Assembly (NCBI GenBank): GCA_026018925.1
Contig: JAKSZU010000009.1
Location: forward strand, 72,016,041 to 72,080,040
DNA: 64,000 nt
Origin: Tupaia tana
Lineage: Eukaryota; Chordata; Mammalia; Scandentia; Tupaiidae
Reading direction: 5' to 3'
Part shown: positions 1 to 64,000 of the stretch, piece after piece
How the letters are laid out: every line of letters begins with the position of its first letter
Numbering within the stretch: the first letter of the stretch is position 1
The notes under the pieces: generated by a model
Told to the model about the DNA's origin: nothing
The model's database searches: none
Seen by the model: only the letters and a program-made list of their open reading frames with translations
Position numbers and translations under genes: made by a program

Positions 1-545
1 CACGTGCAGAAGAAAGAAACAGGACCTCTACCTCATATCATTAACAAAAATAAAATGAAAGGATCTAAACATAACCTCAAACTGTGGACAACACAGGAGA
101 AACTCTTGAAAACATTAGAGTAAGCAAATACTTCTGAAAGAGGATTTCCCCCCCCCCCCCCAGCACAGGCAATAATCTTAAAAATAGACAGGTGGGCCTA
201 TTTTAGGCTAAAAGTTTCTGCACAGCAAAAGAAAGAATAATTAGAGTAAGGAGGCAACTCTCAGAGAGAGAGAGAATATATTTGAAAACTATGCCTCACT
301 TAAGGAACTCGTAACCAAAACAGAAACACAAGTAGCTTACCTGCACAAAAACAAAACAAACAAAAAATCAATCCAATTAAAAGATGGGCGTATGGACTGA
401 ACAGACAACTCTAAGGAAGATATATGTACAGTCAAAAAGTATATGAAAACATACTCAACATCTCTTTTCAAAAAGAAAATGCAAATCAAAACCACAATGA
501 GATTAGCCCTAGTCAGAATGGCTGAAGTTAAAAAATGAAGAATGA
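1..545 (+). mobile_element. Old L1 (copy 1), ORF2 C-terminal part, first segment
   Basis: This is degenerate L1 ORF2 3' sequence. It can be matched block by block to the more complete L1 at 61200-61740, for example the stretch encoding the end of ORF2 around the phrase meaning 'hexapeptide CTAKDT' and the block ending in 'accacaatgaga'. It has many stops and a C-run near 149-162. The element stops abruptly near 545, where a second L1 is inserted, and resumes at about 3180. Its 5' part lies outside the window. Confidence is high for L1, moderate for the exact edge. Confidence 0.85.
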
Positions 546-3179
546 CTCTCCCAAATTTATTCTACAAAGCCTCCATCACCCCTCATCCTTAAAACAGATA
601 CATAGAGGACTAGGAAAGAAAACTATAGAACAATATCTCTGATGAATATAGATGCAAATATTCTCAACAAGATACTAGCAAATCATATCCAACAACATAT
701 AAAAATGATCAAAAATAACAACCAGGTAGACTTTATTCCAAGGATGCAAGGTTGGTTCAACATACGTAAAACCATAAATGTAATACACCATATTAACAGA
801 AATAAAGGGAAAAAAAACATATGATCATATCAATTGATGCAGAAAAAGCATTTGATAAGATACAACATCCCTTCATGATCAAGACTCTCAGCAAAATAGG
901 TATAGAAGGGTCATTTCTTAACACAATAAAAGATATCTATAAAAAAAACATAACTAGCATCATCCTGAATGGAGAAAAGCTGAAAGCTTTTCAACTTAAA
1001 ACTGGTACAAGACAAAGATGCCCACTTTCTCCACTCTTTTTCAATATAGTACTGGAAGTCCTCACCAACGCAATCAGAAAAGAGGAAAAAATAAAAGGCA
1101 TTGAAATAGGAAAAGAAGAGGTGAAACTATCTCTATTTGCAGGTGACGTGATTATATACATAGAAGACCCAATGGTATCCATGAAAAAAATTCCTGGAAG
1201 TAATATATGAATACAGTAAAGTTGCAGCATACAAAATTAACATACAAAAATCTATAGCATTTCTATATACAAACAGCAGGCAGACTGAGATAGAACTGAA
1301 AAAATTAATTCCATTTACCATAGCCACAAAAAGTATGTAATACCTAAGAATAAATCTAAGCAAAAAAAGTTAAGGAAAGACTTCCACAAGGGAAACTATG
1401 AGAAGCTAAAAAAGGAAATTGAAAATTACCAAAAAAGTGTAAGGACATCCAATGTTCCTGGATTGGAAGAATTAATATAATCAAAATGGCAATTCTATCC
1501 AAATTACTCTACATATTTAATCCAATCCCAATCAAAATGCCAGAGACATTCTTACAGACGTAGGAAAGACAATCATACAATTTATCTGAAATCATAAAAG
1601 ACCTCATATTGCCAAAGCAATCCTGCACAAGAGTGGAGTGAGCGGCATCTCACTCCCTGACCTGAAAATATACTACAAAGCTGTGATAATCAAAACATCA
1701 TGGTACTGGCACAGAAACAGACAGGTAGACCAATAGAAAAGAATGGAAAGCCCAGAAATAAACTCTTAAATATATAGACAATGGATTTTTGACAAAAGGC
1801 TACCTGTCAATCCAGTGGGAAAAGGAAAACCTCTTTAGCAAATGGTGCTGGAAAACTGTATATCCACCTACAGAAAGATGAATGTGAACCCCTACCTCTC
1901 ACCATTGACAAAAATCAACTCAAAGTGAATCAAAGATCTAAACCTAAGGTCTCAAACTATAAAACTACTGGTGGAAAATACTGGGTAAACTCTGGAAGAC
2001 ATTGTGGTATGCAAAGACTTCTTTTATAAGACCCACAAACCACAGTCAATAATCCCAAAAACAGGCAAGTGGGATTACATCAGATTAAGAAGTTTCTGCA
2101 TGGCAAATGACACAGTAATTAGTGTGAATTGACAGCCCTCAGAATGAGAAAATATTTTTGTAAACTATGTGTCAGATAAACTACTGATAACCAGAATACA
2201 CAAGGAACTCAAGCAGCTGTCCTGAAAAAAGATTATCAACCTTATTAAAAGATGGGAGAATGAGTTGAAAAAACCACTCTCTAAGGAAGACATAGGAATA
2301 GCCAAAAAGCATATGAAAAAATACTCAACATTCCTCATCATAAGGGAGATGCAGATCAAAACCACAATGAGATACCACCTAACCGCAGTCAGAATGACTA
2401 AGATAAAAAAAAAAAATGATAAGTGCTGACAGGGGTGTGGTAAAAGGGGAACTCTCCTACACTGCTGGTGGGAATGTAAGTTGGTTCAGCCACAGTGGAG
2501 AACAATTTGGAGATTCCTCAAAGATCTACAAATAGAACTGCCATATGATCCAGCAATTCCACTCATTGGTATCTACGCAAAGGACAGAAGCATTGTTAAT
2601 TGGAAAAATGCTTGCACATCGATGTTTATTGCACCATTATTCACAAATACTAAGACATGGAACCGACCCAAATGCCCACAAACAGAAGAATGGATTGAAA
2701 AATGCGGCACATATACTCTATAGAATAGTACTCAGCCATAAAATGAAACAACAAGACTCTGGCTTTTGACAGAAAGTGGATAAACATGGAAGATTTACTG
2801 CCAAGTGAAGAAAGCCAGGCTATGAAGGAGACAAATTCTATGTCTCCACTTAATACATACTGAGTGTCTGCATTCTATGGCCGAAACTGAACGACTAAAG
2901 GTTATACAAACTTAGTAAATGGTTGTAAATACCAGATACAGTGTGGGACGAGGGTGGGTGAAGGTGTAGAGTCTGAGGGAGGGGAGGACATTAAGGAGAA
3001 AAATAGAGAGGCAAGGCATTCATGGGACAAAGAAATGCGTTATTATCTACTTAAGATAACTTTATAATATTGTCAACTGGACTAGTGAGAAAAGTACACA
3101 TGTTGGAATATTCACTTCGTAAGCTAAGTAACATGTGATTGAATGTATAAAAGAAATTGAAATAAAAATTTAAAGAAAA
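546..3179 (+). mobile_element. 5'-truncated L1 (copy 2) inserted in copy 1
   Basis: The sequence starts inside the ORF2 reverse transcriptase region and runs to a 3' UTR ending 'gattgaatgtataaaag' plus an A-rich tail. The fragment at 642-1210 encodes the RT block with the substrate-binding [10 protein letters not shown] stretch and a decayed catalytic motif (LFAGDV in place of the usual FADD), so it cannot be catalytic. A later ORF2 C-terminal piece lies at 2481-2723. The flanks 'aatgaagaatga' and 'aatcaagaataa' could be a diverged TSD. Numerous stops and frameshifts make it a dead copy. Confidence 0.88.
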
Positions 3180-3945
3180 AAATCAAGAATAATAAGGGAT
3201 GGTGAGGCTGCAGTGAAAAAGGAACCTTCCTACACTGTTGGTGGGAACATAAATTAGTACAAACTTCATGGACAATAATAAAGAATTTCCTCAGAAACCT
3301 TCAAGTGGAACTATCATAGGACCCATTAATTCTACTCTGAAGTATCTACCCAGAGAAGAGGAAAACCCTTAGTCAGAAAAACACTTACACATTCATGTTT
3401 ATTGCAGCATTATTTACAATTATGAGGACATGGAATCAACCCAAATGTACAAAAACAGCTAAGTGGATTGAAAAAAACATGGCACATATTTTTCATGAAC
3501 TACTACTCATCCATAAAAAATTATGAGACCTTGATATTTGATATTCAGTGGACAAATATAGACAGAAGCCAGACTATGAAATACAGGCATTGTATGTCTC
3601 TGCTCAATATATACTGAATGTCTGCATTCCATAGCAGAAACTTAAAGATTGGACGGTATCATAGAAGGGAGGACAACTGTAGATACTAGAGACAGTATAG
3701 GAGGGGGTGTGTTATAGGTGTGGATCATAGGGAGTGGGAAGGAGGAGATCAGGGATAAAACAAAAAACAACTCATTTAATAGACACAAAAATGAAAAGTT
3801 ATCTGCTGGATGATAATGTTTTAATATATGATAATCTCTTCGACTTGACTAATATGCACTGTATTCATGCTGGGATAAAACCATATTTTATACTGTAAAG
3901 ATGTACAGTGATTGAATGTAAATAAAAAATTTTATATATAAGCAA
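3180..3945 (+). mobile_element. Old L1 (copy 1), 3' segment
   Basis: This continues the L1 interrupted at 545. It resumes with the block corresponding to the 'ggtgaaaagggaaccctcc' region of the intact L1, then the ORF2 C-terminus and a 3' UTR ending near 'gtgattgaatgtaaataaaa'. The two halves join without overlap in L1 coordinates, which supports one element split by copy 2. Confidence 0.8.
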
Positions 3946-4620
3946 ATACGTATGCATATTCTAGTTTTCTCCCAGTTCTTGTACAAAAGGAAACACATTA
4001 TACACATTCATTTGCACCTTGTTTTTGTCACTGAATATGTTTTGGAGGAATTTTCACATCAGTACAGAGAGAACTCTTTTCTTCTTTTGTAAAGTTCCAT
4101 AGCATTACATTTTATCTATGTACAGTAGATTGTATAATTGGGCCCTCTTGATAGACATTTGCCTAGTTTCCTGTTTTTATATTGGAATCAATGCTATGGG
4201 AAAAGCCTTGTAAATGCATCAGTTTGCACATATGGGAATATATCCCATAGGCTAGATAGAGTTCCAGAAGTGATATTTGTTGGGTCAAATGACACAAGCA
4301 TTTGTAATTGCCAAGTTGCCTTCAGTCATTTTACTTATGGCCTTGCCAAAAGAATATACTATCAAAGCCTTTGAATCTTTACTAAAATAATAAGCAAGAA
4401 ATGGTACTTCAGTGTAATTAGAGTCACATTTCTCTATTATGAGGGAAGTTGAAAATCTTTTCATATGTTTGGGAGCCATTTGAATTTCCTTTTCAGTCAA
4501 GTATTCATCTCATTTACTCATTTCTTTTGTTGTATTGTTGATTCTTAAGAAAAAATAGCCCTTTATAATATTTATACTGTATATTCTTTTGTTAAGTATG
4601 TAATTCGTAATTTGGTCTTT

Positions 4621-4892
4621 GTTTTGTTTTAGAGAGAGATTTTTGCTATAGGCTGCGTGCACTTCTTGGAGAGACAGAGACAGAGAGATAGAAAGTGAGA
4701 AATCACCCCCCCAGGGAGGATGGCCATGCTACAATCCCTTCTCCTCCATTCTGCTCTTAGGATCTTGGGCACACGCACTAGCACCCAGCATGAATTTTAA
4801 GCCACCAGATAAGGGACTTGAACTATAGTCGACTACGTGGGACTGTGGGAGTCCAGCAATGTAACCATTTCACCATCTGCTGGCTCTGGTAG
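4621..4892 (-). mobile_element. tRNA-derived SINE, long type
   Basis: The minus-strand copy has its A-rich tail at the low end ('agagagatttttgctatag' seen on plus) and its tRNA-like head at the high end. It is flanked by a 9-bp direct repeat 'ttggtcttt' at 4612-4620 and 4893-4901, read as the TSD. Confidence 0.88.
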
Positions 4893-4929
4893 TTGGTCTT
4901 TTTATTGCTATTATAAATGGCATAATTTT

Positions 4930-5182
4930 GGGACCAGCAGTTAACGTAATGGCTATGTCACTGGACTCCCATGTAGTCGATCACAGTTCGTGTCCCGGAC
5001 CCGGTGGCTTAAAACTCAGGCCGGGCGCGTGTGCTTGTGTGCCCAAGATCCCAAGAGGAGAATGGAGGAGAAGGGATTGTGGCGTGGCCATCCCCCAGGG
5101 GGTGATTTCTCGCTTTCTCTCTCTGTCTCTCTCTGTCAAGCACACGCACCCTATGGCAAAAAACTCTCAAAAAAATAAAAAA
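4930..5182 (+). mobile_element. tRNA-derived SINE, long type, with perfect TSD
   Basis: The element begins 'gggaccagcagttaacg', with an A-box-like 'taacgtaatgg' and a B-box-like 'agttcgtgtcc', then the family body and a CT-rich stretch, and ends in an A-rich tail. A perfect 16-bp TSD 'taaatggcataatttt' lies at 4914-4929 and 5183-5198, so both ends are certain. Confidence 0.93.
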
Positions 5183-5927
5183 TAAATGGCATAATTTTTA
5201 TTAAATTCTAAACTTGTTGTTCGTTCATATGGAAGCTACTAATTCTATACAACATTCTCCTGTTTTTTTTTTTTTTTTTTCCCAAATCCCATCTTTTGGA
5301 TTTTGCTCTCCATAAATAATGACCAGTTTAATTTCTGCTTTCTAATTTTTAAACTCTGATTTCATTGTCTTGTCTACTAATTATATTGAGCAGTATCTCA
5401 AATACTGTTATAATGGTAATAGTGATCATTTTTTGCTTGTTCCTGCTTTAGAAAGATTGCATCTATGTTTCTAATGTTTGATGCTTACTTTTGGGTTGGG
5501 AAAGGTGTATTTTTTTAGGTTAAGAAAGCATCTTCCCTTATATTGAATGCCTTTTTTCATGAATGGGTGCTAATTTTTTGTGAAATTCCTTCTCAATATC
5601 TGTGGAAATAATTATAATTGTTGTCCTTGTCTATTAATATGACTATTTAAATCATAGAGCTTTGCATTCCTGGAATAATATCACTTATTCATGATGAGTT
5701 ATTTTTTAATGTGCTGCTAATATTTTAATTAGGATTTTAGCACATATATTCAGAAACAAGATTGGTCTACGGTTTCTTTTCTAAATACAATCATTTTCAG
5801 GTTTTAATATCAATGTTACACTCACTTCACTAAAAATTTAGAAGTTTTCTTCTTATACTCTGTAACAGTTTAAATATTGTCAGAATTACTTAGTGAAACT
5901 GCTAAGCCTAGTTAGTACTGCACTGTG

Positions 5928-5946
5928 GTGTGTGTGTGTGTGTGTA

Positions 5947-5992
<46 letters not shown>
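5928..5992. repeat. (GT)n-(GA)n microsatellite
   Basis: A compound dinucleotide repeat: about 34 nt of GT/TG alternation with one interruption, then about 30 nt of GA. No other role is visible. Confidence 0.95.
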
Positions 5993-5993
<1 letters not shown>

Positions 5994-6512
5994 CTTTTTC
6001 TATTAGTTCCATGGAAATCAATATGCTTAAATTTACTATCTTTTCAGGGAGTAGTTACATTTTCAAAAAAAAAGTGGTCTAATTCATCATTTTTAATGTA
6101 TTTGTGTAGAGTTGAGCTAAGTTGTCTCTTGTGATTTTTCATTTCTTCTGCTTCTTAAATTATTTCATTTATTTTGTATATTCAAGGAAAGCAAATAATT
6201 TGGAATTTTTGAAAACATGGAACAATTGAAAAAAATGGAGAAAAAAGCACCTATGGTCTTCCACCTAAAGAAAAGTGTGCCTTATATTTTGGTATGTTTG
6301 TTTCTGTAATTTATGTATACTTTAGAAAGAAAAGGACAGTTGAAGTTTTTTAGGATCTGCAGTTTCATATTTTCCTTTTTTGTATTAGTTGATTAAATCT
6401 TCTTTTAAAATGTCTAAAGTGTAATCAAATTAGTTAACACTTAATGAAAATCAGCATAAATTGATACTACTGGTATAGTTCTCTGACTAACTAGGCCTCT
6501 TTCTTTCTTTCT

Positions 6513-6768
6513 TTTTTTTTTTTTTTGGAGAGGTTTTTGCTATAGGGTGATGTGCTCACCGGAAAGAGAGACAGAGAGACAGAAAACAAGAAATCACCCC
6601 CCATGTGGGATGGCCATGCCACAATCCCTTCTCCTCCATTCTCCTCTCAGGATTTTGGGCACGCACACACACACGCCTGGTGTATTTAAGCCACTGGGTA
6701 CAGGACTCGAACCGTGGTCAACTACATGGGAGTCCAGCCACATAGCCATTACTCTAACTGCTGGTCCC
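6513..6768 (-). mobile_element. tRNA-derived SINE, long type
   Basis: The T-run plus 'ggagaggtttttgctatag' at the low end is the reverse complement of the family 3' end. The high end carries the tRNA-like head ending 'ctaactgctggtccc'. The flanks 'ggcctctttct' and 'ggccctccttct' are similar and may be the TSD. Edges are uncertain by about 10 bases. Confidence 0.87.
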
Positions 6769-6809
6769 GGCCCTCCTTCTAAACTACAGGTTTTCTGCTT
6801 TTGAATTTT

Positions 6810-6980
6810 CACAGATCATCCTCAATGCTGGATTCCCACATGGTTTACTGCAGTTCGAGTCCTGGACCTGGCGACTTGCTTTCTCTCTTTCCCTTTCTCT
6901 CTCTCTGTCTCTCTCTGGCCAAATTAAAAATAATAACAAATGGAACTAAATAAATAATTATTTTAAAAGTAAAAAAAAAT
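6810..6980 (+). mobile_element. tRNA-derived SINE, short type, 5'-truncated
   Basis: Only the second half of the tRNA-like head is seen (B-box-like 'agttcgagtcc' near 6851), followed by a (CT)n stretch and the short-type tail 'ggccaaattaaaaataa' with A-rich repeats. It abuts ORF1-only element copy A. Confidence 0.75.
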
Positions 6981-6984
6981 GAAA

Positions 6985-9808
6985 AAGGGAACAGGCCTTC
7001 TTGAAGAGACACCATCATGGCTCCTGACAACTAGCCATTTTGGGGGAAACAGAGAAATGAAGATTTCCCACTGATAATTCGGCCTCCAGCACACAAAACT
7101 CGCGTGGTAGGAAGACCCCTTTCAGGCCTCCTGTCTCTGTATCTGTCTTTGCCTCTCTCTACCTCTGTCTCTGTCTTCTTTCTTTTTTTAATTTTTGCTT
7201 TTTTAAAATTTTCTAAGGTGAGGCATTTTCTGGTCTTTCTGGCCCCTCCTATCCCTTTATCTTGGTAATAATTCCTTCTTGCCCTCCCAACTCAGGAGAG
7301 GCAAAAGGGAACAGGCTTTCTTAAAGAGACACCTTCATGGCTCCTGCAAACTAGCCATTTTGCACACCACTTGTGCGCTGCATGGTTTTCTAATTTTGGG
7401 GTTTTATTTAAATTTTTTAAAATATTAATTCTTTTTAGTTTTATTTAAAGTTTTTCTCTTCATTTTTTTCTCTTTTTCTCTGTTTCTTGTTTGTTTTTTT
7501 TTTTTTTTTTTGCTGTTTTTGCTGTTGTTTCTCTCTCTCTGTTTCCTTTTCTTCACATTCCTCGATGCTCTAACTGAACTTCCAAGTTTGGGAAGAAACT
7601 GATCACTCACCAGATGAGTAGAAATAGCTGCAGGACCACAAGAAATATGGGAAAGCAGGAAAATACCTCTCCTCCAAAAGAAAAGGGTAATTCCTCTTCA
7701 TCCACACACAGTTCAATAGAAATCATGGAAATGTCTGATAAAGAATTTAGAAAACTCATAATGGCAAAGCTAACAGAGATGGAAGAGAAGAGAGACAAGG
7801 AACTGCAGAAGAGAAAGGAGAAAGGAGTTGATGAGTTCCAGGAGATGAGGAAATTCATGCAAGATCTAAAAGAGGAATTTCACACTTTACTAAAGAATCA
7901 GATGGAACTGTTAGAGATGAAGGCTATAATACAGGAAGTCAAAGTCTCCCTTGAAAGTATTAAAAGCAGACTAGATCACACAGAAAATAGAATCTCAGAT
8001 GTAGAAGAGAAAATTGCTGGCCTAGAAAAATCCACCATGAAGACTGAGAAAATGGCCCAAAAATTTGAGAATAATATACGAGAAATACTAGATACCATCA
8101 AATGTCCAAACATCCGGATAATAGGCATCCCAGAAGGCAAAGAGACTCATAAGGAGCATTGATAATCCATTCCATGAAATCCTGCAAGAAAACTTTCCAA
8201 ACCTACAGAGGCACTCAAAGATCCAGTCCCAAGAAATACAGAGGACCCCAAATAGAATCAACCCAAGAAGACCTTCTCCAAGACACATTATAGCCAGATT
8301 GACCAAAACCACAAAGACAAGATACTAAGATTGGCAAGAGAAAAATGGCAAGTTACCTACAAAGGGTATCCCATCAGACTAAAAGCAGACCTCTCATCGG
8401 AAACAATGCGAGCGAGGAAAGAATGGGAAAATATATTCAAAGTGTTAAAGGAAAAGCAATTTCAACTGAGAATACTGTACCTGGCAAGATTATCCTTCAT
8501 TTGGGAAGAAAAGACACGAACATTCCCAGATAAACAAAACCTGAAAGAATTTACCAGCACCAGACCAGATCTCCAAGAAGTTCTTAAGGGAGTGCTATGT
8601 CAGTAAAATTAAATGCAGACACACAGAAATAAGAGTTCAAAAACTAAGAAAATGGGAAACTTAATTGTAGGGACAAAGTCTGGAGTTGAATATTATATCC
8701 CAGAATTCAATCTGGAAGATCGAACCACAACAGAAGAAAGATTAAGTACATGAGACTGAACTGATGAAACAGCATTCTGTAACTTGACTAAAATATTGCT
8801 GCTTTTCTTCTACGCTTTGTTGTCCAGTTTTAAGGATTTTTGTCCTGTCTTGAGGTGTCAATAGCTTCATGTACCTACTATTTGAACAGAATACTAACCT
8901 GCTTGTAGGCTTTAAGTTTCAAGGAAATATCCTTACCAGTTCAAAACTGCTTTTCTTGAAATTACCAGCTGAACTTGCTACTGAAAGTAGTTAGATTACT
9001 TATGATATTTTGTGATCAACAAAATGTTGGGGTAAAAAGAATTGAAGACAACTGTGAACAGCAGAGATAGTGTAATAAGAGATTGGGAAAAGGTAGAGGG
9101 TCAGACATGGAGTAAAAAACATATATATATAAAAACATATATATACATATATACAAACATATATATATACACACATATATATGAAAGTAGAAATGGAATA
9201 TTATTGATGATAACATGCATGATTAAGCCACTATGCAGTTTATTCTAGATGGGAAACCACATTCAGTATTTTGTGATGATGCTCAGGGAATGAATGTAAA
9301 TTAATTTAAAAAAAAAGTTTCAGGGAAAAAAAATGTGTATTTGATGACTGCAGTAAGCTATATAGCCCCAGCTAGGTACTACTTTAGAGTATGTTCATTC
9401 TACTCACTGAGGTTTATGCCTAGAGTCAGACTTGGGTTCATGTATATGTATATATCAGCTGTGCTTGCTATTGGAAATATTTAGACTAATTAAGTTCATT
9501 AGCAAATCAATTAAATAGGGGGGAAAGGCATAGAAAGCAATCATGGATACCAGAGACAATGTGGGAGGAGGGTGGGACATGGCAGAGGGTGAGGGATAGG
9601 AAATCAAGGATGGCAAAAAAAAAAAAAGCAAAATATGCAAGGCATAAGAAATGGAAAATTATTTGTTGATAACATGTATGTTGATGTACTTGATTAAGCC
9701 AATATACAGTGTAATCTGGATGAAAAATTCATTTTGTATGTTGTAATGATGTACAGTGAATTAATGTAAAAAAATAAATTTAAAGAAAAGGAAAAAAAAA
9801 GAAAAAAA
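6985..9808 (+). mobile_element. ORF1-only L1 derivative (HAL1-like), copy A
   Basis: Layout in order: one 5' monomer ('agacaccatcatggctcc' near 7015) and a partial second one (about 7309); a CT/T-rich leader; a broken ORF1 (7614-8605); then directly a 3' UTR with two similar modules (about 9030-9320 and 9470-9780). No endonuclease or reverse transcriptase sequence lies between ORF1 and the 3' end. The whole plan matches copies B, C and D. Half-L1 (HAL1) elements with only ORF1 are known in mammals; placing this family among them is inference. The A-rich flanks hide any TSD. Confidence 0.82.
7614..8605 (+). pseudogene. L1-type ORF1 of copy A, frameshifted
   Basis: The reading frame starts at an ATG aligned with the ORF1 start of copy C. 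The first 182 codons hold the acidic N-terminus and a long coiled coil, then the frame is lost near 8152, where 'aaggagc' replaces 'aagggc' of copy C (one extra base). The remainder continues in another frame, and its last part is open at 8331-8605 (the C-terminal domain ending in the KGVLCQ stretch). L1 ORF1p is an RNA-binding trimer that coats element RNA. This copy could give only a coiled-coil fragment. Confidence 0.85.
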
Positions 9809-10132
9809 AACATAGCAATTATATAAAGGTTAATCACTGCCATCTACTGGTAAATATGGAGAATTTCATCCAGTGGCTTTTCCTCATGGCATGGATATCT
9901 AATGTTTATAAAAACATATTTTTAAAAGGTATTTACAGAAAATTTAGGGGCATCATAATTTTAACTAACATGTCAAGTAAAATGGAAATAAAATTTAAGA
10001 TGTTTAGGACTTTGTTGAAACATAACATTCTTTCTCTCACCTTTTCTTTTCAATAGAGGTGTTCATCTTATAGATGTACAAAACTAATCTATCCTTACTG
10101 TTCACAAACTAGCTAATAACTCTATAATCAGA

Positions 10133-10178
10133 TCTTTAAAAGAATTACTTATTTTATTTTATTTATTATTATTTTTAA

Positions 10179-10220
<42 letters not shown>

Positions 10221-10308
10221 TGAGAAAGCAAGTCACCAAGTCTAGGACTTGAACTGAAGTCGGCCATGTGAAAGTCCAGCTCCTTTACCACCATGCCACC
10301 TGCTGGCC
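10133..10308 (-). mobile_element. tRNA-derived SINE, short type
   Basis: On the minus strand it reads tRNA-like head, (CT)n run (the GA run at about 10183-10216 on plus), then an AT-rich tail. The flanks 'ctataatcaga' (10122-10132) and 'ctgtaatcaga' (10309-10319) look like a TSD with one change. The next SINE then inserted in the right-hand flank. Confidence 0.85.
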
Positions 10309-10322
10309 CTGTAATCAGAATT

Positions 10323-10565
10323 TTTTTTTTTGGAGAGATTTTTGCTATAGGGCACATGCGCTCGCCAGACAGACAGAGAGAGAGAAAGCGAGAAATCACC
10401 CCCCAGGGGGGATGGCCACTCCGCAATCCCTTCTCCATTCTCCTCTCAGGATCTTGGGCACACACTCCCGGCGTGAGTTTTTTAAGCCACCGGGTCCAGG
10501 ACTCAAACCGCGGTCGACTACATGGGAGTCCAGAGACATAGCCATTATGCTAACTGCTGGTCCCA
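10323..10565 (-). mobile_element. tRNA-derived SINE, long type, with perfect TSD
   Basis: The long-type body has a clear head at the high end. A perfect 13-bp TSD 'tgtaatcagaatt' lies at 10310-10322 and 10566-10578. It inserted into the TSD copy of the neighbouring short SINE, so it is the later of the two. Confidence 0.93.
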
Positions 10566-10579
10566 TGTAATCAGAATTC

Positions 10580-13500
10580 TAATGTTTACTCTTATCTATG
10601 ATACCATTTGAGGCAGACAATATAATAAAAGTAGTTTAGCATAAAGAAGCAATTGAAAGCTTTGTTTATACTTTTATTGTTGATTCATGTATTTATGTAT
10701 TTATTTTGCATAAGAGATTTCTATGCAAACTATAAATTAAGAGTCTGCCTATGAGGGACAGTGAAAAAAAAGGGATGAAAATCATAGAAATTTTGTGGCA
10801 TAAAAAAAAAGGAAAGCACTTTTCTTTCCATCTGTTCTATTACACATATCATTTGAGCTCTCTTAGTACAACATTCACCTCCTAAGCATGCCTGAAAGTT
10901 ACAATACCCTATTTATTTCTATGATTAGTTGATGTATACCTATCTTTTTCACTAGACAGACACTCCATGTTTTTTAATGTAGAAGTGGAAAATTCAGGTT
11001 ATCAGGGCCATATTCGCCGCTTCGAAAAGAATGAGTAGCAAATATTATGTAGTAATAAATAATATTTCTTTTCAATGTACCATAGTGCTATTATAATTTC
11101 TCACCATTAGAACCATTTCTTTGTCTTGAACATTGTTTTTTATTCATTCTTACAATCTAGACATTAATGCTCACAAACACATGAGAGAGGATTTTTTATC
11201 TAAAACAATCCTCTTGTGAAGAGAGCATTGAGAAACACAAGAGGCTTTATTCTCCATTTCATAAGCTAAAGAATGCTAGCTATAGTCTTCATTTATTGAA
11301 TGATTTATTGGTGTACATAGTTACCTCAACGCGGGTGGGTTTTGTCCCCAATATTTAGTTGCTAAAACTGATGTTTTAGCTAAGTGATTTCCACAGGGTC
11401 ACACAGGTAGTAAATGTTGGACTTCATCATTTTAGATACTCCTCTCTTCTTACTCTCTTCCTATACAATCTCATTCACTCTCATCTAGATGCCAATGACT
11501 TAAAGCTCTTCTATCTTGTACACCTCTCATCATTCATCATCTAGTTATTATCATTGTGGCCAGTTAGAGAAATATTCTGGAAGTTTCACAGGATGTAGGC
11601 CAGAACATATATTCTACTACACTTAAATATTAGGATCTTGAAATGCTGCACATGTTTTATTATCTGCTACAAATTTCTCAAGCTAGAGAATTTTATAAAG
11701 TAGAATACTCTTTACTTTTTTTTAAATTATGGCTGATACATCACAGAGCCTGTCTAATGGTTTTAGCTGTCCAGTATGAACATGATGAAAATGACTGGCC
11801 ATTTGACAATGGTGGGTTTAACTGCTTGACAGGGATTGCTCTATCTACAGTATCTGGAAGCACCACTACCTAGAACTAAGCCCCCCTCAAGAAAGTTCTC
11901 CAAGCCTCAAGGAAGCATTAATGGCCAATAGCTCTAACCTAGTATGAAAGAAGTACCTCCTAGAGAAGTAAACATGAAGACAGTGGGCCAGACCTGGATT
12001 TGTCTGTGGCAGGATAGCCTGCCTACTCCCTACTCTTAGAACAACTGATTTCAGGACCATCCATTTCTGGCCTGCATTCTGGGAATCCTTTGATTGCTCA
12101 GAGCATGATATTGTAATTGCACTTCCAGGTATTCAAAATTCCTGAATTTTCCACTTCTACATTCCTTTTCCATCTCTACATTTCTCAGGGTTTGTACAAA
12201 GATGGACAACCCAGGATCACCTGATTCAAAGTTGGTAAAGGCTGGATATCATGATTAGATCAATGTATGATTAGGTAGACATTAGGTAGATGAAATACCC
12301 ACTAGTCCAGAAGGTCATCTGACCTCTCATTCTATTATCACTAAGGGACAATTGGCTCATTTCACAGGTTATTAAAAAAATCACTATGTGGATTTTTTTT
12401 TAATGAAAAGGTCTTTTACATATGTTGTTCTTCCTGTCATTACTGGTAGCCAAAAGTTCCAGTTTCATTAATATTTTTGCTCATCTGGTAGGAAATGATG
12501 GAGTTAACGATCTGCAATCAGAAGTTGATCACTATTACTAGACTATCTGTGTAACTTCCTACATATAGTTCAATTAATCACTATTCTCTGAGAAGGTCTC
12601 ACTCATCAGTTTTCAGTCGGTTTGGAGTGGGATATGCTATTTGGCCACCCAAAGAAGTTACTGGCTGACAGACTGCCTCTGTGCACAAGTTGGTCATGGC
12701 CTGAGACAGATATCTGCCTCCTTCTTTCTATAGGCAGAGTCTATAGGACATCAGTCCTCTGTCTTTGTGCTTGAGGGAGACTATTGGATGGAATCTATGT
12801 TATCCTCAACCCCACACCCCAATATCACAAAATTTATTGTTTTTCTATCAGCTAGTGTGGCATTTTTATGGGACAAATACCACACAGTGAAACATTTTAC
12901 CATAATGCAGAAAGTGTTTTGTTTGTTTGTTTTCAGCCTTTACAGAGGGTTCCAATAAGGATACATACAGATATATAGCTACATGGGTTTATACTTATCT
13001 GAGAGATGAGGAAATCTGCTGCGGCAGCAAGGATTTGAGTAGAATATAAACCATACTTTCATCTTGGCACAGAGATTTGAGCTCTGAGAAGTCTAGGATC
13101 TCAATGCCCTTTTATCCATCATAGATAGGTCCTTCTGAAATTAGTCAACAGTTCAGGTTCATTGCATGATAGTTGTTTGAGCAAGAGGCTGAAATTTATA
13201 AAAATTCAGGATACTATTCCACTTTACTCTTTTCCCACCCATTGACTTTGCTTCTTTGGTTACATATTGGTAGAAAGTACTGAAAGAGGTTGCTTTTCAA
13301 GGCACTTAGGATATTCTATCTGCACGCAGAGGCTTATGGAAAGCAAAGTTGGGTGGAGGGATAACAAGTGGTGTACTTCTCTTTTTCTGAGGGACAGGTG
13401 ACATGGAACTTTTTTCCTTGCTTATCTGTAAATAGTACCATTATTTCTAGAGTGTTAACTGTAGTCCAGTCATCATTCTAAACTACTTGTATGCAATATC

Positions 13501-14824
13501 TAATTCAATCCTTCAACAACCTTCTAAGATAAGCTAATTTTAATCATGTTTTAAAAGGGAGGACTCTGAGCCCCAGCAAGTGAAGTAACCATCCAACAAC
13601 TAATAAGTTTCAGATCACAGGCCCTCAGCAACTCATGCTCCTATAACTATCACATTGTTCCATGAAATGCAAACTCTGGATTTATCTGTAAAATTGTTCT
13701 CTGACTTTAATCACAAAACTTAAAACTAGATGTTCTATGTCAATGTCCTAGAAATGGAAATCTTTCACATATGTGAAAATCAGAACCTTAGGGAGGGAAT
13801 CAGACAGTGAGCAGTTGATAAGGGCAGTGCCAGTTGCTTCAGCCTCACCTCTGCAAATATATAGTGAGCACTATCTGTGAGGCAAGCTCATTCTGCAGCA
13901 CAATTGTGTTACCTGGATATTGAGATTCGGTTTGTGGACATAAGCCTTATGGCTAAAGGGCCAGGGAGAGGAAATTTGTCAGCAATGACATAAACACTGG
14001 TGAGAATTCTAAAAAGAGTTAGCAATTTAGTTGCATAAAGTGGGGAAATGAAGATAATTGGTTGGTGGGAAGAAAGGAACCTATCAGAACTGTGACTGGA
14101 ACATAAAATTTTAATTTATTCAATAAATTTGTATGCCATCAAGTAGACTGAAGTCTTTTTGGTTTTAGTATAGTTTTTCTTTTTACCAACTCAGAACAAA
14201 AGTAATATCTTAAAGTACGAGGAAATGGATGATCAACAGATCGTTTTTGCTCAGTGTTTTGGTTCAAAGTTTACAAAGAACTGTCACAAGAGATAAACTC
14301 TCAATGACAGACTGGTGTTTAAATAGCAGTGGGGAAATAACTACATACTTTTTGAAGACAGATTTAAAAGGGGAAGATATTCAGTTGTCACATCATGGGT
14401 CGCATTAATAACACATTCTTTAACTTTAAAACTCTATTATCACTTAGCGTCTAACATTTCTTACCATGAGACTAGACAAAAAGTAGTGCCTTTCTAATGA
14501 CCCTCTTGATTCAGGAATTTTTAATAATGATAAAGTCCCTGAATGTAAGAGATATTATATCTCCTGGGTTTTTGTTTTGTTGTTGTTGTTGTTGTTGTTT
14601 TTGTTTTGTTTTGTTTTCAGGCTGAGGATATTTACACTATTATCTGTATAGTTAAGGAAATCTTTTCTTATAGTTTGAGCAGGAGGAGTTGGAAAGGGAA
14701 GATTTTCCAAACATGAAACATTCGAGTTAAGTTGTAGATTATAGTTATATCTTTTGTTGGAAAAGTTACAACACGTTTTTCTATGCAAAAATGTGTTATG
14801 ACTTTTCCAATGACCCAATATATT
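10580..14824. other. 4.2 kb with no recognised gene or recent repeat
   Basis: I see no supported gene here. Open frames are short and in low-complexity contexts. The stretch at about 13430-13650 ('gaggactctgagcccc', 'catccaacaac') has the flavour of an ancient MIR/L2 repeat. The parts at 11640-12960 could be decayed LTR-retrotransposon interior, but nothing decisive is visible. A small CpG-containing patch at 11013-11026 stands out from its AT-rich surroundings. A (GTT)n run lies at about 14577-14600. Confidence 0.5.
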
Positions 14825-14839
14825 CATTAACTGCGTTTT
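14825..14839. repeat. Target-site duplication of copy B, left
   Basis: The 15-bp sequence 'cattaactgcgtttt' is repeated exactly at 17960-17974 and brackets the element between them. This is direct evidence of an L1-type (target-primed) insertion. Confidence 0.95.
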
Positions 14840-15835
14840 TCTTTTTTTTTTATTTGCATTCATTCTCTGAACATCATTACAGCATACAAAATGAGATTTT
14901 CCATCCAAATTACACTATATATTGTCTCAATCAAGCACATCAACAAGCATGTTATTGTCAGCAAATGATCTTCCATTTCTTGTCTTCTGTATGTTTTGCT
15001 TTTTTCCCCCCATCCTAGATTCTCTATCTCTTACCCTCTGCCATCTCCCACTCTCCTCCCACAGTCTCTGGTATCTATGTTTGCTTTCTATACTGTTTTC
15101 TCCTCACATTTTATTGTAACGCCAAAGACCCTAATCAATCCAAATACCCTCATAGCAAACACAGGTGATATCCACATTTCCATGAACACAAGTCTTACTT
15201 TACGCATCCTATAAAGTAGCACCTAGCTGTGGCTACATATCCTACTGCAGTCATTGAATAGATATATATTTTTTTTTCTGAAACTTTTTTTTTTGTAACT
15301 CAATTTACATTCCTTCCCTAAGCTTCATCACAGCATACAAAATGCAATCTCCCATCCAGTACACACTGCATAGTGATACAATCATGAACATTACAAAAAA
15401 AAATTTCCATTACTAGTTCCTAGAATTACTTCCACCCCTCTTTCTGACCCTCTGTCCCTTCCCACCCTCCTCTCACACCACCTCCGGTGTCTACAATTGT
15501 CCTTCATTCCCTTCCCACCCACGTTGCATTGATCACACAATTTCCTACATAATCTAACTACTTTCAATGGTGAGTTCACTCATTACTACTAAGAAAACCA
15601 GTTATAACTTAACTCAAAGAAATGCCAAGGAACTTTGCTTAAAGCCAGGAAACAAGTTAGGATTCTGTTCAAATGGAAGGTGCATGAACCTATCAGTCTC
15701 ATGTACTTTTATCTTCTGTTCTGGTTCAATTTTCCTGATTAAATTCTGGGATATAATATTCAAATTCAGACTTGTCCCTCTGATTAAGTTGGTCACTTTC
15801 ATAGTTTTTGGACTCTTATTTCCGTGTGTCTGTGT

Positions 15836-16837
15836 TTAATTTTCTTGATACAGCACACCCTTGAGAACTTCTTGGAGATCTGGTCTGGTGCTGGTAAATT
15901 CTTTCAGGTTTTGTTTATCTGAGAATGTTCTTGTCTTTTCTTCCCACCTGAAAGATAATCTTGCCGGGTACAGTATTCTTGGCTGAAATTGCTTCTCTCG
16001 TAACACTTTGAATATATTTTCCCATTCTCTCCTCGCTCACATTGTTTCCGATGAGAGATCTGCTGTTAGCCTGATGGGATGTCCTTTGTAGGTAACTTGA
16101 TGTTTCTCTCTTGCCAATCTTAGTATCTTGTCTTTGTCTGCGGTTTTGGTCAACCTGGCTATAATGTGTCTTGGAGAAGATCTTCTTGGGTTGATTCTAT
16201 TTGGGGTCCTTTGTATTTCCTGGGACTGGATCTTCGAATGCCTCTCTAGGTTTGGAAAGTTTTCTTGCAGGATTTCATGGAATAGATTATCAATGCCCTT
16301 ATGGGTCTCTTCACCTTCTGGAATGCCAATTATCCGGATATTTGGACGTTTGATGGTATCCAGTACTTCTCGCATATCATTCTCAAATTTTTGAGCCATT
16401 TTCTCAGTCTTCGTGGTGGACTTTTCTAAGCCAGCCATTTTCTCTTCTACATCTGAGATTCTATTTTCTGAATGATCTAGTCTGCTTTTAATACTTTCAA
16501 GGGAGATTTTGACTTCTTGTATTATAGACTTGATCTCTAGCAGTTCCGTTTGAGTCTTTTGTAAAGTGTGTAATTCCTCTTTTAGATCTTGCAAGAATTT
16601 CCTCATCTCCTGGAACTCAGCAACTTCTTTCTCCTTTCTCTTTAGCAGTTCATTATCTCTCTTTTCTTCCATCTCTGTTAGCTTCGACATTACGAATGCT
16701 CTAAATTCCTTATCAGACATTTCCATGACTTTCACCGAACTGCTTGTGGATGAAGGAGAGTTACTCTTTTCCATTGGAGGAGAGGTATTTTCTCGTTTTC
16801 CCATATTTCTCGTGATCCGACAGTGATTTCTTGTCAT
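15836..16837 (-). pseudogene. L1-type ORF1 of copy B, one premature stop
   Basis: There are 334 codons including the terminal stop, the same length as intact ORF1 in copy C. The frame is open for 266 codons, hits TGA at 16039-16037, then stays open in the same frame to TAA at 15838-15836. Copy C has CGA at this codon (after ACAATG), so the lesion is a single C-to-T change at a CpG. Domains: charged N-terminus (about 1-50), coiled coil (about 50-155), RRM-like domain (about 157-245, with the RPNIRIIGIPEG core), then the C-terminal domain. The truncated product would keep coiled coil and RRM but lose part of the RNA-binding C-terminal domain. Confidence 0.92.
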
Positions 16838-17355
16838 CTGATGAATGGCGTGTTTCTTTCAAATTCTTGAAGTTAAGCCTCAATGTTCAGGAGCAAGCAG
16901 ATAGAGGTGTTCTAGAATCGGATTGCTGTTCTGTAGTGATAACTGGTGAAGCAGATTCAGTAGATATTGGGTGGAGAGACAAGAAAAAGGAAAATGAAAA
17001 AGAGAGAGAGAAACAACAACAAAAAGAGAGAAAAAAGAGAAAAAGAAATAAAAAATTATAATTGCTTTTCTTTTTTTTTTTTAAAGAAAAAAATCACAAA
17101 ATAGAAAATATCTAGTTCCCAGTATCCATGTGGATTCTTCTCAGAGAATGGCTCAACTCTCCTGCCTGGGAGAAAGGAGCAGAAGGGCTTATTAACAAAA
17201 CAAAAGATGGAGCTGAGAGCCAGAGAGAAATTCTACCTTTAAAAAAATCGTAAAAAGGAAAAATTACCAAAAAAAAATGAGGAGACAGGAGCAGAGAGAG
17301 ACAGAGACCTCAGAGACACAGGGACAGGGATAGAAGGCCAGAGGGGCTCCCTACC

Positions 17356-17959
17356 ACACTAGCTTTGCTTGCTGGAGGGTGAATTATGAGTAGAAAATCT
17401 TCATTTCTCCTGTGCCTGAAATATCTAGTTCCCAGTATCCATGTGGATTCTTCTCAGAGAATGGCTCAACTCTCCTGCCACACTAGCTTTGCTTGCTGGA
17501 GGGTGAATTATGAGTAGAAAATCTTCATTTCTCCTGTGCCTGAAATATCTAGTTCCCAGTATCCATGTGGATTCTTCTCAGAGAATGGCTCAACTCTCCT
17601 GCCACACTAGCTTTGCTTGCTGGAGGCTGAATTATGAGTAGAAAATCTTCATTTCTCCTGTGCCTGAAATATCTAGTTCCCAGTATCCATGTGGATTCTT
17701 CTCAGAGAATGGCTCAACTCTCCTGCCACACTAGCTTTGCTTGCTGGAGGCTGAATTATGAGTAGAAAATCTTCATTTCTCCTGTGCCTGAAATATCTAG
17801 TTCCCAGTATCCATGTGGATTCTTCTCAGAGAATGGCTCAACTCTCCTGCCACACTAGCTTTGCTTGCTGGAGGCTGAATTATGAGTAGAAAATCTTCAT
17901 TTCTCCTGTGCCTGAAATATCTAGTTCCCAGTATCCATGTGGATTCTTCTCAGAGAATC
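17356..17959 (-). promoter_or_regulatory. Tandem 124-bp monomer array, 5' end of copy B
   Basis: The word 'gaaatatctagttcccag' recurs at 17418, 17542, 17666, 17790 and 17914, an exact 124-bp period, giving four full units plus partial units at each end. A further partial unit sits at 17105-17178, next to the leader. Copy C has two such units at a 125-bp period, and copies A and D have related, more diverged units. Its location at the very 5' end of an L1 relative parallels the promoter monomers of mouse L1 families. Promoter activity is inferred from position and analogy only. Confidence 0.85.
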
Positions 17960-17974
17960 CATTAACTGCGTTTT
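17960..17974. repeat. Target-site duplication of copy B, right
   Basis: Exact copy of 14825-14839. Confidence 0.95.
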
Positions 17975-18057
17975 CAGTAATACCTTATAAATGAGGATAC
18001 CAAGAAAGTATAGGAGTTAACTAATATGTTGATGCTGTTATAAAAAAATATATTCAC

Positions 18058-18302
18058 AGGGCTGACCCTGTAGCCTGGTGGTTAAGGGAGCTGGATCCCA
18101 CATGGCAAACCATGGTTTGAATCTTGGCCTTGGTGGCTTGAAAATATGTTGGACAAATGTGCACGTGTTTCCCAAATCCCAATAGAATAGAGAAATGAAG
18201 AAGGAGGGATTGTAGCATGGGTACACCTCATTGGGGATCCTTTCTTTCTGCCCCCGCCTGCCATATCTTTTTCTGGTGAGCACATGTGCCCTCTGACAAT
18301 TA

Positions 18303-18341
<39 letters not shown>

Positions 18342-18345
18342 AATA
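18058..18345 (+). mobile_element. tRNA-derived SINE, divergent long variant
   Basis: The head 'tagcctggtggttaagg' with B-box-like 'ggtttgaatct' is followed by a body related to, but distinct from, the common long type, and an (AAAT)n tail at about 18302-18343. It carries many differences and is probably old. Confidence 0.75.
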
Positions 18346-18457
18346 TTTATAGTTATGCTACCATGTTATTCATGATTTAATTTTATGATATTAAAAGTAA
18401 ACCACAAGCAATAAAAGAATATGTTTAGTTCTAATTAGGTTACATTATGCTTTTTAT

Positions 18458-18729
18458 TTATTTTATTTAATTTATATATTTTTGAGAGAGATTTTTGCTA
18501 TGGGGTGTATTTTCTTGATGGAGAGACAGAGAGACATAAAGCAGGAAATCATCCCCTAGTGGGGATGGCCACACTGCAATCTCTTCTCTTCCAGTCTTGT
18601 CTTGTGATTTTGGGGAGACATAAACGTACATGTGCCCAGGATGAATTTCAAGTCACTGTGTCTGGGACTTGAACTGTGGTTGACTATGTGAGAGTCCGGT
18701 GCCTTAACCACTATGACACCTGCTGGCCC
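18458..18729 (-). mobile_element. tRNA-derived SINE, long type
   Basis: Minus-strand long-type copy: low end 'gagagagatttttgctatg', high end 'cacctgctggcccc'. The flanks 'acattatgctttt' and 'acattacactttt' are probably a TSD with two changes. Confidence 0.85.
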
Positions 18730-18744
18730 CACATTACACTTTTA

Positions 18745-19312
18745 AACAGTGCTCTACCTTCTTTTGTGATCATAACACAGGAATGGGAAGAGGCTTATCC
18801 TGATTTATGCTAATTTTCATGTTTGGCCATCTTGTAACCTGTGGTTTGCATTTATGGCTTATGATCATGTCCACCTATTTATCAATATTTCTTAGTTTTC
18901 AATCATCAGTTGCAAGATTTTATTGACTATAGATCTTCTTTTTGGTGACCCGATAACTAAAATATGATAAACGGACAAGTTATACATGTAGTAAAACAGA
19001 AGTCATGGAGAGTATTTGTTCACCCATTCATATATTCATTCATGTATTCAAGCATTATTTGATTTATATTGTACGCCCAATGTTTTTACCAAGCAATGTT
19101 AACAATAGGAAGAAAAATAGCAAATTCAAAAAAGTCCCTCTGCCTAAGTCTCTAACAAAAGAGGTAACTTTTTTCTTTTTATCTTTAATATTTTTTCAGT
19201 TAGCCATTTTTTATTAAAACATCAATAAATTAGTCTCCATTCAATTCCAATTAATTCTTAATACAGATTATGTATTATCATTTCCATAAACATTAATTTA
19301 CCTAACTTGTTC
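18745..19312. other. No recognised feature
   Basis: AT-rich sequence. The open frame at 19005-19217 is short, has no family resemblance and lies in low-complexity context, so I do not call a gene. Confidence 0.5.
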
Positions 19313-19440
19313 ATTTTATTTTATTTTTTATTTTTTATATTTTTATTTATTTACATTTAATCACATAAATCTTTACAGTGTACAGTTTTTTTTTTCAGCA
19401 TGAATGCTATGCATATTAGTCAAGATAAAGATATTTCTAT
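19313..19440 (-). mobile_element. L1 3'-end fragment
   Basis: Reverse-complemented, this matches the last 130 bases of the 3' UTR of the L1 at 57248-62743 (words like 'atatgcat' followed by 'tgtaatacactataaag' equivalents and 'gattcaatgtaa'), with an A/T-rich tail at the low end. It is a strongly 5'-truncated insertion. Confidence 0.7.
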
Positions 19441-19565
19441 AGGGAGCTGGTAGGTGATGTGGTGGTTGTGGTGCTTTCCCACTTTCCCTCTCTCTCTCTC
19501 TGGCCAAAATAATAATGTGATTATGAATAAAATTAAACAAAGTAATTCTTTTAAAAAGTATATTA
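19441..19565 (+). mobile_element. Deleted short-type SINE remnant
   Basis: The head fragment 'tggtaggtgatgtggtgg' jumps directly to the CT-rich stretch and the 'ggccaaaataataatg' tail, with most of the tRNA-like head missing. Low but real resemblance to the short type. Confidence 0.5.
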
Positions 19566-19821
19566 CTATACATTTTCATGAGCAAATATCTTCTAATTTT
19601 TTGTCAATTAAATGCACTTTTACTTTTGTTCTTCCCCTTTCCCTTCCCTCCCTTTCATACTAAAATTTTTCACATTATATTCATTCACAAAAGATCTTAA
19701 ACTAAAAATATAGACAAAGCTAAAATCTAGTGACAATTGCACTGTAATTTTCTTCTGAAACATTTTTTTCTCTCTCCATTCCTTCATTTACTAAAGAGAG
19801 GTATAAACAACTAACTTATTT

Positions 19822-19824
<3 letters not shown>

Positions 19825-19870
<46 letters not shown>
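19825..19870 (+). repeat. Poly(A) run of about 46 nt
   Basis: An unbroken A homopolymer. It looks like the tail of a retroposed sequence, but the 250 bases before it match no family I recognise. The run length could also be affected by assembly. Confidence 0.9.
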
Positions 19871-19873
<3 letters not shown>

Positions 19874-20049
19874 GGATAGTCTAATTTGGTCTGTTATTTG
19901 TACAAAGCCCTATAAGAATTCAATTTCTAAAGCAAGGTAACAGATACTATTGTATTATTTAACTTATGCAAATAACAATTCTGCCACAAAATAAGAATGC
20001 TCACAAATATTTTCCAATTGCAGAGGGGTCAGGAAGGGAGAAAAGTATA

Positions 20050-22735
20050 TGTTTCTATTAAAAATAAACATTAACAGATTCCTGAACATATCAACAACTC
20101 AAAAGAAAACAAAAATACTTAAATCTGGCAGACAAAGCATGGAAGAAAATCAGTAATGTTTAGTCAAAAGACAATCAGTAATGTTTAGTCAAAAGTCATA
20201 GAATTTTATTTCACCATTTCAGTCTCATGTAATCTCTCTTTTGTTGAATTTGCAGTGTTACTGTAGTCTGATCTTTCCATTTAAATACTGGAAGTTAACA
20301 TTCAACATTATTATTGATATTTCTGAACTTGTCCCTACCATTAAGTTGGCCATTTTCTTGGTCATTATTTGTTCTCTTATTTCTGTCTTTAGTTTTCCTG
20401 GTATAGCACTCCCTTCAGAACTTCTTGAAGGGACCAGCAGTTAGCGTAATGGCTATGTCACTGGACTCCCACGTGGTCAACCACGGTTCGAGTCTCAGAC
20501 CAAGTGGCTTAAACTCATGCCGGGCGCGTGTGTGTGCGTGCCCAAGATCCCAAGAGGAGAATGGAGGAGAAGGGATTGCAGTGTGGCCATCTCCCCTGGG
20601 GGGTGATTTCTCACTTTCTTTCTCTCTCTGTCTGGCGAGCGCACGTGCCCTATAGCAAAAATCTCTCCAAAAAAATAAATAAATAAATAAATAAATAAAA
20701 TAAATTAAAAGGAAAAAATAAAAGAAAAAGAAAGAAAATAACTTGAAGAGGTGATCTGGAAATTCTTTCCGGTTTTCTTTTTCTGAGAATGTTTTTATTG
20801 TTTCTTACGGTATGAAGTATAATCTTGCCAGACATAGTATTCTTGGCTGAAGTTGTTTTTCACTTAACTCTTTGAATATATTTTCCCATTCCTTCCTCGC
20901 TCACATTGTTTCCAACGAGAGGTTTGATGTTAGCCTAATGGATATCCTTTGAAAGTAATTTGACGTTTCTCTGTTGCCAATTTTACTCTCTTGTCTCTGT
21001 CTATGGTTTTGTTCAATCTGGCTATTATGTGCCTTGAAAAAGATTTTCTTGGGTTGATTCTAGGTGGGGTCCTTTGTATTTCTTGGGTCTGGATATTTGA
21101 ATGTCTCTATAGGTTTGAAAGATTTCCTTCCAGGATTTCATGGACTAGATTATCAATGCCCTTATTAGTTTCTTAAGATTCTGGGATGCCAATTATCTGG
21201 GTATTTGGGCATCTAATGGTATCTAGTATTTCTCATATATTATTCTGATTTTGGGGGGTTATTTTCTCAGTCTTTTTGGCAAATTCTTCTAAGTCAGAGG
21301 TTCTTCTATATCTGAGATTTGATCTTCTGCATGATCTAATCTGCTTTTAATACTTTCAAGGGACATTTTGAGTTCCTGTATTACAACCTTTATCTCTAAA
21401 AGCCCCGTGTGATTCATTTTTATGGTGTGTATTTTCTCTTTCAGATTGTACGAGAACTTCCTCACCTCCTGGAATTCATTGTTTCTTTCCTCCTGCATCT
21501 TCTGGAGTTAGCTGTCTCTCTTCTCTTGCATATCTGTTAGCTTTGTCACTATGAATATTCTAAATTCTTTATCTGACATTTACACAAGTTCCATTGTACT
21601 ATCTGTGGATGATGAAAGGCTGTTCTTTTCCCTTAAGGGAGAGATATTTTATTAGTTTCTCATATTTCTTGTTTCTCTGTGGTGGTTTTTCATTATCTGA
21701 TGGACTATACATTTCTTCCTACTTTCATGTAATGAATTCTGAGCGTTAGAGGTGTCAGGGAGGAGATGACCCGCAATATCTATGCAGTTCTGTTTCCTTG
21801 ATGCTCACCAAGCAACCAGCACTTTTGTTGAAGGAACTGGATATTACAAAGGCCTCCCAGTTTCTAAAGAATAAGTGTACTTGGGCTGAGCTGTGAGGTT
21901 TCAAGGGAGAATTCATAAGTGTGTTCCCACAGAGGAGAGGAGATTAGCTACACTCTCCCTGCAGCTTCATATTTCTCTGTGCAGTTTTTCTTTCTTGATT
22001 TTCAGTCATTTGATGGTATATTCACATTTGGTTAATTTGTTGGAGATTTCCACAACTGTAAGTTCATATGCTTCTCTTCACTGTGAGGTACTCCTATACC
22101 AATTTCTCCTCTGCTACTGTGATTTGCAATGTGGTATCCACAGAAAGTGATTTGAATTCAGATTCATAAAGATGAGTTTCTCCCTTTCTGTAGTAATTCA
22201 GTGAGGGTTGAGGATTTCTATGACCCTAAGTGTATTCAGAAGTTTCGCTACTGTGCACCTAGACCTGTCTGGATGCTCAATGTGTGGAAGCTGAGAAGCA
22301 AGGTGAGAAGGTAAGTTAAAGGAAGTGAAACAAAGGGAAAAAGACAAAATAAAATAAAAAGGGAAAAAATATTTTAAAAAAGACAAAAAATGAAAATCAC
22401 ACAGCACAAAAGGAGCAAGGCCGGGCCTACCTCACATGCACATGGATTCTGAAATTAGCAAGATAAAGAAGAGATCAGAGATAAGAAACAGTACTTACAA
22501 ATTTATATATAAATATATGTATATACACATATATGTATGTATGAAAAATTTCGAGAGAAAGAGAGAGAGAGACAGACAGAGACAAGAAGACAGACCACTC
22601 TACCTTACTTTGCTAGGTGTTAGGCAGGAAGGAGAGCTTTAGAGCAGAGGCTTTTCAGTTAAAGGAGCAGGGCCGGGCCCACTTCAGATGCACATGGATT
22701 CTTGCTTTGCTAGGTGTTGGGCAGGAAGGCTTTAA
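20050..22735 (-). mobile_element. ORF1-only L1 derivative (HAL1-like), older copy E
   Basis: On the minus strand, ORF1-like text runs from about 21690 to about 20750 (open piece 21498-21289 in the coiled coil). It is followed by the ORF1-end/3' UTR text shared with copies A and D, including the 'catgagactga' and 'gctttgt' blocks near 20220-20130. The 5' region up to about 22735 contains a repeated block 'catgcacatggattct' / 'gatgcacatggattct' (22433 and 22686), perhaps an old monomer. A SINE splits it at 20430. A small tandem duplication with 'taatgtttagtcaaaag' lies near 20155-20195. ORF1 is badly broken. The element's edges are approximate. Confidence 0.65.
20430..20735 (+). mobile_element. 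tRNA-derived SINE, long type, in copy E
   Basis: It begins 'ggaccagcagttagcgtaa', with B-box-like 'ggttcgagtct', the family body and a long A-rich tail with (AAAT)n. The flanks share 'cttgaag', a possible short TSD. It interrupts copy E just beyond the end of ORF1. Confidence 0.9.
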
Positions 22736-22739
22736 TGTT

Positions 22740-24450
22740 TTTTGACTAAAATACATTTATTTTAAATGTATTTGCATTTTATAAATATTTGACTTTCACA
22801 GGTTTTGTATTTTACACTAGAATCCAAACTCAGTTAACACTTTCATATGAAAATGTCTGATTTTCTCAAGGCATAAAACCTGACTTTATACAAAGTCAAA
22901 TTAATTTGTACATATCTAGTGATCTTGCATATTGAACATGTAGCAATCGTCTGGAGATTATCACCATATATGCAGGGCTGTTTGTAGTGGAGTTGTTGAT
23001 AATATTTAACTATTTAAAACTTCTAATGAGAAATTAAGTTATGGTAATATTCTCATTCTCAAGTATGTAAAGAAAACTTTAATCAGATATTATTATTTAT
23101 TATCTAAAATGCATGAGTCCCTGGATTTAGAAAATGGAAAGTTTAAAACTGGACTTATCATCTCTTTTCAATTTATTCCGCAGTATTTGAAAATATCAGG
23201 TCGTCAGGAAAGTAATGATATATTTTTCTGTTTTTCTATGCAAAAAATGCTTCATGACTTTCTCAACAACCCAATATAATAAAAGTCAGCAGTTTAGTAA
23301 GTTTGTAATTATTACTGCCAAATTTAGAAAATTTAGTTGTTAGTCAAAGTATTCTTCCTTTTCAGTGAGCACTTCCCTGTATTTGTTGCCTCTCTTACAT
23401 AGTTTAATCTTCTTTTCTGTGCTCTTAAGCCATAACAGTATTTATTTTTATGCTCTTCAAAATGTGATCATCACAGGGGTCTCTAGCAAGTACAGTTTTT
23501 CTTCCCCTGAAATAGTTGCTGTGTATTATCACCAAGTGAAAGTGATTCAAACATACGATAGTCTGTGGAAGTGAATAATCCACATAAGCTTAGTTTTAAA
23601 GGTAGATAATATTTTAAAAGTATTTACAATCTGGACAACAACCAGAAATAACAAACAGAGGCAATGATGAATAATTTTCACAGGGCTAAACTGTAGCCCT
23701 TGACACCTTCCTGTCAAAGAATCACGGAATATATTTGGGATTTCTAATTATATGCTCATGCTAGGATATGTTCATTGTGCTAAATGAAAAAGTGGGGGTG
23801 GGATGAAGAAGAAGCAACAAATCCAAGTCTTACCTTCACCCACTAAAATCTAATTTATAAGTCAATTAGAAAAGATTAACATTGACAATTCAAGAATGAA
23901 CTAAAATTCCACTTATTAGTTCCTGATTCTGTGAGCAAGATGAATAAAGAAAATAGTGATGAATTTGCTTAAGAAATCATTACTTAATTCTATGAAAATT
24001 TGATCTGTGCCTTAATGGCTGAAAAATCATTCTTTTCCAAAGTCAACTTTAATGTATATTCAGAACACAGTGCATCTGGACACCTTTCTAAACACCTTAA
24101 CTCAGTTCAAAAGTTTGTTGGTTCTCCATTAGATTGCTAACCTGTATACCATTTCTACATTCTAATTCCCCAGACTTTGGAAAGCAACCCAAAAGTGAAG
24201 AACATGACAGACTGAGACAGACATGGTGGTTCGCTTGTGGCTTCCCCTGTAGAGAAAAGCTTACAAAATGATTGCAGCACTCAAGTCACTGCCTATAGTA
24301 GAAGTATTCAGATAGATGTAACAAGAGCTATAATAGCAGACATTTAGACATAGGAAGATTGAGATGGGGCAAGAGGCAGTAAGAATTATTAAATATAGCT
24401 GAAGAGATGGGCATAATTCTTGGCTTTCCTCTTTAATTTTATTAATAACT
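22740..24450. other. 1.7 kb with no recognised feature
   Basis: AT-rich sequence without convincing coding frames or young repeats. The open frame at 23365-23574 is short and hydrophobic with no homology that I can name. Confidence 0.5.
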
Positions 24451-24468
24451 AGAGCTTGTATAGCATTT

Positions 24469-24626
24469 TTTAGAATTATTTTATTTAATTTTATTTATTA
24501 CTGTTGTTTTTAAATTTGTTGAGAGAGAGAGGGAAGTGGGAAAGCAAGCCACCAGATACAGGACTTGAACCATAGTCGGTCATGTAGAAGTCTAGCGCCT
24601 TAACCACTGTGGCACCTGCCAACCCC
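24469..24626 (-). mobile_element. tRNA-derived SINE, short type, with TSD
   Basis: Minus-strand short-type copy with its GA run at the low side and head at the high side. The TSD is 18 bp with one mismatch: 24451-24468 'agagcttgtatagcattt' and 24627-24644 'agagcttgtacagcattt'. Confidence 0.92.
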
Positions 24627-24997
24627 AGAGCTTGTACAGCATTTAAGAAATCTGAGATAATGAGAGATGATGAGAAGGTCACTTTGGAGATGTGAAAATT
24701 AGGAGGTGCTAATTTACTAATTGCAGAAGTAATTAGATAGGCTAAAAACAAGTGAGTTCTCAGAACAGAAAAATGCCTTCTACCTGCTCTTTTCTCTAAT
24801 TCTTAGTATCTAGCTACAAAACAATTGGTCACTTCAAGGGACAAACAGGCAACCAAAGATGCTTGATAGCTTACACGTTAGCCTTTTGAAAGTGTCAACA
24901 ATATTTACAGTAGGAAATTCACCCAGAGTACTTCACTCTTCTTTAAAAAAAAAAATACTATGCATTATAACAAATTTTCATACTATAATTTTTTGAA

Positions 24998-25012
24998 AGC
25001 CAAGCACTTCTT

Positions 25013-25047
<35 letters not shown>

Positions 25048-25250
25048 TTTTACATTCAATCACTAGATATAATTGCAGTATGCCAAATAAACTTTTCCAT
25101 CATGAACACACTGCATATCGGCCCAGCCAAAGATACTACCAAATACATTATAATCAACAGATTCCTTTCCATTTTGGGTCTCTTAAATGTTTTACTTTTT
25201 TCTTCTTCCCCTTGATTTCCTCCATCTCATCCTCATGCTGAAATTTAGGT
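24998..25250 (-). mobile_element. L1-family 3'-end fragment
   Basis: The low end is a (TTTA)n run (about 25010-25050), i.e. an A-rich tail on minus, followed by 'cattcaatcactagat' and text related to the L1 3' UTR. 5'-truncated insertion; the high-side edge is approximate. Confidence 0.65.
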
Positions 25251-25259
25251 CTCAATTTT

Positions 25260-26010
25260 TAATTGTTTTGATTTCAAGTAAAAAGTACAGTGGTCAAAAT
25301 ATTCTGACCATAATCCTGTTATTGACCCTTTATCTTAACCTTTTTATGAGTTTCAATGTTTAACTGGCCTTGATAATATTTTGATGGTGCCGTATCAGAA
25401 GCCTATGAGGGGATTGGAATTCTTTCATCTAAACATAGATTTTACTTCCTTAAAATATAAAAGATAACAATTATGTATATTCTATATAGAACTTAATATA
25501 CCATAACAGAAAGGTGTTTTTTGTGTTATTTGTGAATTGTTTGACTTAAAACAATAAAAGCATTGCTTCTGCTTCTGGTATTTGTGGGATTTTTTTTCCC
25601 TCAATAAACACTTTAAACATGTTTTCTCTTCCTTATGACTTTCTAAATAATATTTTATTTTCTGTAGCTTACTTAATTTTATGAATACGGTATATGTAGA
25701 TCATATGTTCACCATACAAAATATATATGAGTCAACAATTTATGTTATTGGTAAGGCTTCCATTCAATGGGAGGCTATTAGTAGTTAAGTTCTAGAGAGT
25801 CAAATGTTCTACTTGGTATTTTTGACTGTCAGCACCCCCTAGTCCCCACGTTGTTCAAGGTTCAGCTCTACATAAGAACATAGTTCAAATCCTTATCCTC
25901 TTATCCATAGCCTTCTGGTTCTTTTTTAGTGACTTCCTTTCCCTTTTGATATGTGTTCCACGATTTCAAGAGCTGTCTTCAATATGTGTTTTAATTTGAT
26001 TTTATCTGGA
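25260..26010. other. No recognised feature
   Basis: AT-rich sequence. If the membrane-protein gene ends near 26017, this would be its 3' untranslated or downstream region, but no convincing poly(A) signal position can be fixed by eye. Confidence 0.4.
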
Positions 26011-26016
26011 AACAAA

Positions 26017-26076
26017 TCATGGGGAGAAGGAGCAGAGAACACTTCCAGTGTAATTGCCCCAGGCCTGGTATGTGCT
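26017..26076 (-). CDS. Possible last coding exon of the membrane-protein gene
   Basis: Tentative. Exon 3 leaves in phase 0. The next minus-strand acceptor region is a tandem 'atatcagtag' just beyond a (TA)n run. Splicing after the second AG gives 19 codons starting STYQAWGNY and a TGA at 26019-26017. Splicing after the first AG would put TAG in frame at once. Either outcome ends the protein here. The intron would be only about 240 bases. A different frame (25926-26064, ending ISKGKGSH) is longer but does not fit the phase of exon 3. Not established. Confidence 0.3.
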   Translation of the reverse strand, partial: STYQAWGNYTGSVLCSFSP

Positions 26077-26079
26077 CTA

Positions 26080-26081
<2 letters not shown>

Positions 26082-26134
<53 letters not shown>
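26082..26134. repeat. (TA)n-(CA)n microsatellite
   Basis: About 43 nt of AT alternation then ACACAC. It produces artificial Tyr-Ile open frames on both strands, which are not genes. Confidence 0.95.
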
Positions 26135-26135
<1 letters not shown>

Positions 26136-26318
26136 TATATATATAAAACCTGTCATTGACCATCTAATATTTGTGCAATTTTGTCTTCTGATAACACTTC
26201 ATTTTGTTGTCTCTGACTACTTTAATCTCCAAAGGTTCTTCTTGTTTCTTCAAGGCATTTCTCTCTTTGGTATTTTCTGTAAATTTAGTTTAAGTGACAA
26301 ATGAGTTTAAGCATTTAC

Positions 26319-26412
26319 CTGGCCTTGATAAGGTTGCGGAGGCCTCATATCAGTATCAAAAGCATGTGCAGAATTATGCTGAGGTCGAAGTCCTCCCAAG
26401 CTCCTCTGTTCT
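26319..26412 (-). CDS. Exon 3 of an unrecognised membrane-protein gene (cytoplasmic tail)
   Basis: 94 bp. The acceptor 'tgtgccag' precedes the exon and the donor 'CAG|gtaaat' follows it. It enters in phase 2, so the A at 26412 completes the codon CG+A (Arg) begun in exon 2, and it leaves in phase 0. It encodes 31 further residues, starting EQRSLGGLRPQHNSAHAF and ending RPPQPYQGQ: polar, proline-rich and uncharged enough to be a cytoplasmic tail. One alternative acceptor two bases downstream gives an early stop, which supports the chosen one. The phase fit with exon 2, about 14 kb away, is the main evidence. Gene identity unknown. Confidence 0.65.
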
Positions 26413-26504
26413 CTGGCACATTAAAAAAGAAACACACATATAACACAGTTAGGATAAAACATTTGTTTATCTGGTTATAAATCACTTTTCTGATACTTGT
26501 TTTT

Positions 26505-26767
26505 CTTTTTTCTTTTTTGGAGAGGTTTTTGCTAAAGGGTGCATGGACTCGCCAGACAGACAGGGAGAGACAGAGAAACAGAAAGCGACAAATCACCCCC
26601 GGGGGGGAGGGGGTGGCCATGCCACAATCCCTTCTCTTCCATTCTCCTCTTGGGATCTTGGGCACGCACACATGCCTGGCATGAGTTTTAAGCCACCGGG
26701 TCCGGGACTCGAACCACAGTTGACTACATGGGAGACCAGCGACATAACCATTACACTAACTCCTGGT
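26505..26767 (-). mobile_element. tRNA-derived SINE, long type
   Basis: Low end 'ggagaggtttttgctaaag', high end 'ctaactcctggtccc'. The flanks share only 'tgatac', so edges are approximate. It lies about 100 bases upstream of exon 3 in the intron. Confidence 0.88.
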
Positions 26768-26899
26768 CCCTTTTTTGATACATTTTTTTGACATTACAGA
26801 ATAAGCACTCTTATTTTAAGACTTCACCCAAGAAAAGTAATAATAATAGCTATTATTTGTTAAATGTTTGTTCAAGGTGCTTTACTTAACATTAGCTGA

Positions 26900-27156
26900 C
26901 TTTTTTTTTTGGAGAGGCTTTTTTGTTTTTTTCTACAGGATGCGTGCTCTTGCCAGAGAGACAGAGAGACAGAAAGCGAGAAATCATCCCCCGGGGAATG
27001 GCCACTCCGCAATCCCTTCTCCTCCATTCTCCTCTCAGGATATTGGGCACGCACGCACATGCCCGGTGTGAGTTTAAGCCACCAGATCTTGGACTCAAAC
27101 TGCGATTGACTACATAGGAGGTCAGCAACATAGACATTACGCTAACTGCTGCTCTC
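26900..27156 (-). mobile_element. tRNA-derived SINE, long type, with perfect TSD
   Basis: Minus-strand long-type copy. The 12-bp TSD 'aacattagctga' lies at 26888-26899 and 27157-27168. Confidence 0.92.
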
Positions 27157-27169
27157 AACATTAGCTGAT

Positions 27170-27575
27170 TTTATACAGCATTTTTTTACAAAAATTGTCA
27201 AATACAGCAAAGTTAAAAATATTTACACTGCAAGCCTATATAGTTAGCACCTCAATTCTACTATTTACACTTTACTATATTTACTTTAACATATATCTAT
27301 CCATCTATCTATATCTCTATCCATCCATTATTGTGTGATGAAGTGGAAAGTAAATTGCAGATATCAGTATATTTCAAAAAGGTTATATTTAGATATTAAC
27401 AAAGAACCTGCAAGATAGATATTATTTTATTCCTCATTTTTCAGAAGAGAAACCTGAGGCTGAGAAATTTTAAGAAAATTTCCCTGTACCACACAGTCAG
27501 CCATTATGGGATGTGAATTTGAGCCCCAATATGTATGGCTCCATAGCTCATACTTTCTCCACTATACTAAGGAAT
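27170..27575. repeat. Ancient MIR/L2-like stretch and unassigned sequence
   Basis: A (TATC)n-like patch lies near 27293-27325. The part at about 27420-27540 ('cagaagagaaacctgaggc', 'caccacacagtcagcc') has the typical wording of very old mammalian MIR/L2 repeats. No gene seen. Confidence 0.45.
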
Positions 27576-27576
27576 T

Positions 27577-27642
27577 TTCCGAAGTACAAAGGGTGTACAA
27601 AAAATTCAAGGAGAAATAAACTTGAAGTACATGTTTATCTTG
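27577..27642. mobile_element. Possible MITE half, left of copy D
   Basis: 'gaagtacaaagggtgtac' followed by 'ttcaagg' resembles the end of the small element at 42004-42136. The matching right-hand end appears after copy D at about 30786-30875. It may be a small DNA transposon into which copy D inserted. Tentative. Confidence 0.35.
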
Positions 27643-27645
27643 GTG

Positions 27646-27676
<31 letters not shown>

Positions 27677-30600
27677 GAAAAAGAAATTCAGAGACGGAGA
27701 TTCCTCATGGCTCCTGAGAACTAGTGATTTCAGGGTAAAAGATAAATGATTTCCTACTGATAATTCAGCCTCCAGCCCACAAACCTGAGTGGCAGAAGAG
27801 ACAAGAGGCAGGTCTTCAGATGAAGATTCCTCATGGCTCCTGAGAACTAGTGATTTCAGGGTAAAAGAGAAATGAAGATTTGCTACTGATAATTCAGCCT
27901 CCAGCCCACAAATCTGAGTGGTAGAAAGTTCCTCTAGCCTTCCTTCTTTCTCTGACTCTGTGTCTCTGTCTCTGTCTCTCTCTGTTTCTCTCTTCTCATT
28001 TTTTTGTAATTTTTCCTTTATAAAATTTTTTAAAGGTGAAGTATTTTTTTTGCTCTTGGCTCTGTCTTTATCTTGTTAATAATCCCCTCTCCCCCTCCCA
28101 CCCAGGCAGGAGAGACAAGGGGCAGGTCTTCAAACAAAGATTCCTCATGGCTCCTGAGAACTAGTGATTTTGCTAGCATGCCATGCACTTTTTTATTTTG
28201 TGCTTTTAAAAGAAAAATGATAATTTTTTCATTTTTTTCCCTCTTCTTTTTCTGTTTCTTTGTTTTTGTCATTGTTGTTTCTCTCTGTTTCCTTTTATTT
28301 CATCTCTCTACTCGTCATCTCCATTTACTGTGTTTCTAGACGGATATATTGGAACTTTAGCCAAACATCCAAATACTATTATGGTTAATATATTCCTCAA
28401 TATCTACTGAATTTGCTGCACAAAGGGATTACAACAGAACAGCAAAGAGATTCTAGATCACCTTTTTCTGCATACACCTGAGCATTCAGATTGAACTTCA
28501 AAAATTAGGAAGAAACTCACCATCCATCAGATGACTGGAAATCACCACAGGACCACAAGAAATATGGGAAAGCAAGAAAATATCTCTCCTCCCAGGGAAA
28601 AGAATAACTCCTCTTCATCCACAGACAGTTCAATAGAAATCATGGAGATGTCTGATAAAGAATTTAGAACATTCATAATGGCGAAGCTAACAGAGATGGA
28701 AGAGAAAAGAGACAATGAACTGCAGAAGAGAAAGAAGAAAGGAGATGACGAGTTCCAGGAGGTGAGGAAATTCTTGCAAGACCTAAAAGAGGGATTACAT
28801 ACCTTAAAAAAGAATCAAAGGGACCTGTTAGAGATGAAGGTTATAATACAGGAAGTCAAAATCTCCCTTGAAAGTATTGAAAGCAGATTATATCATACAG
28901 AAAATAGAATCTCAGACATAGAAGAGAAAATGGCTGACCTAGAAAAATCAACCACGAAGACTGAGAAAATGGCTCCAGAAATATTAGAATAATATACAAG
29001 AAATACTAGATACCATCAAATGTCCAAACACCCAGATAATTGGTATTTCAGAAGGTGAAGAGACTCATAAGGACACTGATAATCTATTCCATGAAATCCT
29101 GCAAGAAAACGTTCCCAAACCTAGAGAGGCACTCAAAGATCCAATCCCAAGAAATACAAAGGACTCCAAATAAAATCAACCCAAAAAGATCTTCTTCAAG
29201 ACACATTATAGCCAGATTGACCAAAACCACAGACAAAGACAAGATACTAAGATTGGTAAGAGAAAAACATCAAGTTACCTACAAAAGGTATCCCGTCAGA
29301 CTAACAGCAGACCTCTCATCGGAAACAATGTGAGTGAGGAAAGATAGGAAAATGTATTCAAAGTGTTAAGGGAAAAGCAATTTCAACCAAGATTACTATA
29401 CCTGGCAAGATTATCCTTCATGTGGGAAGAAAAGATAAGAACATTCTCAAATAAAGAAAACCTGAAAGAATTTACCAGCACCAGACCAGATCTCCAAGAG
29501 GTTCTCAAGGGAGTGCTATTCCAGGAAAATTAAATACAGACACACAGAAATAAGAGTTCAAAAACTAAGAAAATGGACAACTTAATCATAGGGACAAGTC
29601 TGGAGTTTAATATTATATCCCAGAATTCAATTGGGAAAATCAAACCACAACAGAAGATAAAGTACATGAAACGGAATTGGTGAAACAGAGTTTTATGATT
29701 TTTGACTAAAACATTGCTGATTTTCTTGTAGGCTTTGTTGTCTGATTTTAAGGATTTGTGTCTTGTCTTGAGATGTCGATAGGCTCATGTACCTACTGTT
29801 TGAACAGAATCCTAACCTGCTTCCTAGCTTTAAGTTTTAAGCAACTTTCCTTAGGATTTCTTTGATTCAAGTTAAAACTGCTTTCTTGAAATTACCAGCT
29901 GAACTTGCTATTGAAAGTAGATTATTTAAGAAATTGTGTGATCAATACAATGGGGGGAGGGGAGAATGGAAGACTACTGTAGACACCAGTGATAGTATGA
30001 GAAGAGGGTGGGAAAGGACAGAGGACCAGAAATAGGAGTAAAAAAAATTATGTATGTTAGAAATGAAAAATTGTTGATGATAACATGCATGATTAAGCCA
30101 CTATGCAGTATAATGCAGTATATTCTGGATGGGAAATCACATTCTGTATGCTGTGACAATGCTTAGGGAATGAATGTAAATTAAGTTAAAAAAAGTTTCA
30201 GAAAAAAAATAAAACTTTTTGTTTGAATTTAAAAAAGCATTAAAAATACCTATTTGATGACTGCAGTAAGCTATACAGCCTTAGCTAGGTGCTGCTTTAT
30301 AGTATGTTCATTCTACTCACTGAGGTTTATGCCTAAAGTCAGACTTGTGTTCATGGATATGTATATATCAGCTGTGCTTGCAATGGAAAACATTTAGATT
30401 AATTAAGATATCTAATGAAACAATAAAATGTGTGTGTGTGGGGGGTGGGGGTGGGAATGAAGGCATAGAAAGCAACAATAGATACCAGACACAGAGTGGG
30501 AGGAGAGTGGGAGATGGCAGAGGGTGAAAGATAGGGAATCAAGGATGGGAAAAAAAAAGGCAAGATATACAGGAAACAAGAAATGGAAAATTACTTGTTG

Positions 30601-30722
30601 ACAATAACACATATGTTGATGTGCTTGACTGAACCAATATATAGTGTATTCTGGATGGAAAATTCTCATTTTCTATGCTGTAATGATGTACAGTGAATGA
30701 ATGTAAATAAATAAAATAGAAA
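27643..30722 (+). mobile_element. ORF1-only L1 derivative (HAL1-like), copy D
   Basis: After an A-rich junction come two 5' monomers ('agattcctcatggctcctg' at about 27697 and 27823, plus a third partial at about 28139), a CT-rich leader, a broken ORF1 (28531-29531) and the dual-module 3' UTR (about 29945-30190 and 30440-30715), ending in an A-rich tail. It has the same plan as copies B and C but is more diverged, so older. No ORF2. Confidence 0.85.
28531..29531 (+). pseudogene. L1-type ORF1 of copy D, frameshifted
   Basis: The start ATG (MTGNHHRTTRNMGK) aligns with copy C. 153 codons are open through the coiled coil, then the frame breaks at about 28972-28992. The RRM/C-terminal half reappears at about 29085-29333 and ends at a TGA at the same CGA-derived codon as in copy B (after ACAATG). 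A further deletion follows ('aagatagg'). The ORF1 terminal codons 'gaaaattaa' are recognisable at about 29524-29531. Confidence 0.85.
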
Positions 30723-30723
30723 G

Positions 30724-30822
30724 AAAATTCATGCAAAATTTTTTTCATAATACATATTTTGAGAGGTTTTTAGAAAGAAAGAAATAAAATTCATGCAAAA
30801 TTTTTTTCATAATACATATTTT
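30724..30822. repeat. 37-bp direct repeat beside copy D
   Basis: A 37-bp block beginning 'aaaattcatgcaaaattt' and ending 'catatttt' occurs at 30724-30760 and again at 30786-30822, with 25 bases between. It may be a local duplication or an extended TSD in an older element. Confidence 0.85.
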
Positions 30823-30824
30823 TA

Positions 30825-31250
30825 TAAACTTTTTGAAAATCCCTTATCCCTTGTATTCAGAGTCACTTGGTCGATTCACATTCCGAGACATGGCAGAAAG
30901 AAAACAAAGGAACTGAAACTAGACTACATTTTAACTGGAAGGAAATAAGGCAGCTAAATTTTTTATCCAAAAAAACTATAAATAAGCCTGACTATCATGA
31001 TTTATAAGAAAGCTTTCTGTTTTGCCTTTGCTTCTCAATGCAATTTTTTACTAATTATTTCATTTGAATCTGAAAACTGTGGGGAAATAAGGTATGTATT
31101 ATCCTTCTTCCTATTTATAAAGGTGGAGACAGGATAGCTAATCCCCTCAAAGTCATAACCAGCTAGTAGAAGGGAGATTAGAATATAAATCCAGCGTTCT
31201 AGACAACTTTGGAGTAGGAAAGCTATGGAGACACGTAAAAAGTGATTAGT
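30825..31250. other. Unassigned sequence, MIR/L2-like in part
   Basis: The part at about 31040-31190 ('ggtggagacaggatagc', 'ccagctagtag') resembles an ancient MIR/L2 repeat. No gene seen. Confidence 0.4.
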
Positions 31251-31359
31251 TTATATGAAGATATGAATTCTAATTATAACGACTTGTTAGCATATCAGGG
31301 GGTTCCAACCTATGTTAAATTCTGATATGAAATTCTATATCATAATTCAATGTTCAATG
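31251..31359 (+). repeat. 109-bp segment, copy 1 of a direct duplication
   Basis: Begins 'ttatatgaagatatgaattc' and ends 'caatgttcaatg'. It matches 33393-33500 with only a few differences and lies about 2.1 kb away in the same orientation. On the minus strand the other copy lies in what I read as SMIM15 pseudogene 3' UTR. Confidence 0.9.
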
Positions 31360-31435
31360 TCAAATAAGATGAATATGTCTAGAAACTTGATTTGACTATT
31401 ACACTGCATGCATGCTTTTAAAAAACCATATTGTG

Positions 31436-31678
31436 AGACCTACAGATGTCATAATGATTATATCACTGGACTTCCACTTAGTTCAAGTCCTAGACCTGGC
31501 AGCTTAAAACTCATGCCGGGTCTGTGTGAATGCTTGCCCAGAATCCTGCAAGGAGAATGGAGGAGAAGGTAATGCCAAATGTGCATCCCCCTGGGAGATG
31601 GTATCTCATTTTCTGTCTCTCTGTCTCTTTCTGGTAAGCACACACACCGTATAGCAAAAATATCTCTTTAAAAAAATA
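31436..31678 (+). mobile_element. tRNA-derived SINE, long type, diverged
   Basis: Head 'gacctacagatgtcataatg', family body with the 'aggagaatggaggagaagg' block, and 3' end 'tatagcaaaaatatctc'. Several deletions and substitutions. Confidence 0.85.
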
Positions 31679-31895
31679 CTGCAAGCCACAAAAATGTACA
31701 ACAATGATATGTACACCAGAAGTGTATATAATAAGTGTACATATTTGTGGCATACAATGTGATTTTACCGTACAAGAATAGAATGTGTCATGATTCATTG
31801 GAGGTAAATAGCATACTCATCATGTCAATCATTTGTAATTACTTGTGTGGGAAATAATAAAAAATCCTCCCTTTTACTTACATTAAGATACTCAG

Positions 31896-32075
31896 TGGGA
31901 CCAGCAAGTGGTATGGTGGTTAAGGGGCTGGACACGCCCACATGGCCAACTGGGATTTGAGTCCCGGACCTGGTGGCTTGGTTTCTCACTTTTTCTCTCT
32001 CTCTTTCTTTCTCTCTCTCTCTCTCTCTCTCTCTGTTCAAATTAAAATAAATGAATGAATAAATTTAAAAAAATT
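31896..32075 (+). mobile_element. tRNA-derived SINE, short type
   Basis: Begins 'gggaccagcaagtggtatgg', with A-box-like 'tggttaaggggctgg', a B-box region 'gatttgagtcc', a (CT)n run at about 31997-32034, and the 'tcaaattaaaataaatg' tail. Confidence 0.88.
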
Positions 32076-32532
32076 TTAAATGCTCAGCAAGTTGTTACCC
32101 TCTTTATTTTCCCCACTGTATTTTATAACATTAGACATTGTTTTTCCTACCTGTCTACAATTTTATTTCCAGCAACCAATATCCTTCTTTTTTAAAGATA
32201 TCTGTAATTTTAATTTTCACATTAAACATACTTGATGAAAAGTGTAAGACATCACTTCCACATGAGATAAAAGAATGGAACACAAAGCAAAAGGGGTGCC
32301 TTTATATCAGCACATGACCAGATTAAGGCATTTTAACTATTTCACAGTTCTACTAAGCACAAGAATAAATTGGTTTCAAGATACTTACAGCATTTGGCAT
32401 TTTTACTGCAAGCTTTAAATCATACTGTTGCTTTTCTCAACAAGTCATCTCTAAGAAAGTGGCAGTGTTCCTAAATACAAAAACTATTATCTCTAGTAGG
32501 TGGTATTGTACATAGTCAAGGGAATTCTTTAT
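32076..32532. other. No recognised feature
   Basis: AT-rich sequence with no supported gene or repeat. Confidence 0.5.
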
Positions 32533-32548
32533 AAAATTAGATTTAAAA

Positions 32549-32797
32549 GGGATCACCAATTAGCATAATGGCTATGTCGCTGGACTCCCATGTAGTCGAC
32601 CGTGGTTCGAGTCCTGGACACGGTGGCTTAAACTCATGCCGGGCGCATGTGCGTGCGTGCCCAAGATCCCAAGAGGAGAAAGGAGGAGAAGGGATTGTGG
32701 CGTGGCCATCCCCCCGGAGGGTGATTTCTCAATTTCTGTCTCTGTGTCTTTCTGGCGAGCACACACGCCCTTATAGCAAAAAAAAACTCTCCAAAAA
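32549..32797 (+). mobile_element. tRNA-derived SINE, long type, with TSD
   Basis: Starts 'gggatcaccaattagcataa', with an intact B-box 'ggttcgagtcc'. The TSD, with one mismatch, is 'aaaattagatttaaaa' on the left and 'aaaattaggtttaaaa' on the right. Confidence 0.92.
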
Positions 32798-32903
32798 AAA
32801 ATTAGGTTTAAAAATGTAGAATGTCTGCTAATTACCAGTTTTCTCAAAAGCTAGAATCATAAAAATGCAGAAAATATTATTTTTGATTAATCTTATTTTA
32901 CTT

Positions 32904-33164
32904 TTTTTTTAAGAGATTTTTGCTATAGGACGTGTGGGCTCGCCAGAAAGACAGAGAGAGATAAAGAGACAGAAAGTGAGAAATCACCCCCTAGGGGGAC
33001 TGGCCATGCCGCAATCCCTTCTCTTCCATTATCCTCTCAGGATCTTGGGCACGCACGCACATGTGCCTGGCATGAGTTTAAGCCACCCGGTCTGGGACTC
33101 GAACCACGGTAGACCACATGGGAGTCCAGCGACATAACCATTACTCTAACTTCTAGTTCCAATA
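32904..33164 (-). mobile_element. tRNA-derived SINE, long type, with TSD
   Basis: Minus-strand copy. The 11-bp flanking repeat 'ttattttactt' lies at 32893-32903 and about 33165-33175. It sits just beyond the SMIM15-like 3' UTR and is convergent with the preceding SINE. Confidence 0.9.
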
Positions 33165-33169
33165 TTATT

Positions 33170-33796
33170 TTACTTTAAGAAAGGTAGAAATGATTCTATT
33201 TCAAGAAATAAGCAATAATAATAAAAGATGTGATTAATGTACTGTATCTCTTTTAAGCCAAAGCATACTTTTCCCTTTGGAGATGACAATTCAGACTTTT
33301 ACATTCTTAATATTCTTTGTCCAGAACAGGATCCCATTTTAAACCATTATTTGAATGGAGTTCATCCTCTTGTTTTTTTCTCCATAGGATGTTTATATGA
33401 AGATATGAATTCTAACTATAATGACTTGTTAGCATATTGGGGGTTCCAACCTATGTTAAATTCTGATATGAAATTCTATATCATAATGCAATGTTCAATG
33501 CAATGTTCAGTATGCAAGCTGCTAAATGGCAATAACCCAGGCAGTATAAAGACTTTGTGCCACAATAAAAGCTAATTTACAGTAACTGCCAACAGACACC
33601 AACAAACTACACCCAAGTCTGAAAGTTAGTAGAGACAGTATTGAGGTCAGAACATGATTTTTCCTTATGATCAATCAGATTTCATTTACTAAATAATACT
33701 GTCATGAAATCCAAAGAAAAAATCTATAATGAATCCTTCCAAAGCTGTATAATTTCCCAAATGACTTGCTGCTGATTACAAAACCTGTTCAGTCCT
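33170..33796 (-). pseudogene. Probable 3' UTR of the SMIM15 retrocopy
   Basis: Continuous non-repetitive sequence directly downstream of the SMIM15-like stop, ending near an A/T-rich stretch where a SINE is inserted. The plus-strand open frame here (33237-33575) is probably a chance frame in reversed UTR. The UTR assignment is inference from continuity. Confidence 0.5.
33393..33500 (+). repeat. 108-bp segment, copy 2 of a direct duplication
   Basis: Matches 31251-31359. It is followed by a small tandem repeat 'caatgttcaatgcaatgttc'. Confidence 0.9.
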
Positions 33797-34021
33797 TCAA
33801 TCCTTTTTCAGTCATTTAGCTTTTGCAATCTTTTCTTGATGTTTTTGTTTCTTCTTTTGCTCCTTCTCCCTGGCTTCAATCATCTTGGGCAATTTCCAGG
33901 GCAGTACAGCACTTTCTAGAAACAGTGGAGTAAAAGCCAGAATAACTGTTGTAAGGAAGTGGTATGGGTCCTTTGCAGCCCATTCCACGACATATTCAGC
34001 CCAAGCCTTGATGTCAAACTT
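33797..34021 (-). pseudogene. SMIM15P: SMIM15 processed pseudogene (coding part)
   Basis: On the minus strand 74 codons match the small integral membrane protein 15 family: '[19 protein letters not shown]' near the start, one hydrophobic helix ([18 protein letters not shown]), then the basic tail with [14 protein letters not shown]. The coding part is continuous with no introns and with UTR-like sequence on both sides, so it is a retrocopy. The start codon is changed to AAG (34021-34019) and a TGA replaces Arg in the 'AKAKRLKKD' tail just before the natural stop (33799-33797). It is in the same orientation as the membrane-protein gene, between its exons 2 and 3. Confidence 0.92.
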
Positions 34022-34420
34022 CCTTATAGTGGTTAGGAAAACTGGGTAGGGAATGGGTATACTTCCAGCCGCTTTTAATTCAGCCGGGATTAAAAATCAT
34101 CTACTTTATGTTGAGTGATGATCTCTAACTGTTCTGGGATTATCGCTGAGCCAATTACAACTTCCTATGACCTTTGATTGTCGTCTTCTTAGATCCACCA
34201 TACACTTCTGAAAGGTTTAAATTCTATATAGTGGCTTGCTCCGCCTGCACTGCCGCCCCCTCTGCTGGGCACTGGACTAAACTCCACACTGGCCGCCACC
34301 AGGCTCCCCGACATCGCGCCAAAGGATCGGCTTCAGACTCCCGTTCTCAACTCGCAACCAATGTCCTTCTATATCTACCCTCTCTTCCTTCCTCACCTCT
34401 ATGGTTATCCTTCACCCCTC
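34022..34420 (-). pseudogene. Probable 5' UTR of the SMIM15 retrocopy
   Basis: Upstream of the broken start lies a stretch that becomes GC- and CpG-rich (about 34235-34345, with 'gacatcgcgccaaaggatcg' on plus), unlike the surrounding AT-rich DNA, as expected for the 5' UTR of a housekeeping mRNA copied into the genome. The left end of the mRNA copy is probably near 34345-34420. Confidence 0.6.
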
Positions 34421-34884
34421 TACCTCTCTGAGGTCATTTTTTTCTTAATTTACACACATAAGAGAGAACATATGGAATTTTTTTCTTTTGGTGCCTGGCT
34501 ACTTCAGTTTAAATTTACAAAATTACTCCTGAACAACCAGTGGGTCAAAGAAGAAATCAAAAGGAACATTTTATAAAAGCTTGAGACAAACAACACTGTA
34601 AAACGACACACCAAAATGCAGCAAAAGCAATTCTAAGAATGAAATTTAAAGTCTCCATTGAAAAGAGGAAAGATGCCAAATAAATAGACTAACATCATGC
34701 TTCAAGAAACTAGACAAAGAACAAACTAAGCCCAAGTTTAGCAGAAGGAAGGTAATACTAAAGTTCAGAACAGAAATAAATCATACACAAAATAGAAAAA
34801 CAATAGGAAAAAAGTCAACATTACCAAGAGTTGGTTTCTCAAAAAAATAAATAAAATCAACAAACCCTGAGCTAGACTAAGGAA

Positions 34885-34907
34885 AAGAGAGAGAGAGAGG
34901 AGAGAGA

Positions 34908-34962
<55 letters not shown>
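34885..34962. repeat. (GA)n microsatellite
   Basis: About 75 nt of near-perfect GA repeat within the old L1. Confidence 0.95.
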
Positions 34963-34966
<4 letters not shown>

Positions 34967-35152
34967 GAGAGAAGACTCAAATATATAAAATCATAAATGA
35001 AAATGGAGATATTGTAACAGATATGCAAATAATACAAAGGATCATAAAGGACTAGTATGAACAATTATATGCCAACAAATTTAATAACAAAAATAAACTC
35101 CTAGAAAAATATAACCTGCCAAGTTTGGTAACTTTTTTAAAGATTTTTTTGA

Positions 35153-35372
35153 GGGACCAGCAAATGACATAATAGTTATATCGCTAGACTCTCATGTAGT
35201 TGACTGTGATTTGAGTCCTGGACCCAGCAACTTAAAATTCATTTCAAGTGCATGTGTGTGCATGCCCAAAATTCTGAGGAGAATGGAGAAGGGATTGCAG
35301 CATGGCCACCCCCCTGTGGGGGCAATTTTTCACTTTTTGTCTCTAGCAAAAAAATCTCTCTCTTAAAAATAT
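35153..35372 (+). mobile_element. tRNA-derived SINE, long type, left arm of inverted pair
   Basis: Begins 'gggaccagcaaatgacataa' and runs to 'agcaaaaaaatctctctc'. It abuts a minus-strand SINE tail to tail. The outer flanks 'cctgccaagtttg' (about 35116) and 'cttgccaagtttg' (about 35622) resemble each other and enclose both SINEs. Confidence 0.85.
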
Positions 35373-35622
35373 TTTTTGACATACAACATGTGTGCTCACC
35401 CGAGAGAAAGAGACACAGAGAGAGAAAAAGCGAGAAATCACCCCCCAAGGGAGATGATCATGCCTCAATCTCTTCTCTTCCATTCTCCTCTCGAGATTTT
35501 TGGGCACATGCACACACACGCTCCTGGCATGATTTTCAGACAAAAGGATCTGGGACTCAAAAAGCAGTCAAACATGTGGAAGTCCAGCATCTTAACCACC
35601 ATGCCAAATGCTGTCCCCAAAC
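35373..35622 (-). mobile_element. tRNA-derived SINE, long type, right arm of inverted pair
   Basis: Minus-strand copy with tail at the low end and head near 35610 ('atgccaaatgctgtcccc'). Together with the preceding copy it forms an inverted repeat of about 220 bases per arm. Confidence 0.87.
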
Positions 35623-36495
35623 TTGCCAAGTTTGAATCTGGAAGAAATAGTCTGAATATGCCAATAAAAAATGAATTAAAGTACTAATCCAAAACCTCCC
35701 AGCAAAGAAAAATCTAGGACTAGATGGCTTTAATTCTGAATTCAAACAAGAATTAACCCTAATACTTCTAAAATTCCTCAAAAAATAAAATAAAAAGCTG
35801 GAAGTAATAATTCTTAACATGGTTTACAAGGCCAGAACCACCTTCCTGCCTAAGCCAGACAAAGACTTCACAAGAAACTAATACTTTTATGAAAATGTAC
35901 CCAAAAATTATTAATAAAATATTAGCAAATAAAATTTAATAATACACATAAAAGATTATAAATCATGATTAAATGGAACTTATTTTTGGCATGCAAAGTT
36001 GGTTTAACATACACAAATCAATCAATGTGATATATCACACTAACAAACTGAAAAACAAAATTCACATGATCTTATCAATTCATGCAAAAATTCATTTGAC
36101 AAAATTCAAAATCTCTCCATGTTAAGAACTCTTAATAGAAGAAAAGTTTCTCAAAATAATAAAAGTCTTTTATTTAAAAATCCACAACTAACACCATAAT
36201 CAATGAGGAGAGGGTGAGAGCTCTTCCTCTATGATCTAGTACAATGCAAGGTTGCCCACTCTTGCCCCTTACATTCAACATAGTACTGGAAGTATTATCA
36301 AAATAAATAAGACAAGAAAAAGAAATAAATGGTATCCAAACTGGGAATAAAGAACTACAATTATTCCTTTTTGCAGATGACATGATCATACATGTTGAGA
36401 CCCAAAAGATACCACTAAAAATCTGTTAAATATAATAAATGAACTCAGTAAAATTGAACATTATAAAACCAACAAATAAAGACCTATGACATTTT

Positions 36496-36755
36496 GGGAC
36501 TAGCAGATGACATAATGATTATGTCACTGGACTCCCACATAGTTGACTGTGGTTCTAGTCTCATACCTGGTAACTTAAAAAACATGTGAGTACATGTGTG
36601 TGCATGCGTGCCCAAAATCCCGAGAGGATAATGGGGAAGGGTTTGTCACATGGCTATCTCCACTGGGAGGTGATTTCTTGTTTTCTGTCCCTCTTTCCTG
36701 TGAGCAAATGCACCCTATAGCAAATAAATAAATAAATAAATAAATAACAATGTCA
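36496..36755 (+). mobile_element. tRNA-derived SINE, long type
   Basis: Begins 'gggactagcagatgacataa'. The 3' end 'ctatagc' is followed by an (AAAT)n tail. The flanks share short 'tgacatttt'-like words, so the TSD is uncertain. Confidence 0.87.
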
Positions 36756-37844
36756 TTTATGACATCATAAAAAAGTAATTGGAAATTAGGAATAAATTTA
36801 ACTAAGGAGTTGAAAGACCTGCACACTTAAAACATTAATGAAAAAAATGAAAAGCATATAAGTAGATGGAAATATATTCCATGCACACGGATTAGAAGAA
36901 TTGATGTTATAAAAATGTCCATACTAACTACAACAATATATAAACTCAATGCAATCCCTATCAAACACCCAATGTCATTCTTCACAGAAATAGGGGGAAA
37001 AATCTAAAATTTGTATGTAACCACAAAAGATCCTGAAGAGCCAAAGCAAATCTGAAAAATAAAAATGGCAAAGTTGAAGGCATCACACTTCTGCTATCAC
37101 AATCAAACTAGCATGGTATTTAGCGAACAGACACATGGACTAATAGAACAATTTCTATTGTTTATTTATTTCTAGCCTAGAAATAAAACCAGATACATAT
37201 GATCAGTTAATTTTTGGCAAAGTCACCAAAAGTACACAATGGAGAAAGGATAGTCTCTTCAATAAGTGGTTCTGTGATAACTGGATTTCTATATGCAAAA
37301 GAAGGAAATTAAGACCTTATCTTACACCATGCACAAAATCAACTAAAAATGGATTAGAGATCTGAATGTAAAACCTAATATCATAACATTCCTAGAAAAT
37401 AAAACATAAGAGAAGAGTTCCTCAACCTTGTTTTTTGCAGTGATTTTTTACATATGACACCAAAATTTCAGGCTACACAAGAAAAATAAATAAATGGGAC
37501 TACAATAAACTAAAAAGTGTCTGTTCAGGAAAGGAAACAATTAGCAAAATGAAAAGGCAGCCCACAGGATGAGAAAAAATATTTGTAAACCAAATATAAG
37601 GTAAGAGGTTAATATCTAAGATTTTTAAATAACTCCTGCAGCTCAATAGAAAGAAAATAGATGATTTTAAAATGACAAATAATTTAAATAGACATTTCTC
37701 CAGAAGATGACATTTTAAAATGGTCAACTGGTATAAGAGAAGGTATTTAGCACCACCAATTGTCAGGAAAAATGCAAATTAAAATCACTATGAGATACCA
37801 CCTCACACTCATTAAAGTAGCTAATATCAAAAGTACAAGAGGTG

Positions 37845-38103
37845 GGGACCAGTAGTTAGCGTAATAGCTATGTCGCTGGACTCACACGTAGTCGACCACA
37901 GTTCGAGTCCCAGACCCGGTGGCTTAAACTCACGCCGGGCGCGTGTGCATTCGTGCCCAAGATCCCGAGAGGAGAATGGAGGAGAAGGGATTGCGGTGTG
38001 GCCATCCCCCCCTGGGGGGTGATTTCTCGCTTTCTGTCTCTATGTTTCTCTCTGTCTGTCTGGCGAGCACATGCGCCCTATAGCAAAAACCTCTCAAAAA
38101 AAA
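37845..38103 (+). mobile_element. tRNA-derived SINE, long type, with TSD
   Basis: Near-consensus copy, 'gggaccagtagttagcgtaa', rich in CpG. The flanking repeat 'tacaagaggt' occurs before (about 37834) and after (about 38110) the element. Confidence 0.92.
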
Positions 38104-38944
38104 AAAAAATACAAGAGGTAAAAAATTTTGGCAAGAGTTTGAAGAAAAGTGAACCATACAGTGTTTGTGTGAATGTAGATTGGTGCAGCCATATGGAAAG
38201 CAGTATAGTAGTCCCTAAAAAAACTTAAAGTAGAACTACCATTTGACCCAGCAGTTCCTCTTCTGGGTATATAAATAAAATCAATGAAATCCCAGCATCA
38301 TAAAGATAGTTGCACTCTGATATTTATTGCATTTTTCATAACAGCCAAGATTTGGAAACAACTTAGGTATCTATCAGTGATTAAATGAATAAATACCAGT
38401 TTATACATACATACACAAACATACACATTAACACACACACACACACACACAGAAACACACACACACACCAAAATGTTTCTCATCCCTCAACAAGGAAAAG
38501 ATTCTGCCATTTGTCACAAAATGGAAAGACCTGGAGGACATTAGGGTAAATGAAATAATCCAGATACAGAAAGAAAATATTGCATGATCTCAGTTATATG
38601 TGGAATCTAAAAAACAACAACAGAGTCCCGGGGGGGGAGGAAATGGGGAGACAGAGATCAAAGGATGCAAAGTGGCAAATATGTAATATGAACAAGTTGA
38701 AAGATAATGTACAACATGAGAGCTATAGTTAGTAATATTGTGCCATATTCAGGAATTTTGCTGTTATAAATGAGTAGATTATAGCTATTCTCACCACAGG
38801 GGAAAATCTGGGAAACTAAGTGAGATGATAGATATATTAATTTGTTCCACCATAGTAACCATTTCACTCTGTAGGTGTACCTTATAGCATCGTATTTTAT
38901 ATCTTAAATATACAGAGAATATTTATTTTAAAAATAAATTTATA

Positions 38945-39170
38945 AAATGTATGCTTATTAACATTGATTTTATGCATACAGACATGTATATCACATGGTA
39001 CTTTAAAGAATATGGATTTATGGTGGAAATAAAGACTAGGATTTTGAAATGACAAAATATTGAAAAATTTATCTCACTACCTCCAGAAACAAATATCTAA
39101 AGCTGTTCAAATTATTGATGTTATTACAGTTTGCAAGCCTATTTTTAGGATCATTAGGCTCACAGTACTA
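38945..39170. other. No recognised feature
   Basis: Short AT-rich spacer between the old L1 and a SINE. Confidence 0.5.
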
Positions 39171-39186
39171 GCCACTTTCAATTTTT

Positions 39187-39453
39187 TTTTTTTTTTTTTT
39201 TTGGAGAGGTTTTTGCTATAGGGCGCGTGCGCTCGCCAGACAGACAGAGAGAGACAGAGAGATAGAAAGCAGGAAATCACCCCCCAGGGGGGATGGCCAC
39301 GCTGCAATCCCTTCTCCTCCATTCTCCTCTCGGGATCTTGGGCACGCACGCACACGCGCCCGGCGTGAGTTTAAGCCGCCGGGTCCGGGACTCGAACCAC
39401 GGTCGACTACGTGGGAGTCCAGCGACATAGCCATTACACTAACTGCTGGTCCC
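39187..39453 (-). mobile_element. tRNA-derived SINE, long type, young copy with perfect TSD
   Basis: CpG-rich and close to the family consensus by eye. The perfect 16-bp TSD 'gccactttcaattttt' lies at 39171-39186 and 39454-39469. Many preserved CpGs suggest a recent insertion. Confidence 0.95.
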
Positions 39454-39659
39454 GCCACTTTCAATTTTTAAAGTAATATTTCCAACTATCTTCATACTAC
39501 ATGGAAGGCAACATTATCTTGTCACTGGGGAAGGATACTTTAAAATAGATTCTAGTTTTAATTAACTAATATAAAATTGATAAGATTTGACTCTACTAGT
39601 AAAGTTAATAGAAATAAAGGGAATGCAGCAGGGCTTTACAGTTTATAAAGCATTGTTTT

Positions 39660-39900
39660 ATTTCATTAGATTCCATTAGCATAGTATGGGGTTTAAGAGT
39701 TTAGGTGTAGTCAGTTTGTGTGGGTATAGATTTAGCCTGGTAATCTTGGCTAAGTTATTTGCTCTTGTTGTGCCTCAGCAAATTCATCAGTACTTTGTAG
39801 GATTATTGTGAGGATTAAATGAGATAATAGGGTGAAACTTTTATAATTAAGCCAGATACACATCATAAACCCTTAATAAATTATTGCAGCTTTTGGTATT
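39660..39900 (+). repeat. MIR (ancient mammalian SINE)
   Basis: Hallmark MIR wording: 'cttggctaagttatttgctc', 'gattattgtgaggattaaat', 'gagataat', in the right order. A second old MIR/L2-like patch lies at about 39950-40045. Confidence 0.75.
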
Positions 39901-40439
39901 ATTTTTACTTTCTCTGTGAAGTGTATAAATTTGATTATAACAATCTTTATTTTATAGATGAGAAAATTGAAGCTCAGTGAAGAGACTTATTCAAGACAAA
40001 GTCGGGTTATAGCCAAGTCTATTGGATTCCTCTTTCCATTTCACTGACATTGTTGCTGGAATTAAGAGACAGGTAGAAAGTATTATACAGCACCCCTCAC
40101 TTTTCCCTTCACGCTATTAGGACGGTATGTGTGATTCACACAAATATTGCCTTAGTACAAGGAAAGAACTGAAATAGGACAATTTTTTGTGAATTATGCT
40201 TGACTTTTACCTTGGAAAGGAGCTTTTCAGCTTTTGCTTTATCCAAATCCTAAACAAAATGTGTGTGGTTTGGCAGTATTAATCTTAACTTTTGTTCTAA
40301 TTTAATTAAAATGTTGATGAATATGAAAGAGAACATACCAGCTGTGTGCATGGTAAATAATATTCATTATTTCTTGATTCATTTATTCATATCACAAGGT
40401 ATTTCCTATTATTCTTAGTGGTATCTAGAAATTTCTTAC

Positions 40440-40631
40440 CGGTGATCATCTATATCCTTCTTTGACTTCGTTTTACAGTAGTGGATAGTCTGTATTGTTA
40501 CACCAACTATTAAAGCCAATCCTATTCCAGGTAATGCTGCTACTAGAATCAGGTCCAGAGTATTCCAGAGTTGGTCACATTTGGCCCCCATGTACCAATA
40601 ATTTTTCCACTGACCTCTGAAATTTGGACAT
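40440..40631 (-). CDS. Exon 2 of an unrecognised membrane-protein gene (EGF-like end, transmembrane helix)
   Basis: 192 bp with acceptor 'tatctag' and donor 'CACCG|gtaaga'. It enters in phase 2 (its first A completes AA+A, Lys, from exon 1) and exits in phase 2. The product begins CPNFRGQWKNYWYMGAKC, the closing part of an EGF-like fold next to the membrane. A hydrophobic helix of about 23 residues follows (LILVAALPGIGLALIVGV core), then a basic stop-transfer stretch (KTKSKKD). This is the topology of type I membrane proteins such as transmembrane mucins. I cannot name the gene. Open frame, splice signals and phase all agree. Confidence 0.8.
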
Positions 40632-40736
40632 CTAGATAGAGATAATAGAAAGAGGAAAAAGCTCACCCATTTGAAAAAAAAAATTGTCTCTTCTAAATGA
40701 ACCAAACATTTTACTCATATTCAACCATGAGGTTAC

Positions 40737-40975
40737 TCTTTTTTATTTTATTTTTATATTTTCTATTTCAATTTCTTTTATACATTCAATCACATATGTC
40801 ACTTAGCTTATAAAGTGAATATTCCAACATGAATACATTTCTCATGAGTTCAGTTGGGAATACCATACATGTTATTTTCAACAGATAATAACCCATTTCG
40901 TTGTCCCATAAATGTCTTGCCTCTCTATATTTCTCCTTAATGTCTTTCCTCCGACTGTTTAAGGCCCTCAAAAGA
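40737..40975 (-). mobile_element. L1 3'-end fragment
   Basis: Reverse-complemented, it matches the 3' UTR of the L1 at 546-3179 (for example 'gaatattcactt' and 'gtgattgaatgtataaaag' equivalents), with an A-rich tail at the low end. 5'-truncated to about 240 bp. It lies about 100 bases upstream of exon 2 in the intron. Confidence 0.78.
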
Positions 40976-40979
40976 CTTA

Positions 40980-42000
40980 CACTGCCCTATTTTCCGCTTG
41001 AGCAAACACTCTAAAACCTACAGGTTTGAATACATTCAGTCAGCATGCAGAAGGCATTTCCCAACTATTAGCTAATGAAAATGTGACACTTAAGGGGAAA
41101 GAACTCACCCAGAATGGCTATATCAAGACTTCTTTTAAATTTTTAAAAATATTCACATTTTTCCCACTGCTCATACCTATATTCTCTTTGGCTACTCTAG
41201 TCCTATTGGTGCTATAGAAAAAGTTTGAAGCAGCTTAGGCCACCAATTCTGTAACTACATGCTGGGGGTTCCTCCCTTCCACCACTCTTAACAATGATGA
41301 CTACAACATAACAGATTGACTCTACCACTCTAAAGCAACTGCTAAAAGAAACATGAGAAAGTGAGAATAGACTGTCTGCCAGCGAAATCTGCCTGCCCCC
41401 ATCTTTACCATGACTCCAGATTTTCTTTGTCTATTTTAGAGAAATAAATGACTCATATACTAACTTCTACTGTTTGTATAAAACCTGAAACTCTGTCAAA
41501 TAATGGGAATATGGTTCTCTGGTGCATACACTGAAAACTAACATGTCATACACCCAAACAGAGATGTCTGAGTTTGAAGAGAGGGAGAACATGACTTTTC
41601 CCTATCCTCCATGGGAGGGGCTAATGATGGTTTGTTCATGTTGTATCTTTAGAAATTGCTTCGTTATATTTTGCAGAATTGATATAGGATTACACAAATG
41701 AATGATAAATGTCAGCTCCTGAGTAAACTACCCTTGTTTGTGTTGTTTCAATATATTACTGAGTAATGTCATCGCTGAAATGAAGGATTGATTAGATGAT
41801 TACTGTAATCTTTTATAGCCCTGATTGTCTAGGATTCTCTAAGCAAATGCATCTACCAGCTATAAATAGGTAGTAATCTACTCAATAAGACATGACTCCT
41901 AATATGTAACATATTCATTCATTTAAGTATACAAAAGTGTGGGGATTTTTTTAGTATTTGTATCCATTCTCATGGATTTCTTCTTGGAAAAAGACTTTGA
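40980..42000. other. 1 kb with no firm assignment
   Basis: The part around 41380-41530 has LTR-like wording but no clear ends. No gene supported. Confidence 0.4.
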
Positions 42001-42003
42001 CAG

Positions 42004-42136
42004 GAGTACAAGGGGACTTCAAAATATTCATAATAAAAGTTCAAGTTTATTCTGGTACAAATGTGGGTTTTTTTTTGATTGGTTGATGTGTAGTTTTTTT
42101 CATAATATATATTTTCTAGACTCTTTGAGGAACTAG
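42004..42136. mobile_element. Possible small DNA-transposon (MITE-like) copy
   Basis: Begins 'gagtacaaggggacttcaaa' and ends near 'ctagactctttgagga', with partly complementary ends. Related words flank ORF1-only copy D. The class is uncertain. Confidence 0.35.
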
Positions 42137-42184
42137 CATATTTCTTGTTTTGCCCAGCAATTAATCACAAGGAATTGTTTATTA

Positions 42185-42835
42185 TATGATAATATTTCAT
42201 TCATTCAGCAGTATATATTGGGTACCTACTATGTGCCAAGTACTGTTCCAGATATTTAAGATATATCAGTGAATAAAACAGATTGAGGTCTCCTCAAGTA
42301 GCTTACAATGTAGCAGAAGAAGACAATAAAAGTAAGAGTAATTAGTAAATTGTCTATGATATTCAAACTGGATGTGTTACAGAGTAAAGAAAGAGAAAGA
42401 AGGACAAGGGGCATTGGCAATGTGGGGGAACAGAGTAGGGTGCCAGGTTACAATGATATTATAGAATAATAAATGGTAGGTCTTCTTGAAAGGATAACAT
42501 TTGAACAAAAACTGAAGGAGGTTGGGGAGTTAGCCATAAGTACTTGGAAAGATGAGCATCCTAAACAGAAGGAATAGTACTGAGGCTCTAAAGCAGGAGG
42601 GACTATGCCTGCTTATTTAAAGAACACAAGGAGACCAGTGTGGCAAGAACATGGTGAGCTAGGGGAGCATGATAGAAAGTAAGGTCAGATAGGGAGATCA
42701 GATCACAAAAGATCTTATAGTCAATATTATGGACTTGGGATTTTGCACTGAGTGAAATGAATAACTATAAGGTTTTGAAAAGAAAATTGATATGATATAG
42801 GCTGTTTTAAAGTGATTGTTCTCTCTGCTTTACTC
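42185..42835. repeat. Ancient interspersed-repeat-like stretch
   Basis: 'cattcattcagcagtatata', 'ctactatgtgccaagtactg' and 'agcttacaatgtag' form the widespread old mammalian repeat wording. The family is not resolved by eye. No gene. Confidence 0.5.
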
Positions 42836-42837
42836 CA

Positions 42838-43225
42838 TTTTGAGCTGATGTTTGTATACGGTGTGAGATAAAGATAATTTTATTCTGCATATGGATATCC
42901 AATTTTCCCAACAGCATTTATTGAATAGACTGCCCTCTCTCCATTGTGCGTTTCTGGCACCTTTGCTGAAGACCAGTTGACTGTAAACGTAAGAATTTAT
43001 TTTTGATCTCTATTTTGCTCCATTAGTTTTTGTCTGCTTTTATGCTGGTACCACGCTGTTTTAGTTACTGTAGCTTTGTAGTATATTTTGAAATCTGGTC
43101 GTGTGATGTCTCCAGGTTTGTTCTTTTACATGAGACTACTTTGGATATTCAGGTCTTTTGTGGTTCCATAGGACTTTTAGATTATTTTTTCCTACTTCTG
43201 TGAAAAATTTCATTGAAATTCTGTA
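42838..43225 (-). mobile_element. Old L1 fragment, ORF2 C-terminal region
   Basis: On plus it reads the reverse of L1 ORF2: 'catatggatatccaattttc', 'atgctggtaccacgctgttt', 'actgtagctttgtagtata'. Degenerate, with no open frame. Confidence 0.75.
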
Positions 43226-43677
43226 TTGAAAACAGACTGTAGGAAAGAGTTACAAGACTATTCAGTGATCCTAGGCAGGAGTTGATGGTGGTTGGACCAG
43301 AAAAATAGCACTGAGGGTGGGTATGAGAAATAGCTGATTACTAGTTCTCTCTTTAAAGGCAGATTCAACAGGATTTTCTGATGATCAGGAAGTGGGTGTG
43401 CAAGAAAATGAGGACTGAAGGGTGACTTCAAGGTTTTTGGTCTAAGCAAATAGAAGGATGGTGTTACAGGAAAGACTGCAGGTAAATAAGTTTTGGGTGG
43501 TGATGATGAGAGCTCAAGTATTCAGTTTTATACTTGCTGAGTTTGAAATACTATTAGATACATGGATGAAGAAGGTGAGTAGAAAGCTACATCTCTGAGT
43601 CTGGAGGATGAATTTTTCCAGCTTGAATGGTATTTAATGCCATAAAACTGGATACATTGCCAAAGGAGAGAGTATAG

Positions 43678-44117
43678 TGTTAAACTGAACTAAACTGGCC
43701 TAAGCAGGCTGCCATACTTTGGTGATAAATTTGGCTCAAAGAAATCTGCATAGCTAAGGAACTGCAACCTCTCTTGATGTACAAACAAGTTGTAACCTAA
43801 CCTAGGAGTATATTGTGATAACCTAGAAACTGAGCCTCAGCCAACCATAGTGGAGCTTCAGTTAGTCATAGGCTGCTAACTGATTAGACTGATTGCATAA
43901 AGCAAATGTCAATAGCAGCCAATCAGGATGGTCTTTTATGTCACTTTCATGGTTTGTATGTCACTTTTCTCTGGTTATAAATCTATGCTGTACATGTGGT
44001 GGGATGGAGCACTCTGAACCAACTTCAGTCAGAAATGCTGCCAGGTTTTAGAATCTCTCTCTTCCTCAATTCAAATTTTGCCAGATGCAGTTATTATTAG
44101 ATTTTTTTCTTTTAACA
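43678..44117. mobile_element. Solo LTR of an endogenous retrovirus
   Basis: A 440-bp block starting TGTTAAA and ending TTTAACA, a perfect 7-bp terminal inverted repeat with canonical TG...CA ends. Inside, in plus order, are a CCAAT-type 'cagccaatcagga' (about 43915) and a TATA-like 'ggttataaatc' (about 43973), as in a retroviral U3. The flanks 'gtatag' and 'gtagat' are only a poor match for a TSD. No viral gene sequence adjoins it, so a solo LTR from recombination is likely. A class I (gammaretrovirus-like) origin is a guess. Confidence 0.65.
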
Positions 44118-44119
44118 GT

Positions 44120-44515
44120 AGATAAAAAAAGACAATGGACTAATCCATTGGACATTCTAACTAAGTAGGAGGGAATAAGAGAAGAAACTAATAAAGAAAA
44201 TTGAGAAATTGTAAGGCAGGAGAGAAAAAAAACAAGGAGACAAAGATATTCTAGAAGACAAATTAAAATTTAAGGAGCAGAGAGTGATTAACTGTAAAAT
44301 GCTGCTGATTTGGTAAGATGAGTATTGATAATTAACCATTGGTCATAGCATCATGGAGGCTAGGGAGAAGAAATGAATTAATTTTTTGGAGTACCATTCT
44401 AAGTCAATTACTATGCTAAGAAGTTTAAATATTTTATCTTTCTTAATTCTCACAGAAATCCTGGGAGGTATGCAAAATAGTTTTTGTCTATGATCAATAG
44501 AAATAAAACTTTTAT
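44120..44515. other. No recognised feature
   Basis: Purine-rich and AT-rich sequence without a supported gene. Confidence 0.5.
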
Positions 44516-44531
44516 ATAAAAATACAATTAA

Positions 44532-44794
44532 AGGGACCAGCAGATGTGTAATGGTTACATCACTGCATTCCCACATATTCCACCATGGTTCAAGTCCCGG
44601 ATTCATCAGCTTAAAAACATACTGGGCACATGTGGATGCATGTCAAAAATTCTTTCTGCTCATGAGTGAGGAGAAGGGATTTTGGTGTGGCCATCCCTCT
44701 AGAGGAGAGTAATTATTCGCTTTCTATCTATCTGTCTCTCTCCACCTTTCCAGAGACTGCACACAACTTATAAAAAAATCTTTCTAAAAAAGAA
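44532..44794 (+). mobile_element. tRNA-derived SINE, long type, with perfect TSD
   Basis: Begins 'gggaccagcagatgtgtaat'; diverged body. The 13-bp TSD 'aaaatacaattaa' lies at 44519-44531 and 44795-44807. Confidence 0.9.
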
Positions 44795-44807
44795 AAAATA
44801 CAATTAA

Positions 44808-45585
44808 TATGCTCACATTTTTATTTTGACTAATTAGTAGACATGTGAGAAATGAGAACATTGGTTAAAAGATATATTAACTGTTTTAACTAAAAGTACA
44901 CATTCAGCAGTGATTGGCAAATTTATTAGGTTGTCTATCTTTATTTTTAATTTGGCTTTTGTTCACTATTTGCAACTTCGATGTATGTGTGTGTGAGAGA
45001 GAGACCAAGACTTGTGTGTAGGATAGTGGTATGTGTGTCTTTAGGCAATTTCAGAAATAGTATTAAAATATTTTTAGGACTTAAAAATAATTATTACATA
45101 ATTTACTTTGATACATTCGACACTGATTTGTTAGTGTCTAACTCTGGTTACTAATATTAAAATAAATGACCTAAACTGTGTGCTAAATAGATCTAGTAAT
45201 AAAAATAATTTCCTGTCACTAGGAAGACATCCAAAGAACATGACTGGTATATATGTGTGGGGGCACACTAAGACAAAAGCAATTATATTTCTCATTGAGA
45301 TCCATCAATAAAATAAGGTTTGTTTGAATCAATCTGGTGAAGAAATAATCATAATGTTAATGTGATGTTGTAATTTGCAACTTATAAAGACTTGTAAAAC
45401 AAATGAGGCAAATAAGGTTAGAAAGATAGGTAAAGAAAAATTAGCTGTTAGCCAAAGTATTGATTAGAGGCCTACAGAATTTCTATGAGTTTACAAATAC
45501 TACTAAAATTGTCAAATGACACGCATGGTTCTTCATTCCTGTATTGTATTTACATTTCACTACTTGGATATGATTTACAATGTGT
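44808..45585. other. No recognised feature
   Basis: AT-rich with a short (GT)n/(GA)n patch near 44985-45004. No gene supported. Confidence 0.5.
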
Positions 45586-45589
45586 TTCT

Positions 45590-45842
45590 TTTTAAGAGAG
45601 ATTTTCGGTATAGGGTGTGTGTGCACTTGCCAAATAGACAGAAACAGAGATAGAAAGTGAGAAATCACTCCCCCAGGAGGGATGGCCCTGCCACAGTCCT
45701 TTCTCTTCCATTCTCCTCTTGGGATTTTGGGCATGCACATACATGCGCCCAGCATTAGTTTCAAGCCCATGAATCCAGGACTTGAACTACGGTTGGCCAT
45801 GTGGGAGTCCAGCGATGTAACCAGTACACTGTACATTGGTCC
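45590..45842 (-). mobile_element. tRNA-derived SINE, long type
   Basis: Low end 'aagagagattttcggtatag', high end 'gtacattggtccc'. Moderately diverged. Confidence 0.87.
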
Positions 45843-45942
45843 CTGGAATCTGGTTTTTATTCCCAGCTCAATCTTAGAACAATATTCTAAAGGTTATCAC
45901 AAACAGCTTGCTAAATCCAATAACTTTTAGTCACTTTTTTTT

Positions 45943-46216
45943 CTTGGAAGAGGACACATGTGTGAGAGAGAAAGAGAAAGAAAGAAAGAGAAAGAGAAAA
46001 AAAAGAAAGAGAAAGAGAAAGATAGAGAGAGCATACCCCCTGTGGGGCGGAGTTGTGCTAAAATCCTTTTTTCTCCACCTCTCCATCTCATCAGGATTCT
46101 GGGCACCCATGCACGCATGCCTGGCATGCTTTACAAGCCACTGGGATTAAGACCCAAACCTCAGTTGGCCATGCGGGATCTGGGTACCCATGTACTTAAG
46201 ATCAACTACTGTGCTA
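45943..46216 (-). mobile_element. tRNA-derived SINE, diverged variant
   Basis: A GA-rich low end (the 'agaaagaaagagaaagag' tract), the 'ggattctgggcacccatgc' block in the middle, and a head ending 'gctatgtggctggcc'. Its head edge touches the 3' tail of the U6-L1 chimera, which inserted beside it. Confidence 0.7.
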
Positions 46217-47673
46217 TGTGGCTGGCCTTTTATTATTATTATTATTTATTTTATTTATTATTATCATAATCTTATTTATATTACATTGAATCACATATAT
46301 CTTTACAGTGTATTACATTTCTTTTTCCAGAAGGAATACCATGCATATCAGGCAAGACAAAGACATTACTATCCATCCACATCATCATCAAATAAATTTT
46401 CATCATTTTTTAATATTATTATTATTATTGTTTTTTAAACATTAAATCACAATTTATTGTTTTGCTTGTAAAAATAATTTACCCAACATGAAATACTTCT
46501 CAGACCAGTCCAGTTGAGAATACTATACATGTTTTCATAAACAGGTAATAAACTATTTCTGTGTCCCACTAGTGTCATGCCTTTCTATTTATTCTCTTCC
46601 TATCCTTCTCTATATTCTTACCTTTTCCTGCCCTGTTCCACACTGTCTTCAGCATCCCTAACTATTTTCACTGCTTTTATGCCCTCTAATATTTTGATCA
46701 CTACCATAAAGTGTGGATAGTCAGTATATATTAAGTGGATACATACAATATCTTCATTTCATATCCTGGCTTGCTTCACTCTGCAATAGATCCTCCATGT
46801 CTGACCACTTACTATCAAATTCCAGAGTCTTGTTTTTTTTTTTTTTTATGATTGAGTAGTATTCCGTAGAGTATATGTGCCACACTTTTTCAATCCATTC
46901 ATCAGTTTCTGGACATTTGGGTTGGTTCCATGTCTTAGGGATTGTGAATAATACTGTAATAAACATTGAAGTGCAAGTGCTTTTCCGACTGAGCATTCTC
47001 CTGTCCTTTGGGTAGATATCCAGAAGTGGGATTGCTGGATCAAATGCTAGTTCTATTTGTAGATCTTTGAGGAACCTCCATATTGTTCTCCACAGTGGCT
47101 GAACCAGTTTACATTCCCACCAACAGTATAAGAGAGTTCCCCTTTCACCACACTCCTGCCAACATGTACCACTTTTTGTATTTTTAATCTTTGCCATTCT
47201 GACAGTGGTTAGGTGGTATCTCATTGTGGTTTAAGTCTGCATCTCTCTTGTGATGGGATGTTGAGTATTTCCTCATATGCTTTTTGGCTGTTCCTATGTC
47301 TTCCTTAGAAAGATTTTTGTTCAAATCGTTTTCCCATCTTTTAATTGGGTTAATCTTTTTTATATTTTCAAGTAAGCCACTTGAGCTCCCTGTGTATCCT
47401 GGTTATCAGTCCCTTGTCAGAAGTATATTTTACAAAAATATTCTCCCATTCTGAGAGTTGTCAATTCATACTTGTAACTGTGTCCTTGCTGTGCAGAAAC
47501 TTCTCAGTCTGATATATAGTCCCACCTGTCTATTTTAGGGATTATTGCCGGTGCTTCGGGAGTCTTATTTAAGAAGTCTTTGCCTACTACCCCAATGTCT
47601 CCCAGAGTTTCCCCAGTATTTTCCACATGTAGTTTCATAGTTTGAAGTCTTAGGTTCAGATCTTTGATCCATT

Positions 47674-47950
47674 TTGGGAACCAGCGGTTAGTGTAATAGC
47701 TATGTCGTTGGACTCCCACGTAGTGGAGCGCGGTTCGCGTCTCGGACGCGGTGGCTTAAAACTGACGCCGGGCGCGTGTGCATGCGTGCCCAAGATCCCA
47801 AGAGGAGAATGGAGGAGAAGGGATTGCAGTGTGACCATCCCTGCTGGGGGGTGATTTCTCGCTTTCTGTCTCTATATCTCTCTCTGTCTGTCTGGCGAGC
47901 GCACGCGCCCTTTAGCAAAAACATCTCAAAAAAAAAAAAAAAAAAAACAA
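47674..47950 (+). mobile_element. tRNA-derived SINE, long type, nested, perfect TSD
   Basis: CpG-rich copy. The perfect 16-bp TSD 'agatctttgatccatt' lies at 47658-47673 and 47951-47966, in the ORF2 C-terminal region of the chimeric L1. Confidence 0.95.
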
Positions 47951-48593
47951 AGATCTTTGATCCATTGTGAGTTAATTTTTGTTAAAGGTGAAAGATGGGG
48001 GTTCAGTTTCATCTTTCTGCAGGTGGCTACCCAGTTTTCTCAGCACCATTTCCTAAAGAGGTTTTCCTTTTCCCAATGAACTGACTGGTATCTTATGTCA
48101 AAAACCAGTTGGTTGTGAGAAGATTCCTCATGGATACTGGGAACTAGATATTTCAGGGCACAGGAGAAATGAAGATTTTCTACTCATAATTCAGCCTCCA
48201 GCAAGCAAAGCTAGTGTGGCAGGAGAGTTGAGCCCTTCTCTGAGAAGATTCCTCATGGATACTGGGAACTAGATATTTCAGGGCACAGGAGAAATGAAGA
48301 TTTTCGACTCATAATTCAGCCTCCAGCAAGCAAAGCTAGTGTGGTAGGGAGCCCCTCTGGCCTTCTATCTCTGTCTCTGTGTCTCTGAGGTCTCTGTCTC
48401 TCTCTTTTCCTGTCTCCTCATTTTTTTTTGGTAATTTTTCCTTTTTACGATTTTTTTAAAGGTAGAGTTTCTCTCTGGCTCTAAGCTCCATCTTTTGTTT
48501 TGTTAATAATCCCTTCTGCTCCTTCCTCCCAGGCAGGAGAGTTGAGCCATTCTCTGAGAAGATTCCTCATGGATACTGGGAACTAGATATTTC

Positions 48594-48619
48594 GCGCGGC
48601 GCGCTTGCGCGCCGCACGG
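48594..48619. promoter_or_regulatory. Perfect GC palindrome in copy C leader
   Basis: 'gcggcgcgc' at 48596-48604, then TT, then 'gcgcgccgc' at 48607-48615: a 9-bp perfect inverted repeat made almost only of CpG steps. It lies between the inner monomer and the ORF1 leader. Copy B lacks it (deletion), and copies A and D have decayed versions at about 7356 and 28178. A regulatory role is inference. Confidence 0.6.
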
Positions 48620-48887
48620 TTTTCTATTTTGTGATTTTTTTCTTTAAAAAAAAAAAGAAAAGCAATTATAATTTTTTATTTTTTTGTCTTTTTTCTCTCT
48701 TTTTGTTGTTGCTTCTCTCTCTATTTTTCATTTTCCTTTTTCTTGTCTCTCCACCCAATATCTACTGAATCTGCTGCACCAGCGATCACAACAGAATGGC
48801 AAACAGATTCTAGAACACCTCTGTCTTCTTGCTCCTGAACATTGAGGCTTAACTTCAAGAATTTGAAAGAAACACGCCATTCATCAG

Positions 48888-49889
48888 ATGACAAGAAATC
48901 ACCGTCGGATCACGAGAAATATGGGAAAACGAGAAAATACCTCCCCTCCAATGGAAAAGAGTAACTCTCCTTCATCCACAAGCAGTTCGGTGAAAGTCAT
49001 GGAAATGTCTGATAAGGAATTTAGAACATTCGTAATGTCGAAGCTAACAGAGATGGAAGAAAAGAGAGATAATGAACTGCTAAAGAGAAAGGAGAAAGAA
49101 GTTGCCGAGTTCCAGGAGATGAGGAAATTCTTGCAAGATCTAAAAGAGGAATTACACACTTTACAAAAGACTCAAACGGAACTGCTAGAGATGAAGTCTA
49201 TAATACAAGAAGTCAAAATCTCCCTTGAAAGTATTAAAAGCAGACTAGATCATTCAGAAAATAGAATCTCAGATGTAGAAGAGAAAATCGCTGGCTTAAA
49301 AGAGTCCACCATGAAGACTGAGAAAATGGCTCAAAAATTTGAGAATGATATGCGAGAAGTACTGGATACCATCAAACGTCCAAATATCCGGATAATTGGC
49401 ATTCCAGAAGGTGAAGAGACCCATAAGGGCATTGATAATCTATTCCATGAAATCCTGCAAGAAAACTTTCCAAACCTGGAGAGGCACTCAAAGATTCAGT
49501 CCCAAGAAATACAGAGGACCCCAAATAGAATCAACCCAAGAAGATCTTCTCCAAGACACATTATAGCCAGGTTGACCAAAACCGCAGACAAAGACAAGAT
49601 ACTAAGATTGGCAAGAGAGAAACATCAAGTTACCTACAAAGGACATCCCATCAGGCTAACAGCAGATCTCTCATCGGAAACAATGCGAGCGAGGAGAGAA
49701 TGGGAAAATATATTCAAAGTGTTACGAGAGAAGCAATTTCAGCCAAGAATACTGTACCCAGCAAGATTATCTTTCAGGTGGGAAGAAAAGACAAGAACAT
49801 TCTCAGATAAACAAAACCTGAAAGAATTTACCAGCACCAGACCAGATCTCCAAGAAGTTCTCAAGGGTGTGCTGTATCAAGAAAATTAA
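48888..49889 (+). CDS. L1-type ORF1 protein of copy C, intact, 333 aa
   Basis: The family product is an RNA-binding, nucleic-acid-chaperone protein that trimerises and packages element RNA into a cytoplasmic particle. Visible parts: polar Ser-rich N-terminus (1-40), heptad-rich coiled coil (about 50-155, KLTEMEEKRDNELLKRKEKE onward), RRM-like domain (about 157-245, core RPNIRIIGIPEGEE, then HIIARLTKTADKDKILRLAR), and C-terminal domain (about 246-333, with TYKGHPIRLTADLS and the QPRILYPARLSF block). The length equals a normal mammalian L1 ORF1p (about 320-340). The start ATG is shared with copies A, B and D. The frame runs to TAA with no defect. No ORF2 follows. Whether it is transcribed cannot be seen here. 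Confidence 0.93.
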   Translation: MTRNHRRITRNMGKRENTSPPMEKSNSPSSTSSSVKVMEMSDKEFRTFVMSKLTEMEEKRDNELLKRKEKEVAEFQEMRKFLQDLKEELHTLQKTQTELLEMKSIIQEVKISLESIKSRLDHSENRISDVEEKIAGLKESTMKTEKMAQKFENDMREVLDTIKRPNIRIIGIPEGEETHKGIDNLFHEILQENFPNLERHSKIQSQEIQRTPNRINPRRSSPRHIIARLTKTADKDKILRLAREKHQVTYKGHPIRLTADLSSETMRARREWENIFKVLREKQFQPRILYPARLSFRWEEKTRTFSDKQNLKEFTSTRPDLQEVLKGVLYQEN

Positions 49890-51715
49890 ACACAGACACA
49901 TTGAAATAAGAGTCAAAAAAAACTATGAAAGTGGCCAACTTAATCAGAGGGACAAGTCTGGAGTTGAATATTATATCCCAGAATTTAATCAGGAAAATTG
50001 AACCAGAACAGAAGATAAAAGTACATGAGACTGATAGGTTCATGCACCTTCCATTTGAACAGAATCCTAACTTGTTTCCTGGCTTTAAGCAAAGTTCCTT
50101 GGCATTTCTTTGAGTTAAGTTAAAACTGGTTTTCTTAGTAGTAATGAGTGAACTCACCATTGAAAGTAGTTAGATTATGTAGGAAATTGTGTGATCAATG
50201 CAACGTGGGTGGGAAGGGAATGAAGGACAATTGTAGACACCGGAGGTGGTGTGAGAGGAGGGTGGGAAGGGACAGAGGGTCAGAAAGAGGGGTGGAAGTA
50301 ATTCTAGGAACTAGTAATGGAAAATTTTTTGTAATGTTCATGATTGTATCACTATGCAGTGTGTACTGGATGGGAGATTGCATTTTGTATGCTGTGATGA
50401 AGCTTAGGGAAGGAATGTAAATTGAGTTACAAAAAAAAAAGTTTCAGAAAAAAAATATATATCTATTCAATGACTGCAGTAGGATATGTAGCCACAGCTA
50501 GGTGCTACTTTATAGGATGCGTAAAGTAAGACTTGTGTTCATGGAAATGTGGGTATCACCTGTGTTTGCTATGAGGGTATTTGGATTGATTAGGGTCTTT
50601 GGCGTTACAATAAAATGTGAGGAGAAATCAGTATAGAAAGCAAACATAGATACCAGAGACTGTGGGAGGAGAGTGGGAGATGGCAGAGGATAAGAGATAG
50701 AGAATCTAGGATGGGGGGAAAAAAGCAAAACATACAGAAGACAAGAAATGGAAGATCATTTGCTGACAATAACATGTTTGTTGATGTGCTTGATTGAGAC
50801 AATATATAGTGTAATTTGGATGGAAAATCTCATTTTGCATGCTGTAATGATGTTCAGAGAATGAATGCAAATAAATAAATTGAAAAAAAAATCAGTTGGT
50901 TGTAAGCTTTGGGGTTTCTATTCTATTCCATTGGTCTACCTGTCTTTTTTTCTTTTTTTTTTTTCCAATACTATGCTGTTTTGATAGTCACAGCTTTTTA
51001 GTATATCTTGGAGTTGGGATGATATGCCACCCACTCCACTCTTCCTGGGCAGGATTGCTTTGGCAATATGAGGTCTTTCATGATTCCAGACAAATTCTAT
51101 GATTGTCTTTTCTAGATCTGTGAAGAATATCTCTGGTAGTTTTATTGGAATTGCATTAAATATGTAAATTAATTTGGGTTGAATTGCCATTTTGATTATA
51201 TTAATTCATCCAATCCAGGAACATGGGATATCCTTCCACTTTATTATTTACTTTTCAATATCTTTTTTAAGCTTTTCATAGTTTTCTTTGTAAAACTTTT
51301 TGACTTCCTTAGTTAGGATTATCCCTAGGTATCTTATATATTTTTTGGCTATGGTAAAAGGGATTCCTTTCTTCAGCTCTATTTTGTTCAACTTGTTTAT
51401 ATATAGAAATGCTATAGATTTTCGGATGTTGATTTTTTATTCTGCCACTTCACTGTATTTATTTATTACTTTGAGAAATTTTTCATGGAAACCTTTGAGT
51501 CTTCTATATATAGCATCATGTTATCTGTGAATAAAGATATTTTCAATTTTTCTTTGCCCAGTCATATGCCTTTTATATTGTTCCCTTTTCTGATTGCATT
51601 ATCTAAGACTTCCAGCACTATATTAAAAAGCAGGGCATGCTTGTCGAGTACTAGTTTTTGGTGGAAAAGGTTTTAGCTTTTCCCCATCCCGTATAATGTT
51701 AGCTATAGGGTTTTC

Positions 51716-51962
51716 TTTATTTTTAAAAATTTTTTATATACATTCAATCACATTATTTAGCCTACAAAGTGAACATTTCAAAATTTGAGCATTTCTCCCC
51801 AGTCCAGTTGATCAAAATATCTTCAACCTATAACACCACACCTCCCCATCTCGTCAATGCTCTGCCTCCGTATCCCTCCTCCAGATGTCCTTCCTTAGGC
51901 CGTGCTTCTCCACACACACCACATCTGGCATTAACTCCCATCTCTTGTGTTTATAAAAACTG
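51716..51962 (-). mobile_element. L1 3'-end fragment nested in L1 ORF2, with TSD
   Basis: A 247-bp minus-strand L1 tail ('cattcaatcacattatttag' at the low side). The 16-bp TSD with one mismatch is 'tagctatagggttttc' at 51700-51715 and 'tagctataggtttttc' at 51963-51978. When removed, the RT text of the host L1 is continuous. Confidence 0.9.
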
Positions 51963-54736
51963 TAGCTATAGGTTTTTCATATATGGTTTTTATTGTGTTG
52001 AGAAATGACTCTACTATACCAAGGTTAGTGAGAGTCTTAATCATGAAAAGATGCTGTATTTTATCAAATGTTTTCTCTGCAATAATTGAAATGATCATAT
52101 GGTTTTTATCTTTCTTTTTGTTAATATAGTGTATTGTATTTATAGCCTTGTATATGTTGAACCATCCCTGGAATAAAGCCTACCTGGTCTTGATGAATAA
52201 TCTTTGTTATATGTTGTTGAATATGATTCTCAAGTATCTTGTTGAGAATTTTTGCATCTATAGTCATCAGAGATATTGGTCTGTAGTTTTCCTTTTTTGT
52301 CATGTCCTTTTCTGTTTTTGGGAATGAAGATGATGGAGAATTCATAGAATGAATTTGGAAGGTTTCCTTCCTTTTGAATCTTTAGAAATAAATTGAGTAG
52401 AATAGGGGCTAACACTTCCTTAAAAGTTTTGTAGAATTCAGAAGTGAAGCCATCTGGAACTGGGCTTTTCTTTGTCAAAATGTTATTTATTACTGATTCA
52501 ATCTCATGGCTTGTTATGGGTCTATTCATGTTTTCTATGTCCTCCTGATTCAATCTTGGTAGATTATATGGATCCCTGAATTTGTCCATCTCCTCCATGT
52601 TCTCTTGTTTGTTGGCATATAGTCACTCATAGTATCCCCTAATGATATTTTGTATTTCTATCATGTCTGTTGTAATGTTCCCTGTTTCATCACATATTTG
52701 ATTTATCTGGTCTCTTTCTTTCTTCTTCTTTATCAGTCTAGCCAATGGTGTGTCAATCTTGATAATCTTTTCAAATAATCAGCTTTTGCTTTCATTTATT
52801 TTCTGTATGGTTTGTTTATTTTCTATTTCATTTATTTCTACTCAAATCTTTATTATTTCGTTTTGCCTGGCATTTTGTTATTGTTTTTCCAATTCCCTGA
52901 GGCATGATGTTAGGTTATCTATTTGCTACCTTTCCATATTTTTCTTATGTGCACTAATTGCTATGAATTTCTCTTTTAGGACTGTGTTTGCCATGTCCCA
53001 TAGATTATTAAAACTCGTGTACTCATTTTCATTTGTTTCCATGAATTTTATTTATTCCAGACTTAATTTCTTCAGTAGTTAAGAAGTCATTAAGAAGTAG
53101 ATTGTTCAGTTTCCATATGTTGGTGTATGTTTTAGGCTGTTTCTTGACATTTAAATTGAGTTTAATTCCATCATCGTCAGATAAGTTGCTGGATATAGTT
53201 TCTATGCCTTTGAATCCATAAAAGCTTGATTCGTGTCTTATCATATGATCAATCTTTGAAAAGTTCCATGCTGGTGTGAGAAACATGTATATTTTTGGAC
53301 TTAGGGTGGAAAGTTCTATAGATATCTATCAAGTCCATTTGATTAATACTATCATGTAGATCCTGTATCTATTTATTTTTTTTCCTAGAAGATCTCTAGA
53401 GGAGATCATGAGGTGTTTAGATCCCCAACAATTATAGTGTTGCTCCTTATCTCTCCTTTTAGTTCCAGTAGTCTTTCCTTCACAGATTTAGGTGCTCCTG
53501 TGTTGGGTGCATAGATATTAATAAGTATTATGTCTTCTTGCTTAACTAAACATTGACTACTATGTAATGCCCTTCTTTGTTCCTTCTTACAGTCTTTGTC
53601 TTGAAGCCTTTTTTGTCTGAAATGAATATCGCTACTCCAGCCCTTTTTTGATTTTCAGTTGCATGGAATATCTTCTTCCAGTCCTTCACTTTTAGTATAT
53701 GTATGTCTTTATCCATAAGGTGCATTTCTTGTAGGGAACAGATAGAGAGTTTATGTTTGTTTGTTTGTTTGTTTAATCCATTAGATCAGTCTGTATCTCT
53801 TAATTGGAGAATTTAATTCACTAGCATTCAATGTTATTATCAATATTTCCAGACCTGTTCCTATCATTAAGTGAGCCATTTTCTTGGTTGTTCTTTGTTC
53901 TCTTACAATTGTCTGTCTGACTTTTTAGCTTTCCTGGTATAGCACTCCCTTCAGAACCTTTTGAAGAGCTGGTCTGGAATTGGTAAATTCTTTTAGGTGT
54001 TTTTTATTTGCGAATGTTTTATCTTTTTTTCTCATATGAAATATAATCTTGCTGGGTATAGTATTCTTGGTTGAAATTGTTTTTCATTCAACACTTTGAC
54101 TATATTTTCCCATCCTTTCCTTGCCTGCATTGTTTCCATCCAAAGTTCCAATGTTAGCCTGATGGGGTGACCTTTGTAAGTAACTTGATAGTAACTTGAT
54201 GTTTCCCTCTTGCCAGTTTTAGTATCTTGTTTTCGTTGTGTTTGCCAATCTGGTTATGATGTGCCTTGGAGAGGACCTTCTTGGTTTTTTTTATATTAGG
54301 AGTCCTATGTATTTCTTGGGTATGGATATTTTAATGCCTTTCCAGGTTCAGAAAGTTTTCTCCCAGAATTTAATGAAATTAATTATCAATGTCCTTATTG
54401 TTTTCTTCCTCTTCTGGGATACTAATTATCTGAATGTTGGGGCATTTGATGTATCCAGTATTCCTCGGATATTATCCTCATTTTTCTTGGTTGTTTTCTC
54501 AATCTTCTTGTTACTTTTTCTAGGTTTGAGTTTTTGTCTTCTACATTCGAGATGCAGTCTTTTACATGCTCTCATCTACTTTTAATACTTTCGATTGAGG
54601 TTTTAATTTCCTGTATTACATTCTTCATCCCTAGCCATTCCATCTGATTCTTTTTTAAGGTGTCTATTTCTTCTTTCAAATCATGAAAGGACTTCCACAT
54701 CTCTTGGAGCTCATTGTCTCTTTTCTCTTGCATCTC

Positions 54737-54843
54737 AAAAATCTGGAACACTTCATGAATTTGTGTGTCATCCTTGCACAGGGGCCATGCTATTCTTCTC
54801 TGTATTATTCCAATTTTAGTATATGTGCTGCCAAAGCGACCAC
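54737..54843 (-). ncRNA. RNU6 pseudogene: U6 snRNA retrocopy fused to L1
   Basis: 107 nt on the minus strand matching U6 along its full length, from GTGGTCGCTTTGGCAGC through CATGGCCCCTGTGCAAGG to TTCCAGATTTTT. There are scattered changes, mostly C to T or G to A at former CpGs, and the ACAGAGA box is kept. Its terminal T-run joins directly to L1 ORF1 at 54736 ('gagatgcaagag'). Full-length U6 joined by its 3' end to a 5'-truncated L1 is the known product of template switching by the L1 reverse transcriptase. No external U6 promoter came with it, so it should be silent. Confidence 0.93.
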
Positions 54844-54849
54844 TATTAT

Positions 54850-55725
54850 TATTTTTAATCTGTTTCATCTACTTCAGTATTATTCCATTATTTTATAGTG
54901 CTTACTAACCACTTTCTTTCAACAATTGATTTATTGATCTATTCAATCAACCCTTATAGAACACATTCTATATGCCAGGAATTGTGTTAAGTGCTGGAGA
55001 TAAAATTAAATTTTTAAGTTTAAGTTGCTCTCAAAGGGGAGACATATACCCTACACTCTCCAAAATTGAAGTAGCATGGTTTAACTGCTATGTTAGCTAT
55101 CTGATTGAGCTTAGTCTTGAAGGTTATGTAGGGATTAGTCAAGAGAACAAGAGCTATTATAGGAAGAAAGAAAGAGTAATAAAAAGAAGTTGAATTATAC
55201 AGACATTCAAAGGTGAGAGAGATAATAATGCGCCTGGGTGGGGAATTGAAAATATTATTATTCAGTATGTCCAGAGAGTGATGTGCAAACTATTTGCATT
55301 TCTCCAACTAGAAAATTCTCTTAGTCCTCAGTGCCTTTGCTCTTATTTGTCCTTTTGCATATACCTGTTATATTGCTATCAGTTTTCAAAATTCAATTCA
55401 AAAGACATGGACCCTGACAACACTTCCATTATTGTTCCCTCCCAACCTATTCTCTCTTGCTCTAATATATATACTCTTTCTTCTATATTTTTCCTTAAGT
55501 TGTCCTTTCATCTTTGATCTATGATTCAAAAAAATTCTGATAAAAAAACATGGAAACAAAGAGAGGGAGTCACAGCACCCTTCAAATACATCTTGATTTT
55601 CTAAACACTTTATTCATGCATAACACCAGGATTATTGATATTGCATAAAAATAAGGTACACTTGAAATTTTCCTTCCTCTTTAGAACAGTAAAACAGTTT
55701 AGTTATGGATAGATGTAATTTATCT
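54850..55725. other. Unassigned sequence
   Basis: The stretch at about 54915-55040 ('tctatatgccaggaattgtg', 'taagtgctggagataaa') is worded like an ancient mammalian repeat. The rest shows no supported feature. Confidence 0.4.
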
Positions 55726-55741
55726 ATAAAAAGTCTGTCTG

Positions 55742-55834
55742 GGGACCAGCAAGTGGCGTGGTGGTTAAGGTGCTGGACATTCCCACATGGCCGACTGTGG
55801 TTCGAATACCGGACCTGGTGGCTTGCTTTCTCAC

Positions 55835-55876
<42 letters not shown>

Positions 55877-55936
55877 GTATCTCTCTCTGGTCAAATTAAA
55901 ATAAATGAATGAATAAAATTAAATAAATAATTATTA
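55742..55936 (+). mobile_element. tRNA-derived SINE, short type, with perfect TSD
   Basis: Clean short-type copy: 'gggaccagcaagtggcgtgg', A-box-like 'gtggttaaggtgctgg', B-box-like 'ggttcgaatac', (CT)n at about 55842-55873, tail 'tcaaattaaaataaatg'. The 14-bp TSD 'aaaaagtctgtctg' lies at 55728-55741 and 55937-55950. Confidence 0.94.
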
Positions 55937-56112
55937 AAAAAGTCTGTCTGAGGAAAACAACTTTGAATGGTATTAATCTCATAAAATTAATATAAATCAT
56001 GTCAGTTAATTTTTTAAATTTATATATATTGTTTTACAAACAGTAGACTAAAATACTTTAGGAAGACTACAATTGTGGCATGTGCACAGAAGCCATTTCT
56101 TATTAAATTAAA

Positions 56113-56352
56113 AAAAATTGTCAGAGGGCATGTGCGCTCACCAAAGAGACAGAGACAGAGAGAAAAAGAAACTGAGAAAGCACCCACATAGGGTATGGTC
56201 ATGCTACAATTCCTTCTCCTCCATCTCTTCCCACATTTGGGGTTTGGGGCATGCACACACCTGTACCTGGTGTGCTTTTCAAGCTGTCAGGTTCAGGACT
56301 CAAAACATGCAGTTGGCCATGTGGGATACAGCCACCTTAACATAATGGGCTG
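56113..56352 (-). mobile_element. tRNA-derived SINE, diverged
   Basis: Minus copy: low end 'attgtcagagggcatgtgcg', 'cacacctgtacctggtgtgc' in the middle, head near 56350 ('taatgggctggtcc'). Related to the variant at 45943-46216. Confidence 0.78.
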
Positions 56353-56480
56353 GTCCAAAATATCATTTTAAAACAAGTATCGTATCAGTGATATGTCAAA
56401 CAAATAAAACCAAAATGAATGATTATTTGTAATATATTCTGCTTGCTCTGCTTTGCAACATGTTAACCTACACCACTTAC

Positions 56481-56586
56481 TTGCAAAAAGGTCTTCCATC
56501 TTTGCATGCACAAACAATATCTTTTGGACAGAAATCCGTTATATTCCCTTGACAGTCATCAAAATCAGCCACAGATGTGCAATTGG
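56481..56586 (-). CDS. Exon 1 seen of an unrecognised membrane-protein gene (EGF-like, cysteine-rich)
   Basis: 106 bp with acceptor 'tttctatttatag' and donor 'TGCAA|gtaagt'. It enters needing one base from an upstream exon and exits in phase 2, which fits exon 2 exactly. The 34 whole codons include NCTSVADFDDC, then DIVCACKDGRPFC: five cysteines with CxC and PFC spacing, like an EGF-like or membrane-proximal mucin module, and two N-glycosylation sequons (NCT, NIT). Joined to exon 2, the text runs PFCKCPNFRGQW without a break. Upstream exons must lie beyond this one, possibly outside the window. Confidence 0.78.
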
Positions 56587-56803
56587 CTATAAATAGAAAA
56601 AAAATTAAAAATCACTCAGTAACATAGAATAAATGTTTTAAACTTGCATAATACACATGTAAAAAGTTCTGCATGTTAGAAAAATTGTTTATGTTAAAGA
56701 ATCTTAATATATGAAAACAACTTTATGGTACTTTGAGAATATTCAAATAACATATTTTCAAGCATCAGTCTTAAAAAATCGTGATGAACATTAAAACATG
56801 TTT

Positions 56804-57085
56804 CTTTTTTTTTTTTTTTTTTTGAGACAGTGAGATTTTTACTATAGAGCACATTCACTCAACAGAGAGACAGAGAGAAACAGAAAGACAGAAAGCAAGA
56901 AATCATCCCTTAGTGGGGTTGGCCATGCCACAGTCCCTTCTCCTCCATTCTCTCACCCAGATTTTGGGCATGCATGCACACGCACTCAGCCTAAGTTTAA
57001 ACTGCCAGGTCTGAGACTCTAAGCATAGTCAACTCTGTGGGAGTCCAGCAACGTAACCATTATGCAATCTGTTGACATTATGATA
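56804..57085 (-). mobile_element. tRNA-derived SINE, long type, with TSD
   Basis: Minus copy with a T-run at the low end. The 11-bp TSD 'aaaacatgttt' lies at 56793-56803 and 57086-57096. Confidence 0.92.
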
Positions 57086-57151
57086 AAAACATGTTTTTAT
57101 CCATTATTTTGTACTTGATGATTTTTACATCATTGATTTTAAAAGTCAAAG

Positions 57152-57225
57152 CTCGAAATGTTCACTTTGTAAGTTAAATAATGTGATTGAATGTATAAAA
57201 AATAAAATAAAAAATAATTATAAAA
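57152..57225 (+). mobile_element. Very short L1 3'-end insertion
   Basis: 'gaaatgttcactttgtaag' then 'gtgattgaatgtataaaa' and an A-rich tail: the last 60 bases or so of an L1 3' UTR. Confidence 0.65.
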
Positions 57226-57364
57226 AATGTCAAAGTTGAGCATTATTAGCAGTTCCGGGCTCCAGGCGGACTGAGGCTGCAGGCCCGACCCTTCTGAATC
57301 TCCACGCATCCCCACCGTTTCTCCTCCTTGGACCCCAGTTAGGAAGAAACATATAGATTACCTG

Positions 57365-58333
57365 ATGACTAGGAACAATCGCAGAGGCTCAAGAAATATG
57401 AGCAACCAAGAAAAGGCCTCTCCCCCAAGGGAAATCATCGAGCCTACACCACCCACAGTCAATACAATGGACGTCATGGACATGTCTGATAAGGAATTCA
57501 GATTATTTGTAGTGACCAAACTAACTGAGATGGAAGAGAAAAGAGACAAGGAGCTCCAGGAGATGAGGAAGTCCTTCAATGACTTGAAAGAAGAAATGGA
57601 TACCTTAAACAAGAACCAGATGGAACTTTTAGGATTGAAGAATGTGATACAGGAAATCAAAACCTCCCTTGAAAGTATTAAAAGTAGGTTAGACCAGGCA
57701 GAAGATCGAATCTCCAATGTAGAAGACAAAACATCTGACCTAGAGAAAAGTATCAAGAAGATTGAGAAAACAACCATGAAAAATGAGGATAATATATGAG
57801 GAATACTGGATACTATTAAGCGTCCCAACATCCGGATAATTGGTATTCCAGAAGAGGAAGAAAATAATAAGGGCCTAGATAATTTATTCCATGAGATCCT
57901 GGAAGAAAACTTTCCAAATCTAGAAAGGCATTCAAGTATCCAGACCCAGGAAATACATAGGACCCCGGGTAGAATCAACCCAAGAAGATCTTCTCCAAGG
58001 CACATTATAGCCAGACTGGCAAAAACAACAGATAAAGATAAGATACTAAAGTTGGCAAGAGGAAAACATCAGGTTACTTACAAAGGTCACCCCATCAGGC
58101 TAACATTGGATCTCTCGGCCGAAACAATGCAGGAAAGGAAAGAATGGGGAAGCATAGTAAAAGTGTTGAGTGAAAAACAATTTCAACCAAGAATACTATA
58201 CCCGGCAAAATTATCTTTCATATGGGAAAAAAAGATAAAAACATTCTCGAATAAACAAAATTTGAAGGAATTTACCAACTCCAGACCAGCTCTTCAAGAG
58301 GTTCTGAAGGGAGTATTATACCAGGAAAGCTAA
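57365..58333 (+). pseudogene. L1 ORF1, single premature stop
   Basis: 322 codons plus stop. The frame is open except for TGA at 57797-57799 (codon 145), where other copies have CGA (MRE in ORF1-only copy C), so one C-to-T change at a CpG. Domains as in other L1 ORF1p: N-terminus, coiled coil up to about residue 145, RRM core RPNIRIIGIPEEEE, and C-terminal domain with TYKGHPIRLTLDLS. It differs from the ORF1 of the ORF1-only family in the N-terminal third (for example EIIEPTPPTVNTMDVMDMSD, and a shorter coiled coil), so the two families are separate lineages. Confidence 0.93.
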
Positions 58334-58376
58334 AAAATCAGAGACAGTTATACGAGAACAAAAAGCAACCAAGAAA

Positions 58377-61300
58377 ATGGCTCACTTAATGATAGGATCA
58401 GGTACGGAAATATCGATAATTACATTGAATGTCAATGGATTAAATTCTCCAGTAAAGAGACATAGACTGGCTGAATGGATAAGAAAACAGAAACCCTCTA
58501 TCTGTTGCCTACAAGAAACTCACCTTATGGATAAAGACATACATAGACTAACAGTCAAGGGCTGGAAAAAGATACTCCATGCAAATGGAAATCAAAAAAA
58601 GGCTGGAGTAGCGATATTGATCTCAGACAAAATAGATTTCAAGACAAAGACTGTAAGAAGAGACAAAGAAGGGCATTATATAATAGTAAGTGGGGTAATC
58701 CAGCAAGAAGACATAACCCTTATAAATATCTACGCACCCAACTCAGGTGCACCTAAATATGTGAAGGAAAGACTGCTGGAGCTAAAAGGAGAGATAAGGA
58801 GAAATACTATAATTGTTGGAGATCTCAACACCCCATTATCTCCTATAGACAGATCTTCTAGACAGAAAATAAATAGAGAGATACAGGACTTAAATGATAC
58901 TATAAATGGAATGGGCTTGACAGATATCTATAGAACTTTCCACCCTACATCCACAACATATACATTTTTCTCACCCCGACATGGAACCTTTTCAAAGATA
59001 GATCATATATTAGGACACAAATCAAGCCTTTATAGATTCAAAGGCATAGAAACTGTACCCAGTATCTTCTCTGACCATGATGGAATTAAACTCAAGATTA
59101 ACTTCAAGACACAACCCCGAAGATACACGAACACATGGAGACTGAACAACCTACTTCTGAATGACTTCTTCACTACTGAAGAAATTAAGGCTGAAATAAA
59201 AAAATTTATGGAAACTAATGATAATGAGTGCACAAGTGTCCAGAATCTATGGGACACAGCAAAGGCAGTCTTAAGAGGGAAATTCATAGCAATTAGTGCG
59301 CATAAGAAAAGGATAGAAAGATGGCAAGTAGATAACTTATCATCGTGCCTCAGAGAATTGGTAAAACAACAACAAACAAACCCCCAAAATGCCAGGCAAA
59401 AAGAAATAATAAAGGTTTGAGCAGAAATAAATGAAATAGAAAATAAACGAACCATACAGAAAATAAATGAAAGCAAAAGCTGGTTCTTTGAAAAGATTAA
59501 CAAGATCGACACACCATTGGCTAGACTGATTAAGAAGAATAAAGAAAGAAACCAGATTAATCAAATATGTGATGAAACAGGCAATATTACCACAGACATA
59601 GCAGAAATACAAAATATCATTAGAGGATACTATGAGCGACTTTACGTCAACAAACAAGATAACCTGGAGGAGATGGATAAATTCCTGGATGCACATAATC
59701 TACCAAGGTTGGATCAGGAAGACATAGAGAACATGAATAGACCCATAACAAGCCAGGAGATTGAATCAGTAATAAATAACCTCCCAACAAAGAAAAGCCC
59801 AGGCCCAGATGGCTTCACTTGTGAATTCTACAAAACTTTTAAGGAAGAGTTAACCCCTATCCTACTAAAATTATTTCTAAAGATTCAAAAAGGAGGAAAC
59901 CTTCCAAATTCATTTTATGAAGCCTCCATCATCCTCATCCCCAAAACAGATAAAGATATGACAAAAAAGGAAAACTACAGACCAATATCATTGATGAATA
60001 TAGATGCGAAAATTCTCAACAAGATACTCGCAAATCGTATCCAACAACATATAACAAAGATCATTCATCACGATCAGGTAAGCTTTATACCAGAGATGCA
60101 AGGGTGGTTTAATATACGCAAGACCATAAATGTAATACACCACATTAACAGAAAGAAAGATAAAAACCATATGATCATCTCAATTGATGCGGAGAAAGCA
60201 TTTGATAAAATACAACATCCTTTTATGATTAAGACTCTCAGTAAGATTGGTATAGAAGGGTCATTTCTGAACACAATAAAAGCAATCTATGAAAAACCTA
60301 CAGCTAACATTATACTGAATGGGGAAAAGCTGAAAGCTTTTCCTCTGAAAACAGGTACTAGGCAAGGCTGCCCACTTTCTCCACTGCTCTTTAATATAGT
60401 ATTGGAAGTCTTAGCTATTGCAATCAGAGAAGAGAATAATATTAAAGGCATTCGAATAGGCAAAGAAGAATTGAAAATATCTTTATTTGCAGATGACATG
60501 ATGGTGTACTTAGAAGACCCAAAGGTATCCATGAAAAAACTGCTTGAAGTAATAAGTGAATACAGTAAGGTGGCAGGATACAAAATCAATATCCAAAAAT
60601 CTATAGCATTTCTATTTATGAACAACAAGTTGAATGAAGCAGAGCTGAAGAAAGGAATCCCTTTCACCATAGCCACAAGGTGTATAAGATAACTAGGGAT
60701 ACACCTAACTAAGAAAGTCAAAGACCTTTATAAAGAAAACTATGAAAATCTTAAAAGAGACATTGAAAATGACATAAAAATGTGGAAGGACATCCCATGC
60801 TCCTGGGTTGGAAGAATTAACATAATCAAAATGGCAATTCTACCCAAATTAATCTACATGTTTAATGCAATTCCAATCAAAATACCAGAGATATTCTTCA
60901 GAGATCTAGAAAAGGCAATCATAGAATTTGTCTGGAACCATAAAAGACCCCATATTGCAAAAGCAATCCTGCGCAAGAAGAATGGAGTAGGAGGCATATC
61001 ACTCCCTGATCCCAAGATATACTATAAAGCTGCGGTCATCAAAACAGCATGGTATTGGCATAAAAACAGACAAGTGGACCAATGGAAGAGAATAGAGACC
61101 CCAGAAATAACCCCCAAAGCTTACAGCCAACTGATCTTTGACAAAGGATATCAGTCAATCCATTGGGAAAAGGAAAACATCTTTAGTAAATGGTGCTGGA
61201 AAAACTGGGTATCCACCTGCAGAAAGATGAAACTGAACCCCCATCTTTCACCATTAACAACAGTCAACTCAAAATGGATCAGAGATCTGAACCTAAGACC

Positions 61301-62277
61301 TCAAACAATAAAACTACTGGTGGAAAATGCTGGGGAAACTCTGGGCGACATTGGAGTAGGCAAAGACTTCTTAAATAAGACTCCCAAAGCACAGGCAATA
61401 ATCCCTAAAATAGACAAGTGGGACTATATTAGACTAAGAAGTTTCTGCACAGCAAAGGACACAGTAACAAGTGTGAACTGACAACCCTCAGAATGGGAAA
61501 ATATTTTTGTTAAATATGCTTCAGACAAGGGACTGATAACCAGAATACATAGGGAACTCAAGTGCCTTATGCAAAAAAAAAATGATGAACCCAATTAAAA
61601 GATGGGAAAATGAGCTGAATAAAAGTCTCTCTAAGGAAGACATACGAACAGCCAAAAAGCATATGAGAAAATGCTCAACATCCCTCATCATAAGGGAGAT
61701 GCAGATAAAAACTACAATGAGATACCACCTAACCCCTGTCAGAATGGCAAAGATTAAGAATATAAAAAGTGATAAGTGTTGGCGGGGATGTGGTGAAAAG
61801 GGAACCCTCCTACACTGTTGGTGGGAATGTAAACTAGTTCAACCACTGTGGAGAACAATATGGAGGTTCCTCAAAGATCTACAAATAGAACTACCATTTG
61901 ATCCAGCAATCCCACTTCTGGGTATTTACCCAAAAGACAGGAGAACGCTCAGTCAGAAAAGTGCTTGCACATCAATGTTTATTGCAGCATTATTCACAAT
62001 TGCCAAGACATGGAACCAACCTAAATGTCCACAAACTGATGAATGGATTGGAAAAGTGTGGTATATATACTCTATGGAATACTACTCAGCCATAAAAAAT
62101 AACAAGACCCTGGAATTTGATAGAAAGTGGTCAGATACAGAGGATATATTGCTGAGTGAAGTAAGCCAGGCTATGAAAGAAAGATATTGTATGTATCCAC
62201 TCAATATATACCGACTATCAGCACTCTATAATAGAGAGCAAAAAATTGGAGGACATAAAAGCAGTGAAGGTACTTAA
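58377..62277 (+). pseudogene. L1 ORF2 (endonuclease-reverse transcriptase), four lesions
   Basis: The endonuclease (about 58395-59100) shows [16 protein letters not shown], the VGDLNTPLS block and [10 protein letters not shown], i.e. the expected Asn, Glu, Asp and His active-site positions. RT (about 59750-60700) shows [19 protein letters not shown] and the catalytic FADD at 60486-60497. The C-terminal Cys-rich motif (CWRGCG...LLHCWWEC) is at about 61780-61840. Lesions: TGA at 59418-59420 (former Arg), TAA at 60690-60692 (Tyr to stop), TGA at 61479-61481 (former Arg), and a frameshift in the A-run 61573-61582, after which the other frame is open to 62277. The catalytic residues survive, but no full protein can be made. 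Confidence 0.93.
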
Positions 62278-62754
62278 CGAGAATAGGACAGTGTGGAATG
62301 GGGGAAGTGAAGAGAAGAGAATAGAGAAAGATAACAAGTGAACAATAGAGAGGCAGGACATTAGTGAGAAAGAGATATGGCTTATTAACTGTTGATGTTG
62401 ACATGTATAGTATTCTCAACTGGATTTGTCTGAGAAGTATTTCATGATGGGCAAAGTATTTGTACAAGCAAAATGAAAAATAGCAATTGACTGTTTTAAA
62501 AAATAATTATAATAATAATAATAATGATTGGGGAAAACATAGAAAAGATATTGAATGTTAAAGTGGGGAGATTAATGTCTCTGTACTGACTGACATGCAT
62601 GGCATTCCCTTTTGAAAAAGCAATGTAATACACTATAAAGTTATATGTAATTCAATGTAATATAATAGAAGAACATGATGATAATAAAAAATTTAAAAAA
62701 AAAGAAAAAAAAAGATTAAAGACTCAAAAAAAAAAAAAAAAGCTGAGCATTATT

Positions 62755-63244
62755 GCCCAAAGGACATCTAATGTTTGAAATAAAGTTCTTTTAGATTAAA
62801 TTTGAGTATAATCATCTGATTAAAGAAAGACAAAGCAATATATCCAAAGGTAGGGTCAACATACATACTGATTTGCTAACATAGTTCTATTTTTATACCT
62901 GTTTTCCTGGAACAATTATTAATAGTGCTCCCTTCACTCCCAAAATGTCCTTATTTAGACAGATAAAAGAGTCATCTTACTGGTAGGCCATTGAGGACAG
63001 CAGATGCCTCTGCCTGAACTCCTACTGATATATTTTAGTATTTCCAAGGTCATTGTGGATTGGCATTCCACCCAGGATATGGCTGTAGTATCCCCTCCTT
63101 AGTCTGAACTGGGAAAAAGTTTTCTAGATTCTGAAAATCAGATAGTAGGAAAATTACTTACAAGTCACAAGATATATAAATATGCACGAAAACTGTAATT
63201 CCAAGAAAGGAATAACTATTTGGGCTTATAATGTTTTGAATTTT
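62755..63244. other. Unassigned sequence; weak exon candidate on minus
   Basis: No clear repeat. On the minus strand 62981-63097 is an open 117-bp segment with donor 'CCA|gtaagat' and exit phase 1, which would fit the 56481-56586 exon, but its acceptor is weak and the text may be part of an old LTR. I do not call it an exon. Confidence 0.35.
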
Positions 63245-63478
63245 AAAAAATGTTTATTTATTCCTTCAATGAATGAAAGAGACAGAGAAAATGGAGACAG
63301 CACTCCCCACAGGGTCCTGATGCCACAATACGTCTTCAGCCCCAGACAATCCCAGTTCATGGGCAAACATGTACTCAGTGTACTCAGAGCAGTCTACAGG
63401 CTCAAACTGCGAACCCTCCCATGTGAAATTTCTTCACAGATCATCTCATTTACTGCTGCACCACCTTATAGCCCCAGG
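63245..63478 (-). mobile_element. tRNA-derived SINE, strongly diverged
   Basis: 'gaaagagacagagaaaatgg' at the low side, 'cgaaccctcccatg' where the head would lie, and 'accaccttatagcccc' at the end follow the family layout, with many changes. Tentative. Confidence 0.5.
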
Positions 63479-63479
63479 A

Positions 63480-63855
63480 GAACTATTATATTTTGATCTT
63501 CCGCCAGCCTCTAAACATGAAGAAGAGTTTTCAGAAAGATTTCAGACTATCTGAATCCCAGGCCTCTGAGTAGCTGAGTATCTATTTGGAGTTCAAAGCA
63601 GCAGGGAGGGAGGGGAAATGTCTCTGATATTATCGGGCTTATTGAATCCAAAAGGAAGCTGTTTGCCCTTTATAGAGCATATTTATTCCTAATGTAAAAT
63701 TTGACACACTGATTTTACTACATAAACACACTGGTAAAGGGAACAAAAAGAATACATCAGAAAACATGATGTTTTTTACGTGAAAACATAGTTAAAACAC
63801 TTTGAAAGTTTCATTCTCATTTTTGAATATGTAAACATTTCATCAAAATGTTCCA
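63480..63855. other. No recognised feature
   Basis: Mixed-composition sequence without a supported gene or repeat. Confidence 0.5.
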
Positions 63856-63861
63856 CCGACT

Positions 63862-64000
63862 GGTGCCAGCAGGTGGAATAGTAGTTAAGGCACTGGACTC
63901 CCATATGGTCGACAGCAATTCTAGTCCCAGACCTGGCAGCTGGAAACTCATGCCAAGTGCATGTACCCAAATCCTGAGAGGAGAATTCAGAAGAGATTGC
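63862..64000 (+). mobile_element. tRNA-derived SINE, cut by window end
   Basis: Head 'gtgccagcaggtggaatag' with 'tagttaaggcactggactcc' and the beginning of the long-type body. It runs off the window. Confidence 0.85.

Follow-up and report, generated by a model that had tools for sequence, protein, structure and literature searches.

Young copies of an element can have open reading frames simply because they are young, so an intact ORF1 in a retrotransposon that has no ORF2 raises the question of whether the element has needed its ORF1 protein. The question arises here from a 64,000-nucleotide stretch of the treeshrew Tupaia tana genome (contig JAKSZU010000009.1, positions 72,016,041–72,080,040; called the window below), in which five copies, A to E, of such an element were recognized. 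SINE and L1 searches gave no name for the host, but mitochondrial cytochrome b identifies it as Tupaia; the sequence used is the second-ranked match, on C1198 (open over 379 codons), the top-scoring one, on C220 (247.7 bits), being regarded as a nuclear copy. Retention of ORF1 in a non-autonomous element bears on the open question of cis preference; ORF1p is described as dispensable for trans-mobilization in one report (PMC5322556). Very probably the copies represent a half-L1 (HAL1) family of the treeshrew that derives from L1 by loss of ORF2, would have its own promoter and ORF1p and receive ORF2p in trans, has had its frame selected, and amplified in a recent burst.

Copy C and its relatives in the window

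Copy C (48117..50891, plus strand), which lies within an older L1 on the minus strand (L1b), is HAL1-like and complete, and it is bracketed by 20-nt target-site duplications (AAAAACCAGTTGGTTGTGAG and AAAAATCAGTTGGTTGTAAG, which differ by two mismatches). Its 5′ end consists of 1.9 copies of a monomer with a period of about 124–125 bp (48117..48348, from tandem-repeat and self-match analysis), followed by an extra partial monomer ending at about 48589 and, between the last monomer and ORF1, a CpG-rich palindrome (48590..48619). The sequence-only reading had reported an intact 333-codon ORF1 here, and the ORF listing indeed gives a stop-free frame at 48888..49889 whose product matches the Pfam L1 RBD and dsRBD models (PF02994 and PF17490) and human ORF1p (2ykp, E=9e-66). 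It has an RRM-like RBD and a dsRBD-like C-terminal domain, the coiled-coil part being recognized through the human ORF1p match, and it retains 47 of the 49 residues that are invariant among 11 compared ORF1 proteins. ORF2 is absent between ORF1 and the 3′ UTR; an ungapped scan finds only a weak remnant of an ORF2 start there (49931..49990), in which the ATG is now GTG.

The 3′ UTR of copy C is composed of module 1 (50100..50438) and module 2 (50470..50891, with an A-rich end), which are related to each other (alignment score 515 against a shuffle maximum of 312; 70% identity over 121 bases in the self-match), whereas the stretches taken as the copy D modules score 221, below their shuffle maximum of 247. 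More distantly, the HAL1 modules resemble the 3′ end of an older L1, L1a (3590–3945), three of four comparisons being above shuffles (D module 1 is not). When the modules are compared with the 3′ ends of L1b and of a third L1, L1c, seven of eight 3′-UTR comparisons lie within shuffle noise; the other, copy D module 2 with L1b (376, shuffle maximum 308), may reflect distant kinship.

Copies A (6993..9789, plus strand) and D (27698..30738, plus strand) are older and have frameshifted ORF1s, and copy B (14837..17959, minus strand) has 4.9 monomers and a single ORF1 stop, at codon 267, which is CGA in copy C. All three lack ORF2, and each aligns with most of the length of copy C, so the four copies do share one plan, as had been proposed. 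The near identity claimed for B and C also holds, since they are 96% identical overall and their ORF1s differ at 17 of 1002 bases. Copy E (about 20140..21794, minus strand), suspected earlier of being an older relative, is the oldest, and its ORF1 is split by a SINE; its ORF2-start remnant (about 20 codons, from 20353 downwards) and the spacer of copies A and D, which can be read by eye in E as well, place it in the family of C as an old member. ARAGORN found no tRNA genes.

Descent from L1

The ORF2-start remnant, clear in E and weak in C, shows that the family descends from an L1 whose ORF2 was lost. The best ungapped matches of the 60-base E remnant outside its own copy are the ORF2 starts of two L1s in the window (46/60 and 45/60), followed by copy C and an unrelated place with 38/60 each; the best match of the copy D remnant outside the family is likewise an L1 ORF2 start (40, with a chance level of 33). 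Gapped local alignments of the post-ORF1 stretch with ORF2 were unconvincing, the shuffle maximum being passed in one of eight comparisons, by 3 and away from the ORF2 start; the gap penalties were judged too mild, and the ungapped scan was taken as decisive. The ORF1 tree also points to an L1 origin. It groups copies A–E with P0001 (support 93/89, not starred), and the HAL1 rows with the window L1s (eight rows in all) at 100/100 against 11 other ORF1 proteins, which were the author's selection among 120 listed. Among the proteins compared, the treeshrew HAL1 ORF1 is closest to that of its own host's L1 (a marmoset L1 ORF1p shares 143 of 329 residues with copy C), and scans of a genome-contig and a viral-contig collection with ORF1p returned no relative. 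The remnant and the junction are common to the window copies; the loss of ORF2 would have been a single event.

The family in the genome and its putative partner L1s

A genome-wide DNA search, in which the best 40 of 3530 first-look candidates were scored (copy C among them), gave 40 matches that are all 97–100% identical over the 1001-base query. In a parallel 3′-UTR search (best 40 of 1431 candidates scored), ORF1 runs directly into the 3′ UTR with no ORF2 between in all 39 matches other than C itself. When the 20 copies closest in ORF1 were read at 8 kb, 16 proved unbroken from ORF1 to the 3′ end; two of the remaining four are deleted, one is inverted and one is interrupted, and none has an ORF2 joined to a HAL1 ORF1. 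Longer members with ORF2 ahead of the same 3′ UTR, which would have spoken against an ORF1-only family, were thus sought at these 39 junctions and in these 20 copies and not found. ORF1 is open in 16 of the 18 nearest copies in which it is complete (L013 and L025, which are incomplete, were left out of the ORF1 counts).

Target-site duplications of 14–21 nt were recovered for 11 of the 20 copies, and 10 of these 11 start with AAA; the script recovered none for the other nine, one of which has only an 8-nt match. The copies examined show the marks of a HAL1: they form an amplified family, end in poly(A), are flanked by target-site duplications (in those 11 of 20), encode an L1-type ORF1p and lack ORF2; an ORF2 with endonuclease and reverse transcriptase, as an autonomous L1 would have, is absent from the scored family copies. 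High identity among copies could also come about if B and C, or many of the copies, had been spread by segmental duplication and not by retrotransposition. Copy B has its own 15-nt target-site duplication, however, and both the duplications and the flanks of B and C differ, so these two are separate insertions and not products of one duplicated segment; with distinct duplications in the 11 other copies as well, segmental duplication is refuted for all of these, and its overall probability is negligible.

The family is recent, as the sequence-only reading had it. Pairwise divergence has a median of 0.67% among 37 copies (L041 and L056 excluded) and 0.9% among 20 ORF1s, and a tree of 17 copies (L013, L014, L024 and L025 excluded, and B also outside it) is star-shaped with a median tip of 0.61%; these medians of 0.7–0.9% and the star pattern indicate a very young family. 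Copy C itself lies at a median of 1.8% from the 37 youngest copies. The family may well still be active.

In the window the partner L1 lineage is represented by L1c (57339..62720, plus strand), whose ORF1 and ORF2 are both interrupted and whose 3′ UTR is different. Elsewhere in the genome, open frames of at least 1292 residues occur in 58 of 106 scored RT matches, and two L1s that are 99.0% identical to each other (L076 and L077) have both ORF1 (322 aa) and ORF2 (1292 aa) open. These young autonomous L1s resemble the HAL1 in having a homologous ORF1 (about 74% nucleotide identity) and a homologous ORF2 start, but they differ from it in having ORF2. Their monomers are 158 bp long and have no BLAST match to HAL1, and BLAST of their 3′ UTR against copies C or D gives only short low-scoring or antisense A-rich stretches. 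Judged by their open frames, such coexisting L1s could supply ORF2p to the HAL1.

An autonomous L1 that has the HAL1 promoter, ORF1 and 3′ UTR might nonetheless have escaped the searches, which scored only the top candidates, and might repeatedly shed ORF1-only deletion products, in which case the selection described below would belong to that L1; the distant relationship of the HAL1 3′ UTR to the 3′ end of L1a would fit such a source. We consider this very unlikely, given that the window copies, the old E and the young C included, have the junction near the ORF2 start in common, that none of the 39 other scored 3′-UTR matches has ORF2, and that the young autonomous L1 carries another monomer and no convincing 3′-UTR match to C or D.

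Under the preferred reading, a HAL1 derived by ORF2 loss, an L1 of the host lineage would have lost ORF2, leaving about 20 ORF2-start codons joined to an L1-type 3′ UTR. Transcription would start from the element's own monomer promoter, as its tandem units suggest, and HAL1 ORF1p would probably coat its own RNA in cis. Endonuclease and reverse transcriptase would be provided in trans by young L1s with open ORF2, which is suggested by the poly(A) ends, the target-site duplications with their AAA starts, and the presence of intact L1s. The frame was under purifying selection as the lineage replicated, and the family amplified in a recent star-like burst.

Selection on ORF1 and known HAL1 families

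The dN/dS analysis used seven sequences, six with broken frames and only C open. Omega is 0.33 on the internal HAL1 branches (LRT 25.8 against 1), made up of 0.24 on the BC stem (LRT 19.9) and 0.45 on the other internal branches (LRT 5.3). On the tips it is 0.26 for B and C (LRT 6.8) and 0.78 for A, D and E (LRT 1.65); a single class for all tips gives 0.69 (LRT 4.3 against 1), so the tips are not strictly neutral. The ancestor comparison gives an N/S of 0.94; neutral simulations average about 3.1, both with and without CpG effects, and the lowest value among 1200 of them is 1.2. A stop-free BC–AD path is expected in 3.5–7.5% of neutral runs and is weak evidence on its own. Between C and A the K2P distance is 0.115 in ORF1 and 0.304 in the 3′ UTR (5′-UTR divergences were set aside as unreliable because the alignment is of low complexity). 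The internal-branch dN/dS shows purifying selection, which kept the HAL1 coding frame as the lineage replicated.

The intact ORF1 had been taken as a sign of selection or very recent use. Selection is borne out on the older internal branches, where the main signal lies, but not for the open frames of the young copies, which are mostly due to youth. Recent changes in those copies include 45 replacements among 74, mildly short of the 52–55 expected (P 0.01–0.04), and their stop count matches expectation, which is what might be seen if they were ordinary dead copies, open only through recency and with an ORF1 protein as useless to the element as it would be to a SINE. That explanation is highly improbable for the family as a whole, since the frame persisted through deep divergence within HAL1 (the internal-branch and BC-stem omegas), N/S falls below every simulation, and ORF1 is better conserved than the 3′ UTR. 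Selection on the internal branches of these seven sequences is compatible with a need for ORF1p in cis.

Human HAL1, HAL1B and HAL1M8 are ancient; the treeshrew family is ORF1-only like them, but recent. These human/mammalian families are ORF1-only L1 derivatives according to PMC5753468. That HAL1s are mostly ancient, as the sequence-only reading held, is nevertheless outdated. According to PMC3183009, guinea-pig HAL1-1E, -1G, -1H and -3D_Cpo are less than 1% divergent with 37–106 copies each, and the young marmoset HAL1-1C_Cja has 32 copies less than 1% divergent. The guinea-pig elements are said, in PMC3627910, to have kept ORF1 coding capacity for 29–44 Myr, from which a need for ORF1p in cis was inferred there. 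Compared by description only, the treeshrew family is like the marmoset one in being young, and like those of guinea pig, a host of another order, in being young with a retained ORF1. With such families on record, young HAL1s are already a known kind to which the treeshrew adds a member, one probably independent of guinea-pig HAL1 because the window ORF1s group with treeshrew L1. Its internal-branch dN/dS is an independent result from another order that agrees with the guinea-pig conclusion. The coexistence of a young HAL1 whose ORF1 is open and a young L1 whose ORF2 is open offers a natural pair for testing the need for ORF1p in cis, and it does so in an order of mammals that serves as a laboratory model.

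The central loop of the CpG palindrome is TT in copy C and AA in about half of the other copies (L025 was left out of this count). A bolder and tentative reading, which we think possible but would not favor, is that of an independent two-component system that has lasted long and is mobile to this day, in which the HAL1 would have had its own promoter and a selected ORF1p since before E inserted and would take only ORF2p from L1, and in which the palindrome center would flip so frequently during copying as to make its two orientations equally common at about 1% divergence, recording strand switching in L1-type reverse transcription.

Structure of copy C and its relatives in the window

Copy C, a HAL1 (half-L1, ORF1 without ORF2) element, is a complete retrotransposon at 48117–50891 (plus strand) with near-identical 20-nt flanks at both ends, and it lies in the interior of an older minus-strand L1 (L1b). 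It opens with about two 125 bp monomers and a partial one, followed by a CpG palindrome and a 5′ UTR rich in T; after ORF1 come a short ORF2-start remnant and then a 3′ UTR built from two mutually related modules. ORF1 (48888–49889) is intact over 333 codons, as the sequence-only reading had it, and contains the L1 RBD and dsRBD domains; the human ORF1p alignment with it covers residues 114–332, and of 49 positions at which 11 other ORF1 proteins (our selection among 120 listed) show no variation, it retains 47.

Copies A, B and D match the layout of C, in line with the single plan proposed for these four copies; in D, the likeness between the stretches taken as 3′-UTR modules is not above that of shuffles. 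Copy B, at 96% identity to C, contains 4.9 monomers, is flanked by a target duplication of its own, and carries the one ORF1 stop that had been noticed, at codon 267; the ORF1s of A and D are frameshifted. The older copy E, which is split by a SINE, does belong with the family, judging by its ORF2-start remnant and, by eye, a downstream spacer like that of A and D. About 100 bases of this A/D/E-type spacer are missing from both B and C, which thus form a derived subfamily.

The palindrome (30 bases, 48590–48619, between the monomers and ORF1) was examined in 40 copies, taken from the window (C and B) and from L009–L028 and L078–L096 of the same genome. Its center is TT/TTT in 19 and AA/AAA in 19 (18 and 17 by script; L013, L021, and L028 by eye); it is missing from B and unreadable in L091. 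A 17-copy tree, weakly resolved, implies at least five loop changes, and opposite loop states occur in L015 and L016, whose ORF1s differ at a single base. Hairpin inversion, in reverse transcription or afterwards, would be the simplest account of these flips. L076, a young autonomous L1 of the same genome, has one arm-like motif in the same place; a search of a second such L1, L077, for the exact arm motif found none.

Two further features lie in the window. A full-length U6 snRNA copy (54737–54843, minus strand; Rfam 103 bits) is joined to the 5′-truncated end of L1b and resembles the U6/L1 chimeras already described as template-switching products (PMC4476161). A SINE of ∼275 bp with, by eye, a tRNA-like 5′ part is abundant, with 24 occurrences that measure 120 bp or more; one example lies at 47675–47950, the other copies are 63–90% identical to it, and ARAGORN found no tRNA gene.

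Derivation from L1 and absence of ORF2

In E, the ORF2 start can still be recognized over its first 60 bases, and the best ungapped window matches of this remnant outside its own copy are two L1 ORF2 starts (46/60 and 45/60), followed by copy C and one unrelated place (both 38). The D remnant likewise has an L1 ORF2 start as its best match outside the family (40; chance places, 33). In the ORF1 tree, A–E and P0001, a protein database entry, are joined with support of 93/89 (not starred), and the HAL1 group and the window L1s form one clade of eight rows (100/100), separate from the 11 other ORF1 proteins. The family therefore derived from the host lineage's own L1 through loss of ORF2. P0001 itself (296 amino acids, from a 2304-bp contig labeled Streptomyces narbonensis) groups with B and C (100/100), is identical to C at 286 of 296 residues and is probably treeshrew contamination in a bacterial assembly.

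Searches of the 2.95-Gb assembly bore out, for the best-scoring copies, the proposal that the family lacks ORF2. With the 3′ UTR, the 40 scored matches (the best 40 of 1431 candidates) were C and 39 others that are 99% identical, and in 39/39 of these others ORF1 leads to the 3′ UTR without ORF2. At a reading length of 8 kb, the 20 closest ORF1 copies show no ORF2 between HAL1 ORF1 and HAL1 3′ UTR: 16 are continuous from ORF1 through the 3′ end, internal deletions affect L013 and L024, and L025 carries an inversion. In L014, alone among the 20 in having L1 downstream of HAL1 ORF1, the 3′ UTR breaks off at C position 2066 and gives way to the 5′ UTR, ORF1 and ORF2 of an L1 lying in the same direction, which was probably inserted into it. 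L011 holds a second HAL1 copy (6124–8002, minus strand; C 943–2773; 98% identical) that has the same orientation as the first and ends ∼50 bases upstream of it, so that the two stand head to tail.

Age, partner L1 and selection on ORF1

The family is recent, as had been supposed. The median ORF1 difference is 0.9% among 20 copies, namely 18 fetched ones together with B and C. A comparison of 37 copies across ∼900 bases, from the end of ORF1 into the 3′ UTR, gives a median of 0.67%; the median from C to those 37 is 1.8%, so that C is outside the very youngest copies. A 17-copy tree is star-shaped with median tips of 0.61%. At neutral rates of 2–5 × 10^-9 per site per year, such tips correspond to roughly one to three million years. 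ORF1 is open in 16 of the 18 fetched copies in which it is complete (two of the 16 have in-frame deletions), and its C-terminal part is open in 33/38 of a 901-base set that includes C.

Frames of at least 1292 residues are open in 58 of 106 scored reverse-transcriptase matches. In both L076 and L077, ORF1 (322 aa) and ORF2 (1292 aa) are uninterrupted, and the two elements agree at 99.0% of 6026 aligned columns. Because young L1s with open ORF2 coexist with HAL1, a supply of ORF2p exists in this genome, and we infer that HAL1 is mobilized by it in trans. The two tandem 158-bp monomers of L076 (1608–1924) have no BLAST match to HAL1, and beyond ORF1 and the ORF2 start C or D give only short low-scoring BLAST matches to L076.

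The suggestion of selection on ORF1 stands for the older lineage, and recent changes show little of it. Among singleton changes, 45 of 74 replace an amino acid versus 52–55 expected (P 0.01–0.04), and the frequency of stops matches expectation. On internal HAL1 branches, dN/dS (ω) is 0.33 (LRT against ω = 1, 25.8); it is 0.24 on the B+C stem alone (19.9) and 0.45 on the remaining internal branches (5.3). The A, D, and E tips look near neutral (0.78; 1.65) whereas those of B and C are not (0.26; 6.8), and all tips as one class give 0.69 (4.3). Between the reconstructed ancestors of B+C and of A+D there are 30.5 replacement and 32.5 silent changes. Across 1200 neutral simulations, some including CpG effects and some not, N/S never fell below 1.2; absence of stops alone arises in 3.5–7.5% of neutral runs and is only mildly telling. 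Divergence between C and A is 0.115 in ORF1 versus 0.304 in the 3′ UTR. Since the same deletion junction is found in the window copies, these changes accrued in the ORF1-only form.

Known HAL1 elements and the host's cytochrome b

Both the initial observation and its core reading hold up; the kind of element is already known. HAL1s are described as ORF1-only L1 derivatives with several mammalian origins (PMC5753468) that depend on L1 RT/EN (PMC5322556), and the guinea-pig HAL1 ORF1 has reportedly remained coding for 29–44 Myr (PMC3627910). Families <1% divergent are tabulated for guinea pig (at least four) and marmoset (at least one) (PMC3183009). Among the papers listed in our literature searches, none describes a treeshrew HAL1, and Repbase may well contain one. 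New here are the host, the recent burst of copies, the test of selection on internal branches and the palindrome whose loop flips.

Cytochrome b had 21 matches in the genome (for example G000:C220:64715621–64716178). The one on contig C1198 has an open frame of 379 codons when translated with the vertebrate mitochondrial code. Its best 30 of the 120 matches listed all come from Tupaia (97–98% identity to T. montana, 98% to T. tana, 94–96% to T. belangeri and T. chinensis), so the host is a treeshrew of this genus. The remaining genomic matches resemble mitochondrial DNA that was copied into the nucleus.
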